Origin: Monoglobus pectinilyticus
GTDB taxonomy: Bacteria; Bacillota; Clostridia; Monoglobales; Monoglobaceae
Length of the DNA stretch: 64,000 nt
Direction of reading: 5' to 3'
Assembly (NCBI RefSeq): GCF_002874775.1
Contig: NZ_CP020991.1
Location: 310,001-374,000 of the forward strand
In this document: positions 1-64,000 of the stretch, piece by piece
Numbering within the stretch: the first letter of the stretch is position 1
Layout: every line of letters begins with the position of its first letter
The notes under the pieces: model-generated
Told to the model about the DNA's origin: nothing
The model's input: only the letters and a program-made list of their open reading frames with translations
The model's database searches: none
Made by a program: the position numbers and the translations under genes

Positions 1-1258
1 GATTTACACTTTCCAGCTGACTGCTTTTTTTACCGGTCAAAAAATCTTTCGCAAGCTGCACCGGAGCCGAAAAATCACTGCCGCCTAATTTGAAAGCCAT
101 CGATTCGTATTTACGCTGAAATTCTATCCCAGCTAAAGGTGAGTTAGTTTCAAAGTCCTCAGGTCTTACTGAAACCACCAACGCGCTATTAGCATTTTCG
201 GCATCTCTTTTATAATCGCTCATTCCGTTCACAACAAGTCTTTCATCTTCGGAAGAAGCATTAACAACATATCCACCGGGACACATACAGAACGAATAAC
301 AGCTTCTGTCTTTTCCATTATATACCAGCTTATAATCGGCCAGAGGCAATGACTTCCATTCTACTCCATATTGACTTCGACTTATAAATTCTTGCTTATG
401 TTCAATTCTTACTCCGGCGGCAAACGGTTTTGCTTCGATTTTTACTCCTGCTTTATAAAGCATTTCATAGGTATCCCGGCTGCTGTGACCAATACTTAAA
501 AACAACTTGTCACATTCGATGACTTTATCATTATTTAATTCAATTTCTGAAACTTTTCCGTTACGCATTTTTAATGAGGTTAAAGTTGTATTAAATTGAA
601 TTTCACATCCATTATCCAACAAATATTTTCTCATATTTATAAGCACGTTTCTAAGCTTATCAGTTCCAATATGTGGTTTTGACTTATATAAAATATCGTT
701 AGGGGCACCGAACCGCACAAAAGTTTTTAAAATAAATCTCTGTCTCTTGTCTTTAATACCTGTATTGAGTTTACCGTCCGAAAAGGTTCCTGCTCCGCCC
801 TCACCGAACTGCACATTTGATTCCGTATTCAATTTTCCCGAATTCCAAAATTCCTCAACAGACTTAACTCTTTCTTCAACCATGCCGCCGCGTTCAATTA
901 TAAGCGGTGGATTTCCGGATAATGTCAATATATACGCAGTGAACAGACCGCATGGTCCCATACCAACGACAACCGGACGTTTTTTAAACATTTTTTTACT
1001 TTCAACTTTTATTTCATCATTTTGAGATATTATTTGCAAATTGCTATTTGGTAATATCTTTGCACCATTATTTACTTCCGCTGCCACCGAGTAAATATAT
1101 TTTATTGATTTTTTGTGCCTGGCGTCAATTGATTGACGGTATATATAAAAATTATCTGCATAAATGCATTGCTGCCGCACAAATTCCTGAGCGGCAAGCA
1201 AAACATCTTCAATTTTATGGTTAACAGGCATCTTTATATTATTAATTACTATTTGCAC
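1..1258 (-). CDS. COG2509-type FAD-dependent oxidoreductase (3' end outside window)
   Basis: This is a partial gene; the C-terminus lies beyond base 1. Translating the minus strand gives an N-terminal basic domain, then VVVGMGPCGLFTA, a dinucleotide-binding GxGxxG-like fold, and further on QFGEGGAGTFSDGKLNTG, as in the uncharacterised COG2509 NAD(P)/FAD-dependent dehydrogenases. I chose a GTG start at 1258 because GGAGGT sits 8 bases upstream, inside cdaR, and the resulting N-terminus (MQIVINNIKMPVNHKIED) has the shape usual for the family. The gene overlaps the end of cdaR by 17 bases, which suggests translational coupling. An ATG at 1231 has no good ribosome site. The reaction is unknown. 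In related Clostridia this gene often sits between cdaR and glmM, so glmM may follow outside the window. Confidence 0.85.
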   Translation of the reverse strand, partial: MQIVINNIKMPVNHKIEDVLLAAQEFVRQQCIYADNFYIYRQSIDARHKKSIKYIYSVAAEVNNGAKILPNSNLQIISQNDEIKVESKKMFKKRPVVVGMGPCGLFTAYILTLSGNPPLIIERGGMVEERVKSVEEFWNSGKLNTESNVQFGEGGAGTFSDGKLNTGIKDKRQRFILKTFVRFGAPNDILYKSKPHIGTDKLRNVLINMRKYLLDNGCEIQFNTTLTSLKMRNGKVSEIELNNDKVIECDKLFLSIGHSSRDTYEMLYKAGVKIEAKPFAAGVRIEHKQEFISRSQYGVEWKSLPLADYKLVYNGKDRSCYSFCMCPGGYVVNASSEDERLVVNGMSDYKRDAENANSALVVSVRPEDFETNSPLAGIEFQRKYESMAFKLGGSDFSAPVQLAKDFLTGKKSSQLESVN

Positions 1259-2204
1259 TTATTTTAACCTCCGACACATTATCAACCGTTTTAGCCCAAG
1301 ACGGCAGCACCAATTTAGAAGTTATTTCATGTCCGTTTTCAAAGCTGGATAAAGTTACCGGTTCTGTCTGTATCTGCGAATAATTTTCTATAGAATTATT
1401 ATCACCATAGATTTTAATCTCGCCCGGTTCACACTTTAAAGTAACACCCGACAAAGTGTAATCGGCATTCGGAACCACTTTAACCGATTTTACTTTATAC
1501 AGCGGACACTCTGCCTGTATCACAGGAGTATTATTCCAAATCCATCTTTTATCTTTCTCGGTAAGTTCTTTTCCGTTTGAATCAAATAACTTAACCTGAC
1601 AATCCTGCTTTAATTTACCGTCAATATAAGCGCTGTAATCAGTATTTATAAAATCAATATTAACACTGGCATATGAAACATTATCTATATTTGACTGTGC
1701 ACCAAATACTCTGATTTTATCTTGTGACAGACTAATGTCACCGCTTACATAGCCATCCATCACATCACCGCTGTGAGTATATTTTATATCAACATCTTTA
1801 TATTTGGTTGATTCAACATGAACGTCAACAGCAGACGGTGTAAAACTAACTATATCACCGAATTCTGAACTAACACTAAGGTTAACAGTTATAACTCCTT
1901 CGCTTGTCAGCTTAGATGCATTGACATCAGAAAAATCCAGTTTAGCAATAATATTACTGCTGTCAAATTTAGCAATAACTTTTCGGCTGCCCTCAATTTT
2001 CACAGACGAGGTTTGCACGGAAAGTTTCTCAATAGAATAACCACGATCACTGATTACCTGCTCGTTTACGGTAGTAATCGGAACATCTCTAAACGTCTTT
2101 TCGGTAGGCGCATCAATAATTATAATTATATAAGCCCAAAGCACAATGGCAATAATAAATGATAATATTTTCAGGAGAGTATTGTTAGCAAAAATTTTAT
2201 TCAA
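1242..2204 (-). CDS. cdaR: CdaR (YbbR-domain) regulator of diadenylate cyclase
   Basis: A 320-residue membrane-anchored protein: a short cytoplasmic start, one N-terminal transmembrane helix (about residues 10-30), then an extracytoplasmic region with YbbR-type repeats (for example FRDVPITTVNEQVISDRGY and later VDVHVESTKYKDVDI). CdaR partners and modulates CdaA in Firmicutes. The start is a TTG at 2204 preceded by AGAGGT, only 2 bases after the cdaA stop. Its place directly downstream of cdaA supports the call. Sequence identity within this family is low, so the assignment rests on topology, repeat pattern and position. Confidence 0.88.
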   Translation of the reverse strand: MNKIFANNTLLKILSFIIAIVLWAYIIIIIDAPTEKTFRDVPITTVNEQVISDRGYSIEKLSVQTSSVKIEGSRKVIAKFDSSNIIAKLDFSDVNASKLTSEGVITVNLSVSSEFGDIVSFTPSAVDVHVESTKYKDVDIKYTHSGDVMDGYVSGDISLSQDKIRVFGAQSNIDNVSYASVNIDFINTDYSAYIDGKLKQDCQVKLFDSNGKELTEKDKRWIWNNTPVIQAECPLYKVKSVKVVPNADYTLSGVTLKCEPGEIKIYGDNNSIENYSQIQTEPVTLSSFENGHEITSKLVLPSWAKTVDNVSEVKISANSN

Positions 2205-2206
2205 GG

Positions 2207-3055
2207 CTACCTCTCCTTTCTTGTAAAAATATTTTTAAACATTCCGGGATTCTGCTTTTTAGAATAACTTCCAAGCAATTCTTCAAGTCTGCTCTTCATA
2301 GTTTCTTCGTTCAAACCTCTGGTCAGCAATCCTTTATAAGCGATTGAAATATTTCCTGTCTCCTCAGAAACAATGACTACTATTACATCCGCTTCCTCAG
2401 AAATTCCAATACCGGCACGGTGTCTTGTTCCAAGTTCAGATGTTATATGCGGATTTTGTGAAAGCGGCAAGACGCATGTTGCAAGAGCTATTCTGTTGTC
2501 TCTTATTATAACGGCACCGTCATGCAGAGGCGTGTTATGAACAAAAATATTTATTAAAAGTTCAGATGAAACCTCAGCGTCAATTTTAATACCTGAGCTT
2601 ATCATAGAATCTATATCAGAACCATGTTCAATTACTATAAGTGCTCCCGTCTTGTCATTTGACATAGCTTGTGCAGCATGTGACACTTCTCTTATCATAC
2701 TCAAAACGTTTGTATCGCTCTCAGAATCATTTGAAAACCAACCGCTGATTGATGTTTTACCTACTTGGTCAAGAGCACGCCTAAGTTCAGGCTGAAATAT
2801 AACCACTAATGCAATAACGCCAATCTGTGCACATTTACTAAAGATATACGAGGTAACATGAAGATTAAATAGATAAACCACTTGAATGCCTACGATAATA
2901 AGAATAACACCTTTAAGCAGACGTGTTGTATGGCTGTCTCTGATAAACTTTAGTAAAATATATACCAAAACAGCGACAATTACAATATCTACCGCATCGG
3001 CAATTCTAAGCAAAGAAATCTGGTCTAATGCCGAGCTAAAGAAATTTGCTAACAC
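2207..3055 (-). CDS. cdaA: Diadenylate cyclase CdaA (c-di-AMP synthase)
   Basis: Membrane diadenylate cyclase that makes c-di-AMP from two ATP, controlling potassium and osmotic balance and wall homeostasis in Firmicutes. Three N-terminal hydrophobic helices (about residues 15-85) precede the DAC domain, which shows the DGA motif (LHDGAVII) and the RHR motif (GTRHRAGIGISE) needed for catalysis. I place the start at a GTG at 3055, because GGAGG lies 7 bases upstream; an in-frame ATG at 3094 has no ribosome site and adds a hydrophilic extension not usual for the family. It is the second gene of the proS-cdaA-cdaR-COG2509 group. Confidence 0.95.
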   Translation of the reverse strand: MLANFFSSALDQISLLRIADAVDIVIVAVLVYILLKFIRDSHTTRLLKGVILIIVGIQVVYLFNLHVTSYIFSKCAQIGVIALVVIFQPELRRALDQVGKTSISGWFSNDSESDTNVLSMIREVSHAAQAMSNDKTGALIVIEHGSDIDSMISSGIKIDAEVSSELLINIFVHNTPLHDGAVIIRDNRIALATCVLPLSQNPHITSELGTRHRAGIGISEEADVIVVIVSEETGNISIAYKGLLTRGLNEETMKSRLEELLGSYSKKQNPGMFKNIFTRKER

Positions 3056-3102
3056 AGAATTACCTCCGTTTCTGCCTGCAAAAACTGCAGACAAAATAAT
3101 TT

Positions 3103-4539
3103 TTAATATGCCTTACCCCAATACACCATATGTTTAGCCGGTTTCCCACAACAAATACACACGTCACTAAGTTTTTCCTGTTCAAATGGTATGCAGCGTG
3201 ATGTAGCTGTAGTATCCTCTTTTATTTTAAGCTCGCATTCTTCGTCACCGCACCACATAGCTTTAACAAAGCCGCCTTTTTCTGCTATAATATTTTTAAA
3301 CTCATCATAAGTAACAGCAGAACTCGTTTTGCTTTCTCTATTTTCGAGAGCGGCGTCAAACATTTGCTGCTGTATCTTATCAAGCAGATTTTGTAATTCT
3401 GTTTCAACATTATCCAGCGAAACAAAAGTTTTTTCTCTGTTAACCCGATTAACTAAAACAACCTGATTATTTTCTATATCTTTAGGTCCCATCTCTATTC
3501 TGATAGGAACACCTCTCATCTCATATTCACTGAACTTCCATCCAGGAGACTTATCACTGTCATCAAACTCAACTCTAAAACTTTTCTTCAAACGTTCATA
3601 AAGCTCAGCTGTTTTTTCAAGAACGCCTTCTTTATGCATTGCTATAGGAATTATAACTGCTTGTATCGGTGCAATTCTAGGCGGAAGTTTTAAGCCTGCA
3701 TCATCTCCATGAACCATTATAATAGCACCAATTATTCTTGTTGACACTCCCCATGAAGTCTGATGAACATACTGCTGTTCGTTATTCTCGTCAAGGTATT
3801 GAATCCCGAATGCTTTTGCAAATCCATCGCCAAAGTTATGACTGGTTCCTGACTGCAAAGCTTTACCATCATGCATCATACTTTCAATTGTAAATGTTTC
3901 GGTAGCACCGGCAAACTTTTCCCGTTCAGTTTTCTGTCCTTTAATTACCGGAATTGCTAATTCTTTTTCACAAATATCTGCATAGATATTGAGCATCATT
4001 CTAGTACGCTCTTCCGCTTCTGCTTGTGTGGCATGCGCGGTATGACCCTCTTGCCATAAAAATTCTGTGCTTCTCAAAAACGGCCTTGTAGTTTTCTCCC
4101 ATCTTACTACACTGCACCACTGATTATACAATTTTGGCAAATCTCTATATGAACGTATCACATTTGAATAATGGTCACAAAACAAAGTTTCCGATGTCGG
4201 TCTTACGCACAAACGTTCAGGCAGTTCTTCATTTCCGCCATGTGTGACCCAAGCAACTTCTGGAGCAAATCCCTCAACATGATCCTTCTCACGCTGCAAA
4301 AGGCTTTCAGGAATAAACATAGGCATAGACACATTTTGAACTCCCGTTTCTTTAAACCTCTTATCCATTATTTTCTGAATATTTTCCCATATAGCATATC
4401 CGTAAGGCTGAATAACCATGCATCCTCTGACTCCTGAATAACTGCATAGTTCCGCCTTTTTAATAATATCAGTATACCACTGAGCAAAATCTTCGCTCAT
4501 TGAAGTTATTTCTTCAACCATTTTCTTTTCTTTTGCCAA
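3103..4539 (-). CDS. proS: Prolyl-tRNA synthetase (short, archaeal/eukaryote-like form)
   Basis: Charges tRNA-Pro with proline in the cytoplasm. The protein shows class II synthetase motifs ([14 protein letters not shown], the [16 protein letters not shown] block, and [20 protein letters not shown]), an anticodon-binding domain and the C-terminal zinc-binding extension ending HMVYWGKAY, which marks the short form rather than the E. coli type with an editing insert. The start is TTG at 4539, with GGAAGGA upstream; it yields [22 protein letters not shown], the standard N-terminus. An in-frame ATG at 4584 adds 15 atypical residues. No T-box is present in the leader. A strong promoter lies about 120 bases upstream. 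Confidence 0.96.
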
Positions 4540-4657
4540 AATTACCAGTCCTTCCAAACAATATATTAGGTCAAAATATCTCATTTAAAACTTTCTGTAT
4601 AAATAGTTTTTAAATAATTTTTTACAATTTAATTTCTAAATGAGCATACTACTATTT

Positions 4658-4686
4658 AGTATAAATGAAAACGATATTTGTGTCAA
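4658..4686 (-). promoter_or_regulatory. Sigma-A promoter for the proS-cdaA-cdaR operon
   Basis: Minus-strand TTGACA (4681-4686) and TATACT (4658-4663) are separated by exactly 17 bases. The start of transcription would fall near 4650, giving a leader of roughly 110 bases before the proS TTG. The leader has no recognisable T-box or riboswitch. Confidence 0.75.
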
Positions 4687-4822
4687 GGCTGGTCAAGAAT
4701 TTTAATATTACAATAATGTTACCATAAGCTATTAGTCACTTTATTATTATCAGTTAATATTGGCATTAAATTATAACTCACCAAAAATGAATTTATGCAT
4801 AAAATGCAGCGAGGTGATTACT

Positions 4823-6670
4823 GTGTGCGGAATAACTGGTTTTATAAACTATAAAAAAATTATTTCAGAGTCGGATAAAAACATTCTGTTTTCTATGGGA
4901 GAAACACTCAATAGGCGCGGTCCCGATGAAAAAGATGAATACTGTTCAAATTCTGTGGGATTAGCACATAGAAGGCTGTCAGTTATTGATATTAAAAATG
5001 GTCATCAGCCAATGATTAAAGAAAATAATAATAATACATATGTAATATGCTACAACGGAGAACTTTATAACACTAAAGAAATACGCAATAAGCTAATAAA
5101 CTTAGGATATAATTTTAACGGTCACTCTGATACAGAAGTTTTATTGACTGCTTATATAGAATGGGGAAGTGACTGTGTAAAAGAATTTAATGGAATTTTT
5201 GCTTTCGTAATATATAATAAATTAACTGATTCTCTATTTTTTGCCCGGGACGGAGGCGGAGTTAAGCCATTTTTCTATTATAATAACGATTTTGAATTTA
5301 TATTTGGCTCAGAAATAAAAGCACTGTTAAAGCATCCATCTGTGTCTTCCAATGTAGACAAATTTGGAATAGCTGAAATATTTTTAATTGGTCCCGGACG
5401 AACACCCGGCAAAACTGCATTTCACGATATCAAGGAATTAAAACCCGGATGGTGCGGAACTTTCTCAAAAAGTGAAGGGCTAAATTTATGGCAGTATTGG
5501 AAACTTAAAGCATATGAACATAAAGACAGTTTATCTGATACTATTTACACTCTCCGCTCTTTAATATATGATTCTATAAAACGACAGCTTGTATCTGATG
5601 TACCTCTGTGTACATTTTTATCTGGAGGATTGGACTCAAGTATCATATCGGCAGTTGCATCAGAAGAATTTAAAATTACAAACCGCGGCAGACTTAATAC
5701 ATACTCCGTGGACTATATTGAAAACGAAAAATATTTTGAGAATAATTACTACCAGCCATCAAACGATAATTATTATATAAATTTAATGAGTAATTTTATA
5801 GAATCAAAACACAACAATATTATTTTGGATAACGATTTAGTTGGCAACGCACTGCTGGACGCAACTCTAGCCCGCGACCTTCCAGGAATGGCGGACATTG
5901 AGTCCTCACTGTTATTATTCTGCAGTGAAGTGAAGAAAAACCATACTGTTGTATTGTCAGGAGAATGTGCCGATGAAATTTTCGGCGGTTATCCATGGTT
6001 TACAAACGAAGAAATGCTGGCACAGGCCGATTTCCCTTGGAGCGGAAATACAGAAATAAAAGCCAATTTAATTCAGGACAAATATTTGCAATTTGACCCA
6101 AAAGAATACGTGTTTAAACGATATAAAGATACAATAGATTCAGCGCCTAAAACTGGAAGTGAAACTCCATCTGACTCAAGAATAAAAGAAATTACCATGC
6201 TTAACATAAGTTGGTTTATGCAGACTTTGCTGTCACGCAAAGACCATGCGTCTATGTATAGCGGTCTTGAGGTCAGAGTTCCATTTTGTGACCTTAGAAT
6301 AATTGAATACGCATACAATATTCCATGGGATATGAAAGGTTATGCAGGACGTGAAAAAGGTATTTTACGCAAAGCTTTCAGCGATATGCTGCCTGATGAA
6401 ATTGTATATCGAAAGAAGAGTCCATACCCAAAAAGCTTTAATCCGGCATATACAAGAAATGTTGAAAATAAAATAAATAAAATTCTTTTAAATTATGACT
6501 CACCTATTTTAGAAATAGTAAAACCGGATAAACTGCAGGAACTGCTGGACACAAAAGCTAGTATGTTTTCAAAGCCTTGGTATGGGCAGCTAATGAACTA
6601 TCCGCAGATATTAGCATATTTATATATGATAAATACTTGGCTTGATAAATATGCAATTAACATAATATAA
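4823..6670 (+). CDS. asnB: Glutamine-hydrolysing asparagine synthetase B
   Basis: Converts aspartate to asparagine using glutamine and ATP. I chose a GTG start at 4823 because it is preceded by GAGGTG and puts the catalytic cysteine at position 2 (M-C-G-I-T-G-F), which class II amidotransferases require after removal of Met; earlier in-frame starts would bury it. The N-terminal glutaminase domain shows RRGPDE and GHSDTEVLL; the synthetase domain shows the ATP pyrophosphatase loop FLSGGLDSS and later SGECADEIFGGYPWF. Length is 615 residues, normal for Firmicute AsnB. It is a single-gene unit, divergent from proS and ending at a bidirectional terminator. Confidence 0.95.
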   Translation: MCGITGFINYKKIISESDKNILFSMGETLNRRGPDEKDEYCSNSVGLAHRRLSVIDIKNGHQPMIKENNNNTYVICYNGELYNTKEIRNKLINLGYNFNGHSDTEVLLTAYIEWGSDCVKEFNGIFAFVIYNKLTDSLFFARDGGGVKPFFYYNNDFEFIFGSEIKALLKHPSVSSNVDKFGIAEIFLIGPGRTPGKTAFHDIKELKPGWCGTFSKSEGLNLWQYWKLKAYEHKDSLSDTIYTLRSLIYDSIKRQLVSDVPLCTFLSGGLDSSIISAVASEEFKITNRGRLNTYSVDYIENEKYFENNYYQPSNDNYYINLMSNFIESKHNNIILDNDLVGNALLDATLARDLPGMADIESSLLLFCSEVKKNHTVVLSGECADEIFGGYPWFTNEEMLAQADFPWSGNTEIKANLIQDKYLQFDPKEYVFKRYKDTIDSAPKTGSETPSDSRIKEITMLNISWFMQTLLSRKDHASMYSGLEVRVPFCDLRIIEYAYNIPWDMKGYAGREKGILRKAFSDMLPDEIVYRKKSPYPKSFNPAYTRNVENKINKILLNYDSPILEIVKPDKLQELLDTKASMFSKPWYGQLMNYPQILAYLYMINTWLDKYAINII

Positions 6671-6707
6671 CGATATCTAAATAAAAAACAGACTAATATA
6701 AAAAAAC

Positions 6708-6740
6708 AAATACCAAAACGTTATGTTTTGGTATTTATAA
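6708..6740. terminator. Bidirectional intrinsic terminator between asnB and the GT2 genes
   Basis: A perfect 12-bp stem, AAATACCAAAAC (6708-6719) with GTTTTGGTATTT (6725-6736) around a 5-base loop, has A-rich and T-rich flanks, so it can end both asnB (plus) and the glycosyltransferase gene (minus). Confidence 0.8.
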
Positions 6741-6743
6741 TTT

Positions 6744-7997
6744 TTATTCATCCTTTTTTATACTATCCACATCTTTTACCACCCTATGACTTGTCGGAAC
6801 CCACTTCACATCTTTAACCATAGCAACAAAGGCAATTGGCAGATATGTAAGCATATATAACGGGAAAGTAAATACATAAAGTATTTTCTTAGCTCTGGAA
6901 GTATATATTCTTTTACGCTCAGTTATAGCTGTTACTCCACCCATAAAGAAAAATATCCAATATACATTAAATAACGTAAATCCTAAAGAAAATAATACAC
7001 CGGGCATTTCAGGCGACCTTATAACAGCGGCAAAAATCAATGCAAATATATTAAAAATTAAACCTATAACCATCATTAGTATTGCCGGCGCAACAGACAT
7101 AAACATATCAAAACAAGCAAAACTGCCCTTAAATGTTCTCTTTAACAAGGTACCGCCATACTTAGCCAAAATCTGATAGTAACCTCTAACCCAGCGCATT
7201 CTTTGGATAAAAGACTGCTTTAACTCTGTAGGCTGTTCATCATAGAATACCGCGTCATTTGCATATCCGATTTTAACACCTTTCAAAACTTCACTAACAG
7301 TAAATTCTGTATCTTCGCTAAGAAGGTGACATCTCCATCCGCCTTCGGTTTCAACAATTTTTTTGCTTATTAAAAAACCTGTCCCTGTCACTGCGCAGGG
7401 AGTATTTAGTAACATTCTGGGATAATTCATATATTTAGCGTCTCTCAAAAAATATAGCGCATTACCGGCAGATACCCAATTTGTTCCGTAATTTTTGGAA
7501 TTTCGATAGCTTGTTACAATATCATATCCATTATCAAAAACTTTATTCATTTCAAGCAAATAATCTTTGTCCAGAACATTATCAGCATCAAGAATTATAA
7601 AACCATCATAATCTTCTTCATTAAGCTTGTCTGAGGCAGTTTCAAAAAACCAGTCCAGTGCAAATCCTTTACCAACTTTAAGATTGTCATTTCTTTCATA
7701 AACTGTCGCTCCGGCTTTTCTAGCCGCTTCAGCAGTATTATCTGTGCAATTGTCGGCTATAACGTATACGCCTATTTTTTCTGAAGGATAGTTTTGTGCC
7801 AAAGCGCTCAGCACTAGTTCTCCAACAACGATACTCTCATCCCTTGCTGGTATAACAAAAGCATATTTATGTTCGGTTTTAGCAACAAATTTTTTCTGTT
7901 TCTTAAATAAAGCAACTACTAAATAAAAAAACTGATAAGCGTAACAAATTGTAAAAATAACTGATATAAGTAAATTAATTATAAAAATAACTTTCAT
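6744..7997 (-). CDS. Membrane family-2 glycosyltransferase (copy B)
   Basis: A processive-type GT2 enzyme at the membrane. An N-terminal helix (FIINLLISVIFTICYAYQFFYL) is followed by the GT-A domain with VIADNCTDNT, the DADN metal-binding motif, a LLSEDTEF block and QRMRWVRGYYQ, the QxxRW signature of BcsA/NodC/HAS-like enzymes. Three to four C-terminal helices follow. I placed the start at ATG 7997 (GGAG 6 bases upstream; aligned with the neighbouring paralogue); a longer reading to 8045 is possible. It is clearly a paralogue of the next gene upstream. Donor and product are unknown; beta-linked polysaccharide synthesis is inference. Confidence 0.85.
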   Translation of the reverse strand: MKVIFIINLLISVIFTICYAYQFFYLVVALFKKQKKFVAKTEHKYAFVIPARDESIVVGELVLSALAQNYPSEKIGVYVIADNCTDNTAEAARKAGATVYERNDNLKVGKGFALDWFFETASDKLNEEDYDGFIILDADNVLDKDYLLEMNKVFDNGYDIVTSYRNSKNYGTNWVSAGNALYFLRDAKYMNYPRMLLNTPCAVTGTGFLISKKIVETEGGWRCHLLSEDTEFTVSEVLKGVKIGYANDAVFYDEQPTELKQSFIQRMRWVRGYYQILAKYGGTLLKRTFKGSFACFDMFMSVAPAILMMVIGLIFNIFALIFAAVIRSPEMPGVLFSLGFTLFNVYWIFFFMGGVTAITERKRIYTSRAKKILYVFTFPLYMLTYLPIAFVAMVKDVKWVPTSHRVVKDVDSIKKDE

Positions 7998-8025
7998 ATT
8001 CGGCTCCATTCCACTACAATTAGAA

Positions 8026-8052
8026 AGGAGAGGCAACAGAAACACCTCTCCT
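8026..8052 (-). terminator. Hairpin between the two GT2 genes
   Basis: Perfect 8-bp stem AGGAGAGG/CCTCTCCT (8026-8033 and 8045-8052) with an 11-base loop, followed on the minus strand by TTCTAATT. It may be a weak or leaky terminator after the upstream copy. It sits in the leader of the downstream copy, so it could also set the ratio of the two products. Confidence 0.45.
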
Positions 8053-8083
8053 AATGTGTATAGTCGAAATATTTTAGATCACA

Positions 8084-9343
8084 TTACGCGGCTTCATTAC
8101 TTCTAACCTCATCTAATGTTCTAACAACGCTATGTTTGATAGGCTTCCACTCTACTTTCTTAAACAATGCTATTATAGCAATCGGCACATATGAAAGCAT
8201 AAATACCGGGAATGTAAATAAGTATAACACTTTTTTATACCAAACACAATGAATTTGATCCCATTCTGTGATTGCAGTCAAAAGACCAAGTATAAAGAAT
8301 AACCCATAAAAATTTACAAGAGTTTGAATAAGCGCCTGCACAAGAATAGCTGTCTCCGGAGCATCAGTAGCAATTGCTACCGGTATAGCTACAACATTTA
8401 TAAGTACGCTCAATAGTGTAAGCAGCATCGCGGGCATAACTGTCATAAACATATCTAGACAAGAAAAACTGCCTTTCAAAACACCTTTTAATAACTTGCC
8501 GCCATAATTAGCAAAAACTTGATAGAAACCTTTTGCCCAGCGCAGACGCTGCGTGTATGACTGACTGAATTTTGTAGGCTGTTCATCATATAAAACGGCT
8601 TTGGAAGCATAACCAATCTTCATTCCTTTACTTACCGAATCACAAGTAAACTCAATATCCTCTGTGAGCAAATGATGTATCCATCCACCGTTTCCTTCAA
8701 TCACATTTGCGCCAACCAAGAATCCTGTTCCTGAAATCGCACAACTTGTTCCCAACTGCATTCTAGAATTATTTAAATATCTTGCTTCTCTAAGGAACCA
8801 TAAAGAGTATGCTGCTGAAATCCAATTACTGTCAAAATTCTTAGAGTTACGATAACTTGTAAGTATATCATATCCATTATCAAAAACCTTGTTCATTTCA
8901 GACACATAGTTAACGTCTAATATGTTATCAGCATCAAAAATCATATAGCCTTCATATCCCGCATCTTTATGGTCTCGATCTATTATCTTAAACAACCAAT
9001 CCAAGGCATATCCTTTACCAACCTGAACTTTGTTGAATCTTTCATACACAATTGCCCCTGCTTCTCTGGCAACTTGTGCTGTATCATCAGTACAATTGTC
9101 AGCAATAACAAAGACGTCAAGCTTATCCTTAGGATAATTCTGTGATTTAATACTCGAAATCAACTGTCCTATTACGTCTCTTTCATTTCTAGCAGATATA
9201 ACAGCGGCAAATTTATGCTCACGGACAGCTTTAAACTTTTGTTCACCCTTAAGAAGCCCAACAAATAAATAAAAAAATTGATAAGCATAACAAAGTGTAA
9301 ACAAAATAGATATTACAGCATTAAAAATTATAATAGCTTTCAT
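8084..9343 (-). CDS. Membrane family-2 glycosyltransferase (copy A)
   Basis: Paralogue of the gene just downstream, 419 residues. Same order: N-terminal helix with LCYAYQFFYLFVGLLK, GT-A domain with VIADNCTDDT, DADN, LLTEDIEF and QRLRWAKGFYQ (QxxRW motif), then several C-terminal helices. The ATG start at 9343 follows AAAAGGGGATT. The pair reads as a local duplication. The upstream 220 bases (9344-9564) are very AT-rich and hold the end of the aromatic operon; I see no clear promoter or terminator there. Substrate unknown. Confidence 0.85.
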   Translation of the reverse strand: MKAIIIFNAVISILFTLCYAYQFFYLFVGLLKGEQKFKAVREHKFAAVISARNERDVIGQLISSIKSQNYPKDKLDVFVIADNCTDDTAQVAREAGAIVYERFNKVQVGKGYALDWLFKIIDRDHKDAGYEGYMIFDADNILDVNYVSEMNKVFDNGYDILTSYRNSKNFDSNWISAAYSLWFLREARYLNNSRMQLGTSCAISGTGFLVGANVIEGNGGWIHHLLTEDIEFTCDSVSKGMKIGYASKAVLYDEQPTKFSQSYTQRLRWAKGFYQVFANYGGKLLKGVLKGSFSCLDMFMTVMPAMLLTLLSVLINVVAIPVAIATDAPETAILVQALIQTLVNFYGLFFILGLLTAITEWDQIHCVWYKKVLYLFTFPVFMLSYVPIAIIALFKKVEWKPIKHSVVRTLDEVRSNEAA

Positions 9344-9564
9344 AAATAATCCCCTTTTAAATTCAAAGAATTAAAATTCACAGAATAAAATTTTCAGCTT
9401 AATAAAAATAATAAAACTTTTACAAGCCTTTCTCATATACTATATTAATTTATATTCTTAAAATATAAACAAATCATAAACAAATAGTAAATTTTTCATA
9501 AACGATATGTTATTTTACCTTTTCACTCGAAACCCGTCATAAATCATTCTCTTTTTAGTCAAAA

Positions 9565-10437
9565 CTAACAATGAAAATTGATAAATTTTGTATACAATTT
9601 ACTAATATCCAACTTTGTATCCAAATAGATTTCATCTGCTAAAATTGCTTGACAAATAAGCATACCATATCCATTCATTATTTTATTTCCATTTTTTTCA
9701 GCATATTTTAAAAATGCAGTTTTCTCAGGATTATAAATTAGATCAACAGCAAGCGCCTCATTATTGAGTTTATCTAAAAATGACAAATCTGTATAATCAT
9801 ATGATATTCCGCTCATCCCTAATGGTGTTGCATTTATAATCATATCACAATCATCAAGATAATTTTTAACATTTTTTGAATTAGAACTATCAAATTTAAG
9901 TGAAGTAACTTTATTTATTGACCCATTATCTTGAGCTGACATGACTCTCATACAAATAGCTTCAGCTTTCTGTACAGTTCTGTTTAAAATAATTATTTTA
10001 GAAGCCTCAAGCTGTGAAAACTTCAGCGCCAGCGTTGATACAACACCGCCTGCTCCTAAAATTATAATTTTTCTTCCTTTTACATTAAATCCATTTTGCC
10101 CTAAGTTCAAAGAAGTTATAAAACCGTTTGCATCAGTATTATATCCATATAATTTATTATCTTTTATTTTTACAGTATTAACAGCGCCAAACAACTCCGC
10201 TTCACTGTCAATTCCATCTAGGTATGGAATTATGTCAACTTTATGCGGCATTGTCAGGTTAAATCCGGTTACATTATTTTTTATTGCATTTTCTATATAT
10301 TTATCTAGTTCATTTTTCTTAACTTTAACTTTTTCATATTCATAAGGAATTTTTAAAATATTTAATATACTGCCATGAACCTCAGGGGATTTACTATGTT
10401 CAATAGGGTCTCCGATTACATTAAGCTTAATTGTCAT
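9565..10437 (-). CDS. aroE: Shikimate dehydrogenase
   Basis: Reduces 3-dehydroshikimate to shikimate with NADPH. The substrate-binding start NVIGDPIEHSKSPEVHG, the catalytic lysine in FNLTMPHK, the NTDANGF block, the dinucleotide loop ILGAGGVVST and INATPLGM are all present. At 290 residues it is a normal length. The ATG overlaps the end of aroQ by 11 bases, so translation is probably coupled. It is the last gene of the aromatic operon, and I see no strong terminator after it. Confidence 0.95.
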   Translation of the reverse strand: MTIKLNVIGDPIEHSKSPEVHGSILNILKIPYEYEKVKVKKNELDKYIENAIKNNVTGFNLTMPHKVDIIPYLDGIDSEAELFGAVNTVKIKDNKLYGYNTDANGFITSLNLGQNGFNVKGRKIIILGAGGVVSTLALKFSQLEASKIIILNRTVQKAEAICMRVMSAQDNGSINKVTSLKFDSSNSKNVKNYLDDCDMIINATPLGMSGISYDYTDLSFLDKLNNEALAVDLIYNPEKTAFLKYAEKNGNKIMNGYGMLICQAILADEIYLDTKLDISKLYTKFINFHC

Positions 10438-10873
10438 CTTCTTCCCTCATTTCATTAAGCAAATAATCTATAGCTAAAAGATAACCTCTGATTCCCAATC
10501 CACAAATTTGTCCTATACATCCGGATGCAGTAACAGATTTTTTCCTAAAATCGTCACGCTTATGTATGTTGCTTATATGAACCTCCACTGCAGGTAAATT
10601 TACAGCTTTAAGCGCGTCTAATATAGCATAACTGTAATGCGTATATGCCCCGGGATTAATTACTATTGCGTCACAGCTTCCCAACGCATGGTGAATAAAG
10701 TCGATTATTTCTCCTTCTCCATTACTTTGAAGAACGATAGCCTCGGCGCCTAAATTTTTAGCGTATTCTTCAATTGTGTTTTCCAAATCTGAATATGCCG
10801 TATTTCCATACACATCCGGTTCCCTGACGCCAAGCATATTTATATTAGGACCGTTTATTACCATTATTTTCAT
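10427..10873 (-). CDS. aroQ: Type II 3-dehydroquinate dehydratase
   Basis: Dehydrates 3-dehydroquinate to 3-dehydroshikimate. The 148-residue protein has the type II hallmarks: GPNINMLGVREPDVYG (catalytic Tyr and lid Arg), INPGAYTHYSYAI, and EVHISNIHKRDDFRKKS with the catalytic His. Type II enzymes form dodecamers and are unrelated to the AroD type I enzyme. It follows aroK by about 50 bases and overlaps aroE. Confidence 0.95.
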   Translation of the reverse strand: MKIMVINGPNINMLGVREPDVYGNTAYSDLENTIEEYAKNLGAEAIVLQSNGEGEIIDFIHHALGSCDAIVINPGAYTHYSYAILDALKAVNLPAVEVHISNIHKRDDFRKKSVTASGCIGQICGLGIRGYLLAIDYLLNEMREEDDN

Positions 10874-10924
10874 AACTCTATTTCCCCTTTCATATATATT
10901 CGTGATATATAAAAAAATACTATA

Positions 10925-11449
10925 TTATTTATCAGATAAAGTTTTTATATGATTAATTATTTCTTTTAAAACCTCAGCAAAAGACATATTATTTGTTATT
11001 ATATAGTCAGCTGCATCTCTATATAATTCATACCTCTCACTATACAGAGAAATTAATTTGTCAGCTCCGTCTTTAAGCAGCGGTCTGTCAGATGTATCAA
11101 CATCTTCCATTATAAAATTCAAGGGTCTGTCAATGAATATAATATACCCACCCAAAAATTTTGCATTTTCTATATTAATATTATTTTTTACTACGCCTCC
11201 GCCGGTTGAAATAATAATATCCTTATTTTGCGGAACAGAACAAAACTCTTTTAGCTTCTCTGTTTCTAATCTGCGAAAATATTCTTCTCCGTTTTCCGTA
11301 AAAATATCATTTATTGATTTATTCTGACTTTTTTCAATTTCTTCGTCTAAATCAACAAAACTAAAGTCTAAGCTCTTTGCGGCACGTTTTCCTAAAGATG
11401 TTTTTCCGCACCCGGGCATTCCAATAAGCAATATTTTCAAATTCATCAC
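10925..11449 (-). CDS. aroK: Shikimate kinase
   Basis: Phosphorylates shikimate at the 3-hydroxyl using ATP. The 174-residue P-loop kinase shows Walker A GMPGCGKTS, the shikimate-binding DLDEEIE and FRRLE, STGGGVV, and the lid DRPLLK. A GTG at 11449 and an ATG at 11446 are adjacent; AAGGAA overlapping the pheA stop can serve either. The 3-base gap from pheA supports coupled expression. Confidence 0.95.
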   Translation of the reverse strand: MMNLKILLIGMPGCGKTSLGKRAAKSLDFSFVDLDEEIEKSQNKSINDIFTENGEEYFRRLETEKLKEFCSVPQNKDIIISTGGGVVKNNINIENAKFLGGYIIFIDRPLNFIMEDVDTSDRPLLKDGADKLISLYSERYELYRDAADYIITNNMSFAEVLKEIINHIKTLSDK

Positions 11450-11452
11450 CTG

Positions 11453-12655
11453 CTATTCCTTAATTTTATAATTACCTAAAAGCTTAAACTCACCTGTGCC
11501 TTCAATTACATTATTTGTAATTTGCCTTACCTTTTCATCTAAAAGATTCCCTGTATAATCAACAAAGAACATATACTCAAAATTTTTGTTATCAAGAGGT
11601 CTAGATTCAAGTTTTAATAAATTTAAATCTCCATGCGCAAAACATGCCAATACTCTATGTAACTCGCCGCTTTCGTGAGGAAGTGTAAAAGCCGCGCTGA
11701 TTTTATTGCACATTACGTCTATTTCTGAATTAACTGACACCACAATAAAACGGGTAGTATTTTTATCACTGTTATTTATATCTTCCGCTAAAATATCCAA
11801 ACCATATATCTCAGCATTCTGCTTACCCGCAATTGCCGCTTGAACCGGATTATTATCATTAGCAACTTTCTCTGCACTTTTAGCCGTGCTATAGTATTCA
11901 CGGCAAATAATATCATTGCCTAAAGTTTTTAAAAATCCACTGCTCTGCATTATCCCCTGTTCATGAGAATAGATATACTTTATATCTGAAACTTTCGAAC
12001 CTTTAACACCCATAAGACAATGTCTTATAGGTATATCAACTTCACCTATTATGAAATAACCATATTTTTCAAGCAGATCCATTACATCAACTATGGTACC
12101 GGTGTTAGAATTTTCAATAGGCAAAACAGCATAATCGGATTTATTATTCTTTAAGGATAAAAACGCTGCTTCAAACGAATCAGCATTAGTTCTGTTTGAT
12201 TCTGCTCCAAAATATTTTATTGCCGCTTCCTCGCTATATGAGCCTTTAACACCATAAAACACAATCCTGGGATTTTGAATATGCGGTTTAGGATTTAACA
12301 TATCCTCAATACGTTTTCTGCCTTTATCGCGGCTAAGTTCACGAGTCTGTCTATCACGACTTATTGACATTATAGCAGTAAAAAACTCATAAACTTCATT
12401 TTCCCGGCTTTTGTCTGTTAACAAATCCATTTTGCTTTTTAAAACTTGCTTTTCTCTTTCTGAATCAAGAACCGGCTTTCCTACACTTCGCTTGTAATCA
12501 GCAACACTGCTGCATAAATCCATTCTTTTTAAAAATAATGGCAGCAGCTCTTTGTCAATCTTATCAATCTCTTCTCTTAGTATGTCTAACCTATTTTTTT
12601 GGCTGCATGTATTATTTAATTCATTCAATTTTTGATTATCACTTTTAGTGTCCAT
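11453..12655 (-). CDS. pheA: Bifunctional chorismate mutase / prephenate dehydratase (P-protein)
   Basis: Makes phenylpyruvate from chorismate in two steps. Residues about 20-110 form the AroQ-class mutase (LREEIDKIDKELLPLFLKRM, then SVADYKRSVGKPVLD). Residues about 128-305 form the dehydratase, with GSYSEEAAIKYFG, LPIENSNTGTI and TRFIVV. The C-terminal ACT domain carries LPHESGELHRVL and LLKLESRP, the motifs that bind phenylalanine for feedback control. Fusion of mutase and dehydratase is common in proteobacteria and present in many Clostridia. Confidence 0.95.
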   Translation of the reverse strand: MDTKSDNQKLNELNNTCSQKNRLDILREEIDKIDKELLPLFLKRMDLCSSVADYKRSVGKPVLDSEREKQVLKSKMDLLTDKSRENEVYEFFTAIMSISRDRQTRELSRDKGRKRIEDMLNPKPHIQNPRIVFYGVKGSYSEEAAIKYFGAESNRTNADSFEAAFLSLKNNKSDYAVLPIENSNTGTIVDVMDLLEKYGYFIIGEVDIPIRHCLMGVKGSKVSDIKYIYSHEQGIMQSSGFLKTLGNDIICREYYSTAKSAEKVANDNNPVQAAIAGKQNAEIYGLDILAEDINNSDKNTTRFIVVSVNSEIDVMCNKISAAFTLPHESGELHRVLACFAHGDLNLLKLESRPLDNKNFEYMFFVDYTGNLLDEKVRQITNNVIEGTGEFKLLGNYKIKE

Positions 12656-12678
12656 TTTATCTTCCTTTAAGTTACAAT

Positions 12679-13749
12679 TTATCTATCTAATAAAATATCC
12701 AAAATAGCCAATGCTACAGCATTCTCTATAACAACAGCGCCTCTGTGAACTATACATGGATCATGTCTTCCATGTATTTCTATAGATGCGTTTTCCATTT
12801 TTGATATATCTACTGTTCGTTGTTTTTGTGCAATCGAAGGCGTCGGTTTTAAAACAGCCTGCATTATTATCGGCATACCATTAGTAATACCGCCATTTAT
12901 ACCGGCATTATTGTTTGTAAATGTTTTAACATCCTTTCCTTCCATATAAAATTCATCATTTGCCTCATCACCAAACATTCCGGCAAAATCAAAACCGGCG
13001 CCAAACTGTACGCCCTTTACTGCCGGAACTGAAAACAGCATAGATGAAAGGCGGCTTTCCACGGAACCAAAAAAAGGCGCCCCCTTACCAACAGGCATAC
13101 CAATAACAGCACATTCTACTATTCCGCCAACAGAGTTTAAATTTTCTTTAGCCTCAAGTATTTTTGCCTTCATTTGTTCAGTTTTACCGTCATCTATAAC
13201 TGGGAAATCTTTTTTTGTAATCAACTCAATATCATTTTTTGATACTGAAATAGGATTAAACTTTTCATCAGCAACATCATTAATTCTATAAATATGCGCG
13301 CCAACATAAACATTATATAAGCTTAAAACCTGTTTGGCTATGGCGCCGGCAAAAACCAACGGCGCTGTTATCCTTCCGGAAAAATGGCCTCCGCCGCGGT
13401 AATCATGACTTTCTCCATACTTCATAAAACCTGTAAAATCAGCATGTCCCGGTCTTATTAAATCTTTTTCATAATGTTTTGAAATCGTATTTGTATTCCT
13501 GATTATACCGCAAAGCGGGGTACCTGTTGTTTTTTCATCAAAAAAACCAGATAGTATTTCAACATTATCTTCCTCACGTCTTGATGTTGAAATATTATCC
13601 TTTCCGGGAGCACGTCTTCTCATTTCATCTGAAATTTTTTCTATATCCAAACTTATTCCTGATGGAAGACCATCTATAACTATACCTATACCGCCGCCGT
13701 GCGATTCTCCAAAAATACTAAGCTTAAGATTGTTTCCCCATGTGTTCAA
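12679..13749 (-). CDS. aroC: Chorismate synthase
   Basis: Converts EPSP to chorismate using reduced FMN. The N-terminus NTWGNNLKLSIFGESHGGGIG and the later RPGHADFTG, RGGGHFSGR and GRHDPC motifs are typical. The start is TTG at 13749, with AGGAGG 10 bases upstream; no in-frame ATG precedes the conserved motif. Length 356 is normal. It lies 15 bases after aroA. FMN supply is a point of contact with the FMN-riboswitch ribU gene elsewhere in the window, although the two are not linked. Confidence 0.96.
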   Translation of the reverse strand: MNTWGNNLKLSIFGESHGGGIGIVIDGLPSGISLDIEKISDEMRRRAPGKDNISTSRREEDNVEILSGFFDEKTTGTPLCGIIRNTNTISKHYEKDLIRPGHADFTGFMKYGESHDYRGGGHFSGRITAPLVFAGAIAKQVLSLYNVYVGAHIYRINDVADEKFNPISVSKNDIELITKKDFPVIDDGKTEQMKAKILEAKENLNSVGGIVECAVIGMPVGKGAPFFGSVESRLSSMLFSVPAVKGVQFGAGFDFAGMFGDEANDEFYMEGKDVKTFTNNNAGINGGITNGMPIIMQAVLKPTPSIAQKQRTVDISKMENASIEIHGRHDPCIVHRGAVVIENAVALAILDILLDR

Positions 13750-13764
13750 TGCAAGTGTTCCTCC

Positions 13765-15048
13765 TTAGTAAGTTTCGTTTCCTGCCAGACGATCATACAC
13801 CTTATAAAAATCAGGATAAGATTTGGTTACAGCTTTTTCTGCGCCCGTTATCTCAATACACCCCTCAGCGCGGCAAGCAGCAATAGAAAGCGCCATAGCT
13901 ATACGATGATCGTTCCAGGAAGAACAAACATTTCCCTCAACCAAATCTCTGCCTATTATTTTTAAACCGTCTCTTTCCTCTACAATGCCAACTCCCAGCC
14001 TGCCAAGTTCGGTTGCGGTTGACCTTAATCTGTCGCTCTCCTTGTGTCTTAATCTTCCGGCGTTTATTATCCGGCTTTCTCCTGAGCAAAAAGAGCAAAG
14101 CACCGCGACAATAGGTACTAAATCCGGAATATTTTTGGCGTCAACCGTTATCCCATGCATTACAGCTGTCTTTTTAGCCATAATTCCGCCGTTTGGCCCC
14201 TTTACAATTCTTGCACCGGTATTTTTAATTATATCTAAAATTTCTCGGTCTCCCTGCAAACTATTAGGATTCAAATTCAAACATTCAACATTACAGCCGA
14301 TTGCGTCAGCTACAAGAAAAAATGCTGCCTGAGAATAATCAGCCTCAATTTTTAATTCATTGCAGCCTTTATATTTCTGACCGCCTTTTATTTTAAACAG
14401 CTTATACTTATAATTTTCAATTTCAATTCCAAATTTTGAAAGCATATCAATAGTCAAATCCACATAACCTTTTGATTCAAGCTCTCCGGACACAATAATT
14501 TCACTGTCTCCGTCTATAATCGGCAAAGCAAATAGAAGTCCAGTAATAAATTGGGAGCTGACATTTCCAGGAAGACCATAACTCCCTGATTTTAAACTTC
14601 CATCAATAATTATATAATCAGTTCCCAGTTCATACTTTATACCTTTTTCGCGAAAGATGTTTAAATATGGAGTCTGTGGTCTCTGCATAAGGCGGCCATG
14701 ACCTACAAATTTTACCGGAACGCCTTTTCCAAGCGCAATAGGCATCAAAAAACGCAAAGTAGAACCGCTTTCTCCGCAATCAAGAGTAATCATATTCTTA
14801 ACCTTATATGTTTTTTTCTTCGTAACGCTCACTGTCATACTTTTTGTATTGACGCTGCATTTAGCGCCCAGTGCGCGCATACATTCAATTGTTGCTTCGA
14901 TATCCTTTGAAACTGCAACATTTTCAATTGTACACTCCCCGCCAGAAAGAGATGCCGCAATTATAGCTCTGTGCGCGACGCTTTTGGACGGCGGAACTGA
15001 AACAATTCCTTTTAACATATTAGGTTGAATTTTTTTTACATCTTCCAT
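13765..15048 (-). CDS. aroA: 3-phosphoshikimate 1-carboxyvinyltransferase (EPSP synthase)
   Basis: Transfers enolpyruvate from PEP to shikimate-3-phosphate. PPSKSVAHRAIIAASL, GESGSTLRFLMPIAL, GRLMQRPQ, RHKESDRL and the C-terminal WNDHRIAMAL are visible. The 427-residue length fits. The ATG start has GGAGG 7 bases upstream. Whether it is glyphosate-tolerant cannot be told reliably from these motifs alone. Confidence 0.96.
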   Translation of the reverse strand: MEDVKKIQPNMLKGIVSVPPSKSVAHRAIIAASLSGGECTIENVAVSKDIEATIECMRALGAKCSVNTKSMTVSVTKKKTYKVKNMITLDCGESGSTLRFLMPIALGKGVPVKFVGHGRLMQRPQTPYLNIFREKGIKYELGTDYIIIDGSLKSGSYGLPGNVSSQFITGLLFALPIIDGDSEIIVSGELESKGYVDLTIDMLSKFGIEIENYKYKLFKIKGGQKYKGCNELKIEADYSQAAFFLVADAIGCNVECLNLNPNSLQGDREILDIIKNTGARIVKGPNGGIMAKKTAVMHGITVDAKNIPDLVPIVAVLCSFCSGESRIINAGRLRHKESDRLRSTATELGRLGVGIVEERDGLKIIGRDLVEGNVCSSWNDHRIAMALSIAACRAEGCIEITGAEKAVTKSYPDFYKVYDRLAGNETY

Positions 15049-15096
15049 CTTTCAGCCTCCAGCTCTATTTGTCATATAATAAAAAAATGTTAAATA

Positions 15097-16149
15097 TTAT
15101 TTAAGAAAGTCGCTTTTTTCAAGCTTTTTTATCATTACCTTGCCTATGTCCTCAATTAATATTAAATTAATTTTACTGCCTTCGCCTTTTTTATCAACTG
15201 CGACAGCTTCTGCAAGTTCATCTTTGCTGATTTGAACATCAACAGGAAGGTTATAATTTTTAAGAATGCTTATCATTCTGTCTGTAACGCCGTTATGTGT
15301 TATACCAAGTTTCTCACCATATTCACAAGACATGACCATTCCTACAGCCACACCTTCTCCATGAGTATATGTTTCATAGTTATATTTTTTCTCAATCGCA
15401 TGTCCAAAAGTATGTCCAAAATTTAAAATCATACGTCCGCCTGTATCAAACTCATCTGATTCAACAACCTGCCTCTTTATATCACAACAATTATATATTA
15501 TTTTATCGATATTTGCAAACAATTCTTTTGTAGATTTTATACTTTCAAGCATTTCAAACAGCTTTTTATCTTTTATAGCACCATATTTGATTACTTCTGC
15601 CATACCGTCTGCCAAAACTCTGGAGGTTAATGTTTTGAGGCAGTCTGTATCTATTATCACCATCTCCGGCTGTTTAAAAGCTCCAACCAGGTTTTTTCCA
15701 CGAGGCAAATCAATTGCAACCTTACCGCCCACACTTGAATCTACCTGAGCCAATAAAGTCGTAGGAATTTGAACATAAGGTATTCCCCTAAGTAAAGTAG
15801 CAGCGGCATAACCGGTCAAATCACCAATTACACCTCCTCCGAGAGCAATTATTAAATCAGTCCTGGTAAGCTTAAAATCAAGCATTTCATTATACAAATT
15901 CATTAAGCAATCAGCAGATTTGCTTTTTTCCCCAGCAGGAACTGTTATAAGTTTGGTTTCAAAACCTGACTGTGCAAGACTTGAAACAACTATTTCTGAA
16001 TATAGCGGAGCTACGTTTGAATCTGTCACAACAGCAATCTTTTCTCCGGAATAAATTTTTCTTATATAATCTGCTGTGTTGTTTAAAATACCATTATCAA
16101 TGTATATTTCATACTCTCTTCCAGGAATATTTACTTTTAATTTTTCCAT
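15097..16149 (-). CDS. aroB: 3-dehydroquinate synthase
   Basis: NAD- and zinc-dependent cyclisation of DAHP to 3-dehydroquinate. ALGGGVIGDLTGYAAATLLRG, IPTTLLAQVDSSVGGK, DGMAEVIKYG and the zinc-binding NFGHTFGHAIE and THGEGVAVGM are all present. Length 350 is normal. Its start overlaps the end of tyrA by 13 bases, which suggests translational coupling. Confidence 0.96.
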   Translation of the reverse strand: MEKLKVNIPGREYEIYIDNGILNNTADYIRKIYSGEKIAVVTDSNVAPLYSEIVVSSLAQSGFETKLITVPAGEKSKSADCLMNLYNEMLDFKLTRTDLIIALGGGVIGDLTGYAAATLLRGIPYVQIPTTLLAQVDSSVGGKVAIDLPRGKNLVGAFKQPEMVIIDTDCLKTLTSRVLADGMAEVIKYGAIKDKKLFEMLESIKSTKELFANIDKIIYNCCDIKRQVVESDEFDTGGRMILNFGHTFGHAIEKKYNYETYTHGEGVAVGMVMSCEYGEKLGITHNGVTDRMISILKNYNLPVDVQISKDELAEAVAVDKKGEGSKINLILIEDIGKVMIKKLEKSDFLK

Positions 16150-17009
16150 GGCTCAGGCTCCTTTTCCTGCATAGTTATTTTATTTTTACACACTTTATCA
16201 AGTAATTCATATAATTCATCACTTTGTGAATTGTCAATACAATACCTAATTTCCGATAAGTTTTCAATTAAGCGGTCTATTTCATTTAAAACATTTTTTC
16301 TGTTTGCTAAAAATAATTCACTCCAAAGCTTGGGATTTATTCTTGCCACTCTAGTACAGTCACGAAAAGAACCGGCTGTATACGCTCTATTCATTTTTTC
16401 CGGATAAGATAAACATAGAGCTGATGCTGCTATGTGCATTAAATCGCTTGTATAGGCTATCACACTGTCATGCTCTTCAGGACTTGCTATGGTGATACGT
16501 GTGGAGCCAATATATTTAGCTATTTCCCTTATCAGTTCCACACTTTCTTTTTTTGAAGTTTTAACGGGAGTTATTATATAACCGCTCATCCAAAAAAGCT
16601 CAGATGATGCGTTAACAAACCCATCCATCTCTTTGCCTGCCATTGGATGACCGCCTACATAGTCAACTCCCTCCGGCAAAACACTGCATATGGATTCAGA
16701 AACACTGGATTTAACACCGCAAACATCGGATATAACTGCCCCGGTCTTGAACCGGTGTGCGTTAATTTCTATAATTTTATGAATACTGTCCGGATATGTA
16801 CAAAAAAACACAACATCAGAATTTTCTATAGCATCTCCGGCTTTTTCATATACAAAATTAACAGCTTTATTTTTTAAAGCGAGACGTCTGGTTTCGCTAT
16901 CTATATCACAACCTGCAATCACGCATTTTTTAAATCCTTTGAGGGCATACGCCAATGAACCTCCGATAAGTCCAAGTCCGATAATTGCAATCCTAAAATC
17001 CTTCTCCAT
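16137..17009 (-). CDS. tyrA: Prephenate dehydrogenase
   Basis: Oxidative decarboxylation of prephenate to 4-hydroxyphenylpyruvate, the tyrosine branch. The Rossmann loop IIGLGLIGGSLAYALKG, GGHPMAGKE and the helical C-terminal dimer domain with TAGSFRDCTRVA are visible. At 290 residues it lacks both a mutase fusion and a C-terminal ACT domain, so feedback by tyrosine, if any, is less direct here than for PheA. It is the second gene of the operon. Confidence 0.94.
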   Translation of the reverse strand: MEKDFRIAIIGLGLIGGSLAYALKGFKKCVIAGCDIDSETRRLALKNKAVNFVYEKAGDAIENSDVVFFCTYPDSIHKIIEINAHRFKTGAVISDVCGVKSSVSESICSVLPEGVDYVGGHPMAGKEMDGFVNASSELFWMSGYIITPVKTSKKESVELIREIAKYIGSTRITIASPEEHDSVIAYTSDLMHIAASALCLSYPEKMNRAYTAGSFRDCTRVARINPKLWSELFLANRKNVLNEIDRLIENLSEIRYCIDNSQSDELYELLDKVCKNKITMQEKEPEPWKN

Positions 17010-17024
17010 ATCTCTACTCCTATT

Positions 17025-18041
17025 TTATATTTTCTTTCCAACATGAACTCCGATTGCCTTCATTTTGTTCATCATATTTTCAAACTGTTTTTTATCAAGA
17101 GACTGTGCGCCGTCACACCATGCTTTCTCAGGGCAATTATGAACTTCAACTATAAGACCGTCAGCACCGACTGTCATCGCCGCCAAAGAAAGCGGCTCGA
17201 CCATCCAACTCATCCCGGCTGAATGAGACGGGTCAACAATAACCGGAAGGTGGCTTAATCTCTTAATTGCAGGAATGGCGCTTAAATCCAAAGTGTTTCT
17301 GGTATATGTTTCAAATGTCCTTATTCCTCTCTCACATAATACAACATTTGGATTACCGGAAGCCAAAATATATTCAGCCGACATCAGCCATTCTTCAATT
17401 GTTGATGAAAGACCTCGTTTTAATAAAACCGGTTTTTTTGTATTGCCTAATTCTTTAAGCAAGTCAAAATTCTGCATATTTCTTGCTCCAACCTGAATTA
17501 AATCAACATCCTTATCAAATATTTCCACCATTTTAGGCGACATAATTTCAGTAACAATCGGAAGTCCGGTCTTTTCTTTTGCTTCTTTCAATAACTTCAA
17601 ACCCTCAAGTTCAAGTCCCTGGAACGAATACGGCGACGTTCTGGGTTTAAAAGCTCCTCCTCTCAGCATTTTAGCGCCGCTCTTTTTAACGCTCTGTGCC
17701 ACATCAATAATCTGTGCCTCGGATTCCACGCTGCAAGGGCCTGCGATAACAGTAAACTCGCCTTCTTTGCCTATTTCAACATTATCTACTTTAATAACGG
17801 ATGGATCCGGATGGAACTTTCTGCTCGCCTTTTTAAAAGGTTCAGCAATACGCATAACTCTGTCAACATGAACATTCAGCATCAGAGTATCAGGATCTAT
17901 TTTGCTCGTATCTCCAAGCAAACCTAAAACTGTGCAGTCAACACCTTTGTTAACCATCACGTCAAGCCCCATATCCTTTATATAAGACACCATTTTATTG
18001 ACATCTTCCTGTTTTGTTTTTGGTTTTAAAATAACTACCAT
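17025..18041 (-). CDS. aroF: DAHP synthase (type I-beta, with N-terminal ferredoxin-like regulatory domain)
   Basis: Condenses PEP and erythrose-4-phosphate to DAHP, the entry step of the pathway. The catalytic barrel (about residues 95-338) has AGPCSVES, LRGGAFKPRTSPYSFQG, IQVGARNMQNF, LLKRGL and VDPSHSAG. Residues 1-70 form the ferredoxin-like domain known from Thermotoga and other I-beta enzymes, where it mediates inhibition by Tyr or Phe. I chose ATG 18041 with GGAGGA 7 bases upstream; an in-frame start at 18095 would read through the attenuator terminator and is unlikely. It is the first full-length gene of the aromatic operon. Confidence 0.95.
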   Translation of the reverse strand: MVVILKPKTKQEDVNKMVSYIKDMGLDVMVNKGVDCTVLGLLGDTSKIDPDTLMLNVHVDRVMRIAEPFKKASRKFHPDPSVIKVDNVEIGKEGEFTVIAGPCSVESEAQIIDVAQSVKKSGAKMLRGGAFKPRTSPYSFQGLELEGLKLLKEAKEKTGLPIVTEIMSPKMVEIFDKDVDLIQVGARNMQNFDLLKELGNTKKPVLLKRGLSSTIEEWLMSAEYILASGNPNVVLCERGIRTFETYTRNTLDLSAIPAIKRLSHLPVIVDPSHSAGMSWMVEPLSLAAMTVGADGLIVEVHNCPEKAWCDGAQSLDKKQFENMMNKMKAIGVHVGKKI

Positions 18042-18060
18042 TTTTATTCCTCCTAAATTT

Positions 18061-18099
18061 GTTATAAAAATAAAAAGGATGAGCCATAAGCCCATCCTT
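18061..18099 (-). terminator. Attenuator terminator of the aromatic operon
   Basis: On the minus strand AAGGATGGGC-TTAT-GGCTCATCCTT forms a stem of about 10 bp (18075-18099; one mismatch), followed by TTTTTATTTTT. It lies between the leader peptide stop and aroF, the place of a classical attenuator. Its 5' arm GGGCTT (18088-18093) can instead pair with AAGCCC (18147-18152), which lies within the last codons of the leader peptide, giving an antiterminator. Confidence 0.85.
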
Positions 18100-18129
18100 G
18101 AATAATTTTCAAAGTTTTATGTTATTATC

Positions 18130-18261
18130 TTAAAAAGAACATAAACGGGCTTTACTAAATTTACTGCACCAAAAATAACCAAAGCTAAAGTAAAAGCTCT
18201 GGCTAAAGTAGAAAAAATATTCTGTTGTATCAGAAATCAATCTACGCAGCAAATCACTCAT
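18130..18261 (-). CDS. Aromatic operon leader peptide (Phe/Tyr-rich attenuator peptide)
   Basis: A 43-codon open frame (ATG at 18261, stop TAA at 18130-18132), with GGAG about 8 bases upstream of the ATG. The core, residues 14-31, reads EYFFYFSQSFYFSFGYFW: eight Phe, four Tyr and one Trp in 18 codons, far beyond chance. It precedes the attenuator terminator and aroF. The expected logic is that scarce charged tRNA-Phe or tRNA-Tyr stalls the ribosome in this stretch; AAGCCC in codons 36-38 is then free to pair with GGGCTT, blocking the terminator and allowing the operon to be read. The peptide itself probably has no other job. Confidence 0.85.
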   Translation of the reverse strand: MSDLLRRLISDTTEYFFYFSQSFYFSFGYFWCSKFSKARLCSF

Positions 18262-18291
18262 TTTATTCTTCTCCAAATAACAAATTAAATT

Positions 18292-18360
18292 AAAAACACT
18301 TGCAAATTTTAACTTCTTAGTATTATACTACATACTTTGTTAAAATGCAAGTGTTTTTTT
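18292..18360. repeat. Long inverted repeat enclosing the aromatic promoter
   Basis: Arms 18292-18313 and 18339-18360 are near-perfect inverted copies (AAAAACACTTGCA plus TTTTAAC against GTTAAAA plus TGCAAGTGTTTTT), with a 25-base centre that contains the -10 box. As RNA made from fumA it would fold into a terminator with T-rich tails on both strands; as DNA it could be an operator. Both functions are inference. Confidence 0.7.
18322..18350 (-). promoter_or_regulatory. Promoter of the aromatic operon
   Basis: Minus-strand TTGCAT (18345-18350), 17-base spacer, perfect TATAAT (18322-18327). Transcription would start near 18315, about 54 bases before the leader-peptide ATG. The -35 box lies inside one arm of a large inverted repeat described separately. 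Confidence 0.65.
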
Positions 18361-18367
18361 AAACTTT

Positions 18368-19210
18368 TTATATTTTTTCTGTTACATGCCTGGTAACATG
18401 GCAGTTTATGTTAACCGCACAAGGCATTCCGGCAATATGTGTAGGAAAAGTTTCAACATTTATTCCGAGTGCAGTTGTTACGCCGCCAAATCCCTGAGGT
18501 CCAATATCTAGCCGGTTTATTTTTTCCAATAAAATATTTTCTAAATCAGCATAATACGGATCAGGATTTTTGCTGTCCACATCACGAAGAAGCGCATATT
18601 TTGCAAGGTATGCAGCCTTTTCAAAGGTTCCTCCAATACCTACGCCTATAACAAGCGGCGGGCATGGATTGCCTCCGGCATTTTTTACTGTATCAACAAC
18701 AAAGTCAATTATTCCTTCAAGTCCGTCTGATGGTTTAAGCATTTTTACCGCGCTCATATTTTCACTGCCAAAACCTTTCGGAGCAATAGTTATCTCAATA
18801 TTATCACCTTCAACAATCTCTGTATGAATTATTGCGGGAGTATTATCTCCAGTGTTACCGCGTCTTACAGGGTCAGCAACAACTGATTTTCTAAGATAAC
18901 CGTTTTTATATCCTCTCCTAACGCCTTCATTTACTGCATCACACAATAAACCGCCGGAAATATGAACATCCTGTCCTATTTTTAGAAATACAACCGCCAT
19001 CCCGGTGTCCTGACAAATAGGAACTGCTTCATCACGAGCTATTTCAGCATTCTTTATAATGTTATTCAGAACATCTTTTGCAACTGTATTAGTCTCTTTC
19101 TCATATCCCCTGCATATTGCATTTTCTACATCAGGATTCAAAAAACAATTTGCGTCTATACACATTTTTTCAATAGTTTTTGTTATTAAATCTGTATTAA
19201 TCTCTCTCAC
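18368..19210 (-). CDS. fumA: Fumarate hydratase class I, alpha (catalytic) subunit
   Basis: Iron-sulfur fumarase or tartrate-dehydratase alpha subunit, hydrating fumarate to malate. [52 protein letters not shown] and the C-terminal [13 protein letters not shown] give the conserved cysteines (in QDTG, PCPP and NCH contexts) expected to hold the 4Fe-4S cluster. Length 280 matches the alpha subunit of two-subunit enzymes. The start is GTG at 19210. The beta subunit, usually directly downstream, is absent: the next thing downstream is the large hairpin and the aromatic promoter. Confidence 0.92.
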
Positions 19211-19236
19211 TGTATCACCATTCTTTTTTTATATAA

Positions 19237-22200
19237 TTAATTTCCCCTATTGTGGAACACCCATGAATTCAGCCACTTTAACCATATATTAGAGTAATCT
19301 TTAGTTACAGTCATGCCTGACAGCACAGGATAGAAACCGACAAAGAGCAATCCACACAATGCAACAAAGCAGTTTGAAATATGCTTAAACCAGCCAAAAC
19401 GTTCTTCTAAATCACGGAGAGTATAAACTATCATGATTATTAGGAATGGCGTACTTGCAAAGAAATGATATATAAATACACATCTGGTAACGAATACCCA
19501 AGGCAATATTTGAGCAAGCAATCCAACAACTAAAAATAGAACTTTTTTATCTCTCTTAATTATTCCAACGATAACTGTATATATAAAAGCAACTATACTG
19601 GACCAGAAGATCAATGGATTACCAAAAATGGAGATACATCCAATATTGTTCTGTCCTACCGTCTCTACAGGTGCCGAATAAGCCCATAAAGGACGGTAAT
19701 CGATCGGCCACTGATACCATGCTGACGAATACGGATGTGTTGCCTCAAGTCCGCTGTGGTAATTATACATATAAGTCTGATTATTCAGCATTGCATGCCA
19801 AACATCCGGATATCCTTTAACCATCGAAATCGGCAGATATGACATAGTGTATATAAATCCTGGAATAAGAACAAAAGTTACTACACATGAAGCACATATC
19901 TTAAATAAGAATCCAAGGAATAATTTCTTGTGTTTTTTAGGCAAAGCCATATATACGCCAACAAAAATCAGAAGCAACTCTACAGCAAGTCCTGCCCCTG
20001 CATATATACAAATCCATTTTGACGCAGCGCCAAAGCCAAACATTAATCCTGATAAAGCTAAAGTTCCGATTAGCTTCCAAATAGTTTTTCCCTCTTTAAG
20101 CTTAGTTGGATTATTTTTTGCAAGGTTAAGCGCCCTCTTTCCAAACAAGAACATAAACAAATACATCGCTATTATAAATGTTACTGGATACGAGTCTATC
20201 GTTCCCATTCTAGTTAGAGCAAAATGCATAAAGTCAAACGCAAATATCAACGTTCCCAAAACGGAATATCTAGTTCTCTCAAATAATTTTTTAAGTAATA
20301 TATATAAGAGAGGCAGCATTATAATTCCGAAAGTGGTTCCCATAACTCTCCAGCCAAACGGCGTCATACCAAAAACAGCAATACCGATTGACATAATTAA
20401 TTTACCAAGCGGCGGATGAGTTGTCTCATAATACGGCATTAAATGAAGATGCTCATACGCAGTACGCGGATGATATATTTCATCAAAATAGGTGCTGTTC
20501 ATAAAACTTGTTCTATATTGCGCCATATCCTGCTCATCCGCAATATTTGCACAATCACCTTTTCCGGTTACGTTTGATATCGGAATTTGTGTTCCGTCAG
20601 CCTGCCAAAAAGCAAGTTCAAACATTCTGTAGTCTATAGCACTGGTCTCACCTTTTATATATCTAGCTTCAACAGGAGAGGCAAGTTTTGACACTTCCCA
20701 TTTAAAAACAGAATTAAGCTGACAGTTTACATTCATGTCCTGCCATGTTCTTCCATCCTTAGAATATGATAGCTTCATCCCCGGCTTTGTAGCAACATCG
20801 CCTATTCCCAAATAATAAGTTACAGTATCAATGCTTTGAACTGAACCCAAATCAATCTGAACCGTTTCATTTGGAGACTCAGGCTGATAAAACGTCTGCG
20901 GATTTTTTAAACTTCCCAAATTTACGTATGCGATAATAGCGTAAATAATAACAATTGCCGCCATTATTACTATATCAGTTTTAACTATCTTTTCCGTTTT
21001 TAATGGTTTGCCCGTATACTCAATTTTTGTTGCTTTATAAAATAAAGATGTAACTTTAGATAGAATTTCAAAATACTTTAATTTAATTTTAGAAATCCAT
21101 GTATCAAGAGGTGGAATACTTTCTGATTCCTCCTCACATATTTCCACATTCAATTCAGCACTATCAACAACTCTACTTGAAACATTAACTTTATTTTTGC
21201 CGAATGAAGTAAAAAATACCTTTACAGCTTCAAAGCCATGATATTTACTTTCTCCAATATCTCCAGCCCTAGCACAAGTCACCTGAGGATATAAAACGTA
21301 ATCATGTATGATAACGAACATGGTAATTATAAAAGTAACAACTTCTAATACTGAAGCGAACGCCATTGCTTGATATGACGGTCCTGAAGTATTAAATTTC
21401 AGCATAAACATCAACACACAGAAAACATTTATAAAGTTAACACTGCTGAAAAATGCAAAACTAAATAACGTTCTCTTATTTTTCGATAACATATATTCAA
21501 AAATTAAAAACATAATTGGCGTTATTAAATAACGTTCGTGCATTTTTAATCCAAACGTAAACAAGAAACTGATTATGAAGAATGCAGGTATAAATATCTT
21601 TCCGCTTGGGCTTTTGATTTTAATATATAGTATCAATGCTCCGCCAATAGCTAAAAGTATCATAACATAATTCAGAATATTGAGAAGTGTTTGGGCTGAG
21701 CCGCCGACTTCAAGAGAAACCCAATTTAATTTTAGCATTGCAAAGAAATTAAAAGCGTTTATTGTAAAATATGGATATGAAGCTAATGTACTCATATATT
21801 TTTGTATAAGCCAAACCGGATTAAGTGATACTAATAATTTTTGCCCTATATTCAATCCTTCATGTCCCCAAGCTGCATAGTTATATGGAATTGAGAACAT
21901 AAGAAGCATTATAACTCCTATTACAACCATCTTTAATATCATTTTCCAATCCTTTGCTGCAACAAAGGCAAACAAAAATACCGGTCCGACCATCAAGGCC
22001 TGAGGCTTCATGAGAACAGCAAGCACATATAATATGCCGGATAAATAATAATTCTTCTTATACAAATTATACATTGAAAGTATTAAAAATACTGCCAGTA
22101 CAGATTCAACTTGTCCCCAAGCAGATGAATTAATAAACAGAAGCGGGTTCAGCATTAAAATTATTCCCAAAATCAATGCAGACTTTTTGCCCATGTGTTT

Positions 22201-22725
22201 TGAACCAATAACAAAAACAGAAATCATCAATACGGTATCAGCCAAAATAGCCGGAAGTTTAAACATCAGCTGTGTTGCATTTCCGGAAAGATGAAAAATC
22301 TGATTAAACCATGCAAAAATTCCGAGTATAGTTATATACCCTGGCGGATAATCGCAAAAATACTCAGGAGCATAGAAATGTCCCGGCCCATTTGTCATCA
22401 CATTATTTCCCCATGCTATCCAGCATGACATATCCGACGGATATCCCTTTAAAAAATAAGCCAATATTATTCTGGACAACAATGCAACAGCGCCAACAAT
22501 AACAAAAATACGTATAGATAAATCACCAATATTTTTGTTATTTTTCAGTTGCTTTGCCGGCACAAATTTCTCTTTGGATTTTTTTCTTTGGTTTCTACTT
22601 TTTGATTTATTTTTGTTCACTTCCATCAAAGGTTGAACTGATAATTGATTCTTAGAATCAACAAATTTTTGCAGAGCCACAAAAGCTAAAATAAAAAGTA
22701 TTGCAATTAAATAGGCTAAATACAC
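19237..22725 (-). CDS. Two-headed membrane glycosyltransferase: Gpi18-like half, discoidin-like insert, PMT half
   Basis: A 1162-residue polytopic protein. Residues about 70-475 resemble bacterial GT-C mannosyltransferases of the Gpi18/COG5542 type (KGYPSDMSCWIAWG, DYPPGY, NSSAWGQVES, MKPQALMVGP). Residues about 612-718 look like an extracytoplasmic discoidin (F5/8C) beta-sandwich (VQIDLGSVQSIDTVTYYLG, KLSYSKDGRTWQDM). Residues about 740-1150 match protein O-mannosyltransferases (family GT39): acidic pair in YFDEIYHPRTAYE, THPPLGK, and LTRMGTIDSYP. Each catalytic half is usually a separate protein that uses lipid-linked sugar outside the membrane. The start is a GTG at 22725. It probably glycosylates exported proteins or wall polymers; acceptor unknown. 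Confidence 0.85.
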   Translation of the reverse strand: MYLAYLIAILFILAFVALQKFVDSKNQLSVQPLMEVNKNKSKSRNQRKKSKEKFVPAKQLKNNKNIGDLSIRIFVIVGAVALLSRIILAYFLKGYPSDMSCWIAWGNNVMTNGPGHFYAPEYFCDYPPGYITILGIFAWFNQIFHLSGNATQLMFKLPAILADTVLMISVFVIGSKHMGKKSALILGIILMLNPLLFINSSAWGQVESVLAVFLILSMYNLYKKNYYLSGILYVLAVLMKPQALMVGPVFLFAFVAAKDWKMILKMVVIGVIMLLMFSIPYNYAAWGHEGLNIGQKLLVSLNPVWLIQKYMSTLASYPYFTINAFNFFAMLKLNWVSLEVGGSAQTLLNILNYVMILLAIGGALILYIKIKSPSGKIFIPAFFIISFLFTFGLKMHERYLITPIMFLIFEYMLSKNKRTLFSFAFFSSVNFINVFCVLMFMLKFNTSGPSYQAMAFASVLEVVTFIITMFVIIHDYVLYPQVTCARAGDIGESKYHGFEAVKVFFTSFGKNKVNVSSRVVDSAELNVEICEEESESIPPLDTWISKIKLKYFEILSKVTSLFYKATKIEYTGKPLKTEKIVKTDIVIMAAIVIIYAIIAYVNLGSLKNPQTFYQPESPNETVQIDLGSVQSIDTVTYYLGIGDVATKPGMKLSYSKDGRTWQDMNVNCQLNSVFKWEVSKLASPVEARYIKGETSAIDYRMFELAFWQADGTQIPISNVTGKGDCANIADEQDMAQYRTSFMNSTYFDEIYHPRTAYEHLHLMPYYETTHPPLGKLIMSIGIAVFGMTPFGWRVMGTTFGIIMLPLLYILLKKLFERTRYSVLGTLIFAFDFMHFALTRMGTIDSYPVTFIIAMYLFMFLFGKRALNLAKNNPTKLKEGKTIWKLIGTLALSGLMFGFGAASKWICIYAGAGLAVELLLIFVGVYMALPKKHKKLFLGFLFKICASCVVTFVLIPGFIYTMSYLPISMVKGYPDVWHAMLNNQTYMYNYHSGLEATHPYSSAWYQWPIDYRPLWAYSAPVETVGQNNIGCISIFGNPLIFWSSIVAFIYTVIVGIIKRDKKVLFLVVGLLAQILPWVFVTRCVFIYHFFASTPFLIIMIVYTLRDLEERFGWFKHISNCFVALCGLLFVGFYPVLSGMTVTKDYSNIWLKWLNSWVFHNRGN

Positions 22726-22798
22726 TTCCTCTACCCCTTTTTCTATATATTCTTTAATTGTTTACTATAAATAATATGTTGTTTGAAATAAACAGTTG

Positions 22799-24358
22799 TT
22801 ATTCCAACCCAGTATCTATAACATCAGGAACCAGGGTTGGCAGCGGAACATCATTATCATCCGAGCCTTTATCATTACTGTAAGAAGAATATTCTACGTA
22901 ATCTGATCTCCATGTCTGACCAAGCATCTGCCTTAAATCTTCCTGCTGTATAGTATATGGATAACTCAAAACAAGTAAATCATCAAAATTATACATATCA
23001 TAAAATTCTTTAACTGTAAAGGTATTATAATTTTCACCATTATTATTAAATATTCTGTAATCAACTATATACACATTTTCATAATTATTTAAAAGCCATG
23101 TTGAAAAAGCATTTCCAAAAGACTCTTTAATAATACAGATTGATTTGCCATTATCAACGTTAGTATGATAATATTCAAGCGGATTGTCTCCCTCGAGAAA
23201 AATAGCATAGTTACCAAAAGCCGGATTAATAAGCTGCATATTCTTTGTTGGTTTGTCCATTTCCATTTCACTATATGACTGTCCTTCAAATTCTACCTTA
23301 GGCATATAAAACTCAATTATATCACGGCTGCTGTCCAGCATATTATATCCATCAGTATCTACAGTAACTTTACCCCAAGAACCAAGATAATTATTTATAG
23401 TTCTCTTTTCAAATTCATCCAACTCAGAAGCCATATTATCCGAAACACTGCAAAATTCACGATAAGCAAAATATGAACCCAAATGCGTCCAATGATGATC
23501 CGTCTTAAAATATATGTACTTATCGGCATTTGACATCATAGCGTTTTCAATATTAATAGGCGTAACATTTGAGTTTAAACTATTATATATGTGTGAAATA
23601 GCTGAAAGATAATTTGTTCTAAAACCAAAAGGCGCATAAAACTCCGCCGCAGTGGGAACAACTCCGCAAAATACTCTGACATCAGGCAAATCTTCCGCCA
23701 TTCCATTCAATATCTCAGCATATTTTTCTCCGCTTTTTTTGGAAATTCCAAGCAGTTCCATACCAAAATAATCGATTCCGTTTTTATTAAAAATGGAAAC
23801 GCCGTTATACTGTCCATCGTAATTTTCATAACGATATTCATCACTTATTATTGTTCCATTCATCACGTTATTTGACTCAGGCAAATTTCTAATACAAACT
23901 ATTCTATTTATATCGTCCCAGGTCACTTCGCTGCCGAAAGATTCAGAAATTGCTCTTACCGGAACCAATGTTCTGTCTCCTTCAATCATGGGAGCCGCAT
24001 CCAAATGTATAACTTTCCCATTTCTAAACATCTCATTATTGTCAATCTGCAATATAATCTCGATATCATCCAATCTAGAAGTTATTATCTCAGTTCCCTC
24101 GTCCCATGATACCTCTGCTCCATAAGCTTCAAACACAGTTCTTAATGGAACCATTGTTCTTGAATTTACTATAATAGGATTTTGATCAAATTTCAAAAAT
24201 GTCCCATCAAAATTAACTGAAATATCACCGCTGGAAGCGGCAGCTGATAGACTTCCAATAATAAATATTAATATCGCAATTAATATAATAGTCTTACAGA
24301 ATAATTTTTTTACATCAATTATAGTTATCAAAAAATCACCAAATTTCAATTTTTTCAT
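22799..24358 (-). CDS. Secreted DHHW-domain protein with copper-amine-oxidase-like N-terminal repeats (copy 2)
   Basis: A signal anchor is followed by two copper-amine-oxidase N-domain-like units, TMVPLRTVFEAYGAEVSWDEG and RTLVPVRAISESFGSEVTWDD, a fold common in exported clostridial proteins and not enzymatic. Residues about 170-490 form the DHHW domain (KTDHHWTHLGSYFAYREF), an SGNH/AlgX-like fold often tied to O-acetylation of exopolysaccharides or wall polymers. No MBOAT acyltransferase partner is seen nearby. The gene begins 5 bases after its paralogue. The ATG at 24358 has a weak ribosome site; a downstream TTG after GGTGAT is an alternative start. Function inferred from fold only. Confidence 0.75.
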   Translation of the reverse strand: MKKLKFGDFLITIIDVKKLFCKTIILIAILIFIIGSLSAAASSGDISVNFDGTFLKFDQNPIIVNSRTMVPLRTVFEAYGAEVSWDEGTEIITSRLDDIEIILQIDNNEMFRNGKVIHLDAAPMIEGDRTLVPVRAISESFGSEVTWDDINRIVCIRNLPESNNVMNGTIISDEYRYENYDGQYNGVSIFNKNGIDYFGMELLGISKKSGEKYAEILNGMAEDLPDVRVFCGVVPTAAEFYAPFGFRTNYLSAISHIYNSLNSNVTPINIENAMMSNADKYIYFKTDHHWTHLGSYFAYREFCSVSDNMASELDEFEKRTINNYLGSWGKVTVDTDGYNMLDSSRDIIEFYMPKVEFEGQSYSEMEMDKPTKNMQLINPAFGNYAIFLEGDNPLEYYHTNVDNGKSICIIKESFGNAFSTWLLNNYENVYIVDYRIFNNNGENYNTFTVKEFYDMYNFDDLLVLSYPYTIQQEDLRQMLGQTWRSDYVEYSSYSNDKGSDDNDVPLPTLVPDVIDTGLE

Positions 24359-24363
24359 CTAAT

Positions 24364-25791
24364 TTATCTTGCCATATTCTCAAGTGCATTTAATTCAGGT
24401 TCGTTTTCAACAGAAACAGGATAATTTATTATTACTAAATCATCAAATTTCACATTATCATAGAAATCGCTTATAAAAAACTCCCGGCTGTTTTCAATGT
24501 TGCCGCCATACCTGTTAAACTTTCTATAATCAACAACATACACTTCCTGATAGTTATTAAGCGCCCATACTGCAAACGCGTTTCCAAAGGATTCTTTCAC
24601 AATACATATTTTTTTGCCATTATTTATAGAAGTCTTAAAAACTTCTATAGGATAATCTCCTTCCAGCAGACAATCATAATTTTCAAACCCTGGATTTATC
24701 CCTTTCATCTCCTCAATGTACTGAGTCAAATTAACATCATAATAAGACGCTCCTGTATAGTTGCCTACTGGATAATAGAGAGTTAATTTATCATATGTAT
24801 CTTTCATTAAATCATATCCGTCTGTTCCTGATAAGTAACCAAGAAAAGAACCTTGATAATTATCTATAGTTTGATTTGCAAACATTTCCGGCTCATCGAT
24901 ATATCCGCCGCTATAGCTTAAAAATTCTTTATAAGCATAATATGCGCCAAGCTGCGTCCAATGGTGGTCTGTTTTAAAAAATATATTTTCATTGGCATGT
25001 TTCATTAAAACGTCCTCAACGTTAATTGGCGTCACATCATCATGCAATCCATCATATATACTGGCTATTTCATTTAAATAGCTGGACTTTTTTGCATCAG
25101 AAGCATAAAACTCAGAAGCGGTCGGGATGACAATACTATATGTATTAGCTTCAGGTACAGCATCAGCAAAATTATTCACTATATTTGAATATCTATTGCA
25201 ATTCTCATCACTAATATCTAATATTTCCATACAGAAATGATTTTCACCGTTGCTGAAAACGTCAAACCCGTTATATGAACCATTATAATTCTGATATCTG
25301 TATTCATCACTTATAACAGTCCCGTCCATAGGGTTTTGCTTTCTGCCTTTATCAATATGTACAGTCATATTCTGGGAATCCCAAGAAACATGATACCCCA
25401 TTGTACTTCCTACAGCACGAATAGGTATAAACATCTCTGAATTTTCAAGTATTGGTTCTGAGCCAATATTAACTTCTCTGGAATTGACCGTTATATCACT
25501 GCTATAAACACTCAGAACATAAGTATTTCCATTATTTTTAACAGTCAATTTATTATTATCTTCTGAATAATAAATATCAAGACCCAGTATATCAAAAATT
25601 TCTGAAGCCGGCAAAAAAACTCTCCCGCTTTTTATAATTGGTTCACAGTTAGAAAATTCAACTCTATTTCCATATACATATACAAATACCTCCTGTTTGA
25701 TAGCTAAAACATCACCTGCAAACAACACGCTCATCATGGATAACAATAAAATAAGCGCCGAATATAATCTGATTTTAACCGAATATTTCAA
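24364..25791 (-). CDS. Secreted DHHW-domain protein with copper-amine-oxidase-like N-terminal repeats (copy 1)
   Basis: Paralogue of the following gene, 475 residues, with a signal peptide (LYSALILLLSMMSVLFAGDVLA). The N-terminal repeats read RVFLPASEIFDILGLDIYYSED and MFIPIRAVGSTMGYHVSWDSQ. The DHHW motif is FFKTDHHWTQLGAYYAYKEF, and a late IVKESFGNAFAVWALNNY block matches the paralogue's IIKESFGNAFSTWLLNNY, probably a second active-site loop. The start is TTG at 25791, after GGAG. A promoter lies about 40 bases upstream. The two copies form a transcription unit running towards the large glycosyltransferase, so a shared role in modifying surface polymer is plausible. Confidence 0.75.
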   Translation of the reverse strand: MKYSVKIRLYSALILLLSMMSVLFAGDVLAIKQEVFVYVYGNRVEFSNCEPIIKSGRVFLPASEIFDILGLDIYYSEDNNKLTVKNNGNTYVLSVYSSDITVNSREVNIGSEPILENSEMFIPIRAVGSTMGYHVSWDSQNMTVHIDKGRKQNPMDGTVISDEYRYQNYNGSYNGFDVFSNGENHFCMEILDISDENCNRYSNIVNNFADAVPEANTYSIVIPTASEFYASDAKKSSYLNEIASIYDGLHDDVTPINVEDVLMKHANENIFFKTDHHWTQLGAYYAYKEFLSYSGGYIDEPEMFANQTIDNYQGSFLGYLSGTDGYDLMKDTYDKLTLYYPVGNYTGASYYDVNLTQYIEEMKGINPGFENYDCLLEGDYPIEVFKTSINNGKKICIVKESFGNAFAVWALNNYQEVYVVDYRKFNRYGGNIENSREFFISDFYDNVKFDDLVIINYPVSVENEPELNALENMAR

Positions 25792-25829
25792 AAATACTCT
25801 GCTCCTTTACCATTTAACATATTTGAGTT

Positions 25830-25858
25830 ATTATATCATACTTATATTTCCAATGCAA
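25830..25858 (-). promoter_or_regulatory. Promoter for the DHHW gene pair
   Basis: Minus-strand TTGCAT (25853-25858), 17-base spacer, TATAAT (25830-25835). Transcription would begin about 30 bases before the TTG start. Confidence 0.65.
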
Positions 25859-25947
25859 TATTTCTAAATAAAATTTTTGTATTATTTTATTGAAAAAATA
25901 TATTATAAATATAAAATTACTTTATAATTACATTACATAAAAAAGCC

Positions 25948-25976
25948 TTGCATTTTTGTATAAAGTGATTTAAAAT
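25948..25976 (+). promoter_or_regulatory. Promoter for the GT4-CsaB gene
   Basis: TTGCAT (25948-25953), 17-base spacer, TAAAAT (25971-25976), about 48 bases before the ATG. The same TTGCAT -35 variant is used by the divergent DHHW promoter and by the aromatic operon. Confidence 0.55.
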
Positions 25977-26023
25977 GAGTTTTTGTGATAATACGACCAA
26001 ATTTCTGCAAAGGGGTTATGATT

Positions 26024-28306
26024 ATGAAAGTCCTAATGGCAACAATGAAACTAGATATTGGCGGGGCAGAAACTCACATTGTCGAACTTTCCAAAGCGTT
26101 AAAACGCCGCGGTATTGATGTCTATGTAGCTTCAGCCGGAGGTGCATATGAAAAAGAACTGACAGACGCCGGGATAAAACACTTTTATGTGCCTATGTCA
26201 GACAAAAATCCAAAAGATGTAATAACCGCATATAAAACTTTAAAAAATATCATAATTGATTATAAAATTGATGTGGTTCACGGGCACGCAAGAATACCTT
26301 GTTTCATATTAAATCTTATCAGAAAATCAATTAATTTTAGATTCGTCACAACAGCTCATTGGGTTTTCAGTTTAAAATTCCCATATAAATATATAACCAA
26401 ATGGGGTGACCGCTCGCTAGCTGTAAGTGATGATATAAAAAAATATCTTATTGATAATTATGGTATAAAACCGGGAAATATAAGAGTAACAATCAATGGT
26501 ATAGATACTCAGAAATTTTCAAAAAATACTGATTATACTGAAGTTGCAGAAGAATTTGGACTAACGCCGGAAAAACGCAGGATAGTATATGTCAGCAGGA
26601 TGGATATTGATAGAAGTCTTGCTGCTCATAAACTTATTTCTATTGCAGAAAAACTTGATGAAAAGATAGATGATCTTGAAATTCTAATAGTTGGCGGCGG
26701 TAATGACTTTGAAAATATGAAAACTGCTGCTGATAATGTAAATAACAAATTAAATAAACCTTTAATCAAATATACTGGAAGCAGAACCGACATAAATAAG
26801 CTGGTTGCCAGCGGCGAAATATTTATCGGCGTCAGCCGTGCGGCTCTTGAAGCCATGGCCGCGGAAAAACCGTCTATAATCGCAGGAAATGAAGGATATA
26901 TCGGTATATTTGACCAAGATAAACTAGGTATTTCTATTGATACTAATTTTTGCTGCAGAGGCTGCCGTGAAACTGATGAAAATATATTATATGAAGATAT
27001 TATAAAGCTTATGGGCCTTCCTGAAGCAGAAAAAACAAGATTAGGAAGCTATTCAAAAGAAGTTATCGAAAAATATTATTCTATAGATACTATGGCTGAT
27101 GACGCAATGAAAATGTATGTCAGCATAATTAAAAGTGAAGGTATAAACGATGTTACTAATGATGAATTTGAAGACATTGATGAATATATTTTTCCCTTGC
27201 GCAAAAATAAAACTTATGATGTTATGATATCAGGTTACTATGGCTTTGACAACAGTGGTGATGATTCAATATTAAAAGCCATTGTGAACAATCTTAAAGA
27301 ACTAAAACCCGATATAAAAATACTGGCATTGTCAAATAACCCCAAACAGACTAAAGCTGTTTATGGTGTGGATTCGATTCATAGGTTTAATTTTCCTAAG
27401 ATTTATTTAAAATTAAAAAACACATCATTACTAATTAGCGGCGGCGGAAGTTTGATTCAAGATATCACCAGCGACAAATCTTTGGCATATTATCTCACTA
27501 TAATAAGACTTGCCCAAAAATGCGGCACAAAAGTTATGCTGTATTCTAATGGAATAGGACCTATACAAAACAAACACAATTACGCTAAGATAAAGAATAC
27601 TCTTGATAAGGTTGAATTAATTACTTTACGCGAAGATTCTTCTAAAAAGGAACTTGAAAAAATAGGAGTTAATAACTCAAATATAATTATAACAGCAGAC
27701 CCTGCTTTTACGCTAAAACCCACTACTGATGAAACAACTGATAATATCTTATTAAAAATGGGGCTAAAAGAAGATTCAGAATTCGTATGTATATCTGTAC
27801 GTCCTTGGAAAACAATCGGCAAATCTTTTGAAAAAACTATTGCAGCAACTGCTGATTATATAAAAGAAAAATATGGCATTGACAGTGTATTTGTTCCAAT
27901 GCAGTGCCCTAAGGACGTTGATATTTCGAAAAGAATTTCTTCCCTTGCCACAAAAACCGGCTATATAGCGCCTGAAAATTTGACGCCGCCTGAAATTTTG
28001 GGGCTTACTGCACGGTCCAAAATTGTTATAGGAATGCGTCTGCATACGCTTATATATGCAGCCGCCACTTGCACTCCAATAATCGGATTGATATATGACC
28101 CGAAAATAAATGCTATAATGGATTATATTGACCAAAAATACAGTATTTCTGTAGATAACCTTAATCCTGTCACGATAACCAGGTATATAGATGAGCTTAT
28201 TTTATCTCATGACGATATTGTAGCTAATTTAAAAAATACAACCGCATTAGCTAAAGAGAAAGCTCTTGATACCGCAAAACTCGCAGTAGATTTAATTAAA
28301 AACTAG
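26024..28306 (+). CDS. csaB: Fusion of a GT4 glycosyltransferase and a CsaB-type polysaccharide pyruvyl transferase
   Basis: A 760-residue cytoplasmic fusion. Residues about 1-370 form a GT-B family-4 glycosyltransferase (LDIGGAETHIVELSKALKRRG, VHGHARIP, RSLAVSDDIKK, VSRAALEAMAAEKPSIIAG). Residues about 395-755 match polysaccharide pyruvyl transferase CsaB (GYYGFDNSGDDSILKAIV, LLISGGGSLIQD, MLYSNGIGPI, IGMRLHTLIYAAA). CsaB adds ketal pyruvate to the secondary wall polymer; that pyruvylated sugar is what SLH domains bind, so this gene fits with the SLH protein at 41-44 kb. I chose ATG 26024 because AAAGGGG is 8 bases upstream; ATG 26018 is too close to it. The fusion is known in some Clostridia but often the two are separate. 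Confidence 0.88.
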   Translation: MKVLMATMKLDIGGAETHIVELSKALKRRGIDVYVASAGGAYEKELTDAGIKHFYVPMSDKNPKDVITAYKTLKNIIIDYKIDVVHGHARIPCFILNLIRKSINFRFVTTAHWVFSLKFPYKYITKWGDRSLAVSDDIKKYLIDNYGIKPGNIRVTINGIDTQKFSKNTDYTEVAEEFGLTPEKRRIVYVSRMDIDRSLAAHKLISIAEKLDEKIDDLEILIVGGGNDFENMKTAADNVNNKLNKPLIKYTGSRTDINKLVASGEIFIGVSRAALEAMAAEKPSIIAGNEGYIGIFDQDKLGISIDTNFCCRGCRETDENILYEDIIKLMGLPEAEKTRLGSYSKEVIEKYYSIDTMADDAMKMYVSIIKSEGINDVTNDEFEDIDEYIFPLRKNKTYDVMISGYYGFDNSGDDSILKAIVNNLKELKPDIKILALSNNPKQTKAVYGVDSIHRFNFPKIYLKLKNTSLLISGGGSLIQDITSDKSLAYYLTIIRLAQKCGTKVMLYSNGIGPIQNKHNYAKIKNTLDKVELITLREDSSKKELEKIGVNNSNIIITADPAFTLKPTTDETTDNILLKMGLKEDSEFVCISVRPWKTIGKSFEKTIAATADYIKEKYGIDSVFVPMQCPKDVDISKRISSLATKTGYIAPENLTPPEILGLTARSKIVIGMRLHTLIYAAATCTPIIGLIYDPKINAIMDYIDQKYSISVDNLNPVTITRYIDELILSHDDIVANLKNTTALAKEKALDTAKLAVDLIKN

Positions 28307-28480
28307 GACTAAATATTAATATACAGCTAGAATTGTGTATTATATCTATTTTTATATAACTTAGGCATGTATTAGAATTATATTTAAAGCAAAATTATTT
28401 TTTCAATATCAAACAGCAAAGTAGATATTTTAGTTAATTACTTAATACATTCACAGTAAAATATAAAGGAAGGTAACTAT

Positions 28481-29671
28481 ATGAATTTATTTATATTCAA
28501 TAATTTAAATAATGATGATGTTGTAACTTCATTACTTAAATTTAAAAGTGACGGAGATGAAGATGCGTATTATCAGGCGGCACGTAATTTGATCTCCTTC
28601 TCTAAACACAGGCTGACAGACGGAAATATTATTGATGAATATATTTTGCGTTTAATGCTTGAACAGGACAATTTACCTAATCCTGAAACAATACGTGACT
28701 TTTTGCGTCAGGACATAAAAACTGTTTATGATAATCTTTTATGTATAGATTGGGATAAGCTTTGTATATCTCAAGATCTTGTTCCAATTTCATCCATAAT
28801 TTCGACACCTATAGAAACCGGATTACATGGATATGCGAGATCTCTTGAAAGTATGATGAATTCAAAATCACGAGAGGCCTTGATGGGCGCAATACTTGCA
28901 CATGCTGAAGTTTTCGGTACCGGGAGTTCATCAGCATTTGCTGCATTAAAATGGGAAGGAAAATCATTAAAAGGAATTTATAATACAGATCCTATCACAT
29001 TTGATGACCTTTGCGGTCTTGAATATCAGAAAAGAATACTAATAGCAAATACAGAAAGCTTTATGTGCGGAAAACCTGCCAATGATGTTCTGCTGACCGG
29101 AAGCAGCGGCACAGGTAAATCTTCATGCGTTAAAGCTAGTCTTAACATGTTTAAAGACAGAGGTTTAAGACTTATTGAATTAAAAAAGTCTGATTTAGAT
29201 GATTTGCCGCTGGTTTTCAGAAGCATAAATAATCAAATTTTAAAATATATTATTTTTATAGATGATTTATCTTTTGAACCTGATGATATGAGTTATAAAT
29301 TATTAAAAGTTGCCCTTGACGGTCAAGCAGAAACCAGGGGAGGAAACGTTCTAATCTACGCTACTTCCAATAGAAGAAACTTGATTAAAGAAACGTGGGC
29401 TGACCGCGAAGGCGGTATGAATGATGAAATTCACAGGAGCGAAGCTCTCTCAGAAAGAAAATCTTTAGCAGCACGATTTGGAATAAATTTAAGTTTTCTA
29501 ACTCCTACACAAAAGGAATATCTCAATATAGTTTCAGACATGTTAAGAAGAGAAGATATTCAAATGGATGAGAATATTCGTTCTAAAGCATTAACTTGGC
29601 AAATACAATATAATGGCTTTTCAGGCAGAACCGCCGCTCAGTTTGTTTCAAATTTCCTAAGTGAACAATAA
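28481..29671 (+). CDS. DUF815-family AAA ATPase
   Basis: A 396-residue cytoplasmic ATPase. Walker A GSSGTGKS at residues 207-214, Walker B around IIFIDDLSF (about 258-266), and a sensor-like IYATSNRRNL follow an N-terminal helical region of about 170 residues. The block WADREGGMNDEIHRSEALSERKSLAARFGI is typical of the DUF815 family, for which no function is established. The ATG start follows AAGGAAGG. It stands between the csaB fusion and vanW genes on the same strand but with 174 and 135 base gaps, so operon membership is unclear. Confidence 0.85.
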   Translation: MNLFIFNNLNNDDVVTSLLKFKSDGDEDAYYQAARNLISFSKHRLTDGNIIDEYILRLMLEQDNLPNPETIRDFLRQDIKTVYDNLLCIDWDKLCISQDLVPISSIISTPIETGLHGYARSLESMMNSKSREALMGAILAHAEVFGTGSSSAFAALKWEGKSLKGIYNTDPITFDDLCGLEYQKRILIANTESFMCGKPANDVLLTGSSGTGKSSCVKASLNMFKDRGLRLIELKKSDLDDLPLVFRSINNQILKYIIFIDDLSFEPDDMSYKLLKVALDGQAETRGGNVLIYATSNRRNLIKETWADREGGMNDEIHRSEALSERKSLAARFGINLSFLTPTQKEYLNIVSDMLRREDIQMDENIRSKALTWQIQYNGFSGRTAAQFVSNFLSEQ

Positions 29672-29806
29672 TATATTAATTATAAATTATTAATTTTTTA
29701 TAACAAATACGTTTTAGGTGAAAATTTTGTTGATTTTTGTAGAAAATTGTGAGACAATAAGTATATGGACAATTATGAAATTTTAAAATAGTGGGTGAAA
29801 GATTAT

Positions 29807-31618
29807 ATGTCAAAATACAATGTCAACGATGACTTTTCACAAGATAATATAGATAATGATATATTAAAAAACGCGTCTAAAGAACTTGAAAATAAAAATT
29901 CTAAAATTATTAGAGATAACGATAAAGAAGAAAATTTAAAAGACAATTCAAAAAATAAATTAAATAGTAAAGAAGAAAATAAAAGTTCTGAATTTGTTAA
30001 AGATAACTTTAATGATGAACAAACCTCATCTACAGATGAAAATAATAATTTAAAATCAACGGCAGATTCTAAAAATAATGATGATGAAATTAAAAGAAGT
30101 CCGGTTAAGAACAGTACTATAAAAACAAAAAAGAAAAATTATAAAACAATAAAAATTGTTGCTGCCTCTGCTATTTCTTTAATAGTTTTAGCAACTGCCG
30201 GATATGGAATATATGTCAATAGCTACAGTAATATAATGCCTAATACTTATATTGAAAATATAAATCTTGGAGGGTTAACCCAAGAAGAAGCTGCAGAAAA
30301 ATTAAGTCAAGAATATGATCAAAATAGAATTCAGGGCAAAACTTTGAAATTTATTTGCATGGGTGACCAATCCACTATAGATATTAAAAACTTATCTATG
30401 CAGTTTGAACCGGAAAAAATGGCTAGTGACGCTTTTCAAGTTGGACGAACAGAAGCCGGCTTTTTTAATAAACTTAAATCTTATACTTCAAGCATATTCT
30501 CAGGCAGTAAAGTAAGGCCAGCTGTATCCTATGATGAACAGGCGCTTACCGGTGCAATTAATGATTTATGCGCCCCGCATGAGATTGAACCGTTAGGTTA
30601 CACCTTCAGAATCGGTGATAACAACGATATAGTAATCGCTAAACCTCAGGACGGTATTAAGGTCGATATGGAATCTGCTATACAATTGGTTATTGACCAA
30701 ATTTGTTCTTTTAACTTTGGTGATATTGAATTTATTCCGATTAAGACAAAAGCTCCTGAACTTGATTTGGACGATTTTTATAATTATATAACCAAACCGG
30801 CTGAAGACGCGTCATACGCCAAGGACGATAATAATAAAGTCTATGTTGTTCCGGGAAAACCGCAAATCGTCGTTAATAAGTCGGAAATTAAAGCCGCAAT
30901 TGAACAGCCCGAAGATGATTACAGCATACCGGTTCAATTGGTTAATCCTGCTGTAGACACTGAATTTCTGCAAAGTATCCTCTATGAAGACACTTTAGGA
31001 ACTTACACTACCGACTATAGCGGAAGCAGCGCTGCCAGAGCCGGAAATATAAGACTGGCTTCAAACACAATCAATGGTTTGGAATTACTTCCGGGAGAAA
31101 AATTTGATTTTAATGATGTCGTTGGCAAACGTTCACCGGACAGAGGTTATCAGCAGGCACCGGTTTACGTAGTCAAAGAAGGTAAAACTGTGAGTGAAGT
31201 TGATTATGGCGGCGGAATATGCCAAGTATCATCAACACTTTTTTGCGCAATCAACAGAGCGGGTCTTGACGTTATAGCCAGAACCTCACACTCAAAAGAC
31301 GTAGCATACGTTCCTAAAGGAATGGATGCCACCGTGTCTTGGGGAGGTCCGGAGTTTATATTTAAAAACAGTACAAATTATCCCGTTAGAATCCTTATTG
31401 ATGCCAGCGGCGGAGTTCTGTCTGTTAGAGTTGTAGGTTCAAATGTCTCTAAACCTAAGATTAACTTAGACGTTCAAAATGATGGAAATTCTATAACAGT
31501 TATTAAAACGACTACCAGTTCAGACGGCAGCACAACTCAAGAAACTATCAGCAGTAAAACTCCTCCAACAAAAGAACCTTCAAGCCAAACTACTGCCTCT
31601 GCAGAACCTCAGCAATAA
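29807..31618 (+). CDS. VanW-family membrane protein with peptidoglycan-binding-like domains
   Basis: About 603 residues. A roughly 110-residue cytoplasmic start is highly charged and Asn/Asp/Lys-rich, so probably disordered. One membrane helix follows (IVAASAISLIVLATAGYGIYV). The extracytoplasmic part begins with a PG_binding_4-like unit (NINLGGLTQEEAAEKLSQEY) and ends with the VanW domain: LASNTINGLELLPGEKFDFNDVVG, DYGGGICQVSSTLF and SWGGPEF. The tail is Ser/Thr-rich. VanW proteins are found beside vancomycin-resistance genes but also widely in Clostridia without resistance; no van genes are here, so a wall-related role is all that can be said. Start ATG 29807, behind GGTGA. Confidence 0.85.
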   Translation: MSKYNVNDDFSQDNIDNDILKNASKELENKNSKIIRDNDKEENLKDNSKNKLNSKEENKSSEFVKDNFNDEQTSSTDENNNLKSTADSKNNDDEIKRSPVKNSTIKTKKKNYKTIKIVAASAISLIVLATAGYGIYVNSYSNIMPNTYIENINLGGLTQEEAAEKLSQEYDQNRIQGKTLKFICMGDQSTIDIKNLSMQFEPEKMASDAFQVGRTEAGFFNKLKSYTSSIFSGSKVRPAVSYDEQALTGAINDLCAPHEIEPLGYTFRIGDNNDIVIAKPQDGIKVDMESAIQLVIDQICSFNFGDIEFIPIKTKAPELDLDDFYNYITKPAEDASYAKDDNNKVYVVPGKPQIVVNKSEIKAAIEQPEDDYSIPVQLVNPAVDTEFLQSILYEDTLGTYTTDYSGSSAARAGNIRLASNTINGLELLPGEKFDFNDVVGKRSPDRGYQQAPVYVVKEGKTVSEVDYGGGICQVSSTLFCAINRAGLDVIARTSHSKDVAYVPKGMDATVSWGGPEFIFKNSTNYPVRILIDASGGVLSVRVVGSNVSKPKINLDVQNDGNSITVIKTTTSSDGSTTQETISSKTPPTKEPSSQTTASAEPQQ

Positions 31619-31642
31619 ATTTGGAAAAATATAAAAAAACTA

Positions 31643-31671
31643 TTGAAATAAATCATAGTATATGTTATAAT
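31643..31671 (+). promoter_or_regulatory. Promoter of the FMN-riboswitch/ribU transcript
   Basis: TTGAAA (31643-31648), 17-base spacer, perfect TATAAT (31666-31671). The start point would be at about 31678, immediately before the aptamer. Confidence 0.75.
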
Positions 31672-31686
31672 TTCTAAATCAATTAA

Positions 31687-31803
31687 AATACTTCAGGGTT
31701 GGGTGCAATTCCCTACCGGTGGTTATAGCCCACGAGCTTATTTTTATAAGTTGATTTGGTGAAAATCCAAAGCCGACGGTAAAGTCCGGATGAAAGAAGT
31801 CTA
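31687..31803 (+). promoter_or_regulatory. FMN riboswitch (RFN element)
   Basis: The conserved RFN strings appear in order: AGGGTTGGGTGCAATTCCC, ACCGGTGGTTATAGCCCACGA, TGGTGAAAATCCA, CCGACGGTAAAGTCCGGATG and GAAAGAAGT. The P1 helix is closed by ACTTC and GAAGT. It is followed by an intrinsic terminator before ribU, so FMN binding should favour termination and shut off riboflavin uptake. Confidence 0.97.
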
Positions 31804-31870
31804 TATTGTATCGATTATTTAAATACTTGAATACTTATTTTAAGTATTATAATTTATTTTGGTACTATAA

Positions 31871-31900
31871 CACCCTGAAATTTTAGGGTGTTTTTATTTT
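31871..31900 (+). terminator. Expression-platform terminator of the FMN riboswitch
   Basis: CACCCT/AGGGTG stem (31871-31876 and 31885-31890), 8-base loop, then TTTTTATTTT. It sits between aptamer and ribU. An AT-rich hairpin (AATACTT/AAGTATT, about 31831-31850) just upstream may take part in switching. Confidence 0.88.
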
Positions 31901-31939
31901 GCAAATAATTAAAAATTTATATTATAAAGGGGAATTATT

Positions 31940-32587
31940 ATGACTAACGAAGCCGTAAAAAAGAAAAATTCATTTAAACCCAAAAGTGTTTTGTCAAAAC
32001 CAGTTATAACGACAAGAATGCTTGTTTCAATTGCTTTATGCAGTGCGATAGCATATGTGCTAATGCTAATTGAAATCGCAATACCTATTGTACCAAGTTT
32101 TGTAAAGTTTGATTTTTCAGACCTTCCGGCTCTCATTTGTGCCTTCACTTTCGGTCCGCTTGCCGGAGTATTTGTTGAATTGATTAAAAATCTTCTGCAT
32201 TTATTAACAACCCATACAATGGGTGTTGGAGAATTATCAAATTTTATTCTAGGCTGCTGTCTAGTTATACCCGCCGGCATTATTTACAAAAAAAACAGAA
32301 CTCGAAAAGGAGCTTTAATAGGCATGCTTGTCGGAACACTTTGTTTTGCGGCAATGGGATTTTTCTCTAACTACTTTATAGTTTTCCCGTTTTACATAAA
32401 TGCAATGGGTTTTCCTATGGATGCAATTATAGAAATGGGAACTAAAATCTCACCTATTCTTGACAGTGAACTAAAACTTATAGCTTTATGTATAACTCCA
32501 TATAATATTTTCAAAGGCGTTATTATATCAATATTAACATTTTTATTATACAAACGTCTTAAACCAATATTAAAAGGTAAGGCATAA
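31940..32587 (+). CDS. ribU: Riboflavin ECF transporter substrate-binding subunit RibU
   Basis: A 215-residue integral membrane S component with about six helices (MLVSIALCSAIAYVLMLIEIAIP, FSDLPALICAFTFGPLAGVFVELIKNLLHLL, LIGMLVGTLCFAAMGFFSNYF). The FDFSDLPAL and GVFVELIKNLLHL segments are characteristic of RibU. Control by an FMN riboswitch settles the substrate as riboflavin or a close relative. It has no linked EcfA/EcfT genes, so it presumably uses a shared (group II) energising module; the module at 38 kb carries its own fused S domain. Confidence 0.95.
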   Translation: MTNEAVKKKNSFKPKSVLSKPVITTRMLVSIALCSAIAYVLMLIEIAIPIVPSFVKFDFSDLPALICAFTFGPLAGVFVELIKNLLHLLTTHTMGVGELSNFILGCCLVIPAGIIYKKNRTRKGALIGMLVGTLCFAAMGFFSNYFIVFPFYINAMGFPMDAIIEMGTKISPILDSELKLIALCITPYNIFKGVIISILTFLLYKRLKPILKGKA

Positions 32588-32594
32588 AAATAAT

Positions 32595-32622
32595 GGGCCG
32601 CAGAACAAAAGCTCTGCGGCCC
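32595..32622. terminator. Strong GC-rich hairpin after ribU
   Basis: A perfect 10-bp stem GGGCCGCAGA/TCTGCGGCCC with an 8-base loop, 8 bases after the ribU stop. T-rich sequence follows on the minus strand (ATTATTTTTAT), whereas the plus side is followed by AAAAATC; it may serve both transcripts. Confidence 0.65.
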
Positions 32623-32795
32623 AAAAATCAATAAGAAATAAATCATAAAAAAATCTTCTGAAATTATTTACAAGACAATTTGACAAACTTTATTTTATTA
32701 TTTGTACCTTACACATCATATATATCGTCCCCCGAAGTTCTAAAATAAACTTTTTAATCTAAATAATTAAGAATTTCATAAATCTTTTATATTAT

Positions 32796-34394
32796 TTAAA
32801 ACCATTCTGTTATATCAAAGAACAAGTTATTGCTATAATCCATAACAAAAACCTTATTTAAAATGTGCTCAAATCGTAAATCCTTTAAATTTCCGGATAT
32901 TTTATAACTTTCAACAAAGTTTGGATTATTAATTAATTCAATACAATGAGTTTTAAAAGACTTGCTCATTTCCCTATGAAGAAACTTTGGAAGTCTTGCG
33001 GTCTTGTTATTTTTAATAAAATCCACTGCCAATTCCTCAATAATGCAATCTCCAAAAATTTCATACAAAATCTCATAAAATGCTGTATTTGCCAACTTTC
33101 CTGCTTTTTCACTGCGTTTGGTTTTTTCGCCCAGCTGCTCAAATAAAGAATAAGGATTATTATCATAAGGCGGTTTTTCTGAAATACTTCTTATACTATT
33201 AAAGAATTTTCCGCTGTTATAAAACATATCCACAGCATTTTCAACTTTTTTTAATTTCAGAAGTTCTGACGCTGATATCCATTTTGTTGAAATCACTTCA
33301 TATGGAGGGAACTCTGCATATTTTATATCCGAAGTAAATCGTTCAGATACCTGTGTGCCTTTTAAGACTTTTAAAAATCCTAACTGCAACATGTCAGGAC
33401 TCATCGAATACACAAAATTAAAAGATTTAATAAAAGAATTATAATCTTCAAATGGCAATCCAGCTATCAAATCCAAATGAATATGTATATTTTTTGGCTC
33501 TGTCAAACGTCTTATATTATATCTTATTTTTTCTAAATCATAATTTCTGTTAACTGCTGTAAGAGCCTCGTGATTTATAGTCTGTACGCCAACCTCAATT
33601 TGAAACATATCTTTTGGAGCTGAATTCAAAACCGAAATCAGTTCATCAGTTAAAATACTTGCTTCTATTTCAAAGTGAACTTTGGTAGCAGTTGAATTTT
33701 CAATTATATAATTCACTATTTCTACTGCCCGTTTTGAATCACAATTAAAAGTTCTGTCTATCAATTTAACTAAAGGAACCTTTTTATCAAAGAAAAATTT
33801 AAATCCTTTTTTAACATATTCCATTGGAAAGTATCTTATCCCATTACTATCTGCCGACGACAGACAATATGCACATCTGAATGGACACCCTCTAGAGGTC
33901 TCGAAATACAATATTTTATTTTTAAGATTTTCTATATCCAAAGTTGTATACGGAAACTTCAGACTGTTTAAATCCACACATTCTCCTTGATAAAACCTAT
34001 TCGGTCGTTTTCCTTGCTGAATCAGTTCCAGCACTTTGCCAATTATTATTTCTCCTTCTCCTCTGATTATTGTATCAATAAAATTGTATTTCTTTAGAAG
34101 TTCATCAGAATTATAACCGCTTTCAGGGCCACCGAATATAATTACAATATTTGGCATAGCTTTTTTTATTAATTCCGCAGCTTTCAGAATTATCTCAATA
34201 TTCCAAATATAGCAAGAAAAGCAGTACACATCTGCACCGCTTTCCACTAATGCTGAATATATAGAACCAATACTGTCATTAATTGAAAATTCCATTAGTT
34301 CAGGATTAAATTTTATATTATATTTTTCTATATACCTTATTGCCAAAGATGAATGAGAATATCTGGCATTAACGGCAACAAAAACCGTCTTCAT
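32796..34394 (-). CDS. B12-binding-domain radical SAM protein (DUF4080 family)
   Basis: 532 residues. The N-terminal 140 residues form a cobalamin-binding-type Rossmann domain (MKTVFVAVNARYSHSSLAIRYIEKY, then IIFGGPESGYNSDELL) without the DxHxxG lower-ligand motif, as usual in this class. The radical SAM cluster motif is RGCPFRCAYC (CxxxCxxC), followed by the EIE and GLPFED barrel motifs. The C-terminal DUF4080 region runs to the end. Substrate and reaction are unknown. It overlaps the DUF896 gene upstream by 1 base. It is a likely B12 user in the same neighbourhood as the cobalamin-uptake candidates. Confidence 0.88.
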   Translation of the reverse strand: MKTVFVAVNARYSHSSLAIRYIEKYNIKFNPELMEFSINDSIGSIYSALVESGADVYCFSCYIWNIEIILKAAELIKKAMPNIVIIFGGPESGYNSDELLKKYNFIDTIIRGEGEIIIGKVLELIQQGKRPNRFYQGECVDLNSLKFPYTTLDIENLKNKILYFETSRGCPFRCAYCLSSADSNGIRYFPMEYVKKGFKFFFDKKVPLVKLIDRTFNCDSKRAVEIVNYIIENSTATKVHFEIEASILTDELISVLNSAPKDMFQIEVGVQTINHEALTAVNRNYDLEKIRYNIRRLTEPKNIHIHLDLIAGLPFEDYNSFIKSFNFVYSMSPDMLQLGFLKVLKGTQVSERFTSDIKYAEFPPYEVISTKWISASELLKLKKVENAVDMFYNSGKFFNSIRSISEKPPYDNNPYSLFEQLGEKTKRSEKAGKLANTAFYEILYEIFGDCIIEELAVDFIKNNKTARLPKFLHREMSKSFKTHCIELINNPNFVESYKISGNLKDLRFEHILNKVFVMDYSNNLFFDITEWF

Positions 34395-34603
34395 TACTTT
34401 TTCTTTCTCCTTATTGGAATCACTTCTCCATCCGGATATTCAACTTCAATATTTTCCAGCTGGGCTCTGAGATTATATTTAACATCCATTATATATTCTT
34501 TTCTTAGCTGAGCACGTTCCTGCTCTTCTGCTTGAGTAAGACCATTTTCACTTTTTGCTTTTTTTGCCAGCTCATTTATTCTTTTTATTTTCTTTTGCTC
34601 CAT
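34394..34603 (-). CDS. DUF896-family small protein (YnzC-like)
   Basis: A 69-residue soluble protein, KRINELAKKAKSENGLTQAEEQERAQLRKEYI, which is the conserved helical hairpin of DUF896; the C-terminus is basic (IPIRRKKK). Members are small cytoplasmic proteins of unknown function in Firmicutes. It sits 10 bases after galE and overlaps the radical SAM gene, so the three are probably co-transcribed. Confidence 0.9.
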   Translation of the reverse strand: MEQKKIKRINELAKKAKSENGLTQAEEQERAQLRKEYIMDVKYNLRAQLENIEVEYPDGEVIPIRRKKK

Positions 34604-34613
34604 ATATCCTCCA

Positions 34614-35600
34614 TTATTCAGAGAAACCGTTAGGATTTTCTTTATGCCATTTCCATGCAGTTTCGATTATTGTACCTAAATCATTATACTTCGGTTTCCA
34701 ATTCAGTTCTTTTTTTGCTTTTTCAGAACTAGCAACCAGTATAGCCGGGTCACCCGGTCTCCGTTCTCCAAGTTCAGCCTTTATATCCACACCGGTAACC
34801 TTTCTAGTTATATCTACAACTTCTTTTACAGAAAATCCGTTTCCGTTTCCAAGATTATAAATATTAGATTTTCCATCGGCTCTCATCTTATCAAGAGCAA
34901 GAATATGAGCGTCTGCCAAATCAGTAACGTGAATATAATCGCGTACACAGGTTCCATCTTCGGTATTATAATCATCGCCGAATATTGTAATACTATCTCT
35001 TTGTCCAAGTGCAGCCTGAAGAATAATAGGAATCAAGTGCGTCTCAGGATTATGGTCTTCACCTATTTTTCCGCTTATATGTGCGCCGGCAGCATTAAAA
35101 TAGCGCAGTGCAGTGTATTTTATATCATATGCTTCATAACACCACTTAAGAGCCTTCTCGACGGCCAATTTAGTTTGTCCGTAAGGATTAGTAGGAATAG
35201 TTGGGTCAGTTTCCATAATTGGTATATTCTGCGGCTCACCATAAGTTGCAGCAGTAGATGAGAATACAATTTTATCCACACCATACTGTTTCATTTTACT
35301 AAGCAGACTCAAAGTTGACACAACATTATTATTATAATATTTAAGCGGGTCCTCAACGCTTTCGCCTACCAAAGAATCGGCCGCAAACTGAATGACTGAA
35401 TCAATTGTATTTTCCGAAAAAACCTTATCTAAAAAATCGCTGTCACGCAAATCACCTATCATTAATTTGCCGCCTAAAACAGCTTTTTTATGACCTTTTT
35501 GAAGATTGTCAGCAACAACAACGTCCTCGCCTCTATCAAGAAGTTCTGAAACAGTATGGCTGCCAATATATCCTGCTCCTCCGCATACTAAAACTGACAT
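34614..35600 (-). CDS. galE: UDP-glucose 4-epimerase
   Basis: Interconverts UDP-glucose and UDP-galactose (or the GlcNAc forms). The NAD-binding start VCGGAGYIGSHTVSELL, the catalytic Ser/Tyr/Lys set (SSTAATYGEP and NPYGQTKLAVEK) and YFNAAGA are clear. 328 residues is normal. The ATG is preceded by GGAGGAGATATT. Being first in this unit, it may provide sugar nucleotide for the surface polymers whose other genes are in the window. Confidence 0.94.
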   Translation of the reverse strand: MSVLVCGGAGYIGSHTVSELLDRGEDVVVADNLQKGHKKAVLGGKLMIGDLRDSDFLDKVFSENTIDSVIQFAADSLVGESVEDPLKYYNNNVVSTLSLLSKMKQYGVDKIVFSSTAATYGEPQNIPIMETDPTIPTNPYGQTKLAVEKALKWCYEAYDIKYTALRYFNAAGAHISGKIGEDHNPETHLIPIILQAALGQRDSITIFGDDYNTEDGTCVRDYIHVTDLADAHILALDKMRADGKSNIYNLGNGNGFSVKEVVDITRKVTGVDIKAELGERRPGDPAILVASSEKAKKELNWKPKYNDLGTIIETAWKWHKENPNGFSE

Positions 35601-35722
35601 AATATCTCCTCCATTATTAGTATATATTCTAACTTACATATAAACCTATTTACAAATATGGCTATAGTTTATAACAAATAAAATTGCTTGTCAACAGATA
35701 ATTAAATATTGTAATGCTATTG

Positions 35723-35751
35723 TTGACATTAATCGCTAAAAATGATAATAT
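35723..35751 (+). promoter_or_regulatory. Strong promoter of the transcobalamin-like/ECF operon
   Basis: Perfect TTGACA (35723-35728), 17-base spacer, TATAAT-like TAATAT (35746-35751) with an extended -10 TG (35743-35744). It is 46 bases before the first ATG. No cobalamin aptamer lies in the short leader, unlike the facing minus-strand gene. Confidence 0.8.
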
Positions 35752-35797
35752 AAACATTATTAAACTATCGTATTATCTATAACTTTGAGGTATTTTT

Positions 35798-36817
35798 ATG
35801 GTTAATAAAAAAAATGATTTTAATACAATAAATTTGATACAAACACTGATGAAACCTCTGTTTATGTTTATCATACTATTTATATTTGCACACTCATCCG
35901 TTTATGCTTCAGATGATAGTCAAAAAATTGAGGAGACAGCAAGATATGTTCTTTCTCAAGCGACTATACCAACAATATCATCTACATCTGGTGAATGGGC
36001 TGTTATTGGAATATCACATTCAGGTCTGAATGTCCCCGATTCATACTTTGACAGTTATAATGCCAGAGTCTCAAATATTTTGGATGAAAAAAACGGAAAT
36101 TTAGGACGAAAATATACCGAATATTCCAGAATAGCCATTGCGTTAAATTCAATTGGAGCTCCAACCAGCAATATTGGTGAAAAACGATTTAATTTATTTT
36201 CATATATTAATGATTATGATAAAGTAATTCTACAAGGTATAAACGGACCTATATTTGCTCTCACCGCTAAGGTATTATGCGGCGACAGCGATATAGAAAC
36301 AGCTCAAAAATACAAAGAATTTATTTTAAATCATCAAAATTCTGACGGTTCTTTCGGTCTTTCTCAAAATATGCCTGACACTGATATTACGGCAATGGCA
36401 ATCAGTGCATTGTCTCTGTGTAACGATAGTCAAGAAATAGACAATGCTATCAACAAAGCTTTCTTGTATTTGTCTTCAATACAGAAAAATGACGGCAGTT
36501 TTACTGCAAATCCTAATGAGTCAGAAGGAAACAGCGAAAGTATCTCTCAAGTTATAATAGCTATGAAAAGATATGGACTTTCGCCTCATGACAGTTTTTT
36601 TACAAAAAATGGATATACACCATATGACGCACTTGATAGTTATAGAATAAGCGGAGGCGGATATCTTCATTTAAAAAGTGATGCCGACGCAAATCAAATT
36701 GCCAGCGAACAGGCACTTCTCGCATTGACTGAGGTGCAAAAGCCAGCTAATATGTTAATCTATGACCGAATATGGTTTGACGCTAATGTAAAATATTTAG
36801 AGAGTATTACAAAATAA
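35798..36817 (+). CDS. Secreted alpha6-barrel (terpenoid-cyclase/prenyltransferase-repeat) protein, transcobalamin alpha-like
   Basis: 339 residues with an N-terminal signal segment (LFMFIILFIFAHSSVYA, about 26-42). The rest is made of helical repeats with the QNSDGSFG / QKNDGSFT turn characteristic of prenyltransferase and squalene-oxidase repeat folds, plus a C-terminal GGGYLHLKSDADANQIASEQALLAL block close to the one that ends the barrel of the riboswitch-controlled SLH protein. The same toroidal fold forms the alpha domain of animal transcobalamin and intrinsic factor. No enzymatic DXDD motif is seen. It is first in an operon with a DUF4430 lipoprotein and an ECF transporter, so I infer a substrate-capture role with cobalamin the leading guess. 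Confidence 0.75.
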   Translation: MVNKKNDFNTINLIQTLMKPLFMFIILFIFAHSSVYASDDSQKIEETARYVLSQATIPTISSTSGEWAVIGISHSGLNVPDSYFDSYNARVSNILDEKNGNLGRKYTEYSRIAIALNSIGAPTSNIGEKRFNLFSYINDYDKVILQGINGPIFALTAKVLCGDSDIETAQKYKEFILNHQNSDGSFGLSQNMPDTDITAMAISALSLCNDSQEIDNAINKAFLYLSSIQKNDGSFTANPNESEGNSESISQVIIAMKRYGLSPHDSFFTKNGYTPYDALDSYRISGGGYLHLKSDADANQIASEQALLALTEVQKPANMLIYDRIWFDANVKYLESITK

Positions 36818-36837
36818 CTATAAAAAAGGACATTTAA

Positions 36838-37710
36838 ATGAAAGTTAAAAAATCAGCTAAAATTTTAAATATTAGTATTTTAATTATATTGTGTATAATT
36901 CTGTTCTCAGGCTGCTCAACTAAAGACATCTCTAAGTCAAATTTATATGATAATATAAATAATGATTCTTATTCAATATCTTCAGAAAATAAAAGTTACA
37001 ATAAAGATGAGGGGGGTGCTGTAAGCAGTCACAGTTTCAACAGCAGTAAAAATACAGATTTGTCAGAAGAAAATAGTAATTCTGATACAAATAATCAACA
37101 AAGCAATACCAAAATTCCCTCCGAAGATATGAGTTCCAATTCTGAACAGAATGTTATGCCCGAACAAAACGGTACATCTAATACTTCAAACTCACCTGCA
37201 AATGACAATCATGAAAACCTCGATACATCAAGTCAGAACACCATAAATAATGAAAGCCAAACAACACAACAGATACCTGATACACAAAATAATCCGTCAT
37301 CAACTGAAAATGAAGGTTCTGATAGCTCTAACTATTGTTCATTTATTGTCGACTGCAATAAAGCTTTTGAATCCACAGAATTATCACAAAGCTTAAGAGA
37401 TGTGCTTCCTAAGGACGGAATAATATATTCAGGAAATCCGAAATTTAATCAGGGTGAAAGTGTTTTTGACCTGTTAAAACGTCTCATGAAAGAAAATGGT
37501 ATACCTTTAGAGTTTTCCTCATCTCCTGCTTATGGTTCCAAATATATAGAAGGAATAAACTCATTACACGAATTTGACTGCGGCGAATTATCAGGATGGA
37601 CATATTTTGTAAACGGCAGCCGCCCAAGTTATGGATGTGATAAATATATAATAAGACCCGGTGATGACATACGCTGGTATTATACATGCAATCTCGGCAA
37701 TGATATTTGA
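36838..37710 (+). CDS. DUF4430 (transcobalamin beta-like) lipoprotein
   Basis: 290 residues. A lipoprotein signal ends at LFSGC (Cys26), so it is anchored to the outer face of the membrane. Residues 27 to about 165 are a low-complexity Asn/Ser/Gln/Glu-rich tether. The last 120 residues form a DUF4430 domain: a VFDLLKRLMKENG helix, YGSKYIEGINSLHEFDCGELSGWTYFVNG and PSYGCDKYIIRPGDDIRWYY, the pattern of the transcobalamin beta domain. It follows the alpha6-barrel gene by 20 bases and precedes ecfT, which suggests it presents substrate to the transporter. Ligand is inferred, not shown. Confidence 0.8.
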   Translation: MKVKKSAKILNISILIILCIILFSGCSTKDISKSNLYDNINNDSYSISSENKSYNKDEGGAVSSHSFNSSKNTDLSEENSNSDTNNQQSNTKIPSEDMSSNSEQNVMPEQNGTSNTSNSPANDNHENLDTSSQNTINNESQTTQQIPDTQNNPSSTENEGSDSSNYCSFIVDCNKAFESTELSQSLRDVLPKDGIIYSGNPKFNQGESVFDLLKRLMKENGIPLEFSSSPAYGSKYIEGINSLHEFDCGELSGWTYFVNGSRPSYGCDKYIIRPGDDIRWYYTCNLGNDI

Positions 37711-37819
37711 TAAAACTATTCGAAGTTTTATTATTCACTTTTTGCAGATAAAAGAAGAGTAATCAACCGTTTAATAATTTGCGGCATTCTAGTTTAGTTA
37801 TAATTAATGGAGGATATAT

Positions 37820-38707
37820 ATGAAAGATGAATTCTCACGTTTTCACCCAACAATAAATTTTATATACTTTGCAGCAGTAATAACATTTTCAACTATCTAT
37901 ATGAATCCAATACTACTTTCAATATCATTCATTTCAGGACTTATATACTCAATCTATTTAGACGGACGCAAATCATTTCGTTTTAATTTGCTTACTATTT
38001 TACCAATTTCTATATTTGCCGCCTTAGTAAATATTGCATTCAATCATAATGGAATGACAATATTATGCTATCTTCCAACAGGAAATCCTGTAACGTTGGA
38101 ATCTATAATTTATGGAATATGCGCTGCTGTACTTTTATCAAATATAATTATTTGGTTTTTTTGTTTTAGCCGGATTATAACATCAGATAAATTTATCTAT
38201 CTTTTTGGAAAAATAATCCCCTCACTTTCTCTGGTATTATCTATGATTATAAGGTTTATCCCTCTTTTTAAACACCAGTATCAAGCAGTGTCAACGGCTC
38301 AAAAAACATTGACATACAACAATAAAAACAATAAAATTACATCAAAAATAAAACATTCTCTCAATATATTTTCAATAATGCTGACATGGTCATTAGAAAA
38401 TTCTATTATTACAGCCGATTCAATGAATTCTAGAGGATATGGTTTGAAGGGCAGAACGGCATTTTCAAACTATAAATTTTATTTTAGAGACGGTATAGCG
38501 CTGATAATATTGGCAGCGCTTATTATAACATTAATTTTTCTAACACATGGAGGATATGCTAATATTACATTCTACCCTTTCTATGAATTAAATATTACCG
38601 GAATTGGAATAGTGGGTTATATTATTTATGCAGTTTTATGTATTTTACCAATGATTATTAACATAACGGAGGACATGAAATGGAATTATTTTCGGTCAAA
38701 GATTTAA
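37820..38707 (+). CDS. ecfT: ECF transporter transmembrane (T) component
   Basis: 295-residue membrane protein with five to six helices and the two cytoplasmic coupling helices. The second carries SMNSRGYGLKGR, the conserved Ser/Ala-Arg-Gly motif that docks on the ATPases. The ATG follows GGAGG. It overlaps the next gene by 28 bases, so translation is coupled. Its dedicated neighbours make it a group-I-like module rather than the shared one. Confidence 0.9.
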   Translation: MKDEFSRFHPTINFIYFAAVITFSTIYMNPILLSISFISGLIYSIYLDGRKSFRFNLLTILPISIFAALVNIAFNHNGMTILCYLPTGNPVTLESIIYGICAAVLLSNIIIWFFCFSRIITSDKFIYLFGKIIPSLSLVLSMIIRFIPLFKHQYQAVSTAQKTLTYNNKNNKITSKIKHSLNIFSIMLTWSLENSIITADSMNSRGYGLKGRTAFSNYKFYFRDGIALIILAALIITLIFLTHGGYANITFYPFYELNITGIGIVGYIIYAVLCILPMIINITEDMKWNYFRSKI

Positions 38708-41100
38708 ACTTTTCATATACAAATAACAGAAATAATTTCGCCCTGAAAGACGTAAGTTTCAAAATTAACAGCGGTGAATTTATAACTCTGTGCGGTAAAT
38801 CAGGCTGTGGAAAAACAAGTCTTTTAAGACAGTTAAAAACAACCTTGTCTCCAAGCGGATTTAGATCAGGCAGTATAAAATACTGCGGTAATGAACTTGA
38901 AAAAACAGACAGTTGGGTTCAAGCATCGGAAATTGGCTTTGTAATGCAAAAAGCAGAAAGCCAAATAGTTACCGACAAAGTATGGCACGAAATGGCTTTC
39001 GGACTTGAAAGTTTGGGGTATGACACAGACGAGATAAGGTTAAGAGTCTCAGAAATGGCAAGTTTCTTTGGTCTGCAATCATGGTTTTATAAAGACACAA
39101 ACACCCTTTCCGGTGGTCAAAAACAACTGCTTAGTCTTGCGTCAGTAATGGTATTAGAACCAAAAATACTTATCTTAGACGAACCAACAGCCCAGCTTGA
39201 CCCAATATCTGCGGGTGATTTTATGCAGATGCTGCTTAAAATCAACTGTGAGTTCGGAACAGCTATACTTGTTTCAGCGCATAATCTTGAGGAAGTCGTA
39301 CCTATTTCTGACAGAATAATTGTCATGGAAAACGGCAGGATAATAGCCGATAACGAACCCCGATCCGTCATACTTAATTTAAGAAACACGCAAAATGAAA
39401 TGTTCTCCGCTATGCCGTCACCGGCTCAAATTTACGCCAGTGTTGACAGAGGCTGTAACTGCCCTCTTACAGTAAGAGAAGGCAGAGATTGGATAAGCAC
39501 ATATGTACAGGGAAAGGAAATAAAACCTGTACCAGTTAAAAAAATTGGTTACAAAGAATCTGAAACGGTTTTGAAGGCCAAAAATATATGGTTTAGATAT
39601 GAAAAACGTGATAATGATATTTTAAAAAATATTTCTCTTTCACTGCACAGCGGTGAATGGCAATCGCTTGTTGGAAGCACCGGGGTTGGAAAGACAACGT
39701 TTTTGTCTATCTTGTCAGGAACAAAATCCCCATATAGAGGAAATGTTGATACAATGGGCAACAGGGTCTGCCTTCTGCCTCAAGATCCCACAACTATATT
39801 CGAAAAAGATACTGTTATGGCTGATTTGGTGCAAGATATAAGTCAAAAAGACGAATCATATCTTCAAAATATTATTAATCTTTGCGACCTTTCTGAATTA
39901 CTATACATGCACCCATATGATTTATCAGGAGGTGAACAACAGCGCGCAGCTTTAGCCAAAGTATTACTGAAACGTCCTCGCATACTGCTTCTTGATGAGC
40001 CGACAAAAGGACTTGACGCTTTATTTAAGAAAAAGTTGGCAGGAATACTCCTGAACTTAAAGATACGAGGAATTTCTATCATTATGGTATCTCATGATAT
40101 TGAATTTTGCGCCCAATATTCTGATAACTGTGCATTTCTGTTTGACGGAGAAATTATTTCTAAAGATGAACCTCGTGCATTTTTTTCAGGAAACAATTTT
40201 TACACAACATCTGCTAACAGAATTGCCAGACATATAATTCCCAATGCTATAACCACCGATGATGTTATATATGCTATAGGAGGTTCGCCTGTCATAACCA
40301 AAAGTTCACCCAAACATAATAGTCGTGATTCCGCCCTGCCCCCTCTTCTTACACCGGTGAAAACAAATATAATAACTGACAAAGGATCAAAAGGTTCGGT
40401 ATTTTTCTCAGTATTATCCTTATTATTAATACCGTTATGTATATTTTTAGGAATGAAATTTATACATGAAAGACCATATTATTATATAAGCATTGCAATT
40501 ATACTGCTTTCGATAATCCCATTTATTGTTATGTTTGAAGGCCGAAAACCACAGGCGCGTGAACTTGTTACTATAGCAGTACTTTGTACTATAGGTGTTA
40601 TTGGAAAAATTGCATTCTATATGATTCCTCAGTTTAAGCCAACAGTTGCTATTATAATTATTTCCGCAATGGCTCTTGGTTCTCAGCGAGGCTTTCTGAT
40701 TGGAGTAATAACCGCCTTCGTATCAAACATATTTTTAGGACAGGGCCCCTGGACGCCATGGCAAATGTTTGCCTGCGGTCTTATTGGTTTCATATCCGGA
40801 TTTATGTATAAAAAAGAGGCACTGCCAAAAACGACAGTGCCAATATGTATATTTGGATTTTTAATAACTCTGTTAATATATGGCGGGATTATGAATCCCG
40901 CGGCTTTAATAATGGCCAATGATACAATATCTATGTCCACTCTTGCCGCTTATTATATATCAGGAATCCCATATGACATTATACATGCGGCTTCAACTGT
41001 TATATTTTTAATAGTTTTAGCAAAACCTATGCTTACCAAACTTGATAGAGTTAAGAAAAAATACGGTCTTCTCCTCAAAGGCAGAAATTCATATAACTAA
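38680..41100 (+). CDS. Single-chain ECF transporter: two ATPase domains fused to an S component (cobalamin-type candidate)
   Basis: 806 residues. ABC domain 1: Walker A GKSGCGKT (39-46), signature LSGGQKQ (143-149), Walker B ILILDEP (163-169). ABC domain 2: Walker A GSTGVGKT (332-339), LSGGEQQR (415-422), ILLLDEP (435-441). After a linker, residues about 573-806 form a polytopic S-component domain (ARELVTIAVLCTIGVIGKIAFYMIPQ, FLGQGPWTPWQMFACGLIGFISGF), which to my eye resembles cobalamin-type ECF S proteins (CbrT-like). Linked A-A' proteins are known, for example YkoD, but adding S on the same chain is unusual. ATG 38680 has GGAGG 7 bases upstream. The stop overlaps the convergent gene's stop by 4 bases. 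Confidence 0.88.
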   Translation: MELFSVKDLNFSYTNNRNNFALKDVSFKINSGEFITLCGKSGCGKTSLLRQLKTTLSPSGFRSGSIKYCGNELEKTDSWVQASEIGFVMQKAESQIVTDKVWHEMAFGLESLGYDTDEIRLRVSEMASFFGLQSWFYKDTNTLSGGQKQLLSLASVMVLEPKILILDEPTAQLDPISAGDFMQMLLKINCEFGTAILVSAHNLEEVVPISDRIIVMENGRIIADNEPRSVILNLRNTQNEMFSAMPSPAQIYASVDRGCNCPLTVREGRDWISTYVQGKEIKPVPVKKIGYKESETVLKAKNIWFRYEKRDNDILKNISLSLHSGEWQSLVGSTGVGKTTFLSILSGTKSPYRGNVDTMGNRVCLLPQDPTTIFEKDTVMADLVQDISQKDESYLQNIINLCDLSELLYMHPYDLSGGEQQRAALAKVLLKRPRILLLDEPTKGLDALFKKKLAGILLNLKIRGISIIMVSHDIEFCAQYSDNCAFLFDGEIISKDEPRAFFSGNNFYTTSANRIARHIIPNAITTDDVIYAIGGSPVITKSSPKHNSRDSALPPLLTPVKTNIITDKGSKGSVFFSVLSLLLIPLCIFLGMKFIHERPYYYISIAIILLSIIPFIVMFEGRKPQARELVTIAVLCTIGVIGKIAFYMIPQFKPTVAIIIISAMALGSQRGFLIGVITAFVSNIFLGQGPWTPWQMFACGLIGFISGFMYKKEALPKTTVPICIFGFLITLLIYGGIMNPAALIMANDTISMSTLAAYYISGIPYDIIHAASTVIFLIVLAKPMLTKLDRVKKKYGLLLKGRNSYN

Positions 41101-44100
41101 TTATTAAACTCATCTTTAAAGAAACATAATGCAGTCATTTTGGAAACTTCTGATCTGGCTGCATTTTCTTTTGGGGCAAACCGTCTACCTTCCATACCAT
41201 TTATAATCCCAGCCTCTTTAAGATGTTTAACGCTATTTTTCGCATATCCGTCTATCTCAATATAATCACTAAATTCATCTGCCAAATTCATTTCAGATTC
41301 TGTTCCTAAAGATTTACCATATAACATTTCATAAAATCTGTCTAGGATTACACAGATATCTTCACGAGTTATAAAATTATTCGGTCTAAATTCTCCATTT
41401 TCAAAACCATTTATTAGACCATTTGCCGAAGCCCAATTAACATTATCAAAATACCAGTCACTTTTATTGACATCATTGAATATCAATGAGTCGCCCTCAT
41501 CCGATTGAATATTGTTTTCTGCATTCCAAATTCTTGAAAGCACAGACACAAATTCTGCTCTTGTCATTGGAGCTTCTGGCCTAAAAGCGCCATCGTTATC
41601 ACCAAGCAATATTTTTTTCTCTGATAAAACTTTTATATACCTATATGCCCAATAATCTTTTGAAACGTCAGAATAAATAAAACTCTCTTCTGTCGGCTTA
41701 TCCGGTGTTGCTTCAGGACTAGCTGTTATATCCGGTGAACTGATAATCCCAGGCTCAGAACTTATCCCTGAACCATTTGAACCTGCGCTGCTCTCATTTT
41801 CCAAAGTATAGTCATCAGTATAATATAACTTTACAGCATCACCATTTTTAAGTTTATAAGAATCCATTCCAACACTTGGGCTTTTCTCATTTACAGTATA
41901 TAACCAACCACTGTTTTTACCATTAGTATATTCTCCGATTGTTATGCCGCTTGGCGAAGTTATTGAAGAAATATACCCAGAGTCCAATCCCTTTGCAGTA
42001 TAACCATTCTCACTTAGAACTGTCATAATGACGCTTAAAGCTGTATCGTTTGAAGAAACAGTCTTTTTGACAGGAAATATCCATGTAGGATATGAACCGG
42101 TATGCTTTCCATCTCCATGAGCAGTATCACCAATAACTGATACTGTTACCGTAATAGATGTCGTTCCGCCCCCTGTACTGCCTCCGCTGTTCCCGGAACT
42201 ACTGCCGGAACTTGACGAGTTTTTAATCGGTTTTATATCATAGATATTATATGCTCCATAACTATCTAAGCCAACATATGATATCAGTGCTCTAAATCCC
42301 TGTTCAGTTGCTAACTTATTTAATTCTGAATTATCTATATATCCAAATCCGCTGTTATCCTCCAGAGTATATGAAAGCAATCCCGAAATCAAGCTGTTAC
42401 CATTTTTTATAAATCTAGAATCATTTAATGAATTAATTCCCAAAGAAGATAATCCAGTTATTACCATAGCATCAGTATTTGATGAACCTAAACTTCCGCT
42501 TGATAATTGTTTTTCAGATAATATATTTACTATTTTGTCTACAGCCGTCTTTATTTGACTATGTGTCTTTGTATCTATTCCTACACTTTCTGCTGAATTT
42601 GCTAAATAATACTTAGAAAGTGCATTTAATACCATAGCTGAAGAATCATAATCCGGATAATTCATGCCTTCCCAGGTATATCCCCACACACCATCAGAAT
42701 TTCTGCTCGTAAGTATATATTCTATTAAAGCCTCACGGGTTAGATTTCCGTTAACAGTGTAGTCTCCTGAATCATATAGAAGCATTGCAAAAACCGCATC
42801 AGTTATATATGTAATATCAGAAATATTATAGCTTGATATTTTATCTATTAAATCAAATACTTCACCATCTGAACTCTTAAGTTTTTTTATATCTGTGCCT
42901 ATAGACTTTAATGCAAAGCCATCCTTTGCTAATGTTCCAATGGATTGAGAAGTAAAAGCGTCATCTATAATCAATTGCTTAGCTTCAGACTTGTTTTTAA
43001 GTTTCGAAGAATAACCTCCGCAAACCATATCAAATATAGACCAAGCTTCTGTTGTTTCAGTATATAAAGATGATATGTTACTCATCAAAAGCTTTATTTC
43101 TTTATTTATAACAGTATCAGGAACTGACGATGAAGTCGGAAGTGGTGACGCGCTTTCAATATTTGAAGTTTCTGTTGGGGCAGGGGTAAAAGTTTCTTCA
43201 TAAGGTACATCCGTCGGTAACGGAGATGCGCTTACAACAACTGGTGCTTCAGTTGGAGACGGCGAAGCCGTTTCGGCATTTTCTTCCTCTACGGTTACCT
43301 CACACCACGGCAAAACAATATATGTAAAATCATCAGAATAACTCTCTGCAGAAATAAAATATTTTCCCGGAGTTTCAAAAGATAATGTAAAGTTTCCATT
43401 ATTATCTGTTACTATTCCGGTGTCCTTTAAGTCATATTTATCAGTACCTGATAATATTTTTATATCCGATATCGCCTCTGTATTTGCTTCAATAGTTTCC
43501 TGCGGATAACAACCAAAGAATGAAACATACCCACTGAGATTCAAATTAACTTCCTGATTAGGAGCAGCAGTTACATTAGTTTTATCAAACCATGAGAATA
43601 CGTCACTCCAAAATGACTTGTCCTGATACAAAAATATTCTGACATCATCATTGTCTTTCAAATATGACTTATCAGCAGTATAGCCAGTATATGAACCATA
43701 CAAAGGATTTATAACACCATCATTCGGCTGGACGCCATTCACAAAAAAAGATGACGCCGAAGCATCCACGCCTAAGATTTTGGTAATAAACCCGCTGTTA
43801 ATATCTAAATAATCTTTTGCGGTATTTACAGTAAACCCATCAGACAGCAATATTTTGTGAACAGCGATCAAAGCATCCAAAATGCTTACTTGACCGTCGT
43901 CTTCATTTTCATAACCGTATTGATACGCTAAATCAGATGAAACTGTGAGAGTTTCCGGAGCAAAATAAAATTCATCACCGGAAAGTGAAATAGTAACCGT
44001 CTTTTCCTGATTTCCCGATGCAAAAACTGCACCGCTCATAACAGATACACAGATTATAACAGCAAGAAAAACTGAAATAAGCCGGCGTACAAAATTTTGT

Positions 44101-44123
44101 TGTTGATAGTCTAGATTTTTCAT
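41097..44123 (-). CDS. SLH-anchored transcobalamin-like protein under cobalamin riboswitch control
   Basis: 1008 residues. Signal peptide 1-35 (VFLAVIICVSVMSGAVFA). DUF4430-like domain about 41-168. Beta-sandwich about 185-278. Pro/Ser/Thr linker 283-336. Helical alpha6-barrel about 338-625 with terpenoid-cyclase-like turns (NSDGVWGY, DNSGFGYI). Gly/Ser linker. Second DUF4430 domain 656-770, with NSGWLYTVNEKSPSVGMDSYKLKNGDAVKLYY. Three SLH repeats (about 814-865, 879-932, 946-1000). The barrel followed by DUF4430 is the domain order of transcobalamin and intrinsic factor. ATG 44123 has GGAGG 6 bases upstream; a longer frame to 44183 enters the leader. B12 repression makes a corrinoid-binding surface role likely. 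The alternative is a general surface adhesin. Confidence 0.85.
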   Translation of the reverse strand: MKNLDYQQQNFVRRLISVFLAVIICVSVMSGAVFASGNQEKTVTISLSGDEFYFAPETLTVSSDLAYQYGYENEDDGQVSILDALIAVHKILLSDGFTVNTAKDYLDINSGFITKILGVDASASSFFVNGVQPNDGVINPLYGSYTGYTADKSYLKDNDDVRIFLYQDKSFWSDVFSWFDKTNVTAAPNQEVNLNLSGYVSFFGCYPQETIEANTEAISDIKILSGTDKYDLKDTGIVTDNNGNFTLSFETPGKYFISAESYSDDFTYIVLPWCEVTVEEENAETASPSPTEAPVVVSASPLPTDVPYEETFTPAPTETSNIESASPLPTSSSVPDTVINKEIKLLMSNISSLYTETTEAWSIFDMVCGGYSSKLKNKSEAKQLIIDDAFTSQSIGTLAKDGFALKSIGTDIKKLKSSDGEVFDLIDKISSYNISDITYITDAVFAMLLYDSGDYTVNGNLTREALIEYILTSRNSDGVWGYTWEGMNYPDYDSSAMVLNALSKYYLANSAESVGIDTKTHSQIKTAVDKIVNILSEKQLSSGSLGSSNTDAMVITGLSSLGINSLNDSRFIKNGNSLISGLLSYTLEDNSGFGYIDNSELNKLATEQGFRALISYVGLDSYGAYNIYDIKPIKNSSSSGSSSGNSGGSTGGGTTSITVTVSVIGDTAHGDGKHTGSYPTWIFPVKKTVSSNDTALSVIMTVLSENGYTAKGLDSGYISSITSPSGITIGEYTNGKNSGWLYTVNEKSPSVGMDSYKLKNGDAVKLYYTDDYTLENESSAGSNGSGISSEPGIISSPDITASPEATPDKPTEESFIYSDVSKDYWAYRYIKVLSEKKILLGDNDGAFRPEAPMTRAEFVSVLSRIWNAENNIQSDEGDSLIFNDVNKSDWYFDNVNWASANGLINGFENGEFRPNNFITREDICVILDRFYEMLYGKSLGTESEMNLADEFSDYIEIDGYAKNSVKHLKEAGIINGMEGRRFAPKENAARSEVSKMTALCFFKDEFNN

Positions 44124-44170
44124 AAAATCCCTCCATAAAATAAAAATGCCTGTACAAGGTAAATGTATAG

Positions 44171-44203
44171 ACACAAAAAACACAGTGCGCTATGCAATGT
44201 GCC
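44171..44203 (-). terminator. Expression-platform terminator of the cobalamin riboswitch
   Basis: Minus-strand hairpin GCACAT-TGC/GCA-CTGTG (loop ATAGC, one mismatch) followed by TTTTTT, about 45 bases after the aptamer and about 50 before the ATG. Its position fits transcriptional control by cobalamin. Confidence 0.7.
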
Positions 44204-44237
44204 TTTGCCAAATCCAATACCCCTGTGGACCACAAAA

Positions 44238-44404
44238 CACAGATAAAGGCAGGTCTTCCGACTTAGCTTCAGCATATTTGGCACCTTCCCAAGAAAACTC
44301 AGTGGTATAAGCCAAACACTCGGCGTCACGGCAGCAAGGTCTGTTTGAGAATTTCACTCATATTCCCTATTATCGCTGAAATCAGCGCACCTCTATCTCT
44401 ATTC
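44238..44404 (-). promoter_or_regulatory. Cobalamin (B12) riboswitch
   Basis: Read on the minus strand, the class I B12 motifs occur in order: AGGTGC near the 5' end, AATAGGGAATATGAGTGAAA, CAGACCTTGCTGCCGTGA, TACCACTGAG, GGGAAGGTGCCAA, AAGTCGGAAGACCTGCC. The P1 helix pairs AGATAG with TTATCT. It begins only about 17 bases after the mntR-family stop codon, and controls the SLH protein downstream. With cobalamin bound, the following terminator should form and repress the gene. Confidence 0.96.
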
Positions 44405-44420
44405 ATTTGTAAATTAACTT

Positions 44421-44798
44421 CTAAGAATTTTGTTCTAAAGTTCTGACAAACTCTTTCAGCTTATCAAAACTTTCTTCACTGATGACATGTTCAATCCTGC
44501 ATGCATCAGTAAGAGCGGTTTCTTCAGATACTCCAATCTTCATCAAATACTTGCTCAAAAATCTATGGCGTTCATAGATTTTCTCTGCAATTGCCCTGCC
44601 TGATGGGAGCAAATCAATATATCCATGAACGTCCACAGATATATAACCGCTTTCTTTAAGTGATTTGACAGCACGGCTTATACTTGGCTTAGTATATCCG
44701 GTCTCAGTAACTATGTCAATAGACCGAACTTTATCTCCTTTATTTGATAACACCAATATAGTTTCAAGATAATTTTCAGCCGACTCCATTATTTTCAT
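44421..44798 (-). CDS. DtxR/MntR-family metal-dependent transcriptional regulator
   Basis: About 125 residues: a winged helix at the N-terminus (MKIMESAENYLETILVLSNKG, then SIDIVTETGYTKPSISRAVKSLKESGYI) and a dimerisation/metal-binding region with RHRFLSKYLMKIGV, DACRIEHVISEESFDKL. It has no SH3-like third domain, as in MntR and other short members. ATG 44798 has GAGGTG 6 bases upstream. A clear promoter is upstream, and the cobalamin riboswitch begins just after its stop, so read-through into the SLH gene is possible. Whether it senses Mn or Fe cannot be told from the sequence. Confidence 0.88.
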   Translation of the reverse strand: MKIMESAENYLETILVLSNKGDKVRSIDIVTETGYTKPSISRAVKSLKESGYISVDVHGYIDLLPSGRAIAEKIYERHRFLSKYLMKIGVSEETALTDACRIEHVISEESFDKLKEFVRTLEQNS

Positions 44799-44837
44799 CC
44801 GTACCACCTCACTTAATTTACATATATTTTCTATATA

Positions 44838-44866
44838 ATTTTATCATAGTGCCAAAAGATTGTCAA
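44838..44866 (-). promoter_or_regulatory. Promoter of the DtxR/MntR-family gene
   Basis: Minus-strand TTGACA (44861-44866), 17-base spacer, TAAAAT (44838-44843) with an upstream TG. I see no separate promoter between this gene and the riboswitch, so it may also drive the SLH transcript. Confidence 0.7.
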
Positions 44867-44967
44867 GATTTATCAAAAATACCGTTCAATATTTAATTGA
44901 TAAATTTTTTTATGAAATATGAATATATCATCCAACATTAAAAAAACTTTAAAAATCAGTAAACCGA

Positions 44968-44996
44968 TTGACAAAAATAGTTTGGTATATTATGAT
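44968..44996 (+). promoter_or_regulatory. Promoter of the gtrA-family gene
   Basis: TTGACA (44968-44973), 17-base spacer, TATGAT (44991-44996), about 47 bases before the ATG. It is divergent from the regulator gene. Confidence 0.7.
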
Positions 44997-45042
44997 AAGT
45001 AATAGTAATTTTGCGTGTTAACTATATAAAAGGAGAGGGAAA

Positions 45043-45531
45043 ATGATTAATAAACTTAAAGAACTCTATAAAAAATATGAGGAAGTTATTCTATATTTAT
45101 TTTTCGGAGTTTTAACAACTATTATTTCAGTTGGTCTCTACTGGCTTCTTGGGGTAATGTTTGACTATATTGCCGCAACATCAGGCAACAGCGGATTAAC
45201 TCTTCAAAATAACGGTTTTATCAACTCTTCATGCGTTGTATTTAAAAATATTATAGCAATTTTGTTTGCATATATAACAAACAGAATATTTGTTTTTAAA
45301 AGTAAAATCTCCGGGTTTAAAGCTATAACTTTAGAAATGCTCAGTTTTTTTGCAGCAAGGTTGGCAACTATGGTATTTGAGGTTATTTTTATGTTTGTAA
45401 CAGTAAATGTATTTGCTCTTCAACCATTATTAATGAACATAATTGCACAGTTTGTTATAGTAGTTCTTAACTATGTTTTCAGCAAACTTTGGATATTCAA
45501 AAAGGAAGACTCTGCAGAAAAAACTAAATAG
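45043..45531 (+). CDS. GtrA-family membrane protein
   Basis: 162 residues, four membrane helices (VILYLFFGVLTTIISVGLYWLL, NIIAILFAYITNRIFVF, FFAARLATMVFEVIFMFVTV, IIAQFVIVVLNYVFSKLWIF). The NRIFVFKSK and VLNYVFSKLWIF strings are the GtrA signature. Members are thought to flip or pass undecaprenyl-phosphate-linked sugars to the outer face of the membrane. The ATG follows AGGAGAGGG. It could supply lipid-linked sugar to the GT-C enzymes elsewhere in the window, but no direct linkage is seen. Confidence 0.9.
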   Translation: MINKLKELYKKYEEVILYLFFGVLTTIISVGLYWLLGVMFDYIAATSGNSGLTLQNNGFINSSCVVFKNIIAILFAYITNRIFVFKSKISGFKAITLEMLSFFAARLATMVFEVIFMFVTVNVFALQPLLMNIIAQFVIVVLNYVFSKLWIFKKEDSAEKTK

Positions 45532-45590
45532 TAATATTTGTGGAGTAAGGATATATTTCAATTTAAATTCCAATAAAGGATGTATTAGTT

Positions 45591-46643
45591 ATGAAAATGT
45601 CTTACAAAATTATTATTTCTTTAACTGTTATATTAATATTGGGCTTATCAGGACTTTTTACATATGAATACTATATTAATCAAAATCAGACAAGTCAAAA
45701 TCAAGAAGAAGCCGAGAATACACAAGATAACGTTATAACATCAGAATTTAAGTCTGAGAAAAACTCAATAGTTCCGTTCACTTCAATGACGGAATCAAAT
45801 GGCAGCTTATATATTACAAAATCACTTTCCTCTTCTGCCAATTTAGAAAATGCAAATGTTATTCCTATTGAGTCTGACTTTTTTACAATAGTTGGCGATG
45901 ACGTATATTATATAACAAATGGGAGCGATGAATTTGCACCGGAACTTAGACGGTGCGGTTTAGACGGTAACAATGATATATCAATAAGCGAATTTGTCTC
46001 TCCGCTTGGCTCACCTGTAGTTATTGGAGACTATATTTATTCTGCTTACTACACAGAAGCTGACGAAGGTTTGAATAACGGAATATATAAAATTAACATA
46101 AACAGCGGAGAAACCGAAAAAGCAATTGAAGGCGAATACTTTATTTATGGATATGATAATGATAAAATTTATTATACTTCAAATTCAGAAAACCGCGGTT
46201 CAGGGACAATACTTCACCGAATGAATTTTGACGGAACGGATAAAACTGAAGTTCTTAATTTCAATGTAAGGACTGACAGTATTGTTGTTTATGATAAGTA
46301 TATATTTTTCTCAGCATATGATGATATTAGCCACTGCTACAAAATATACAGGTCTCCTAAATCAGGAAAAGGAAATATTGACGCTTATAGCTTCGAATGT
46401 TTCTCTAACGTTTTTGATGTAATAGACGAAAGATTATATTATCAAGCAAATTCTGCAGTGTATTCATCTGAAATCAACGGAGATAATGAAATAAAAATTG
46501 CTGATATTGATGAGAAAAGTGACAGCGCTTATGGATTTAAAAAGTTTGACAATAAGATTTATTTTTACGAAAAGTCAAATCAAGGAGACATCCTATATCA
46601 AACAAACATTGAAACAAGCGAAAAACTAAATATAAGCAAATAA
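45591..46643 (+). CDS. Membrane-anchored DUF5050-type beta-propeller protein
   Basis: 350 residues. One N-terminal helix (IIISLTVILILGLSGLFTYEYYI), a short Gln/Asn/Glu-rich spacer, then repeated short blades with a YYITNGSDEFAPELRRCGLDGNND-like pattern and YYTSN / IFFSAYDD / LYYQAN variants, as in DUF5050 (LRP1-like) propellers common in Clostridia. No catalytic motif is seen; binding or scaffolding is the likely role. The gene is 59 bases after gtrA. Function unknown. Confidence 0.72.
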   Translation: MKMSYKIIISLTVILILGLSGLFTYEYYINQNQTSQNQEEAENTQDNVITSEFKSEKNSIVPFTSMTESNGSLYITKSLSSSANLENANVIPIESDFFTIVGDDVYYITNGSDEFAPELRRCGLDGNNDISISEFVSPLGSPVVIGDYIYSAYYTEADEGLNNGIYKININSGETEKAIEGEYFIYGYDNDKIYYTSNSENRGSGTILHRMNFDGTDKTEVLNFNVRTDSIVVYDKYIFFSAYDDISHCYKIYRSPKSGKGNIDAYSFECFSNVFDVIDERLYYQANSAVYSSEINGDNEIKIADIDEKSDSAYGFKKFDNKIYFYEKSNQGDILYQTNIETSEKLNISK

Positions 46644-46767
46644 TTTATTAATTCAAAAAGAATATTATAAAAATTCACTGTCAATATTTGTATCGTTAAC
46701 AAAGATTATTTGCAGTTTAAATATGCTGCATATATTATAAAACTATTAAATGTAAAAGGAGTTTATA

Positions 46768-46977
46768 ATGCCATACATCACAATAGAAGGCGGAGAATTA
46801 TCTCCATCACAAAAGGAAGACTTAATTAAACAAATTACTGAAGTCTCTTCGAAAATAATGAAAATACCTTCAGATTTTTTTATGGTCACAATAAAAGAAC
46901 TGCCGGATAATAACATTGGTATTGCCGGAAAAACAATAGACAAAGTAAAAGCAGAATATATAAAAAGTAATAAGTAA
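46768..46977 (+). CDS. 4-oxalocrotonate tautomerase-family protein
   Basis: 69 residues beginning MPYITIEGGELSPSQKEDLIKQITEV. The Pro after the initiator Met is the catalytic base of the family once Met is removed. Length and the late VTIKELPDNNIGIAGKTI strand match the small hexameric tautomerases. The natural substrate is unknown, as for most bacterial members. The ATG is preceded by AAAGGAG. Confidence 0.88.
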   Translation: MPYITIEGGELSPSQKEDLIKQITEVSSKIMKIPSDFFMVTIKELPDNNIGIAGKTIDKVKAEYIKSNK

Positions 46978-47016
46978 AAAGTTTTTATATTAAATATAAA
47001 GTATAAAGAGGATAAT

Positions 47017-47616
47017 ATGAAAAAAACTATACTATTTTTTGTTTTGGATAAGTACTCGGATTGGGAATCAGCATATGTTTCATGTTTAATAAATGCATTA
47101 GGTGAAAGTGAATATGCAATCAAAACTTTTTCGTTATCTAAAGAACCCGTAAAATCATTAGGCGGTTTTACATTAATTCCTGATTATGACTTAGCAACCG
47201 CACCTAAAGACTTTGAAGGATTAATATTAATTGGCGGAATGTCTTGGAGAACGGAATCTGCAAAAAAAGTAAAACCTTTTGTAAAAATAGCTTTTGAAAA
47301 CAAAAAAATTCTGGGAGGAATATGTGACGCCGCAGGATTTTTAGCTACAACTGGAGTGTTGAATAATATAAGACATACAGGAAATGATTTAAATGATATC
47401 AAACAATGGGCAGGAGATTCATATTCAGGAGAAGAAAAATATATTTTAGAACCTGCTATCTGTGATAAAAATATAATTACTGCCAACGGAACTGCGCCGC
47501 TGGAATTTGCTTTGGAAGTTTTAAAAGCCTTGAAAGTGGCTCCTGAACAGAAAATACTCGAATGGTATAATTTTCACAAATACGGGTTTTATGAAGCCCC
47601 AATGCCTGAAATATAA
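47017..47616 (+). CDS. DJ-1/PfpI-family protein (class I glutamine amidotransferase fold)
   Basis: 199 residues. The nucleophile elbow is ILGGICDAAGFLATTGVL, with Cys in the usual GIC[DGH]AA context, and GLILIGGMSWRTES precedes it. Homologues include proteases, glyoxalase-like and protective chaperones, as well as transcription factor pieces; here no extra domain is present. It is 39 bases after the tautomerase gene and 12 bases before a Nudix gene, which suggests a small stress or housekeeping operon. Confidence 0.85.
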   Translation: MKKTILFFVLDKYSDWESAYVSCLINALGESEYAIKTFSLSKEPVKSLGGFTLIPDYDLATAPKDFEGLILIGGMSWRTESAKKVKPFVKIAFENKKILGGICDAAGFLATTGVLNNIRHTGNDLNDIKQWAGDSYSGEEKYILEPAICDKNIITANGTAPLEFALEVLKALKVAPEQKILEWYNFHKYGFYEAPMPEI

Positions 47617-47628
47617 TCGGAGGAAAAT

Positions 47629-48123
47629 ATGAAGAAAAAAGATATTTTATTCAAACAGGATGATTTTATATTTTCCTACCGTGCAGCAGGGATACTTGTT
47701 CACAATAATAAAATTTTAATGCAGAAATCTAAAAATGATGACGGATACTCATTTATCGGCGGGCATGTCTCATCATGCGAAACTTCTGAGGAAGCGTTGA
47801 AAAGAGAATATATGGAGGAACTGCATGCTGATATAAATATTAATAATTTATTCGCTATTGGTGAAGTCTTTTTTCCGTGGAAATCAAAATCTTGCCACCA
47901 AATTAGTTTATATTATAAGGTTGAGCTAAAGAATTTATCTGACATTCAGCTTAATGGAACTTTTCCCGGATATGATGAGCTTAACGGAAAACGGTATGAC
48001 TTGGATTTTTGCTGGCTTGATTTAAACACTTTAAATGCTGTAAAAGTTTATCCAGTAGAATTGGTTCCGTATATAATAGAAAACTCTAACAATGTTGTAC
48101 ATTTTATAAGCCGGCAATTATAG
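47629..48123 (+). CDS. Nudix hydrolase
   Basis: 164 residues. The Nudix box reads GGHVSSCETSEEALKREYMEEL, matching Gx5Ex7REUxEE, although the final Gly is replaced (HAD). Substrates are nucleoside diphosphates linked to another group; the specificity cannot be told here. The ATG follows GGAGGA. A strong terminator lies 33 bases after the stop. Confidence 0.88.
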   Translation: MKKKDILFKQDDFIFSYRAAGILVHNNKILMQKSKNDDGYSFIGGHVSSCETSEEALKREYMEELHADININNLFAIGEVFFPWKSKSCHQISLYYKVELKNLSDIQLNGTFPGYDELNGKRYDLDFCWLDLNTLNAVKVYPVELVPYIIENSNNVVHFISRQL

Positions 48124-48156
48124 GGTGAGTTAAATTAAACTTATAATATTAATACA

Positions 48157-48199
48157 CATTATGTATTTGATATATTGATAGTAAATACATAATGTTTTT
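48157..48199 (+). terminator. Terminator after the Nudix gene
   Basis: Perfect 12-bp stem CATTATGTATTT (48157-48168) with AAATACATAATG (48183-48194) followed by TTTTTG and TTT. Confidence 0.85.
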
Positions 48200-48519
48200 G
48201 TTTATAAAATTGACTGTAATAAACTATCTATTTCAAAAATATTACGAAAAACGGTGCTCTTTTCATGGTTAAAAGCCTGAGGACAGCGCTGTTTTCTCAC
48301 AATTATAGAGTTTTTTGTGTGATTTGCTATAATGGCTTTGTTTCTTTAAAGCCACTTTTTATTATTTAACAGGATTAATATTCAACTTTATTGGTTCAAT
48401 AATATTAGTTTTATATAATCAACTTTATATATCCTAAATCTCATACCAAACAATTCAATTATTTTATTATATTTAAATATCTAATATCTGTTTGACTGTA
48501 AAACATAACAAAATAACTA
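48200..48519. other. Non-coding stretch before the pectate lyase promoter
   Basis: With the flanks this makes a 461-base gap between genes. It holds a near-palindrome centred on ACAGCGCTGT (48283-48292) with outer TGAG/CTCA (48278-48281, 48296-48299), and a short hairpin GGCTTT/AAAGCC (about 48334-48352) followed by ACTTTTTA. I recognise no known riboswitch or RNA gene and no open frame with a ribosome site. Confidence 0.4.
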
Positions 48520-48548
48520 TTGTTTTACCTTAAGTATTATGATAAAAT
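48520..48548 (+). promoter_or_regulatory. Candidate promoter of the pectate lyase gene
   Basis: TTGTTT (48520-48525), 17-base spacer, TAAAAT (48543-48548) with extended-minus-10 TG (48540-48541). An overlapping TATAAT (TTAAGT at minus 35) is a second possibility. Confidence 0.45.
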
Positions 48549-48584
48549 GAAGTATAATAATTTCAATTTTTAGGAGTGGACAAT

Positions 48585-51302
48585 ATGAAGATTAAAAGAT
48601 TGCTTGCCGGACTCACTGCAGCGTGTATGATTACTGCAATAACTCCGGTCTTCGCGAAAAATGATTTAACTCTCTATGACGGACAAGTTTCTGTTGAGGC
48701 AGCAACAAAAAACGGACTTCTTGCCTTTCCAGGCGCTGAGGGCGGCGGAAAATACACAACCGGTGCTAGAGGAGTCGAAAACCCTGAAATTTACCATGTC
48801 ACCAACTTAAATGAAAATGGTGCCGGTTCTTTTGCTGACGCAGTCTCTCAGCCTGGAAGAATTATTGTTTTTGATGTAAGCGGCACTATAAATTTAAGCA
48901 ACACATTAAATATACCTAGCAACAACTTAACTATACTTGGTCAAACCGCCCCGGGCGACGGAATAACTTTTGCAGGTTCTGATCTCCTCTTATCCCACGG
49001 TGTTTCAAACGTTATTTTGAGATATCTTAAAATTCGTCCTACTGATGACAATGAGGGTGAACCCGACGGCTTGGGCGGAAGATGGAACCATGATATAATT
49101 ATAGACCACTGCAGTGTTAGCTGGAGCGTGGACGAAATGCTGACTTTATATGCCGGCTCCAGTGAAAAAACTGAGTATACCCCGTCAACCAACATAACTA
49201 TGCAAAATACAATTGGTGCCGAAAGTTTAAGAATGTCTGACCATTTTAAGGGCGCTCATGGATACGGAGCAATTTGGGGCGGCGGTCTTGCAAGCTATCA
49301 TCACAATTTGCTTGCTCATCATGACAGCCGAAGTCCAAGAATGGATAGAGAGCTTGTATCTACAGATGTTAGGAATAATATAATTTATGACTGGGGCACT
49401 ACAAATTCAGCCTACGGTGCCGAACCATATTCTTATAATTATATTAAATCTTTGGATAATCCTGAAAAATATCCTATTGTTTCTAAGAATCCATCAAACG
49501 TAAATTGGGTTAATAACTATTATAAATTTGGCCCCGGCACAAAAGAAAATTTAAGAAGCCGAATTTATGATATATCAAATGATATTCCTGAAATAACAAA
49601 AGCAAATTTCTTTATTAATGGAAATTATGTAACCGGCAATGACGAAGTTACATCTGATAACTGGAAAGGGATAAATTTCCCAGAAAAAGCTGAAAAATTA
49701 TCATCTCCTGTTAATATGGATATTTATGATATAAAAACTCAAACTGCACAAGAAGCATATGAGCAAGTTCTCGCTGAATCAGGCGCAACGCTGCCGAAAC
49801 GTGATAGTATAGATGCAAGAGTGGTTGCTGATGTAAAAAATGGAACGGGACGAATAATAAATAATGCAAACGAAGTTGGCGGTATTATTAAAACTGAAAA
49901 TATTAGCCGTGTGTTTGAGATACCAAGTGATTGGAAAACTTCAAACAATATGGGAACAGCCAAAGAAACCGATATTATTAAAAGTGGAAAATGGACCGGT
50001 TATACCTGGATTGAGGCATATGTAAATGATTGGACTGAAAAACAGCCAAATCCTGAAAATCCTGACATTATAGTTACTGAACCCGCTATACAATCTCTAA
50101 GTGATGAGATTAACGGGCATAAAATAGAAAATGGAAACTGGGCTGTTTTATTTGACAACGAACAATTAAGTTATAAAGCTATAGGTCTCCCTCCCAAAAA
50201 CTCTGATACCAGTGTTGTAAAAATGGAACTCTATGACGGTGCAGAATTAATTAAGACATATGACAATTCTGCAGAAATAAACGATTCAATCTCTCTTGCT
50301 CCAGGAATACATTATTTGAGTTCTAAAGCATATAATAATAAAAATGAATCAACACAAAGTCCTACGTCAATTGTATACGTTAAATCTTCCTCTGATTTCG
50401 GAACCTTTGAACATACGCAAATTGGAAAGCCTTCTTTTGACGGAAAGGGCGGCTCTTCAATGGATATTGATGGAACCTATACAATAAGCGGAAGCGGACT
50501 TATTGGCGGTACAGAAGATTCATGTGATTTTATGTATAAACAGGTTACAGGTGACTTTGATATAACGGCTAAAATTGTTGACATACCAAAATATGAGAAT
50601 GGTCAAATAAGCGGTTTAATGTTACGTGAAAGCTTAGACAACGGTTCAAAAATGGCAATGCTGGCAGACGGATGGTTAAAATATGGCGAAAACGTAAGAG
50701 CAGTTTATCGTGCTGGTGAAAATCAAAACGCTGAAACTTCGTTTTTTAAAAAGGCTGACGGTTCGGTTCTTGATAATGCAGGTTCTTATGATACATCTAA
50801 AGAAGAATGCAGAGTTCCACAATATATGAGAATGCAGAGAACTGGAAACACGATAACATTATCCGTTTCAGATGACGGAAAAGATTGGACGAATAATCCA
50901 AGACAGCCACAGTCGATAGAAATTCCAGGATTATCTGATACTATATATGTTGGTATTGCTACTGATTCAATCCAAGGCGTTCCTGTAAAAGACTATTTTT
51001 CACAGGCTAAGTACAGCAATATAATTTTAAATGGAAATACGGACGCATTGAATGAACTTTATTATTTAAACAATCCTGTTATAAATGGTAATAATGTTAA
51101 AGCCAGTATCATAAATAAGGGAGAGACTGCATTTTTTATTGCCGCGTCATATGATAAAAACGGTAATGTTTTAGATGCCGAACTCAGAGAAGTAAAAGGG
51201 CAAGAATCCCCGACAGAAATAAATATAACACTTTCACCTGATAATGGAACTGTTAAAGCATTTTTATGGTCAAATAATTTTGAAACTTGCATAATGAAAT
51301 AA
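48585..51302 (+). CDS. Secreted pectate lyase with C-terminal carbohydrate-binding-like domains
   Basis: 905 residues. Signal peptide about 1-25 (LLAGLTAACMITAITPVFA). The catalytic beta-helix (about 45-400) opens with LLAFPGAEGGGKYTTGARG, then VYHVTNLNENGAGSFADAV-like and SGTINL, LTILGQTAPGDGI and IDHCSVSWSVDE, close to PL1-type pectate lyases. The middle is a beta-sandwich (about 520-605). The C-terminal 200 residues resemble a DUF1349/laminin-type jelly roll (VTGDFDITAKIV, ISGLMLRESLDNGSKM), often carbohydrate-binding. It lacks SLH repeats, so it is released or held by other means. ATG 48585 has AGGAG 8 bases upstream. Confidence 0.88.
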   Translation: MKIKRLLAGLTAACMITAITPVFAKNDLTLYDGQVSVEAATKNGLLAFPGAEGGGKYTTGARGVENPEIYHVTNLNENGAGSFADAVSQPGRIIVFDVSGTINLSNTLNIPSNNLTILGQTAPGDGITFAGSDLLLSHGVSNVILRYLKIRPTDDNEGEPDGLGGRWNHDIIIDHCSVSWSVDEMLTLYAGSSEKTEYTPSTNITMQNTIGAESLRMSDHFKGAHGYGAIWGGGLASYHHNLLAHHDSRSPRMDRELVSTDVRNNIIYDWGTTNSAYGAEPYSYNYIKSLDNPEKYPIVSKNPSNVNWVNNYYKFGPGTKENLRSRIYDISNDIPEITKANFFINGNYVTGNDEVTSDNWKGINFPEKAEKLSSPVNMDIYDIKTQTAQEAYEQVLAESGATLPKRDSIDARVVADVKNGTGRIINNANEVGGIIKTENISRVFEIPSDWKTSNNMGTAKETDIIKSGKWTGYTWIEAYVNDWTEKQPNPENPDIIVTEPAIQSLSDEINGHKIENGNWAVLFDNEQLSYKAIGLPPKNSDTSVVKMELYDGAELIKTYDNSAEINDSISLAPGIHYLSSKAYNNKNESTQSPTSIVYVKSSSDFGTFEHTQIGKPSFDGKGGSSMDIDGTYTISGSGLIGGTEDSCDFMYKQVTGDFDITAKIVDIPKYENGQISGLMLRESLDNGSKMAMLADGWLKYGENVRAVYRAGENQNAETSFFKKADGSVLDNAGSYDTSKEECRVPQYMRMQRTGNTITLSVSDDGKDWTNNPRQPQSIEIPGLSDTIYVGIATDSIQGVPVKDYFSQAKYSNIILNGNTDALNELYYLNNPVINGNNVKASIINKGETAFFIAASYDKNGNVLDAELREVKGQESPTEINITLSPDNGTVKAFLWSNNFETCIMK

Positions 51303-51360
51303 CTACAAATAAAAAATAATATATAGCTAAACTTATTAGAATCAGAAAAAACATAAACTA

Positions 51361-51406
51361 AAAAAAGAGTTCTTATGGTAAAATAAAACCATAGGAGCTC
51401 TTTTTT
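51361..51406. terminator. Bidirectional terminator between pectate lyase and GrpB-family genes
   Basis: AAAAAAGAG and TATGGT pair with ACCATA and CTCTTTTTT around an 8-base loop, with minor mismatches, and a T run on each strand. It lies midway between convergent genes. Confidence 0.8.
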
Positions 51407-51449
51407 ATACTGCACGTACATATTTTGTATGGTTCATAACTTATTTCTC

Positions 51450-52028
51450 TTAATTTTTTACTCCATATTTATTCCCATACACATTCTTCGCTTTATCAGT
51501 ATAGTAATTTACAAACTCAGTTTTGCTTTCTGTGTATGCGTCTCTATTATTTTCATAACGTTTCCATAAATTTAGTTTTAGCTTTTCATATAATTTTGCA
51601 ATATCCTCATTTTCTATTAAATAATCTCTAAAATACAACTCGTCATTATCTCCAAAACGCCTTAAATGTAAATGAAACACTTTATCTGCAAATCCGCACG
51701 CAGTATAGCCCTTGTTAAATGACATGCGAGCAATACTTTCTGACATACATATATAATCATTTTCAACTAATATTTTCTTAATATAATTAAATTTGCATTC
51801 ATTTGTTGTTTCTAATAATATATCAATAATTGGCTTAGCTTGAATTGTTTCAATAGATGTACTGCCGATATGACTTATTCTTTTAATATAGCCATACGGT
51901 AATATTTTTAAGATATTCTGTTTTTCATCCTCGTACCAATTTTTCCAATATAATTTATGCCCAGTTAAATAAATAGGAAACAATTGCCACAATTTCTCAA
52001 GCGGCATATTAGATAAATCTATAGGCAA
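51450..52028 (-). CDS. GrpB/UPF0157-family protein
   Basis: About 192 residues, with the nucleotidyltransferase-like core RISHIGSTSIETIQAKPIIDILLE and later FHLHLRRFGDNDELYFRDYLIEN, the GrpB family signature. The family is predicted to transfer nucleotides (sometimes fused to CoaE), but function is unproven. I chose a TTG start at 52028, after GGTGGTGAT, giving MPIDLSNMPLEKLWQLFPI, the family's normal start; an in-frame 52049 start is possible. It follows fbp on the same strand by 42 bases. Confidence 0.82.
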   Translation of the reverse strand: MPIDLSNMPLEKLWQLFPIYLTGHKLYWKNWYEDEKQNILKILPYGYIKRISHIGSTSIETIQAKPIIDILLETTNECKFNYIKKILVENDYICMSESIARMSFNKGYTACGFADKVFHLHLRRFGDNDELYFRDYLIENEDIAKLYEKLKLNLWKRYENNRDAYTESKTEFVNYYTDKAKNVYGNKYGVKN

Positions 52029-52070
52029 AATAATCACCACCAACAACATTTCATAAAATTTTTATAAAAT

Positions 52071-54059
52071 TTACTGAGCCTGCTTTATTGTTCCGTCTCT
52101 ATAAGCTTCAAGCAAATCTTCCAAATCTTTAATTTGTTCTTTTATTACCTCACCCTCATCAATATCCGCCACCATTTTCCTCTTTCCCGCTTTTTCCAAA
52201 ACTACTGTTTTAGAGTGTATATCAAGTTCTTCCATAATAGCTTTTTGCTTTGATTCAAAAGGTTCATGCGATGTTAAAATAAGCCCGTGGGAATTATATA
52301 ATAAGGTGTAACCTGCTATACCGGTCTTTGGATGATATCCTTTTGAAAGGCCACCGTCTATAACAAATAACTTACCTCCGGCTTTTATCGGGCTCTGACC
52401 TTTTTTAATTTCAACAGGAACATGTCCGTTAATAATATGTGACATTGCAGGAGAAAGCCCAAATTCCTTAAGTATTTTTATACATATATCACGTTTTTCA
52501 ACGTTTGCATAATACGGATTCTTTTTTTCTATATGCAGTTTAGGCTCGTCAATAAAATATTGTTCAAAAGTAGTTATTTTGTCCTTACCAAACAGCGGAG
52601 ATTTCGGACCGCACCATAGATACCACAGCAAATCCTCAACATCGGAATGCTCACTAGTTCCATTCTTAACTTTCATGCCTTGTCTGACTTTTCTGTCTAT
52701 TTCATCAAATAGTTTTTTACCTCTAAGCTTTTTACCAAAAATATCAACTGTGGCAAAATTTCCGGAAGGCGTCATAGGAATACAGCCGTGAAACATCAAG
52801 TTAGAATTATAGCTGTTATAAATAGAACCTCTCTCACACATAAAATACATGTGTTTTTTTAGCCTTTCACTTGTCATAAACGCAGTTCTAAGTCTTTCCA
52901 TTACCTCTAATTCGTCATCAGTAAGTTCATACGGATTTTCCGGGTCAATTGTAGGAAAGTTTTTGTCAACAAGCTCATATTCCTTTCCGTCAATAATTAT
53001 TGTTCCCTTATCATAATCTATTTTATCTAATAAAAGTCGACCTTCCATTTTATACTCGGGATGACGCTTTATAACTTGTCCTTCAAGTTTAAATTGTATA
53101 ATTGTTATGGCCTTATGTATTTTAGAAATAAGTTTCTCATCATGTTTGCTATACTCAGTCACATCAATATGTCTTGGAATAAATTGTTCACAATCGTCTT
53201 CCGCATAGGCTTCCATTGCAAAAATCGCCAAAGGACGCACACTTATTCCATATTCTCCTTCAATAGTGTTCATATTATCAAATTTAGAACTGAGTCGTAT
53301 CACATTCGCTATACACGCCATGCTTCCAAATGAAGCTCCCATCCATTCTATATCATGATTGCCCCATTGTATATCCACGCTATGATGATTCATTAAAGTA
53401 TCCATTATTATAGGCGCACCGGGGCCGCGGTCATATATATCGCCTATTATATGAAGACGGGCTATAGCCAGTCTTTGAATTAGATTTGACATAGCAATAA
53501 TAAAAGCGTCAGCACGGCCTATTTTGATTATTGTTTCTACTATTTGTTTATAATACTCATTCTTATCCATTTCATAATCCTGAGAATGCAGCAGCTCGTC
53601 AATAATATATCCAAAACCTTCCGGAAGCGCCTTTCTAACAACTGAACGTGTATACTTTGAAGCGCTTACTTTACACACTTCAATAAGACGATGCAGTGTA
53701 AGGGTGTACCACTCGTCAAGGTCCTCAATATCTTCTTTTATAATTTCCAGTTTTTCTTCAGGATAATAAATCAAAGTCGCCAAAGACTTTCTTTCAGACT
53801 CAGGCAAAGTGTGCTCAAAAACCATATCTATTTTTGATTTTATTACACCGGACGCATTTTTTAAAATATGAATAAATGATTCATACTCTCCATGTATATC
53901 ACTTAAAAAATGTTCTGTCCCTTTTGGCAGATTTAGAATTGCGTTTAAATTTATAATTTCCTCAGACGCTTTTCTGATAGTCCCATAACGCATATGAAGA
54001 AGCTTTAAATATCTATAATCACGTTTTTCTCTATTGTTATCAGTTTTATCACTTTTCAT
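52071..54059 (-). CDS. fbp: Class III fructose-1,6-bisphosphatase
   Basis: Gluconeogenic FBPase of the Firmicute-specific class III, 662 residues. Calcineurin-like metallophosphatase motifs are present: FLSDIHGEYESF, IGDIYDRGPG, WGNHDIEWMGA, and late INGHVPVEIKKGQSP with VIDGGLSKGYH. The normal class III length is about 640-670. The start ATG at 54059 has no strong ribosome site (AAAAG only). It lies 77 bases after the V-ATPase operon and its terminator. Confidence 0.95.
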   Translation of the reverse strand: MKSDKTDNNREKRDYRYLKLLHMRYGTIRKASEEIINLNAILNLPKGTEHFLSDIHGEYESFIHILKNASGVIKSKIDMVFEHTLPESERKSLATLIYYPEEKLEIIKEDIEDLDEWYTLTLHRLIEVCKVSASKYTRSVVRKALPEGFGYIIDELLHSQDYEMDKNEYYKQIVETIIKIGRADAFIIAMSNLIQRLAIARLHIIGDIYDRGPGAPIIMDTLMNHHSVDIQWGNHDIEWMGASFGSMACIANVIRLSSKFDNMNTIEGEYGISVRPLAIFAMEAYAEDDCEQFIPRHIDVTEYSKHDEKLISKIHKAITIIQFKLEGQVIKRHPEYKMEGRLLLDKIDYDKGTIIIDGKEYELVDKNFPTIDPENPYELTDDELEVMERLRTAFMTSERLKKHMYFMCERGSIYNSYNSNLMFHGCIPMTPSGNFATVDIFGKKLRGKKLFDEIDRKVRQGMKVKNGTSEHSDVEDLLWYLWCGPKSPLFGKDKITTFEQYFIDEPKLHIEKKNPYYANVEKRDICIKILKEFGLSPAMSHIINGHVPVEIKKGQSPIKAGGKLFVIDGGLSKGYHPKTGIAGYTLLYNSHGLILTSHEPFESKQKAIMEELDIHSKTVVLEKAGKRKMVADIDEGEVIKEQIKDLEDLLEAYRDGTIKQAQ

Positions 54060-54128
54060 AAAACAAAAACCATACGGAATTATCCGCTTTTCCTTTCGTA
54101 ATAATTAAATGTCCAATATGCGGCAAAA

Positions 54129-54149
54129 GGTGCTTATTAAGTAAGCACC
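54129..54149 (-). terminator. Terminator of the V-ATPase operon
   Basis: Perfect 8-bp stem GGTGCTTA/TAAGCACC with a 5-base loop; the ntpD stop codon lies in the loop. TTTT follows on the minus strand. The short T run suggests partial read-through towards fbp. Confidence 0.6.
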
Positions 54150-54823
54150 TCTATTCCTTTTTCCTCTGCGGCGCGTCTTGCCTCTATTGCTTCTTTCAGC
54201 ATCATATCTTTAACTTTCATAAGTCTGATTTGGGTTGAACGCTCATTCTCATCAAGTTTCATAGTGATATATTTTATTTGACGCTGATATTCTGGTATCA
54301 TAACGTGTTCAAGAGCATTTACACGCCTTCTTGTCTTTTCAATTTCATCCGCCATTAGCTGACACGATTTTTCACATTCAGCAAGCTTCAGCATATCCGG
54401 AAAAACAGAGTTCAGAGATGCTACCGCATCATCTAAATCTCCCGAAGTAAATGCAAAACCATATGAATAAATATCATTCTCAGCCGGGGTTCTTGTCTGA
54501 TAATCAAAGACAGGTATTTCAACACTCATAACATTCTGCTTAGACACATTAACTGAAACCGACTGCTTAGGCGCCAATAAAGCGGTCTTTAAAGCGGGAT
54601 CATTCATAACGGCAGCCGCAAGCACAAATTTCTTATTTGCTTCCTCTATTCCTTTTTCAACCTTCTCACGCAGCTCCTTATTAAACCGTACCAAGTCAAG
54701 AAAACGCCGCATAAGTTCATCACGTTTATCCTTTAACAGTTTGTGACCTCTAAGAGCTGTTACCAGCTTTTTCTTTAGCCGTGTAAGCTCCATTCTGGTT
54801 GGATTTACTTGTGTCATTGCCAT
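54137..54823 (-). CDS. ntpD: V-type ATPase subunit D (central rotor shaft)
   Basis: 228 residues, long coiled-coil N- and C-terminal helices (NPTRMELTRLKKKLVTALRGHKLLKDKRDELMRRFL and RRRVNALEHVMIPEYQRQIKYI) around a short middle region, as in the rotor shaft that turns in the A3B3 ring. ATG 54823 has GGAGG 7 bases upstream. It is the last gene of the operon. Confidence 0.96.
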   Translation of the reverse strand: MAMTQVNPTRMELTRLKKKLVTALRGHKLLKDKRDELMRRFLDLVRFNKELREKVEKGIEEANKKFVLAAAVMNDPALKTALLAPKQSVSVNVSKQNVMSVEIPVFDYQTRTPAENDIYSYGFAFTSGDLDDAVASLNSVFPDMLKLAECEKSCQLMADEIEKTRRRVNALEHVMIPEYQRQIKYITMKLDENERSTQIRLMKVKDMMLKEAIEARRAAEEKGIEVLT

Positions 54824-54834
54824 ATGAATTCCTC

Positions 54835-56214
54835 CTAACTCTTTTCTTCCTCATAATATTTGTCAAGAAATTCATCTTTAATTCTCTTTAACTCGCTTCT
54901 CGGCAAAATTGACAAAAGCGACCATCCAATACTTAATGTCTCCTCAATATCACGGTTTGTTTGATATCCCTGCGAAACATATTTTTTCTCAAATTCATCA
55001 GCAAACTTTGCATACTTTTTATCTATATCAGTTAACGCGGCCTCGCCTAAAATAACCATAAGTTCTTTAGCGTCTTTTCCTCTTGCATACGCTGCAAACA
55101 ACTGATTCATAGTATCTGCGTGATCACGTCTTGTCTTGCCTTCTCCTATACCCTTATCTTTCAAACGTGAAAGCGATGGAAGCACGTCTATAGGCGGCAT
55201 AATATTTTTTCTGTATAATTCACGGGATAATATTATCTGACCTTCAGTAATATACCCTGTAAGATCAGGAATAGGATGAGTCTTGTCATCCTCCGGCATT
55301 GTAAGAATAGGTATCATCGTTATTGACCCCTTTTTACCTCTCTGCCGTCCGGCTCTTTCATATATTGTAGCAAGGTCAGTATACATATATCCTGGATATC
55401 CGCGTCGTCCAGGCACTTCTTTTCTTGCTGCACTGACCTCTCTTAAGGCGTCAGCATAATTTGTAATGTCAGTCAGGATAACCAAAACGTGCATATCCTT
55501 TTCAAAAGCCAAATATTCTGCCGCTGTCAGCGCCATACGCGGAGTTGCAATACGTTCAACAGCAGGGTCGTTAGCCAAATTTACAAACATAACGGTTCTG
55601 TCAATTGCTCCGGTTTCTTTAAAACTTTCAACAAAAAAGTTAGATTCCTCAAAAGTTATACCCATAGCTGCAAAAACAACCGCGAACTGCTCATTCTTTC
55701 CTTTTACAGTCGCCTGTCTGGCAATCTGTGCCGCCAGCTGCGCATGCGGAAGTCCGCTTGCAGAAAATATTGGAAGTTTTTGTCCTCTTACAAGAGTGTT
55801 AAGTCCATCTATAGCAGAAATACCAGTTTGAATAAACTCCTCAGGATAATTTCTGGCAGCCGGATTCATAGGAAGACCATTTATGTCCATTCTTTTGTCA
55901 GGCAATATTTCAGGACCATTATCAATGGGACGGCCAAGCCCGTCAAAAACTCTGCCCAGCATATCTTCAGAGACACCAAGCTCCATGCTTCTTCCCAAAA
56001 ATCTTACCTTACTTGTTGATAAATTTATTCCCGTTGAAGGCTCAAACAATTGTACCATAGCGTCACTGCCGTCAATTTCCAAAACTTTACAGCGGCGTTT
56101 CTCGCCGCTGGATAATATGATTTCACCCAAGTCATTATAGTTAACATTTTCCACACCGCGCACCAGCATAAGAGGGCCGGCAACTTCTTCAATGGTTCTA
56201 TATTCCTTTGGCAT
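54835..56214 (-). CDS. ntpB: V-type ATPase subunit B
   Basis: 459 residues, the non-catalytic subunit of the A3B3 ring. It has the ATPase fold but the P-loop is replaced ([21 protein letters not shown]). [31 protein letters not shown] contains the arginine-bearing region that reaches the catalytic site. It starts 2 bases... immediately after ntpA, with 1 base between stop and start, and 11 bases lie between it and ntpD. Confidence 0.97.
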
Positions 56215-56215
56215 A

Positions 56216-57982
56216 TTAATCAGCCTCCCTTGTGAGCATACCAGATATTTCGCTATTTAAGTTTTCAAGGATTTTTTTATATTCTCCGTCTATATCATCT
56301 TCATTATAATATTTAAATCTTCCTATCTGTTCACGTACCGGAAGATTCACCAAACTTTCAACATCTCCGCCCCTATTTAAAGCTTCTATGCTATTCTCAT
56401 AAAAATCTATAATAAGCTTCATCATATAATATTGTTTCTTTAAAGGCGTATAGGTATCTACGTCATGAAAAGCGTTTTGATGCAAAAAGTCCTCACGTAT
56501 ACTTCGCGCGGCTTCAAGCTTTATCCTGTCAGTTGGAGACAATGCGTCCATTCCAACCATTTTAACTATTTCATCCAATTCAGACTCTTCCTGAAGCAGA
56601 TGCATTATATCATTTCTTAAATTCATCCAGTTGCCGTTTACATGCTCATTAAACCATTTTTCCATTGTGTCAATATATAAAGAATAACTTGTAAGCCAAT
56701 TTATAGCCGGGAAGTGTCTTTTATACGCCAAATTTGCGTCAAGACCCCAAAAGACTTTAACGATTCTAAGCGTTGCCTGAGATACCGGTTCTGAAATATC
56801 TCCTCCCGGAGGAGACACGGCTCCTATTACCGAAAGCGCGCCCTCTTTATCATCGCTTCCCAACGTTACAACACGTCCGGCACGTTCATAAAACTGTGCA
56901 AGCCGGCTTCCCAAATATGCAGGATATCCCTCTTCTCCAGGCATTTCTTCAAGTCTTCCTGACATTTCTCTCAGCGCCTCTGCCCAACGTGAAGTTGAAT
57001 CAGCCATTAAAGCAACCGAGAATCCCATATCCCTAAAATATTCAGCTATTGTAATACCAGTATAAATTGATGCTTCACGAGCCGCAACCGGCATATCAGA
57101 TGTGTTAGCAATAAGAACGGTTCTCTCCATAAGCGACTTCCCGGTCTTAGGGTCAATCAGTTCAGGAAATTCGTTCAATACGTCAGTCATTTCATTACCG
57201 CGTTCGCCGCATCCAATATAAACTACTATATCAGCGTCCGCCCACTTAGCAAGCTGATGCTGAACAACTGTCTTTCCGCTTCCGAATGGCCCCGGAACAG
57301 AAGCCACGCCGCCCTTCGCAATCGGGAACAGTGTATCAATAACACGCTGACCCGTAACAAGAGGCATGTCAGGAGACAATTTTTCTTTATAAGGACGTCC
57401 GATACGAACAGGCCATTTTTGCATTAAGGTTATTTCTTTTTCACCGCTGCCGGTATCAATTATTGCAATAACTTCATCAACCTTGAAACTTCCGTCAGAT
57501 ATCGACTTGATTTTACCGCTTATATTTGGAGGCACCATTATTTTTTGAGTAACAACGTCAGTTTCCTTAACTGTCCCCAAAACGTCTCCGCCCGTAACTT
57601 TGTCCCCATTTTTTGCCGAAGCCTTAAACTCCCACTTTTTATCCCGCTTTAAAGAAGGAACCTCAACTCCGCGGCGCAAGTTATTTCCAGCAGCTTTCAT
57701 AATATCATCAAGAGGTCTTTGTATACCGTCAAAAATGCTACCAATCAGCCCGGGTCCTAGTTCCACACTGAGAGGCATACCTGTAGTCACAACAGGCGTT
57801 CCCGGACCAAGACCCGAAGTTTCTTCATATACCTGAACCGAGGCTTTATCACCGTGCATCTCAATTATTTCGCCGATTAGATGCTGTTCTCCAACTCTGA
57901 CAACATCATACATATTACATTCTTTCATTCCCTCTGCTATTACCAAAGGTCCGGCAACTTTTTTAATTATTCCTTTCGCCAT
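56216..57982 (-). CDS. ntpA: V-type ATPase catalytic subunit A
   Basis: About 588 residues. It hydrolyses or synthesises ATP at the A/B interface. P-loop GPFGSGKT in [20 protein letters not shown], the family-specific non-homologous insert after residue 110, and [32 protein letters not shown] are present. ATG 57982 has AGGAAG 8 bases upstream; a GTG at 57991 lies too close to it. Confidence 0.97.
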
Positions 57983-58006
57983 ATTCAACACTTCCTATTT
58001 ATCATT

Positions 58007-58327
58007 TTAGTCATTAAATATAATATCTGAACCGACAGCTTTCTCTACTGACTTCCTTACCCCTAGTATGCCGCTACCCGTATTTCCGGATACTCCGGGT
58101 ATCATTATAACAGCAGGAAGGATAGACTCCGTATATTTTTCTATCTCATCAGCTACATATTCCGAAGCTTTTTCAGTAATATAAATTACAGCAAACTTTC
58201 CGCTGGATGCAAGCTGTTTAAATATTTTTCTGCATTCATCACGCGTATCTGTAAAATAAGTGTCAAGCCCCAAAGTTCCGAACCCGGCAACGCTGTCCTT
58301 ATCTCCGATAACAGCAACATTATACAT
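58007..58327 (-). CDS. ntpG: V-type ATPase subunit F (central stalk)
   Basis: 106 residues, MYNVAVIGDKDSVAGFGTLGLDTYF, the Rossmann-like subunit that binds the D shaft (called NtpG in Enterococcus hirae). The ATG at 58327 overlaps the end of the C gene by 8 bases, a coupling arrangement. An earlier in-frame GTG (58336) is possible. Confidence 0.94.
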   Translation of the reverse strand: MYNVAVIGDKDSVAGFGTLGLDTYFTDTRDECRKIFKQLASSGKFAVIYITEKASEYVADEIEKYTESILPAVIMIPGVSGNTGSGILGVRKSVEKAVGSDIIFND

Positions 58328-59288
58328 AGAGATCACGTATCCTTTCTCTAATCAATTCATCCGGAAGATTATTCTTTTTACCGGACAAAATAATTTGAAC
58401 TGCTTTAAGCTCATTTTGTTTTGCCAATATATATGAAAATATAGGTGCGACAGTAAAAGGATTTGATTTTTGACTTTTGATTAAATCCATAATCTTATTA
58501 TCAGTCCATTTTTCAAATTCTGACATTGACACACTGAGTTTCTCTGCCGCTTCTTTATAACTTGTATGTTCGAGATATTTATATACATCATTTATGCTTT
58601 TTCCGGCTGCCGCAGCTAAAGTATCAACATCTAAAGTTTCACATTCGGCTAAAGCCCGCTGCATAAACCCTTTAGATTTTTTTGTCAATGCACCTCTGGC
58701 GGCAATTTTAATATCACTGAGCGCCACAAAAAGTTCAGCATAATCTTTTATAATAGATATGTCGGAAGCTGTTCCCTCGCTTAATATAGTCTCAAGACAA
58801 CGTCTGTCAATATAAATATCGCACTCCTGTCCGTCTCCCGTCTCAGCAAACTTCTCAGTCGCTTCAACTGCAGTTTCTGAAAGAAATTCAGGAAGTTCAG
58901 AATAGTTTTTTATCTTAACAGCATTTAATATTACTTGAGGTTCAACAATTCCGCCTCGCAAAAAGTATCCTTCCGCTTCTTCAGCTGTGAATACAGATTT
59001 GATTGCAGCTTTTAAATTATGAAAATCGATTTGTCTTAAAAGAGTTTCAAACGGTGTTTTATCAGGGATCAATTCATTTATGAGTTCCCACATTTTTTCT
59101 GTTTCGTCTTTCTCTAATTCTTCAAAGCTTCTGTAATTGTCTTTAATTCCATACCCTTTTTCAGTCAAATACTTTAAAGCAGTCTCAAAATCAGGACATA
59201 TAAGAAGCTGCTCCAAATCAGATGAACTCAGTAAATCAAGTTCTCTGGCGTGTATCCTGGATACTGCATATGTGTATTGCTCAACCAT
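58320..59288 (-). CDS. ntpC: V-type ATPase subunit C (rotor socket on the c-ring)
   Basis: 322 residues, all helical. YAVSRIHARELDLLSSSDLEQLL and LRQIDFHNLKAAIKS are typical of the V/A-ATPase C/d subunit, which joins the D-F shaft to the membrane ring. It is between the E and F genes, the usual order. Confidence 0.94.
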   Translation of the reverse strand: MVEQYTYAVSRIHARELDLLSSSDLEQLLICPDFETALKYLTEKGYGIKDNYRSFEELEKDETEKMWELINELIPDKTPFETLLRQIDFHNLKAAIKSVFTAEEAEGYFLRGGIVEPQVILNAVKIKNYSELPEFLSETAVEATEKFAETGDGQECDIYIDRRCLETILSEGTASDISIIKDYAELFVALSDIKIAARGALTKKSKGFMQRALAECETLDVDTLAAAAGKSINDVYKYLEHTSYKEAAEKLSVSMSEFEKWTDNKIMDLIKSQKSNPFTVAPIFSYILAKQNELKAVQIILSGKKNNLPDELIRERIRDLYV

Positions 59289-59308
59289 ATAAATACCTCC
59301 GAAGTCAG

Positions 59309-59902
59309 TCAGCTAAATAATTTCATATAAGCTTTCTCTTTTATACTGTCGATATTTTCTTCTATTAATGCGTCAATAGTGCAATTTTCTTCTATATCGC
59401 CGTATTTTATAACAAACCCGGCATCTATCTTCTTACTCTTAACAATTTTAAGCTCAGGATAATTTTCAGAAACAAAACTATTAAACGTATCCGGCATTCT
59501 TTTTATATCATTTTCTGACAACATAAGCTCGCCATTTTTATTTTGAGCGTATTTTGAAATAAGTGTTTGCAAGAAATTAAAGTACTCTTTAACGTCAAGA
59601 GACTTTAGCTTTTCAGCAGCGTTTGCAACAGACTTGTCAAGCAGTTTTTGCTTTTCTTCAAGTATTGTTTGGCTCATACCATGTTCTGCAGACGTTTCCT
59701 CGCGTTCAAACTCAGTTTTAAACACTATATCCGCCTTTTGTTTTGCCGCTTCAATTTTATCATTAGCACTTTCAGTTGCTTTTTTTATAATCTGCTTAGC
59801 ATCTTCCTTTGCTTTTGCAGTTATTTTTTCAGCCGCTTCGACCGCTTCTCTGTTAATTTGTCCGATAATTGAACTTAATCCTGCAATATCTTCCGCCACC
59901 AT
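59309..59902 (-). CDS. ntpE: V-type ATPase subunit E (peripheral stalk)
   Basis: About 197 residues. The first 100 are an Ala/Lys/Glu-rich coiled coil (AVEAAEKITAKAKEDAKQIIKKATESANDKIEAAKQ region), the rest a small globular head that binds B. ATG 59902 has AGGAG 5 bases upstream; GTG 59908 is an alternative. It pairs with the small stalk subunit at the beginning of the operon. Confidence 0.9.
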   Translation of the reverse strand: MVAEDIAGLSSIIGQINREAVEAAEKITAKAKEDAKQIIKKATESANDKIEAAKQKADIVFKTEFEREETSAEHGMSQTILEEKQKLLDKSVANAAEKLKSLDVKEYFNFLQTLISKYAQNKNGELMLSENDIKRMPDTFNSFVSENYPELKIVKSKKIDAGFVIKYGDIEENCTIDALIEENIDSIKEKAYMKLFS

Positions 59903-59930
59903 AATCACTCCTTTCGATTTATAGTATAGC

Positions 59931-62452
<2,522 letters not shown>

Positions 62453-62482
62453 ACACATCCTCCTTTCTTCATAAAGCAGAAT

Positions 62483-62791
62483 TTATAACAATTCTCTTTT
62501 AACTATTTCTAATATAGCTTCAGTACCGGCTGAAGACTTTTTTCTAATAGATTCTATCTCTTGTTTAAGTTTAGAATCAGTATTCTTTTTTAACTCTTCA
62601 ACTTTCAGCTTTGCCGCTTTAGAAGCATCAGATAAAATTTCTGAAATACTGTCATCAGCATTTTTCATAATTTTATCTGCTTCCTTTTTTGCGTCTTCAA
62701 TTATTCTTTTGGCTTGCTCTTTAGCTTCTTTTTCAATTTTTTCAGCCCTTGCCTCTGCTTCAGTTAATTTATTTATTGTATCTTTCGGCAT
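62483..62791 (-). CDS. ntpF: V-type ATPase small peripheral-stalk subunit (G/H type)
   Basis: 102 residues, one long coiled coil rich in Ala, Lys and Glu (ARAEKIEKEAKEQAKRIIED). This is the partner of subunit E in the peripheral stalk (AhaH in archaea, NtpF in E. hirae). It is the first gene of the operon, 115 bases downstream of the promoter. Low-complexity helices make family assignment depend on position and length. Confidence 0.88.
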   Translation of the reverse strand: MPKDTINKLTEAEARAEKIEKEAKEQAKRIIEDAKKEADKIMKNADDSISEILSDASKAAKLKVEELKKNTDSKLKQEIESIRKKSSAGTEAILEIVKRELL

Positions 62792-63137
62792 ATTTTAAAC
62801 CTTCTTTCAAAATAACTGTAAATCTTTCTTAGTTTACCACAAAATCAAGATAAAAACTGTCGAGAAACATTTTTATTTAAAAATATCATACAATACTTTC
62901 CTTATTGTCCATATTATACTAAACCATTTTTAATTTGTAAATAGTTTTTGTAAAATTATACAGATTTTTAACATTGTAATTGTATTTTGCCAAATTTTCT
63001 TTTTTATATATCTAGCTGACAAAATTAGTTTATTTACAAATTATTATTTTGCACATAAACATATATATTAAACTTTGTACTAATTTCCAAAAATCATTCA
63101 TAAACATAAACAAACAAGTTTTCGGGAGGCGAAAAAT
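62792..63137. other. Divergent regulatory gap between the V-ATPase operon and spoIIID
   Basis: A 346-base, strongly AT-rich region. It holds the minus-strand V-ATPase promoter and candidate mother-cell sigma-E -10 elements on the plus strand (CATACAAT at 62887-62894; CATATATA around 63060), each with only a partial -35. The spoIIID ribosome site (GGGAGG) is at 63124-63129. No gene or RNA is recognised. Confidence 0.45.
62913..62941 (-). promoter_or_regulatory. Promoter of the V-ATPase operon
   Basis: Minus-strand TTTACA (62936-62941), 17-base spacer, perfect TATAAT (62913-62918). A GGACAA string, matching the core of the SpoIIID recognition sequence, lies just downstream (62906-62911, minus strand). 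Confidence 0.65.
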
Positions 63138-63398
63138 GTGAGACAACATATAGAAGAAAGAACTGTTGAGCTTGGGAAATACATAGTCGAAAAAAAATGT
63201 ACAGTCAGAGAAGCAGCAAAAAAGTTTGGTATTTCAAAATCTACTGTACATAAAGACGTTACCCAAAGACTCAGAAAAATAAACTTGATGCTCGCAAACC
63301 AAGTCGGTTCCGTTCTTCTTGAAAACAAAATGGAACGCCATATCAGAGGCGGTAATGCAACCAGAGAAAAATACAGACATATAAAAGAAACAGGATGA
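63138..63398 (+). CDS. spoIIID: Stage III sporulation transcriptional regulator SpoIIID
   Basis: 86 residues, MRQHIEERTVELGKYIVEKKC and VREAAKKFGISKSTVHKDVTQRL, the helix-turn-helix of SpoIIID, a mother-cell DNA-binding regulator during sporulation, followed by the basic C-terminal helix. The start is a GTG at 63138 with GGGAGG 8 bases upstream. The gene shows the organism belongs to a spore-forming lineage, although not that this strain forms spores. Confidence 0.96.
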   Translation: MRQHIEERTVELGKYIVEKKCTVREAAKKFGISKSTVHKDVTQRLRKINLMLANQVGSVLLENKMERHIRGGNATREKYRHIKETG

Positions 63399-63403
63399 TT
63401 AAG

Positions 63404-63425
63404 ACCGCCTTTTCGGCGGTTTTTT
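63404..63425 (+). terminator. Terminator after spoIIID
   Basis: ACCGCC (63404-63409) with GGCGGT (63415-63420), loop TTTTC, then TTTTT. It lies 5 bases after the stop codon. Confidence 0.9.
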
Positions 63426-63640
63426 ATATATAGATTTATATAATTATTTAAAGCAAAATTTTCGATATATTTCAAACAATTTGTGCAGATTGTCGTCTAA
63501 CCGATTATATTGACGACAATAATTGTAATATTATATTAACTTTTTATTAATATTTTTTAATTTTAATTGACTGTTCTCAATATTAGAGATATAATTTAAA
63601 TATTATTATCTATATAAAATTAAGAAACGGAGGAAAACGA

Positions 63641-64000
63641 ATGAAAAGGATTTCACAAATTGCACCTGAGGTTATAGAGCTGTCAGAAAAATGTATTAAA
63701 AATAATAATATAGACCCTGCTCTATATAAAAAATATGACGTTAAACGTGGTCTCAGAGACATCAATGGAAATGGTGTTTTAACCGGTCTTACAGAAATAT
63801 CCGAAATATGTTCAAGTAAGATTGTTGACGGAAAAGAAGTTTCATGCGATGGTGAACTTTACTACAGAGGGTATAATATTAATGATATAGTATCCGGATT
63901 AAATGGGCGCAGGTACGGATTTGAAGAAACTGCTTACCTATTATTATTCGGTGAGCTTCCAAGCAGCGAAAATCTGCACAGCTTTCTTTCACTGCTCTCA
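63641..64000 (+). CDS. gltA: Citrate synthase (5' part only)
   Basis: The first 120 residues are in the window; the rest is beyond base 64000. After a leading region, KKYDVKRGLRDINGNGVLTGLTEIS and GELYYRGYNINDIVSG, then FEETAYLLLFGELPS, match the N-terminal helical domain of Clostridial citrate synthases. It condenses oxaloacetate and acetyl-CoA. The ATG follows ACGGAGGAAAACGA. Confidence 0.92.
   Translation, partial: MKRISQIAPEVIELSEKCIKNNNIDPALYKKYDVKRGLRDINGNGVLTGLTEISEICSSKIVDGKEVSCDGELYYRGYNINDIVSGLNGRRYGFEETAYLLLFGELPSSENLHSFLSLLS

Follow-up and report, generated by a model that had tools for sequence, protein, structure and literature searches.

In the 64,000-nucleotide stretch of Monoglobus pectinilyticus DNA analyzed here (the window), a gene with a cobalamin riboswitch ahead of it very probably encodes a wall-anchored corrinoid-capture protein. 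This gene, referred to below as the SLH gene, converges on an operon for a predicted B12 importer. The cell-surface capture role had been put forward in an original prediction made from the sequence; it is now supported by the riboswitch, a structural match across two domains, a CbrT-type neighbor and recurrence in relatives, from which we infer B12 binding. The riboswitch, domains, predicted folds, kinship to CbrT, recurrence of the gene set and gene searches are computational results.

The general idea was already published as a prediction in 2007 (Burroughs et al., PMC1796856). In the sections consulted, those authors established the SLBB superfamily and reported that in bacteria SLBB is fused to toroid domains, along with cell-wall anchors and operons that contain CbiO/CbiQ and a further SLBB protein; they also deduced B12 scavenging and suggested a transfer to animals (PMC1796856). 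Their bacterial proteins are of the same kind as the one described here, being secreted by Gram-positive organisms, combining a toroid with a DUF4430/SLBB-type domain and encoded in CbiO/CbiQ-like operons, often with a second SLBB protein. The words "riboswitch" and "s-layer" do not occur in the main text of that article, which predates CbrT (PMC1796856). Beyond the sections consulted, the present locus adds the riboswitch linkage, the identification of CbrT, a predicted two-domain structure, two beta domains in a protein with an SLH anchor, and the division of barrel and beta domain between separate proteins. The original prediction knew of no characterized Firmicute protein of this architecture; a literature search by title and start of abstract, with subscription papers mostly outside its coverage, likewise found no experimental study of a Gram-positive barrel-DUF4430 protein, but the kind itself had been predicted in 2007 (PMC1796856).

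The protein had also been called the counterpart of BtuG and BtuH of Bacteroides. BtuG is a beta-propeller, and the folds of BtuG and BtuH are not known to be related to that of the SLH protein. The comparison may stand as an analogy of role, with no kinship of fold claimed; BtuG and BtuH are surface B12 binders (PMC6143338, PMC8941943); unlike the SLH protein, BtuG is a surface lipoprotein that works with BtuB (PMC6143338).

The SLH gene and its riboswitch

The SLH gene was read from an open reading frame at 41097-44183 on the (-) strand, in which the ATG at 44123 is the best start (Table 1). The predicted succession of secreted beta domain, sandwich, barrel, DUF4430 domain and three SLH repeats is upheld by the reading frame, Pfam and the structural model, with a divergent N-terminal beta copy that scores 14.7 bits against PF14478 on its own, under the cut-off. 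The whole protein reaches 55.9 bits for that family (gathering score, 23.8), with the match at residues 698-769 (E 6.1e-15), and PF00395 matches three stretches (E 2.4e-36). For the barrel, no Pfam family scored above the cut-off (best E 0.029 and 0.074).

Table 1. Features of the SLH gene and the convergent operon; coordinates refer to the window.
Feature	Position	Strand	Description	Evidence
Secreted alpha/alpha barrel protein	35798..36817	(+)	339 aa; first operon gene	PF00432 E 3.7e-7; signal peptide by eye
DUF4430 lipoprotein	36838..37710	(+)	290 aa; lipobox-like LFSGC	PF14478 E 4.6e-19 at 206-283
EcfT/CbiQ-type membrane protein	37820..38707	(+)		PF02361 E 7.7e-7
EcfA-EcfA'-S component fusion	38680..41100	(+)	S domain CbrT-like	Two ABC ATPase stretches; 6fnp_A match
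SLH gene	41097..44123	(-)	1008-aa secreted, SLH-anchored transcobalamin-like protein	ORF, translation, Pfam
Three SLH repeats	41100..41696	(-)	Residues about 810-1008 (outer limits estimated); cell-wall anchor	PF00395
C-terminal DUF4430 beta domain	41811..42161	(-)	Residues 655-771	PF14478, predicted model, Foldseek
Alpha/alpha barrel	42255..43121	(-)	Residues 335-623; transcobalamin alpha-domain-like	Predicted model, Foldseek, VIA-align
Ig-like beta-sandwich	43281..43610	(-)	Residues about 172-281	
N-terminal beta (beta-grasp) domain	43626..44012	(-)	Residues 38-166; divergent transcobalamin-type	
Signal peptide	44016..44123	(-)	Residues 1-36	Hydrophobic stretch ending ...GAVFASG, by eye
Terminator-like hairpin, imperfect, then six U	44175..44203	(-)	About 27 nt past aptamer	Sequence reading and fold
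Cobalamin riboswitch aptamer, RF00174	44231..44409	(-)		Covariance-model match

The cobalamin riboswitch predicted ahead of the gene was confirmed by a match to RF00174 that exceeds the gathering score and spans the full model (positions 1-189; 93.7 bits, E 5.3e-22). It is the sole match found in the genome (2,757,678 bases, single contig), and its score, its singularity and its recurrence in relatives rule out a chance match. The aptamer lies 107 nt from the start codon. Within the window, only the SLH gene carries a cobalamin riboswitch; a search of 35000-45200 with E up to 5 revealed no second one that might serve the operon.

The predicted terminator stands in part: the hairpin and its six U are present, but a strong terminator is unsupported, as the hairpin is imperfect, has a fold z of -0.65 and was missed by the terminator scan. 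At related loci, a hairpin with a U-run after the aptamer was strong (-12 kcal/mol or better) in 18/29 cases, weak in 6/29 and not found in 5/29, as counted without a shuffled control. Because of these hairpins, and because cobalamin riboswitches are described as OFF switches in the portion of a review that was consulted (PMC11477304), the SLH gene is likely controlled by an OFF switch acting through transcription.

Several other features of the neighborhood may be recorded. A DtxR/MntR-like regulator gene (44421-44807, (-) strand) ends about 11 nt before the aptamer on the same strand. Further along lies a large secreted open reading frame (48576-51302, (+) strand) with the motif AFPGAEGGGKY, which we take to be typical of pectate lyases. 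On the other side, an FMN riboswitch (31685-31805, (+) strand, 117.5 bits) precedes 31940-32587 (+), probably an ordinary ECF riboflavin S component, as named from its context.

Predicted structural likeness to the animal B12 carriers

The SLH protein holds a barrel and a DUF4430 domain in one chain, in the order seen in transcobalamin, and the barrel was modeled with a pLDDT of 88.7. When the predicted barrel-DUF4430 fragment was compared with 350,542 PDB chains using Foldseek, the 15 best matches were mammalian B12 carriers, and the alignment spanned both domains in all 12 PDB entries behind them. The ligand-free model (pTM 0.68) superposes on these carriers over two domains with an rmsd of 5.2-6.1 A. 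For the C-terminal DUF4430 domain, the beta domain of human transcobalamin (5np4) was matched at E 1.5e-3 and TMt 0.75. The comparison with transcobalamin that had been suggested as a check thus returned the carriers themselves and, at the level of predicted models, supports the proposed kinship of fold.

Like transcobalamin, intrinsic factor and haptocorrin, the SLH protein is predicted to have an alpha/alpha barrel followed by a beta-grasp domain, and the DUF4430 domain has been noted in vertebrate carriers (PMC4350170, as far as consulted). It differs from them in being bacterial and in its additional N-terminal beta domain, Ig-like domain and SLH wall anchors, and its corrin binding is a prediction. 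A sequence profile search gave no match to these carriers at E up to 10, and proof of kinship to transcobalamin from sequence was dropped for this reason. By sequence profile, the barrel looked more like a terpene cyclase or a complement-type domain; this assignment is outweighed by the two-domain structural match and the genomic context.

The convergent operon and the probable need for B12

The uptake operon (35798-41100, (+) strand), absent from the original prediction, is convergent to the SLH gene and overlaps its stop codon by 4 nt. Among solved chains, its S segment has a single significant match, 6fnp_A (E 3.8e-14; next, E 0.15), and a profile built from 17 homologues of the S domain finds the same chain at E 2.7e-21 (next, 4hzu_S at E 0.0078). 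From its length of 182 residues and its label, "Membrane protein," we infer this chain to be CbrT itself. 6FNP is the ECF-CbrT complex of Lactobacillus delbrueckii, for which transport of cobalamin and cobinamide has been demonstrated, according to the parts of the report consulted (PMC5997447). The operon contains a CbrT-homologous S component, EcfT and two EcfA ATPases; by homology, the S component is of the CbrT type and a predicted B12 importer. This system differs from ECF-CbrT in the fusion of its S domain with both ATPases and in the accompanying extracellular binding proteins; in L. delbrueckii, CbrT sits in an nrdJ-cbrS-cbrT-pduO cluster (PMC5997447).

The two extracellular proteins of the operon are a candidate split carrier. 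Homologues of the barrel protein adjoin ECF genes in relatives, and at four loci (L051, L057, L058 and L060) a barrel and a DUF4430 domain occur in one chain in or beside the ECF cluster, with two genes elsewhere. Such a Rosetta-stone pattern suggests joint action of the barrel and DUF4430 proteins where they are separate. The separated alpha and beta domains of human transcobalamin offer a parallel in that they assemble only upon addition of cobalamin, as stated in the portion seen (PMC5599065). Of 28 small DUF4430 proteins with inspected N-termini, six carry a lipobox-like motif by a simple pattern (that of L054 being doubtful), and the N-terminus of most of the remainder is a hydrophobic stretch that, on visual inspection, resembles a membrane anchor.

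Gut corrinoids are diverse. The captured ligand could accordingly be a corrinoid precursor or another cobamide (e.g., cobinamide or pseudo-B12) in place of B12, a somewhat unlikely reading that is favored by the uptake of cobinamide by CbrT (PMC5997447) and human haptocorrin (PMC5599065), as far as these sources were consulted. Against it, salvage of cobinamide requires a pathway for lower-ligand assembly, and the proposal refines corrinoid capture rather than truly rivaling it.

The gene content of the genome is consistent with import. A MetH-like protein has S-methyl_trans, Pterin_bind and both B12-binding domains, and the MetE family PF01717 has no match in the genome; the organism therefore probably imports B12 for methionine synthesis. 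A BtuC-type importer (FecCD) was found in the genome below the cut-off only, and PF07685, the one corrin-synthesis family searched, yielded no convincing B12-type CobB/CobQ amidotransferase. Its match above the cut-off adjoins MurT, is presumably GatD and was set aside as evidence of B12 synthesis; a second match lies below the cut-off. As only MetH was found, and neither a BtuC-type importer above the cut-off nor a B12-type CobB/CobQ, the cell would need corrinoid capture. The adenosyltransferase families PF01923 and PF02572 have no match in the genome despite the cobalamin riboswitch, an absence that would call for explanation if the riboswitch is of the adenosylcobalamin type. A B12-binding radical-SAM protein with DUF4080 (32796-34394, (-) strand), one of just two PF02310 matches found in the genome, lies 1.4 kb from the operon.

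Recurrence in the class and a proposed relay

PF14478 was found in 90 of 196 genomes drawn from the class as a sample. RF00174 was then searched in these 90, matching in 29/30 and, under stricter filters, in 47/60; six matches under the gathering score were dropped, one of which (in G004) lay just upstream of a DUF4430 domain. Linkage was counted among the DUF4430 matches listed (n=150), which represent 79 of the 90 genomes. At least 63 of the 146 riboswitches have a DUF4430 domain on the same strand within 6.5 kb downstream; about 0.4 would be expected by chance for randomly placed elements in 2.4-Mb genomes, and the suggested search for DUF4430 genes preceded by RF00174 was thereby answered. 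Upstream within 6.5 kb, on either strand, a DUF4430 domain accompanies 8/146, among the matches listed. Again among the matches listed, the link appears in 53/79 genomes and 61/107 DUF4430 clusters, and in 30 of 46 genomes with one riboswitch, that riboswitch lies at a DUF4430 gene. Fragmented assemblies and the partial listing of DUF4430 matches may account for part of the unlinked remainder. One genome (G097, e.g., locus L069) has eight DUF4430 matches, some of them in frames of up to 3296 aa, and eight RF00174 matches; its DUF4430 proteins suggest paralogous binders of corrinoids or other ligands.

Forty loci were picked for their DUF4430 clusters, and the following counts are valid for those loci only: EcfT at 25, EcfA at 32 (possibly inflated by unrelated ABC ATPases), an S component at 26, a barrel homologue at 31, and EcfT, EcfA and S together at 23. 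The usual order, with many variations, starts with one or more large surface proteins, followed by the barrel (in many cases with SLH), the small DUF4430 protein, EcfT, EcfA-A' and S. An RNA-family scan of seven named loci found a cobalamin riboswitch in six, namely those of Clostridium magnum, C. ljungdahlii, Anaerovorax sp., Emergencia timonensis, Candidatus Roslinia and a Peptococcaceae MAG. In the seventh, from a Monoglobus MAG (L075), no such riboswitch appears even when E is relaxed to 5, which counts as evidence against the linkage and slightly lowers confidence in corrinoid capture. On one strand (4149-11983, (+)), L075 carries genes for a barrel, a DUF4430 protein, EcfT, EcfA-A'-S, a small regulator-like protein and a barrel-DUF4430-SLH protein, with about 115 nt ahead of the last. 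Thus, the gene set is kept in the genus and the riboswitch is not universal. The regulator-like gene (9275-9652), directly ahead of the SLH gene, is similar to the small regulator gene beside the aptamer in the window.

These loci bear on an improbable alternative in which the SLH protein serves to store B12 in the wall or as a sink that withholds B12 from competitors, with the operon alone importing. In its favor, the SLH gene and the operon are separate, convergent units with a riboswitch at the SLH gene only, and the two DUF4430 genes are some 20 kb from each other in G016 and on different contigs in G051; against this, genes for the surface protein, barrel, DUF4430 protein and ECF components are consecutive on one strand at, e.g., L040, L044, L050, L055, L056 and L100, and the ECF set and SLH gene of L075 are co-directional. 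It is very improbable that the barrel acts as an enzyme or binds carbohydrate within an SLH-anchored polysaccharide set, with an incidental riboswitch: the barrel alone does match terpene cyclases, epimerases and glycosidases in structure comparison, homologues in relatives have other SLH proteins nearby and a pectate-lyase-like reading frame lies nearby in the window, but the two-domain match to B12 carriers outranks all others, and both the riboswitch link in 53/79 genomes (among the matches listed) and the CbrT-type neighbor speak for corrinoid capture.

For corrinoid capture at the wall, the following course is proposed. Low intracellular cobalamin would permit the riboswitch to allow transcription of the SLH gene, and the exported protein would be tethered through its SLH repeats. 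Given sufficient affinity, it would hand corrinoid inward to the operon's two extracellular components, the secreted barrel protein and the DUF4430 lipoprotein anchored in the membrane, which would form a split alpha/beta carrier above the CbrT-type ECF importer; feeding this importer would be its physiological role. As a tentative generalization, Clostridia may use a two-tier relay, in which a wall-anchored alpha-beta clamp, usually under B12-riboswitch control, passes its ligand to a split transcobalamin and on to a CbrT-type ECF importer. With similar reserve, the split transcobalamin could consist of a secreted or wall-bound barrel and a beta domain anchored in the membrane, the two coming together around the ligand.

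These findings offer a testable account of B12 capture by Gram-positive gut bacteria through DUF4430/barrel proteins and CbrT-type ECF importers, often controlled by B12 riboswitches. DUF4430 occurs in 90/196 sampled genomes of the class, with the riboswitch link in at least 53. The findings are also relevant to how microbes compete for B12 with a host that has carriers of its own, apparently of the same fold, and to the proposed bacterial origin of transcobalamin: the animal B12 carriers may descend from the bacterial relay system.
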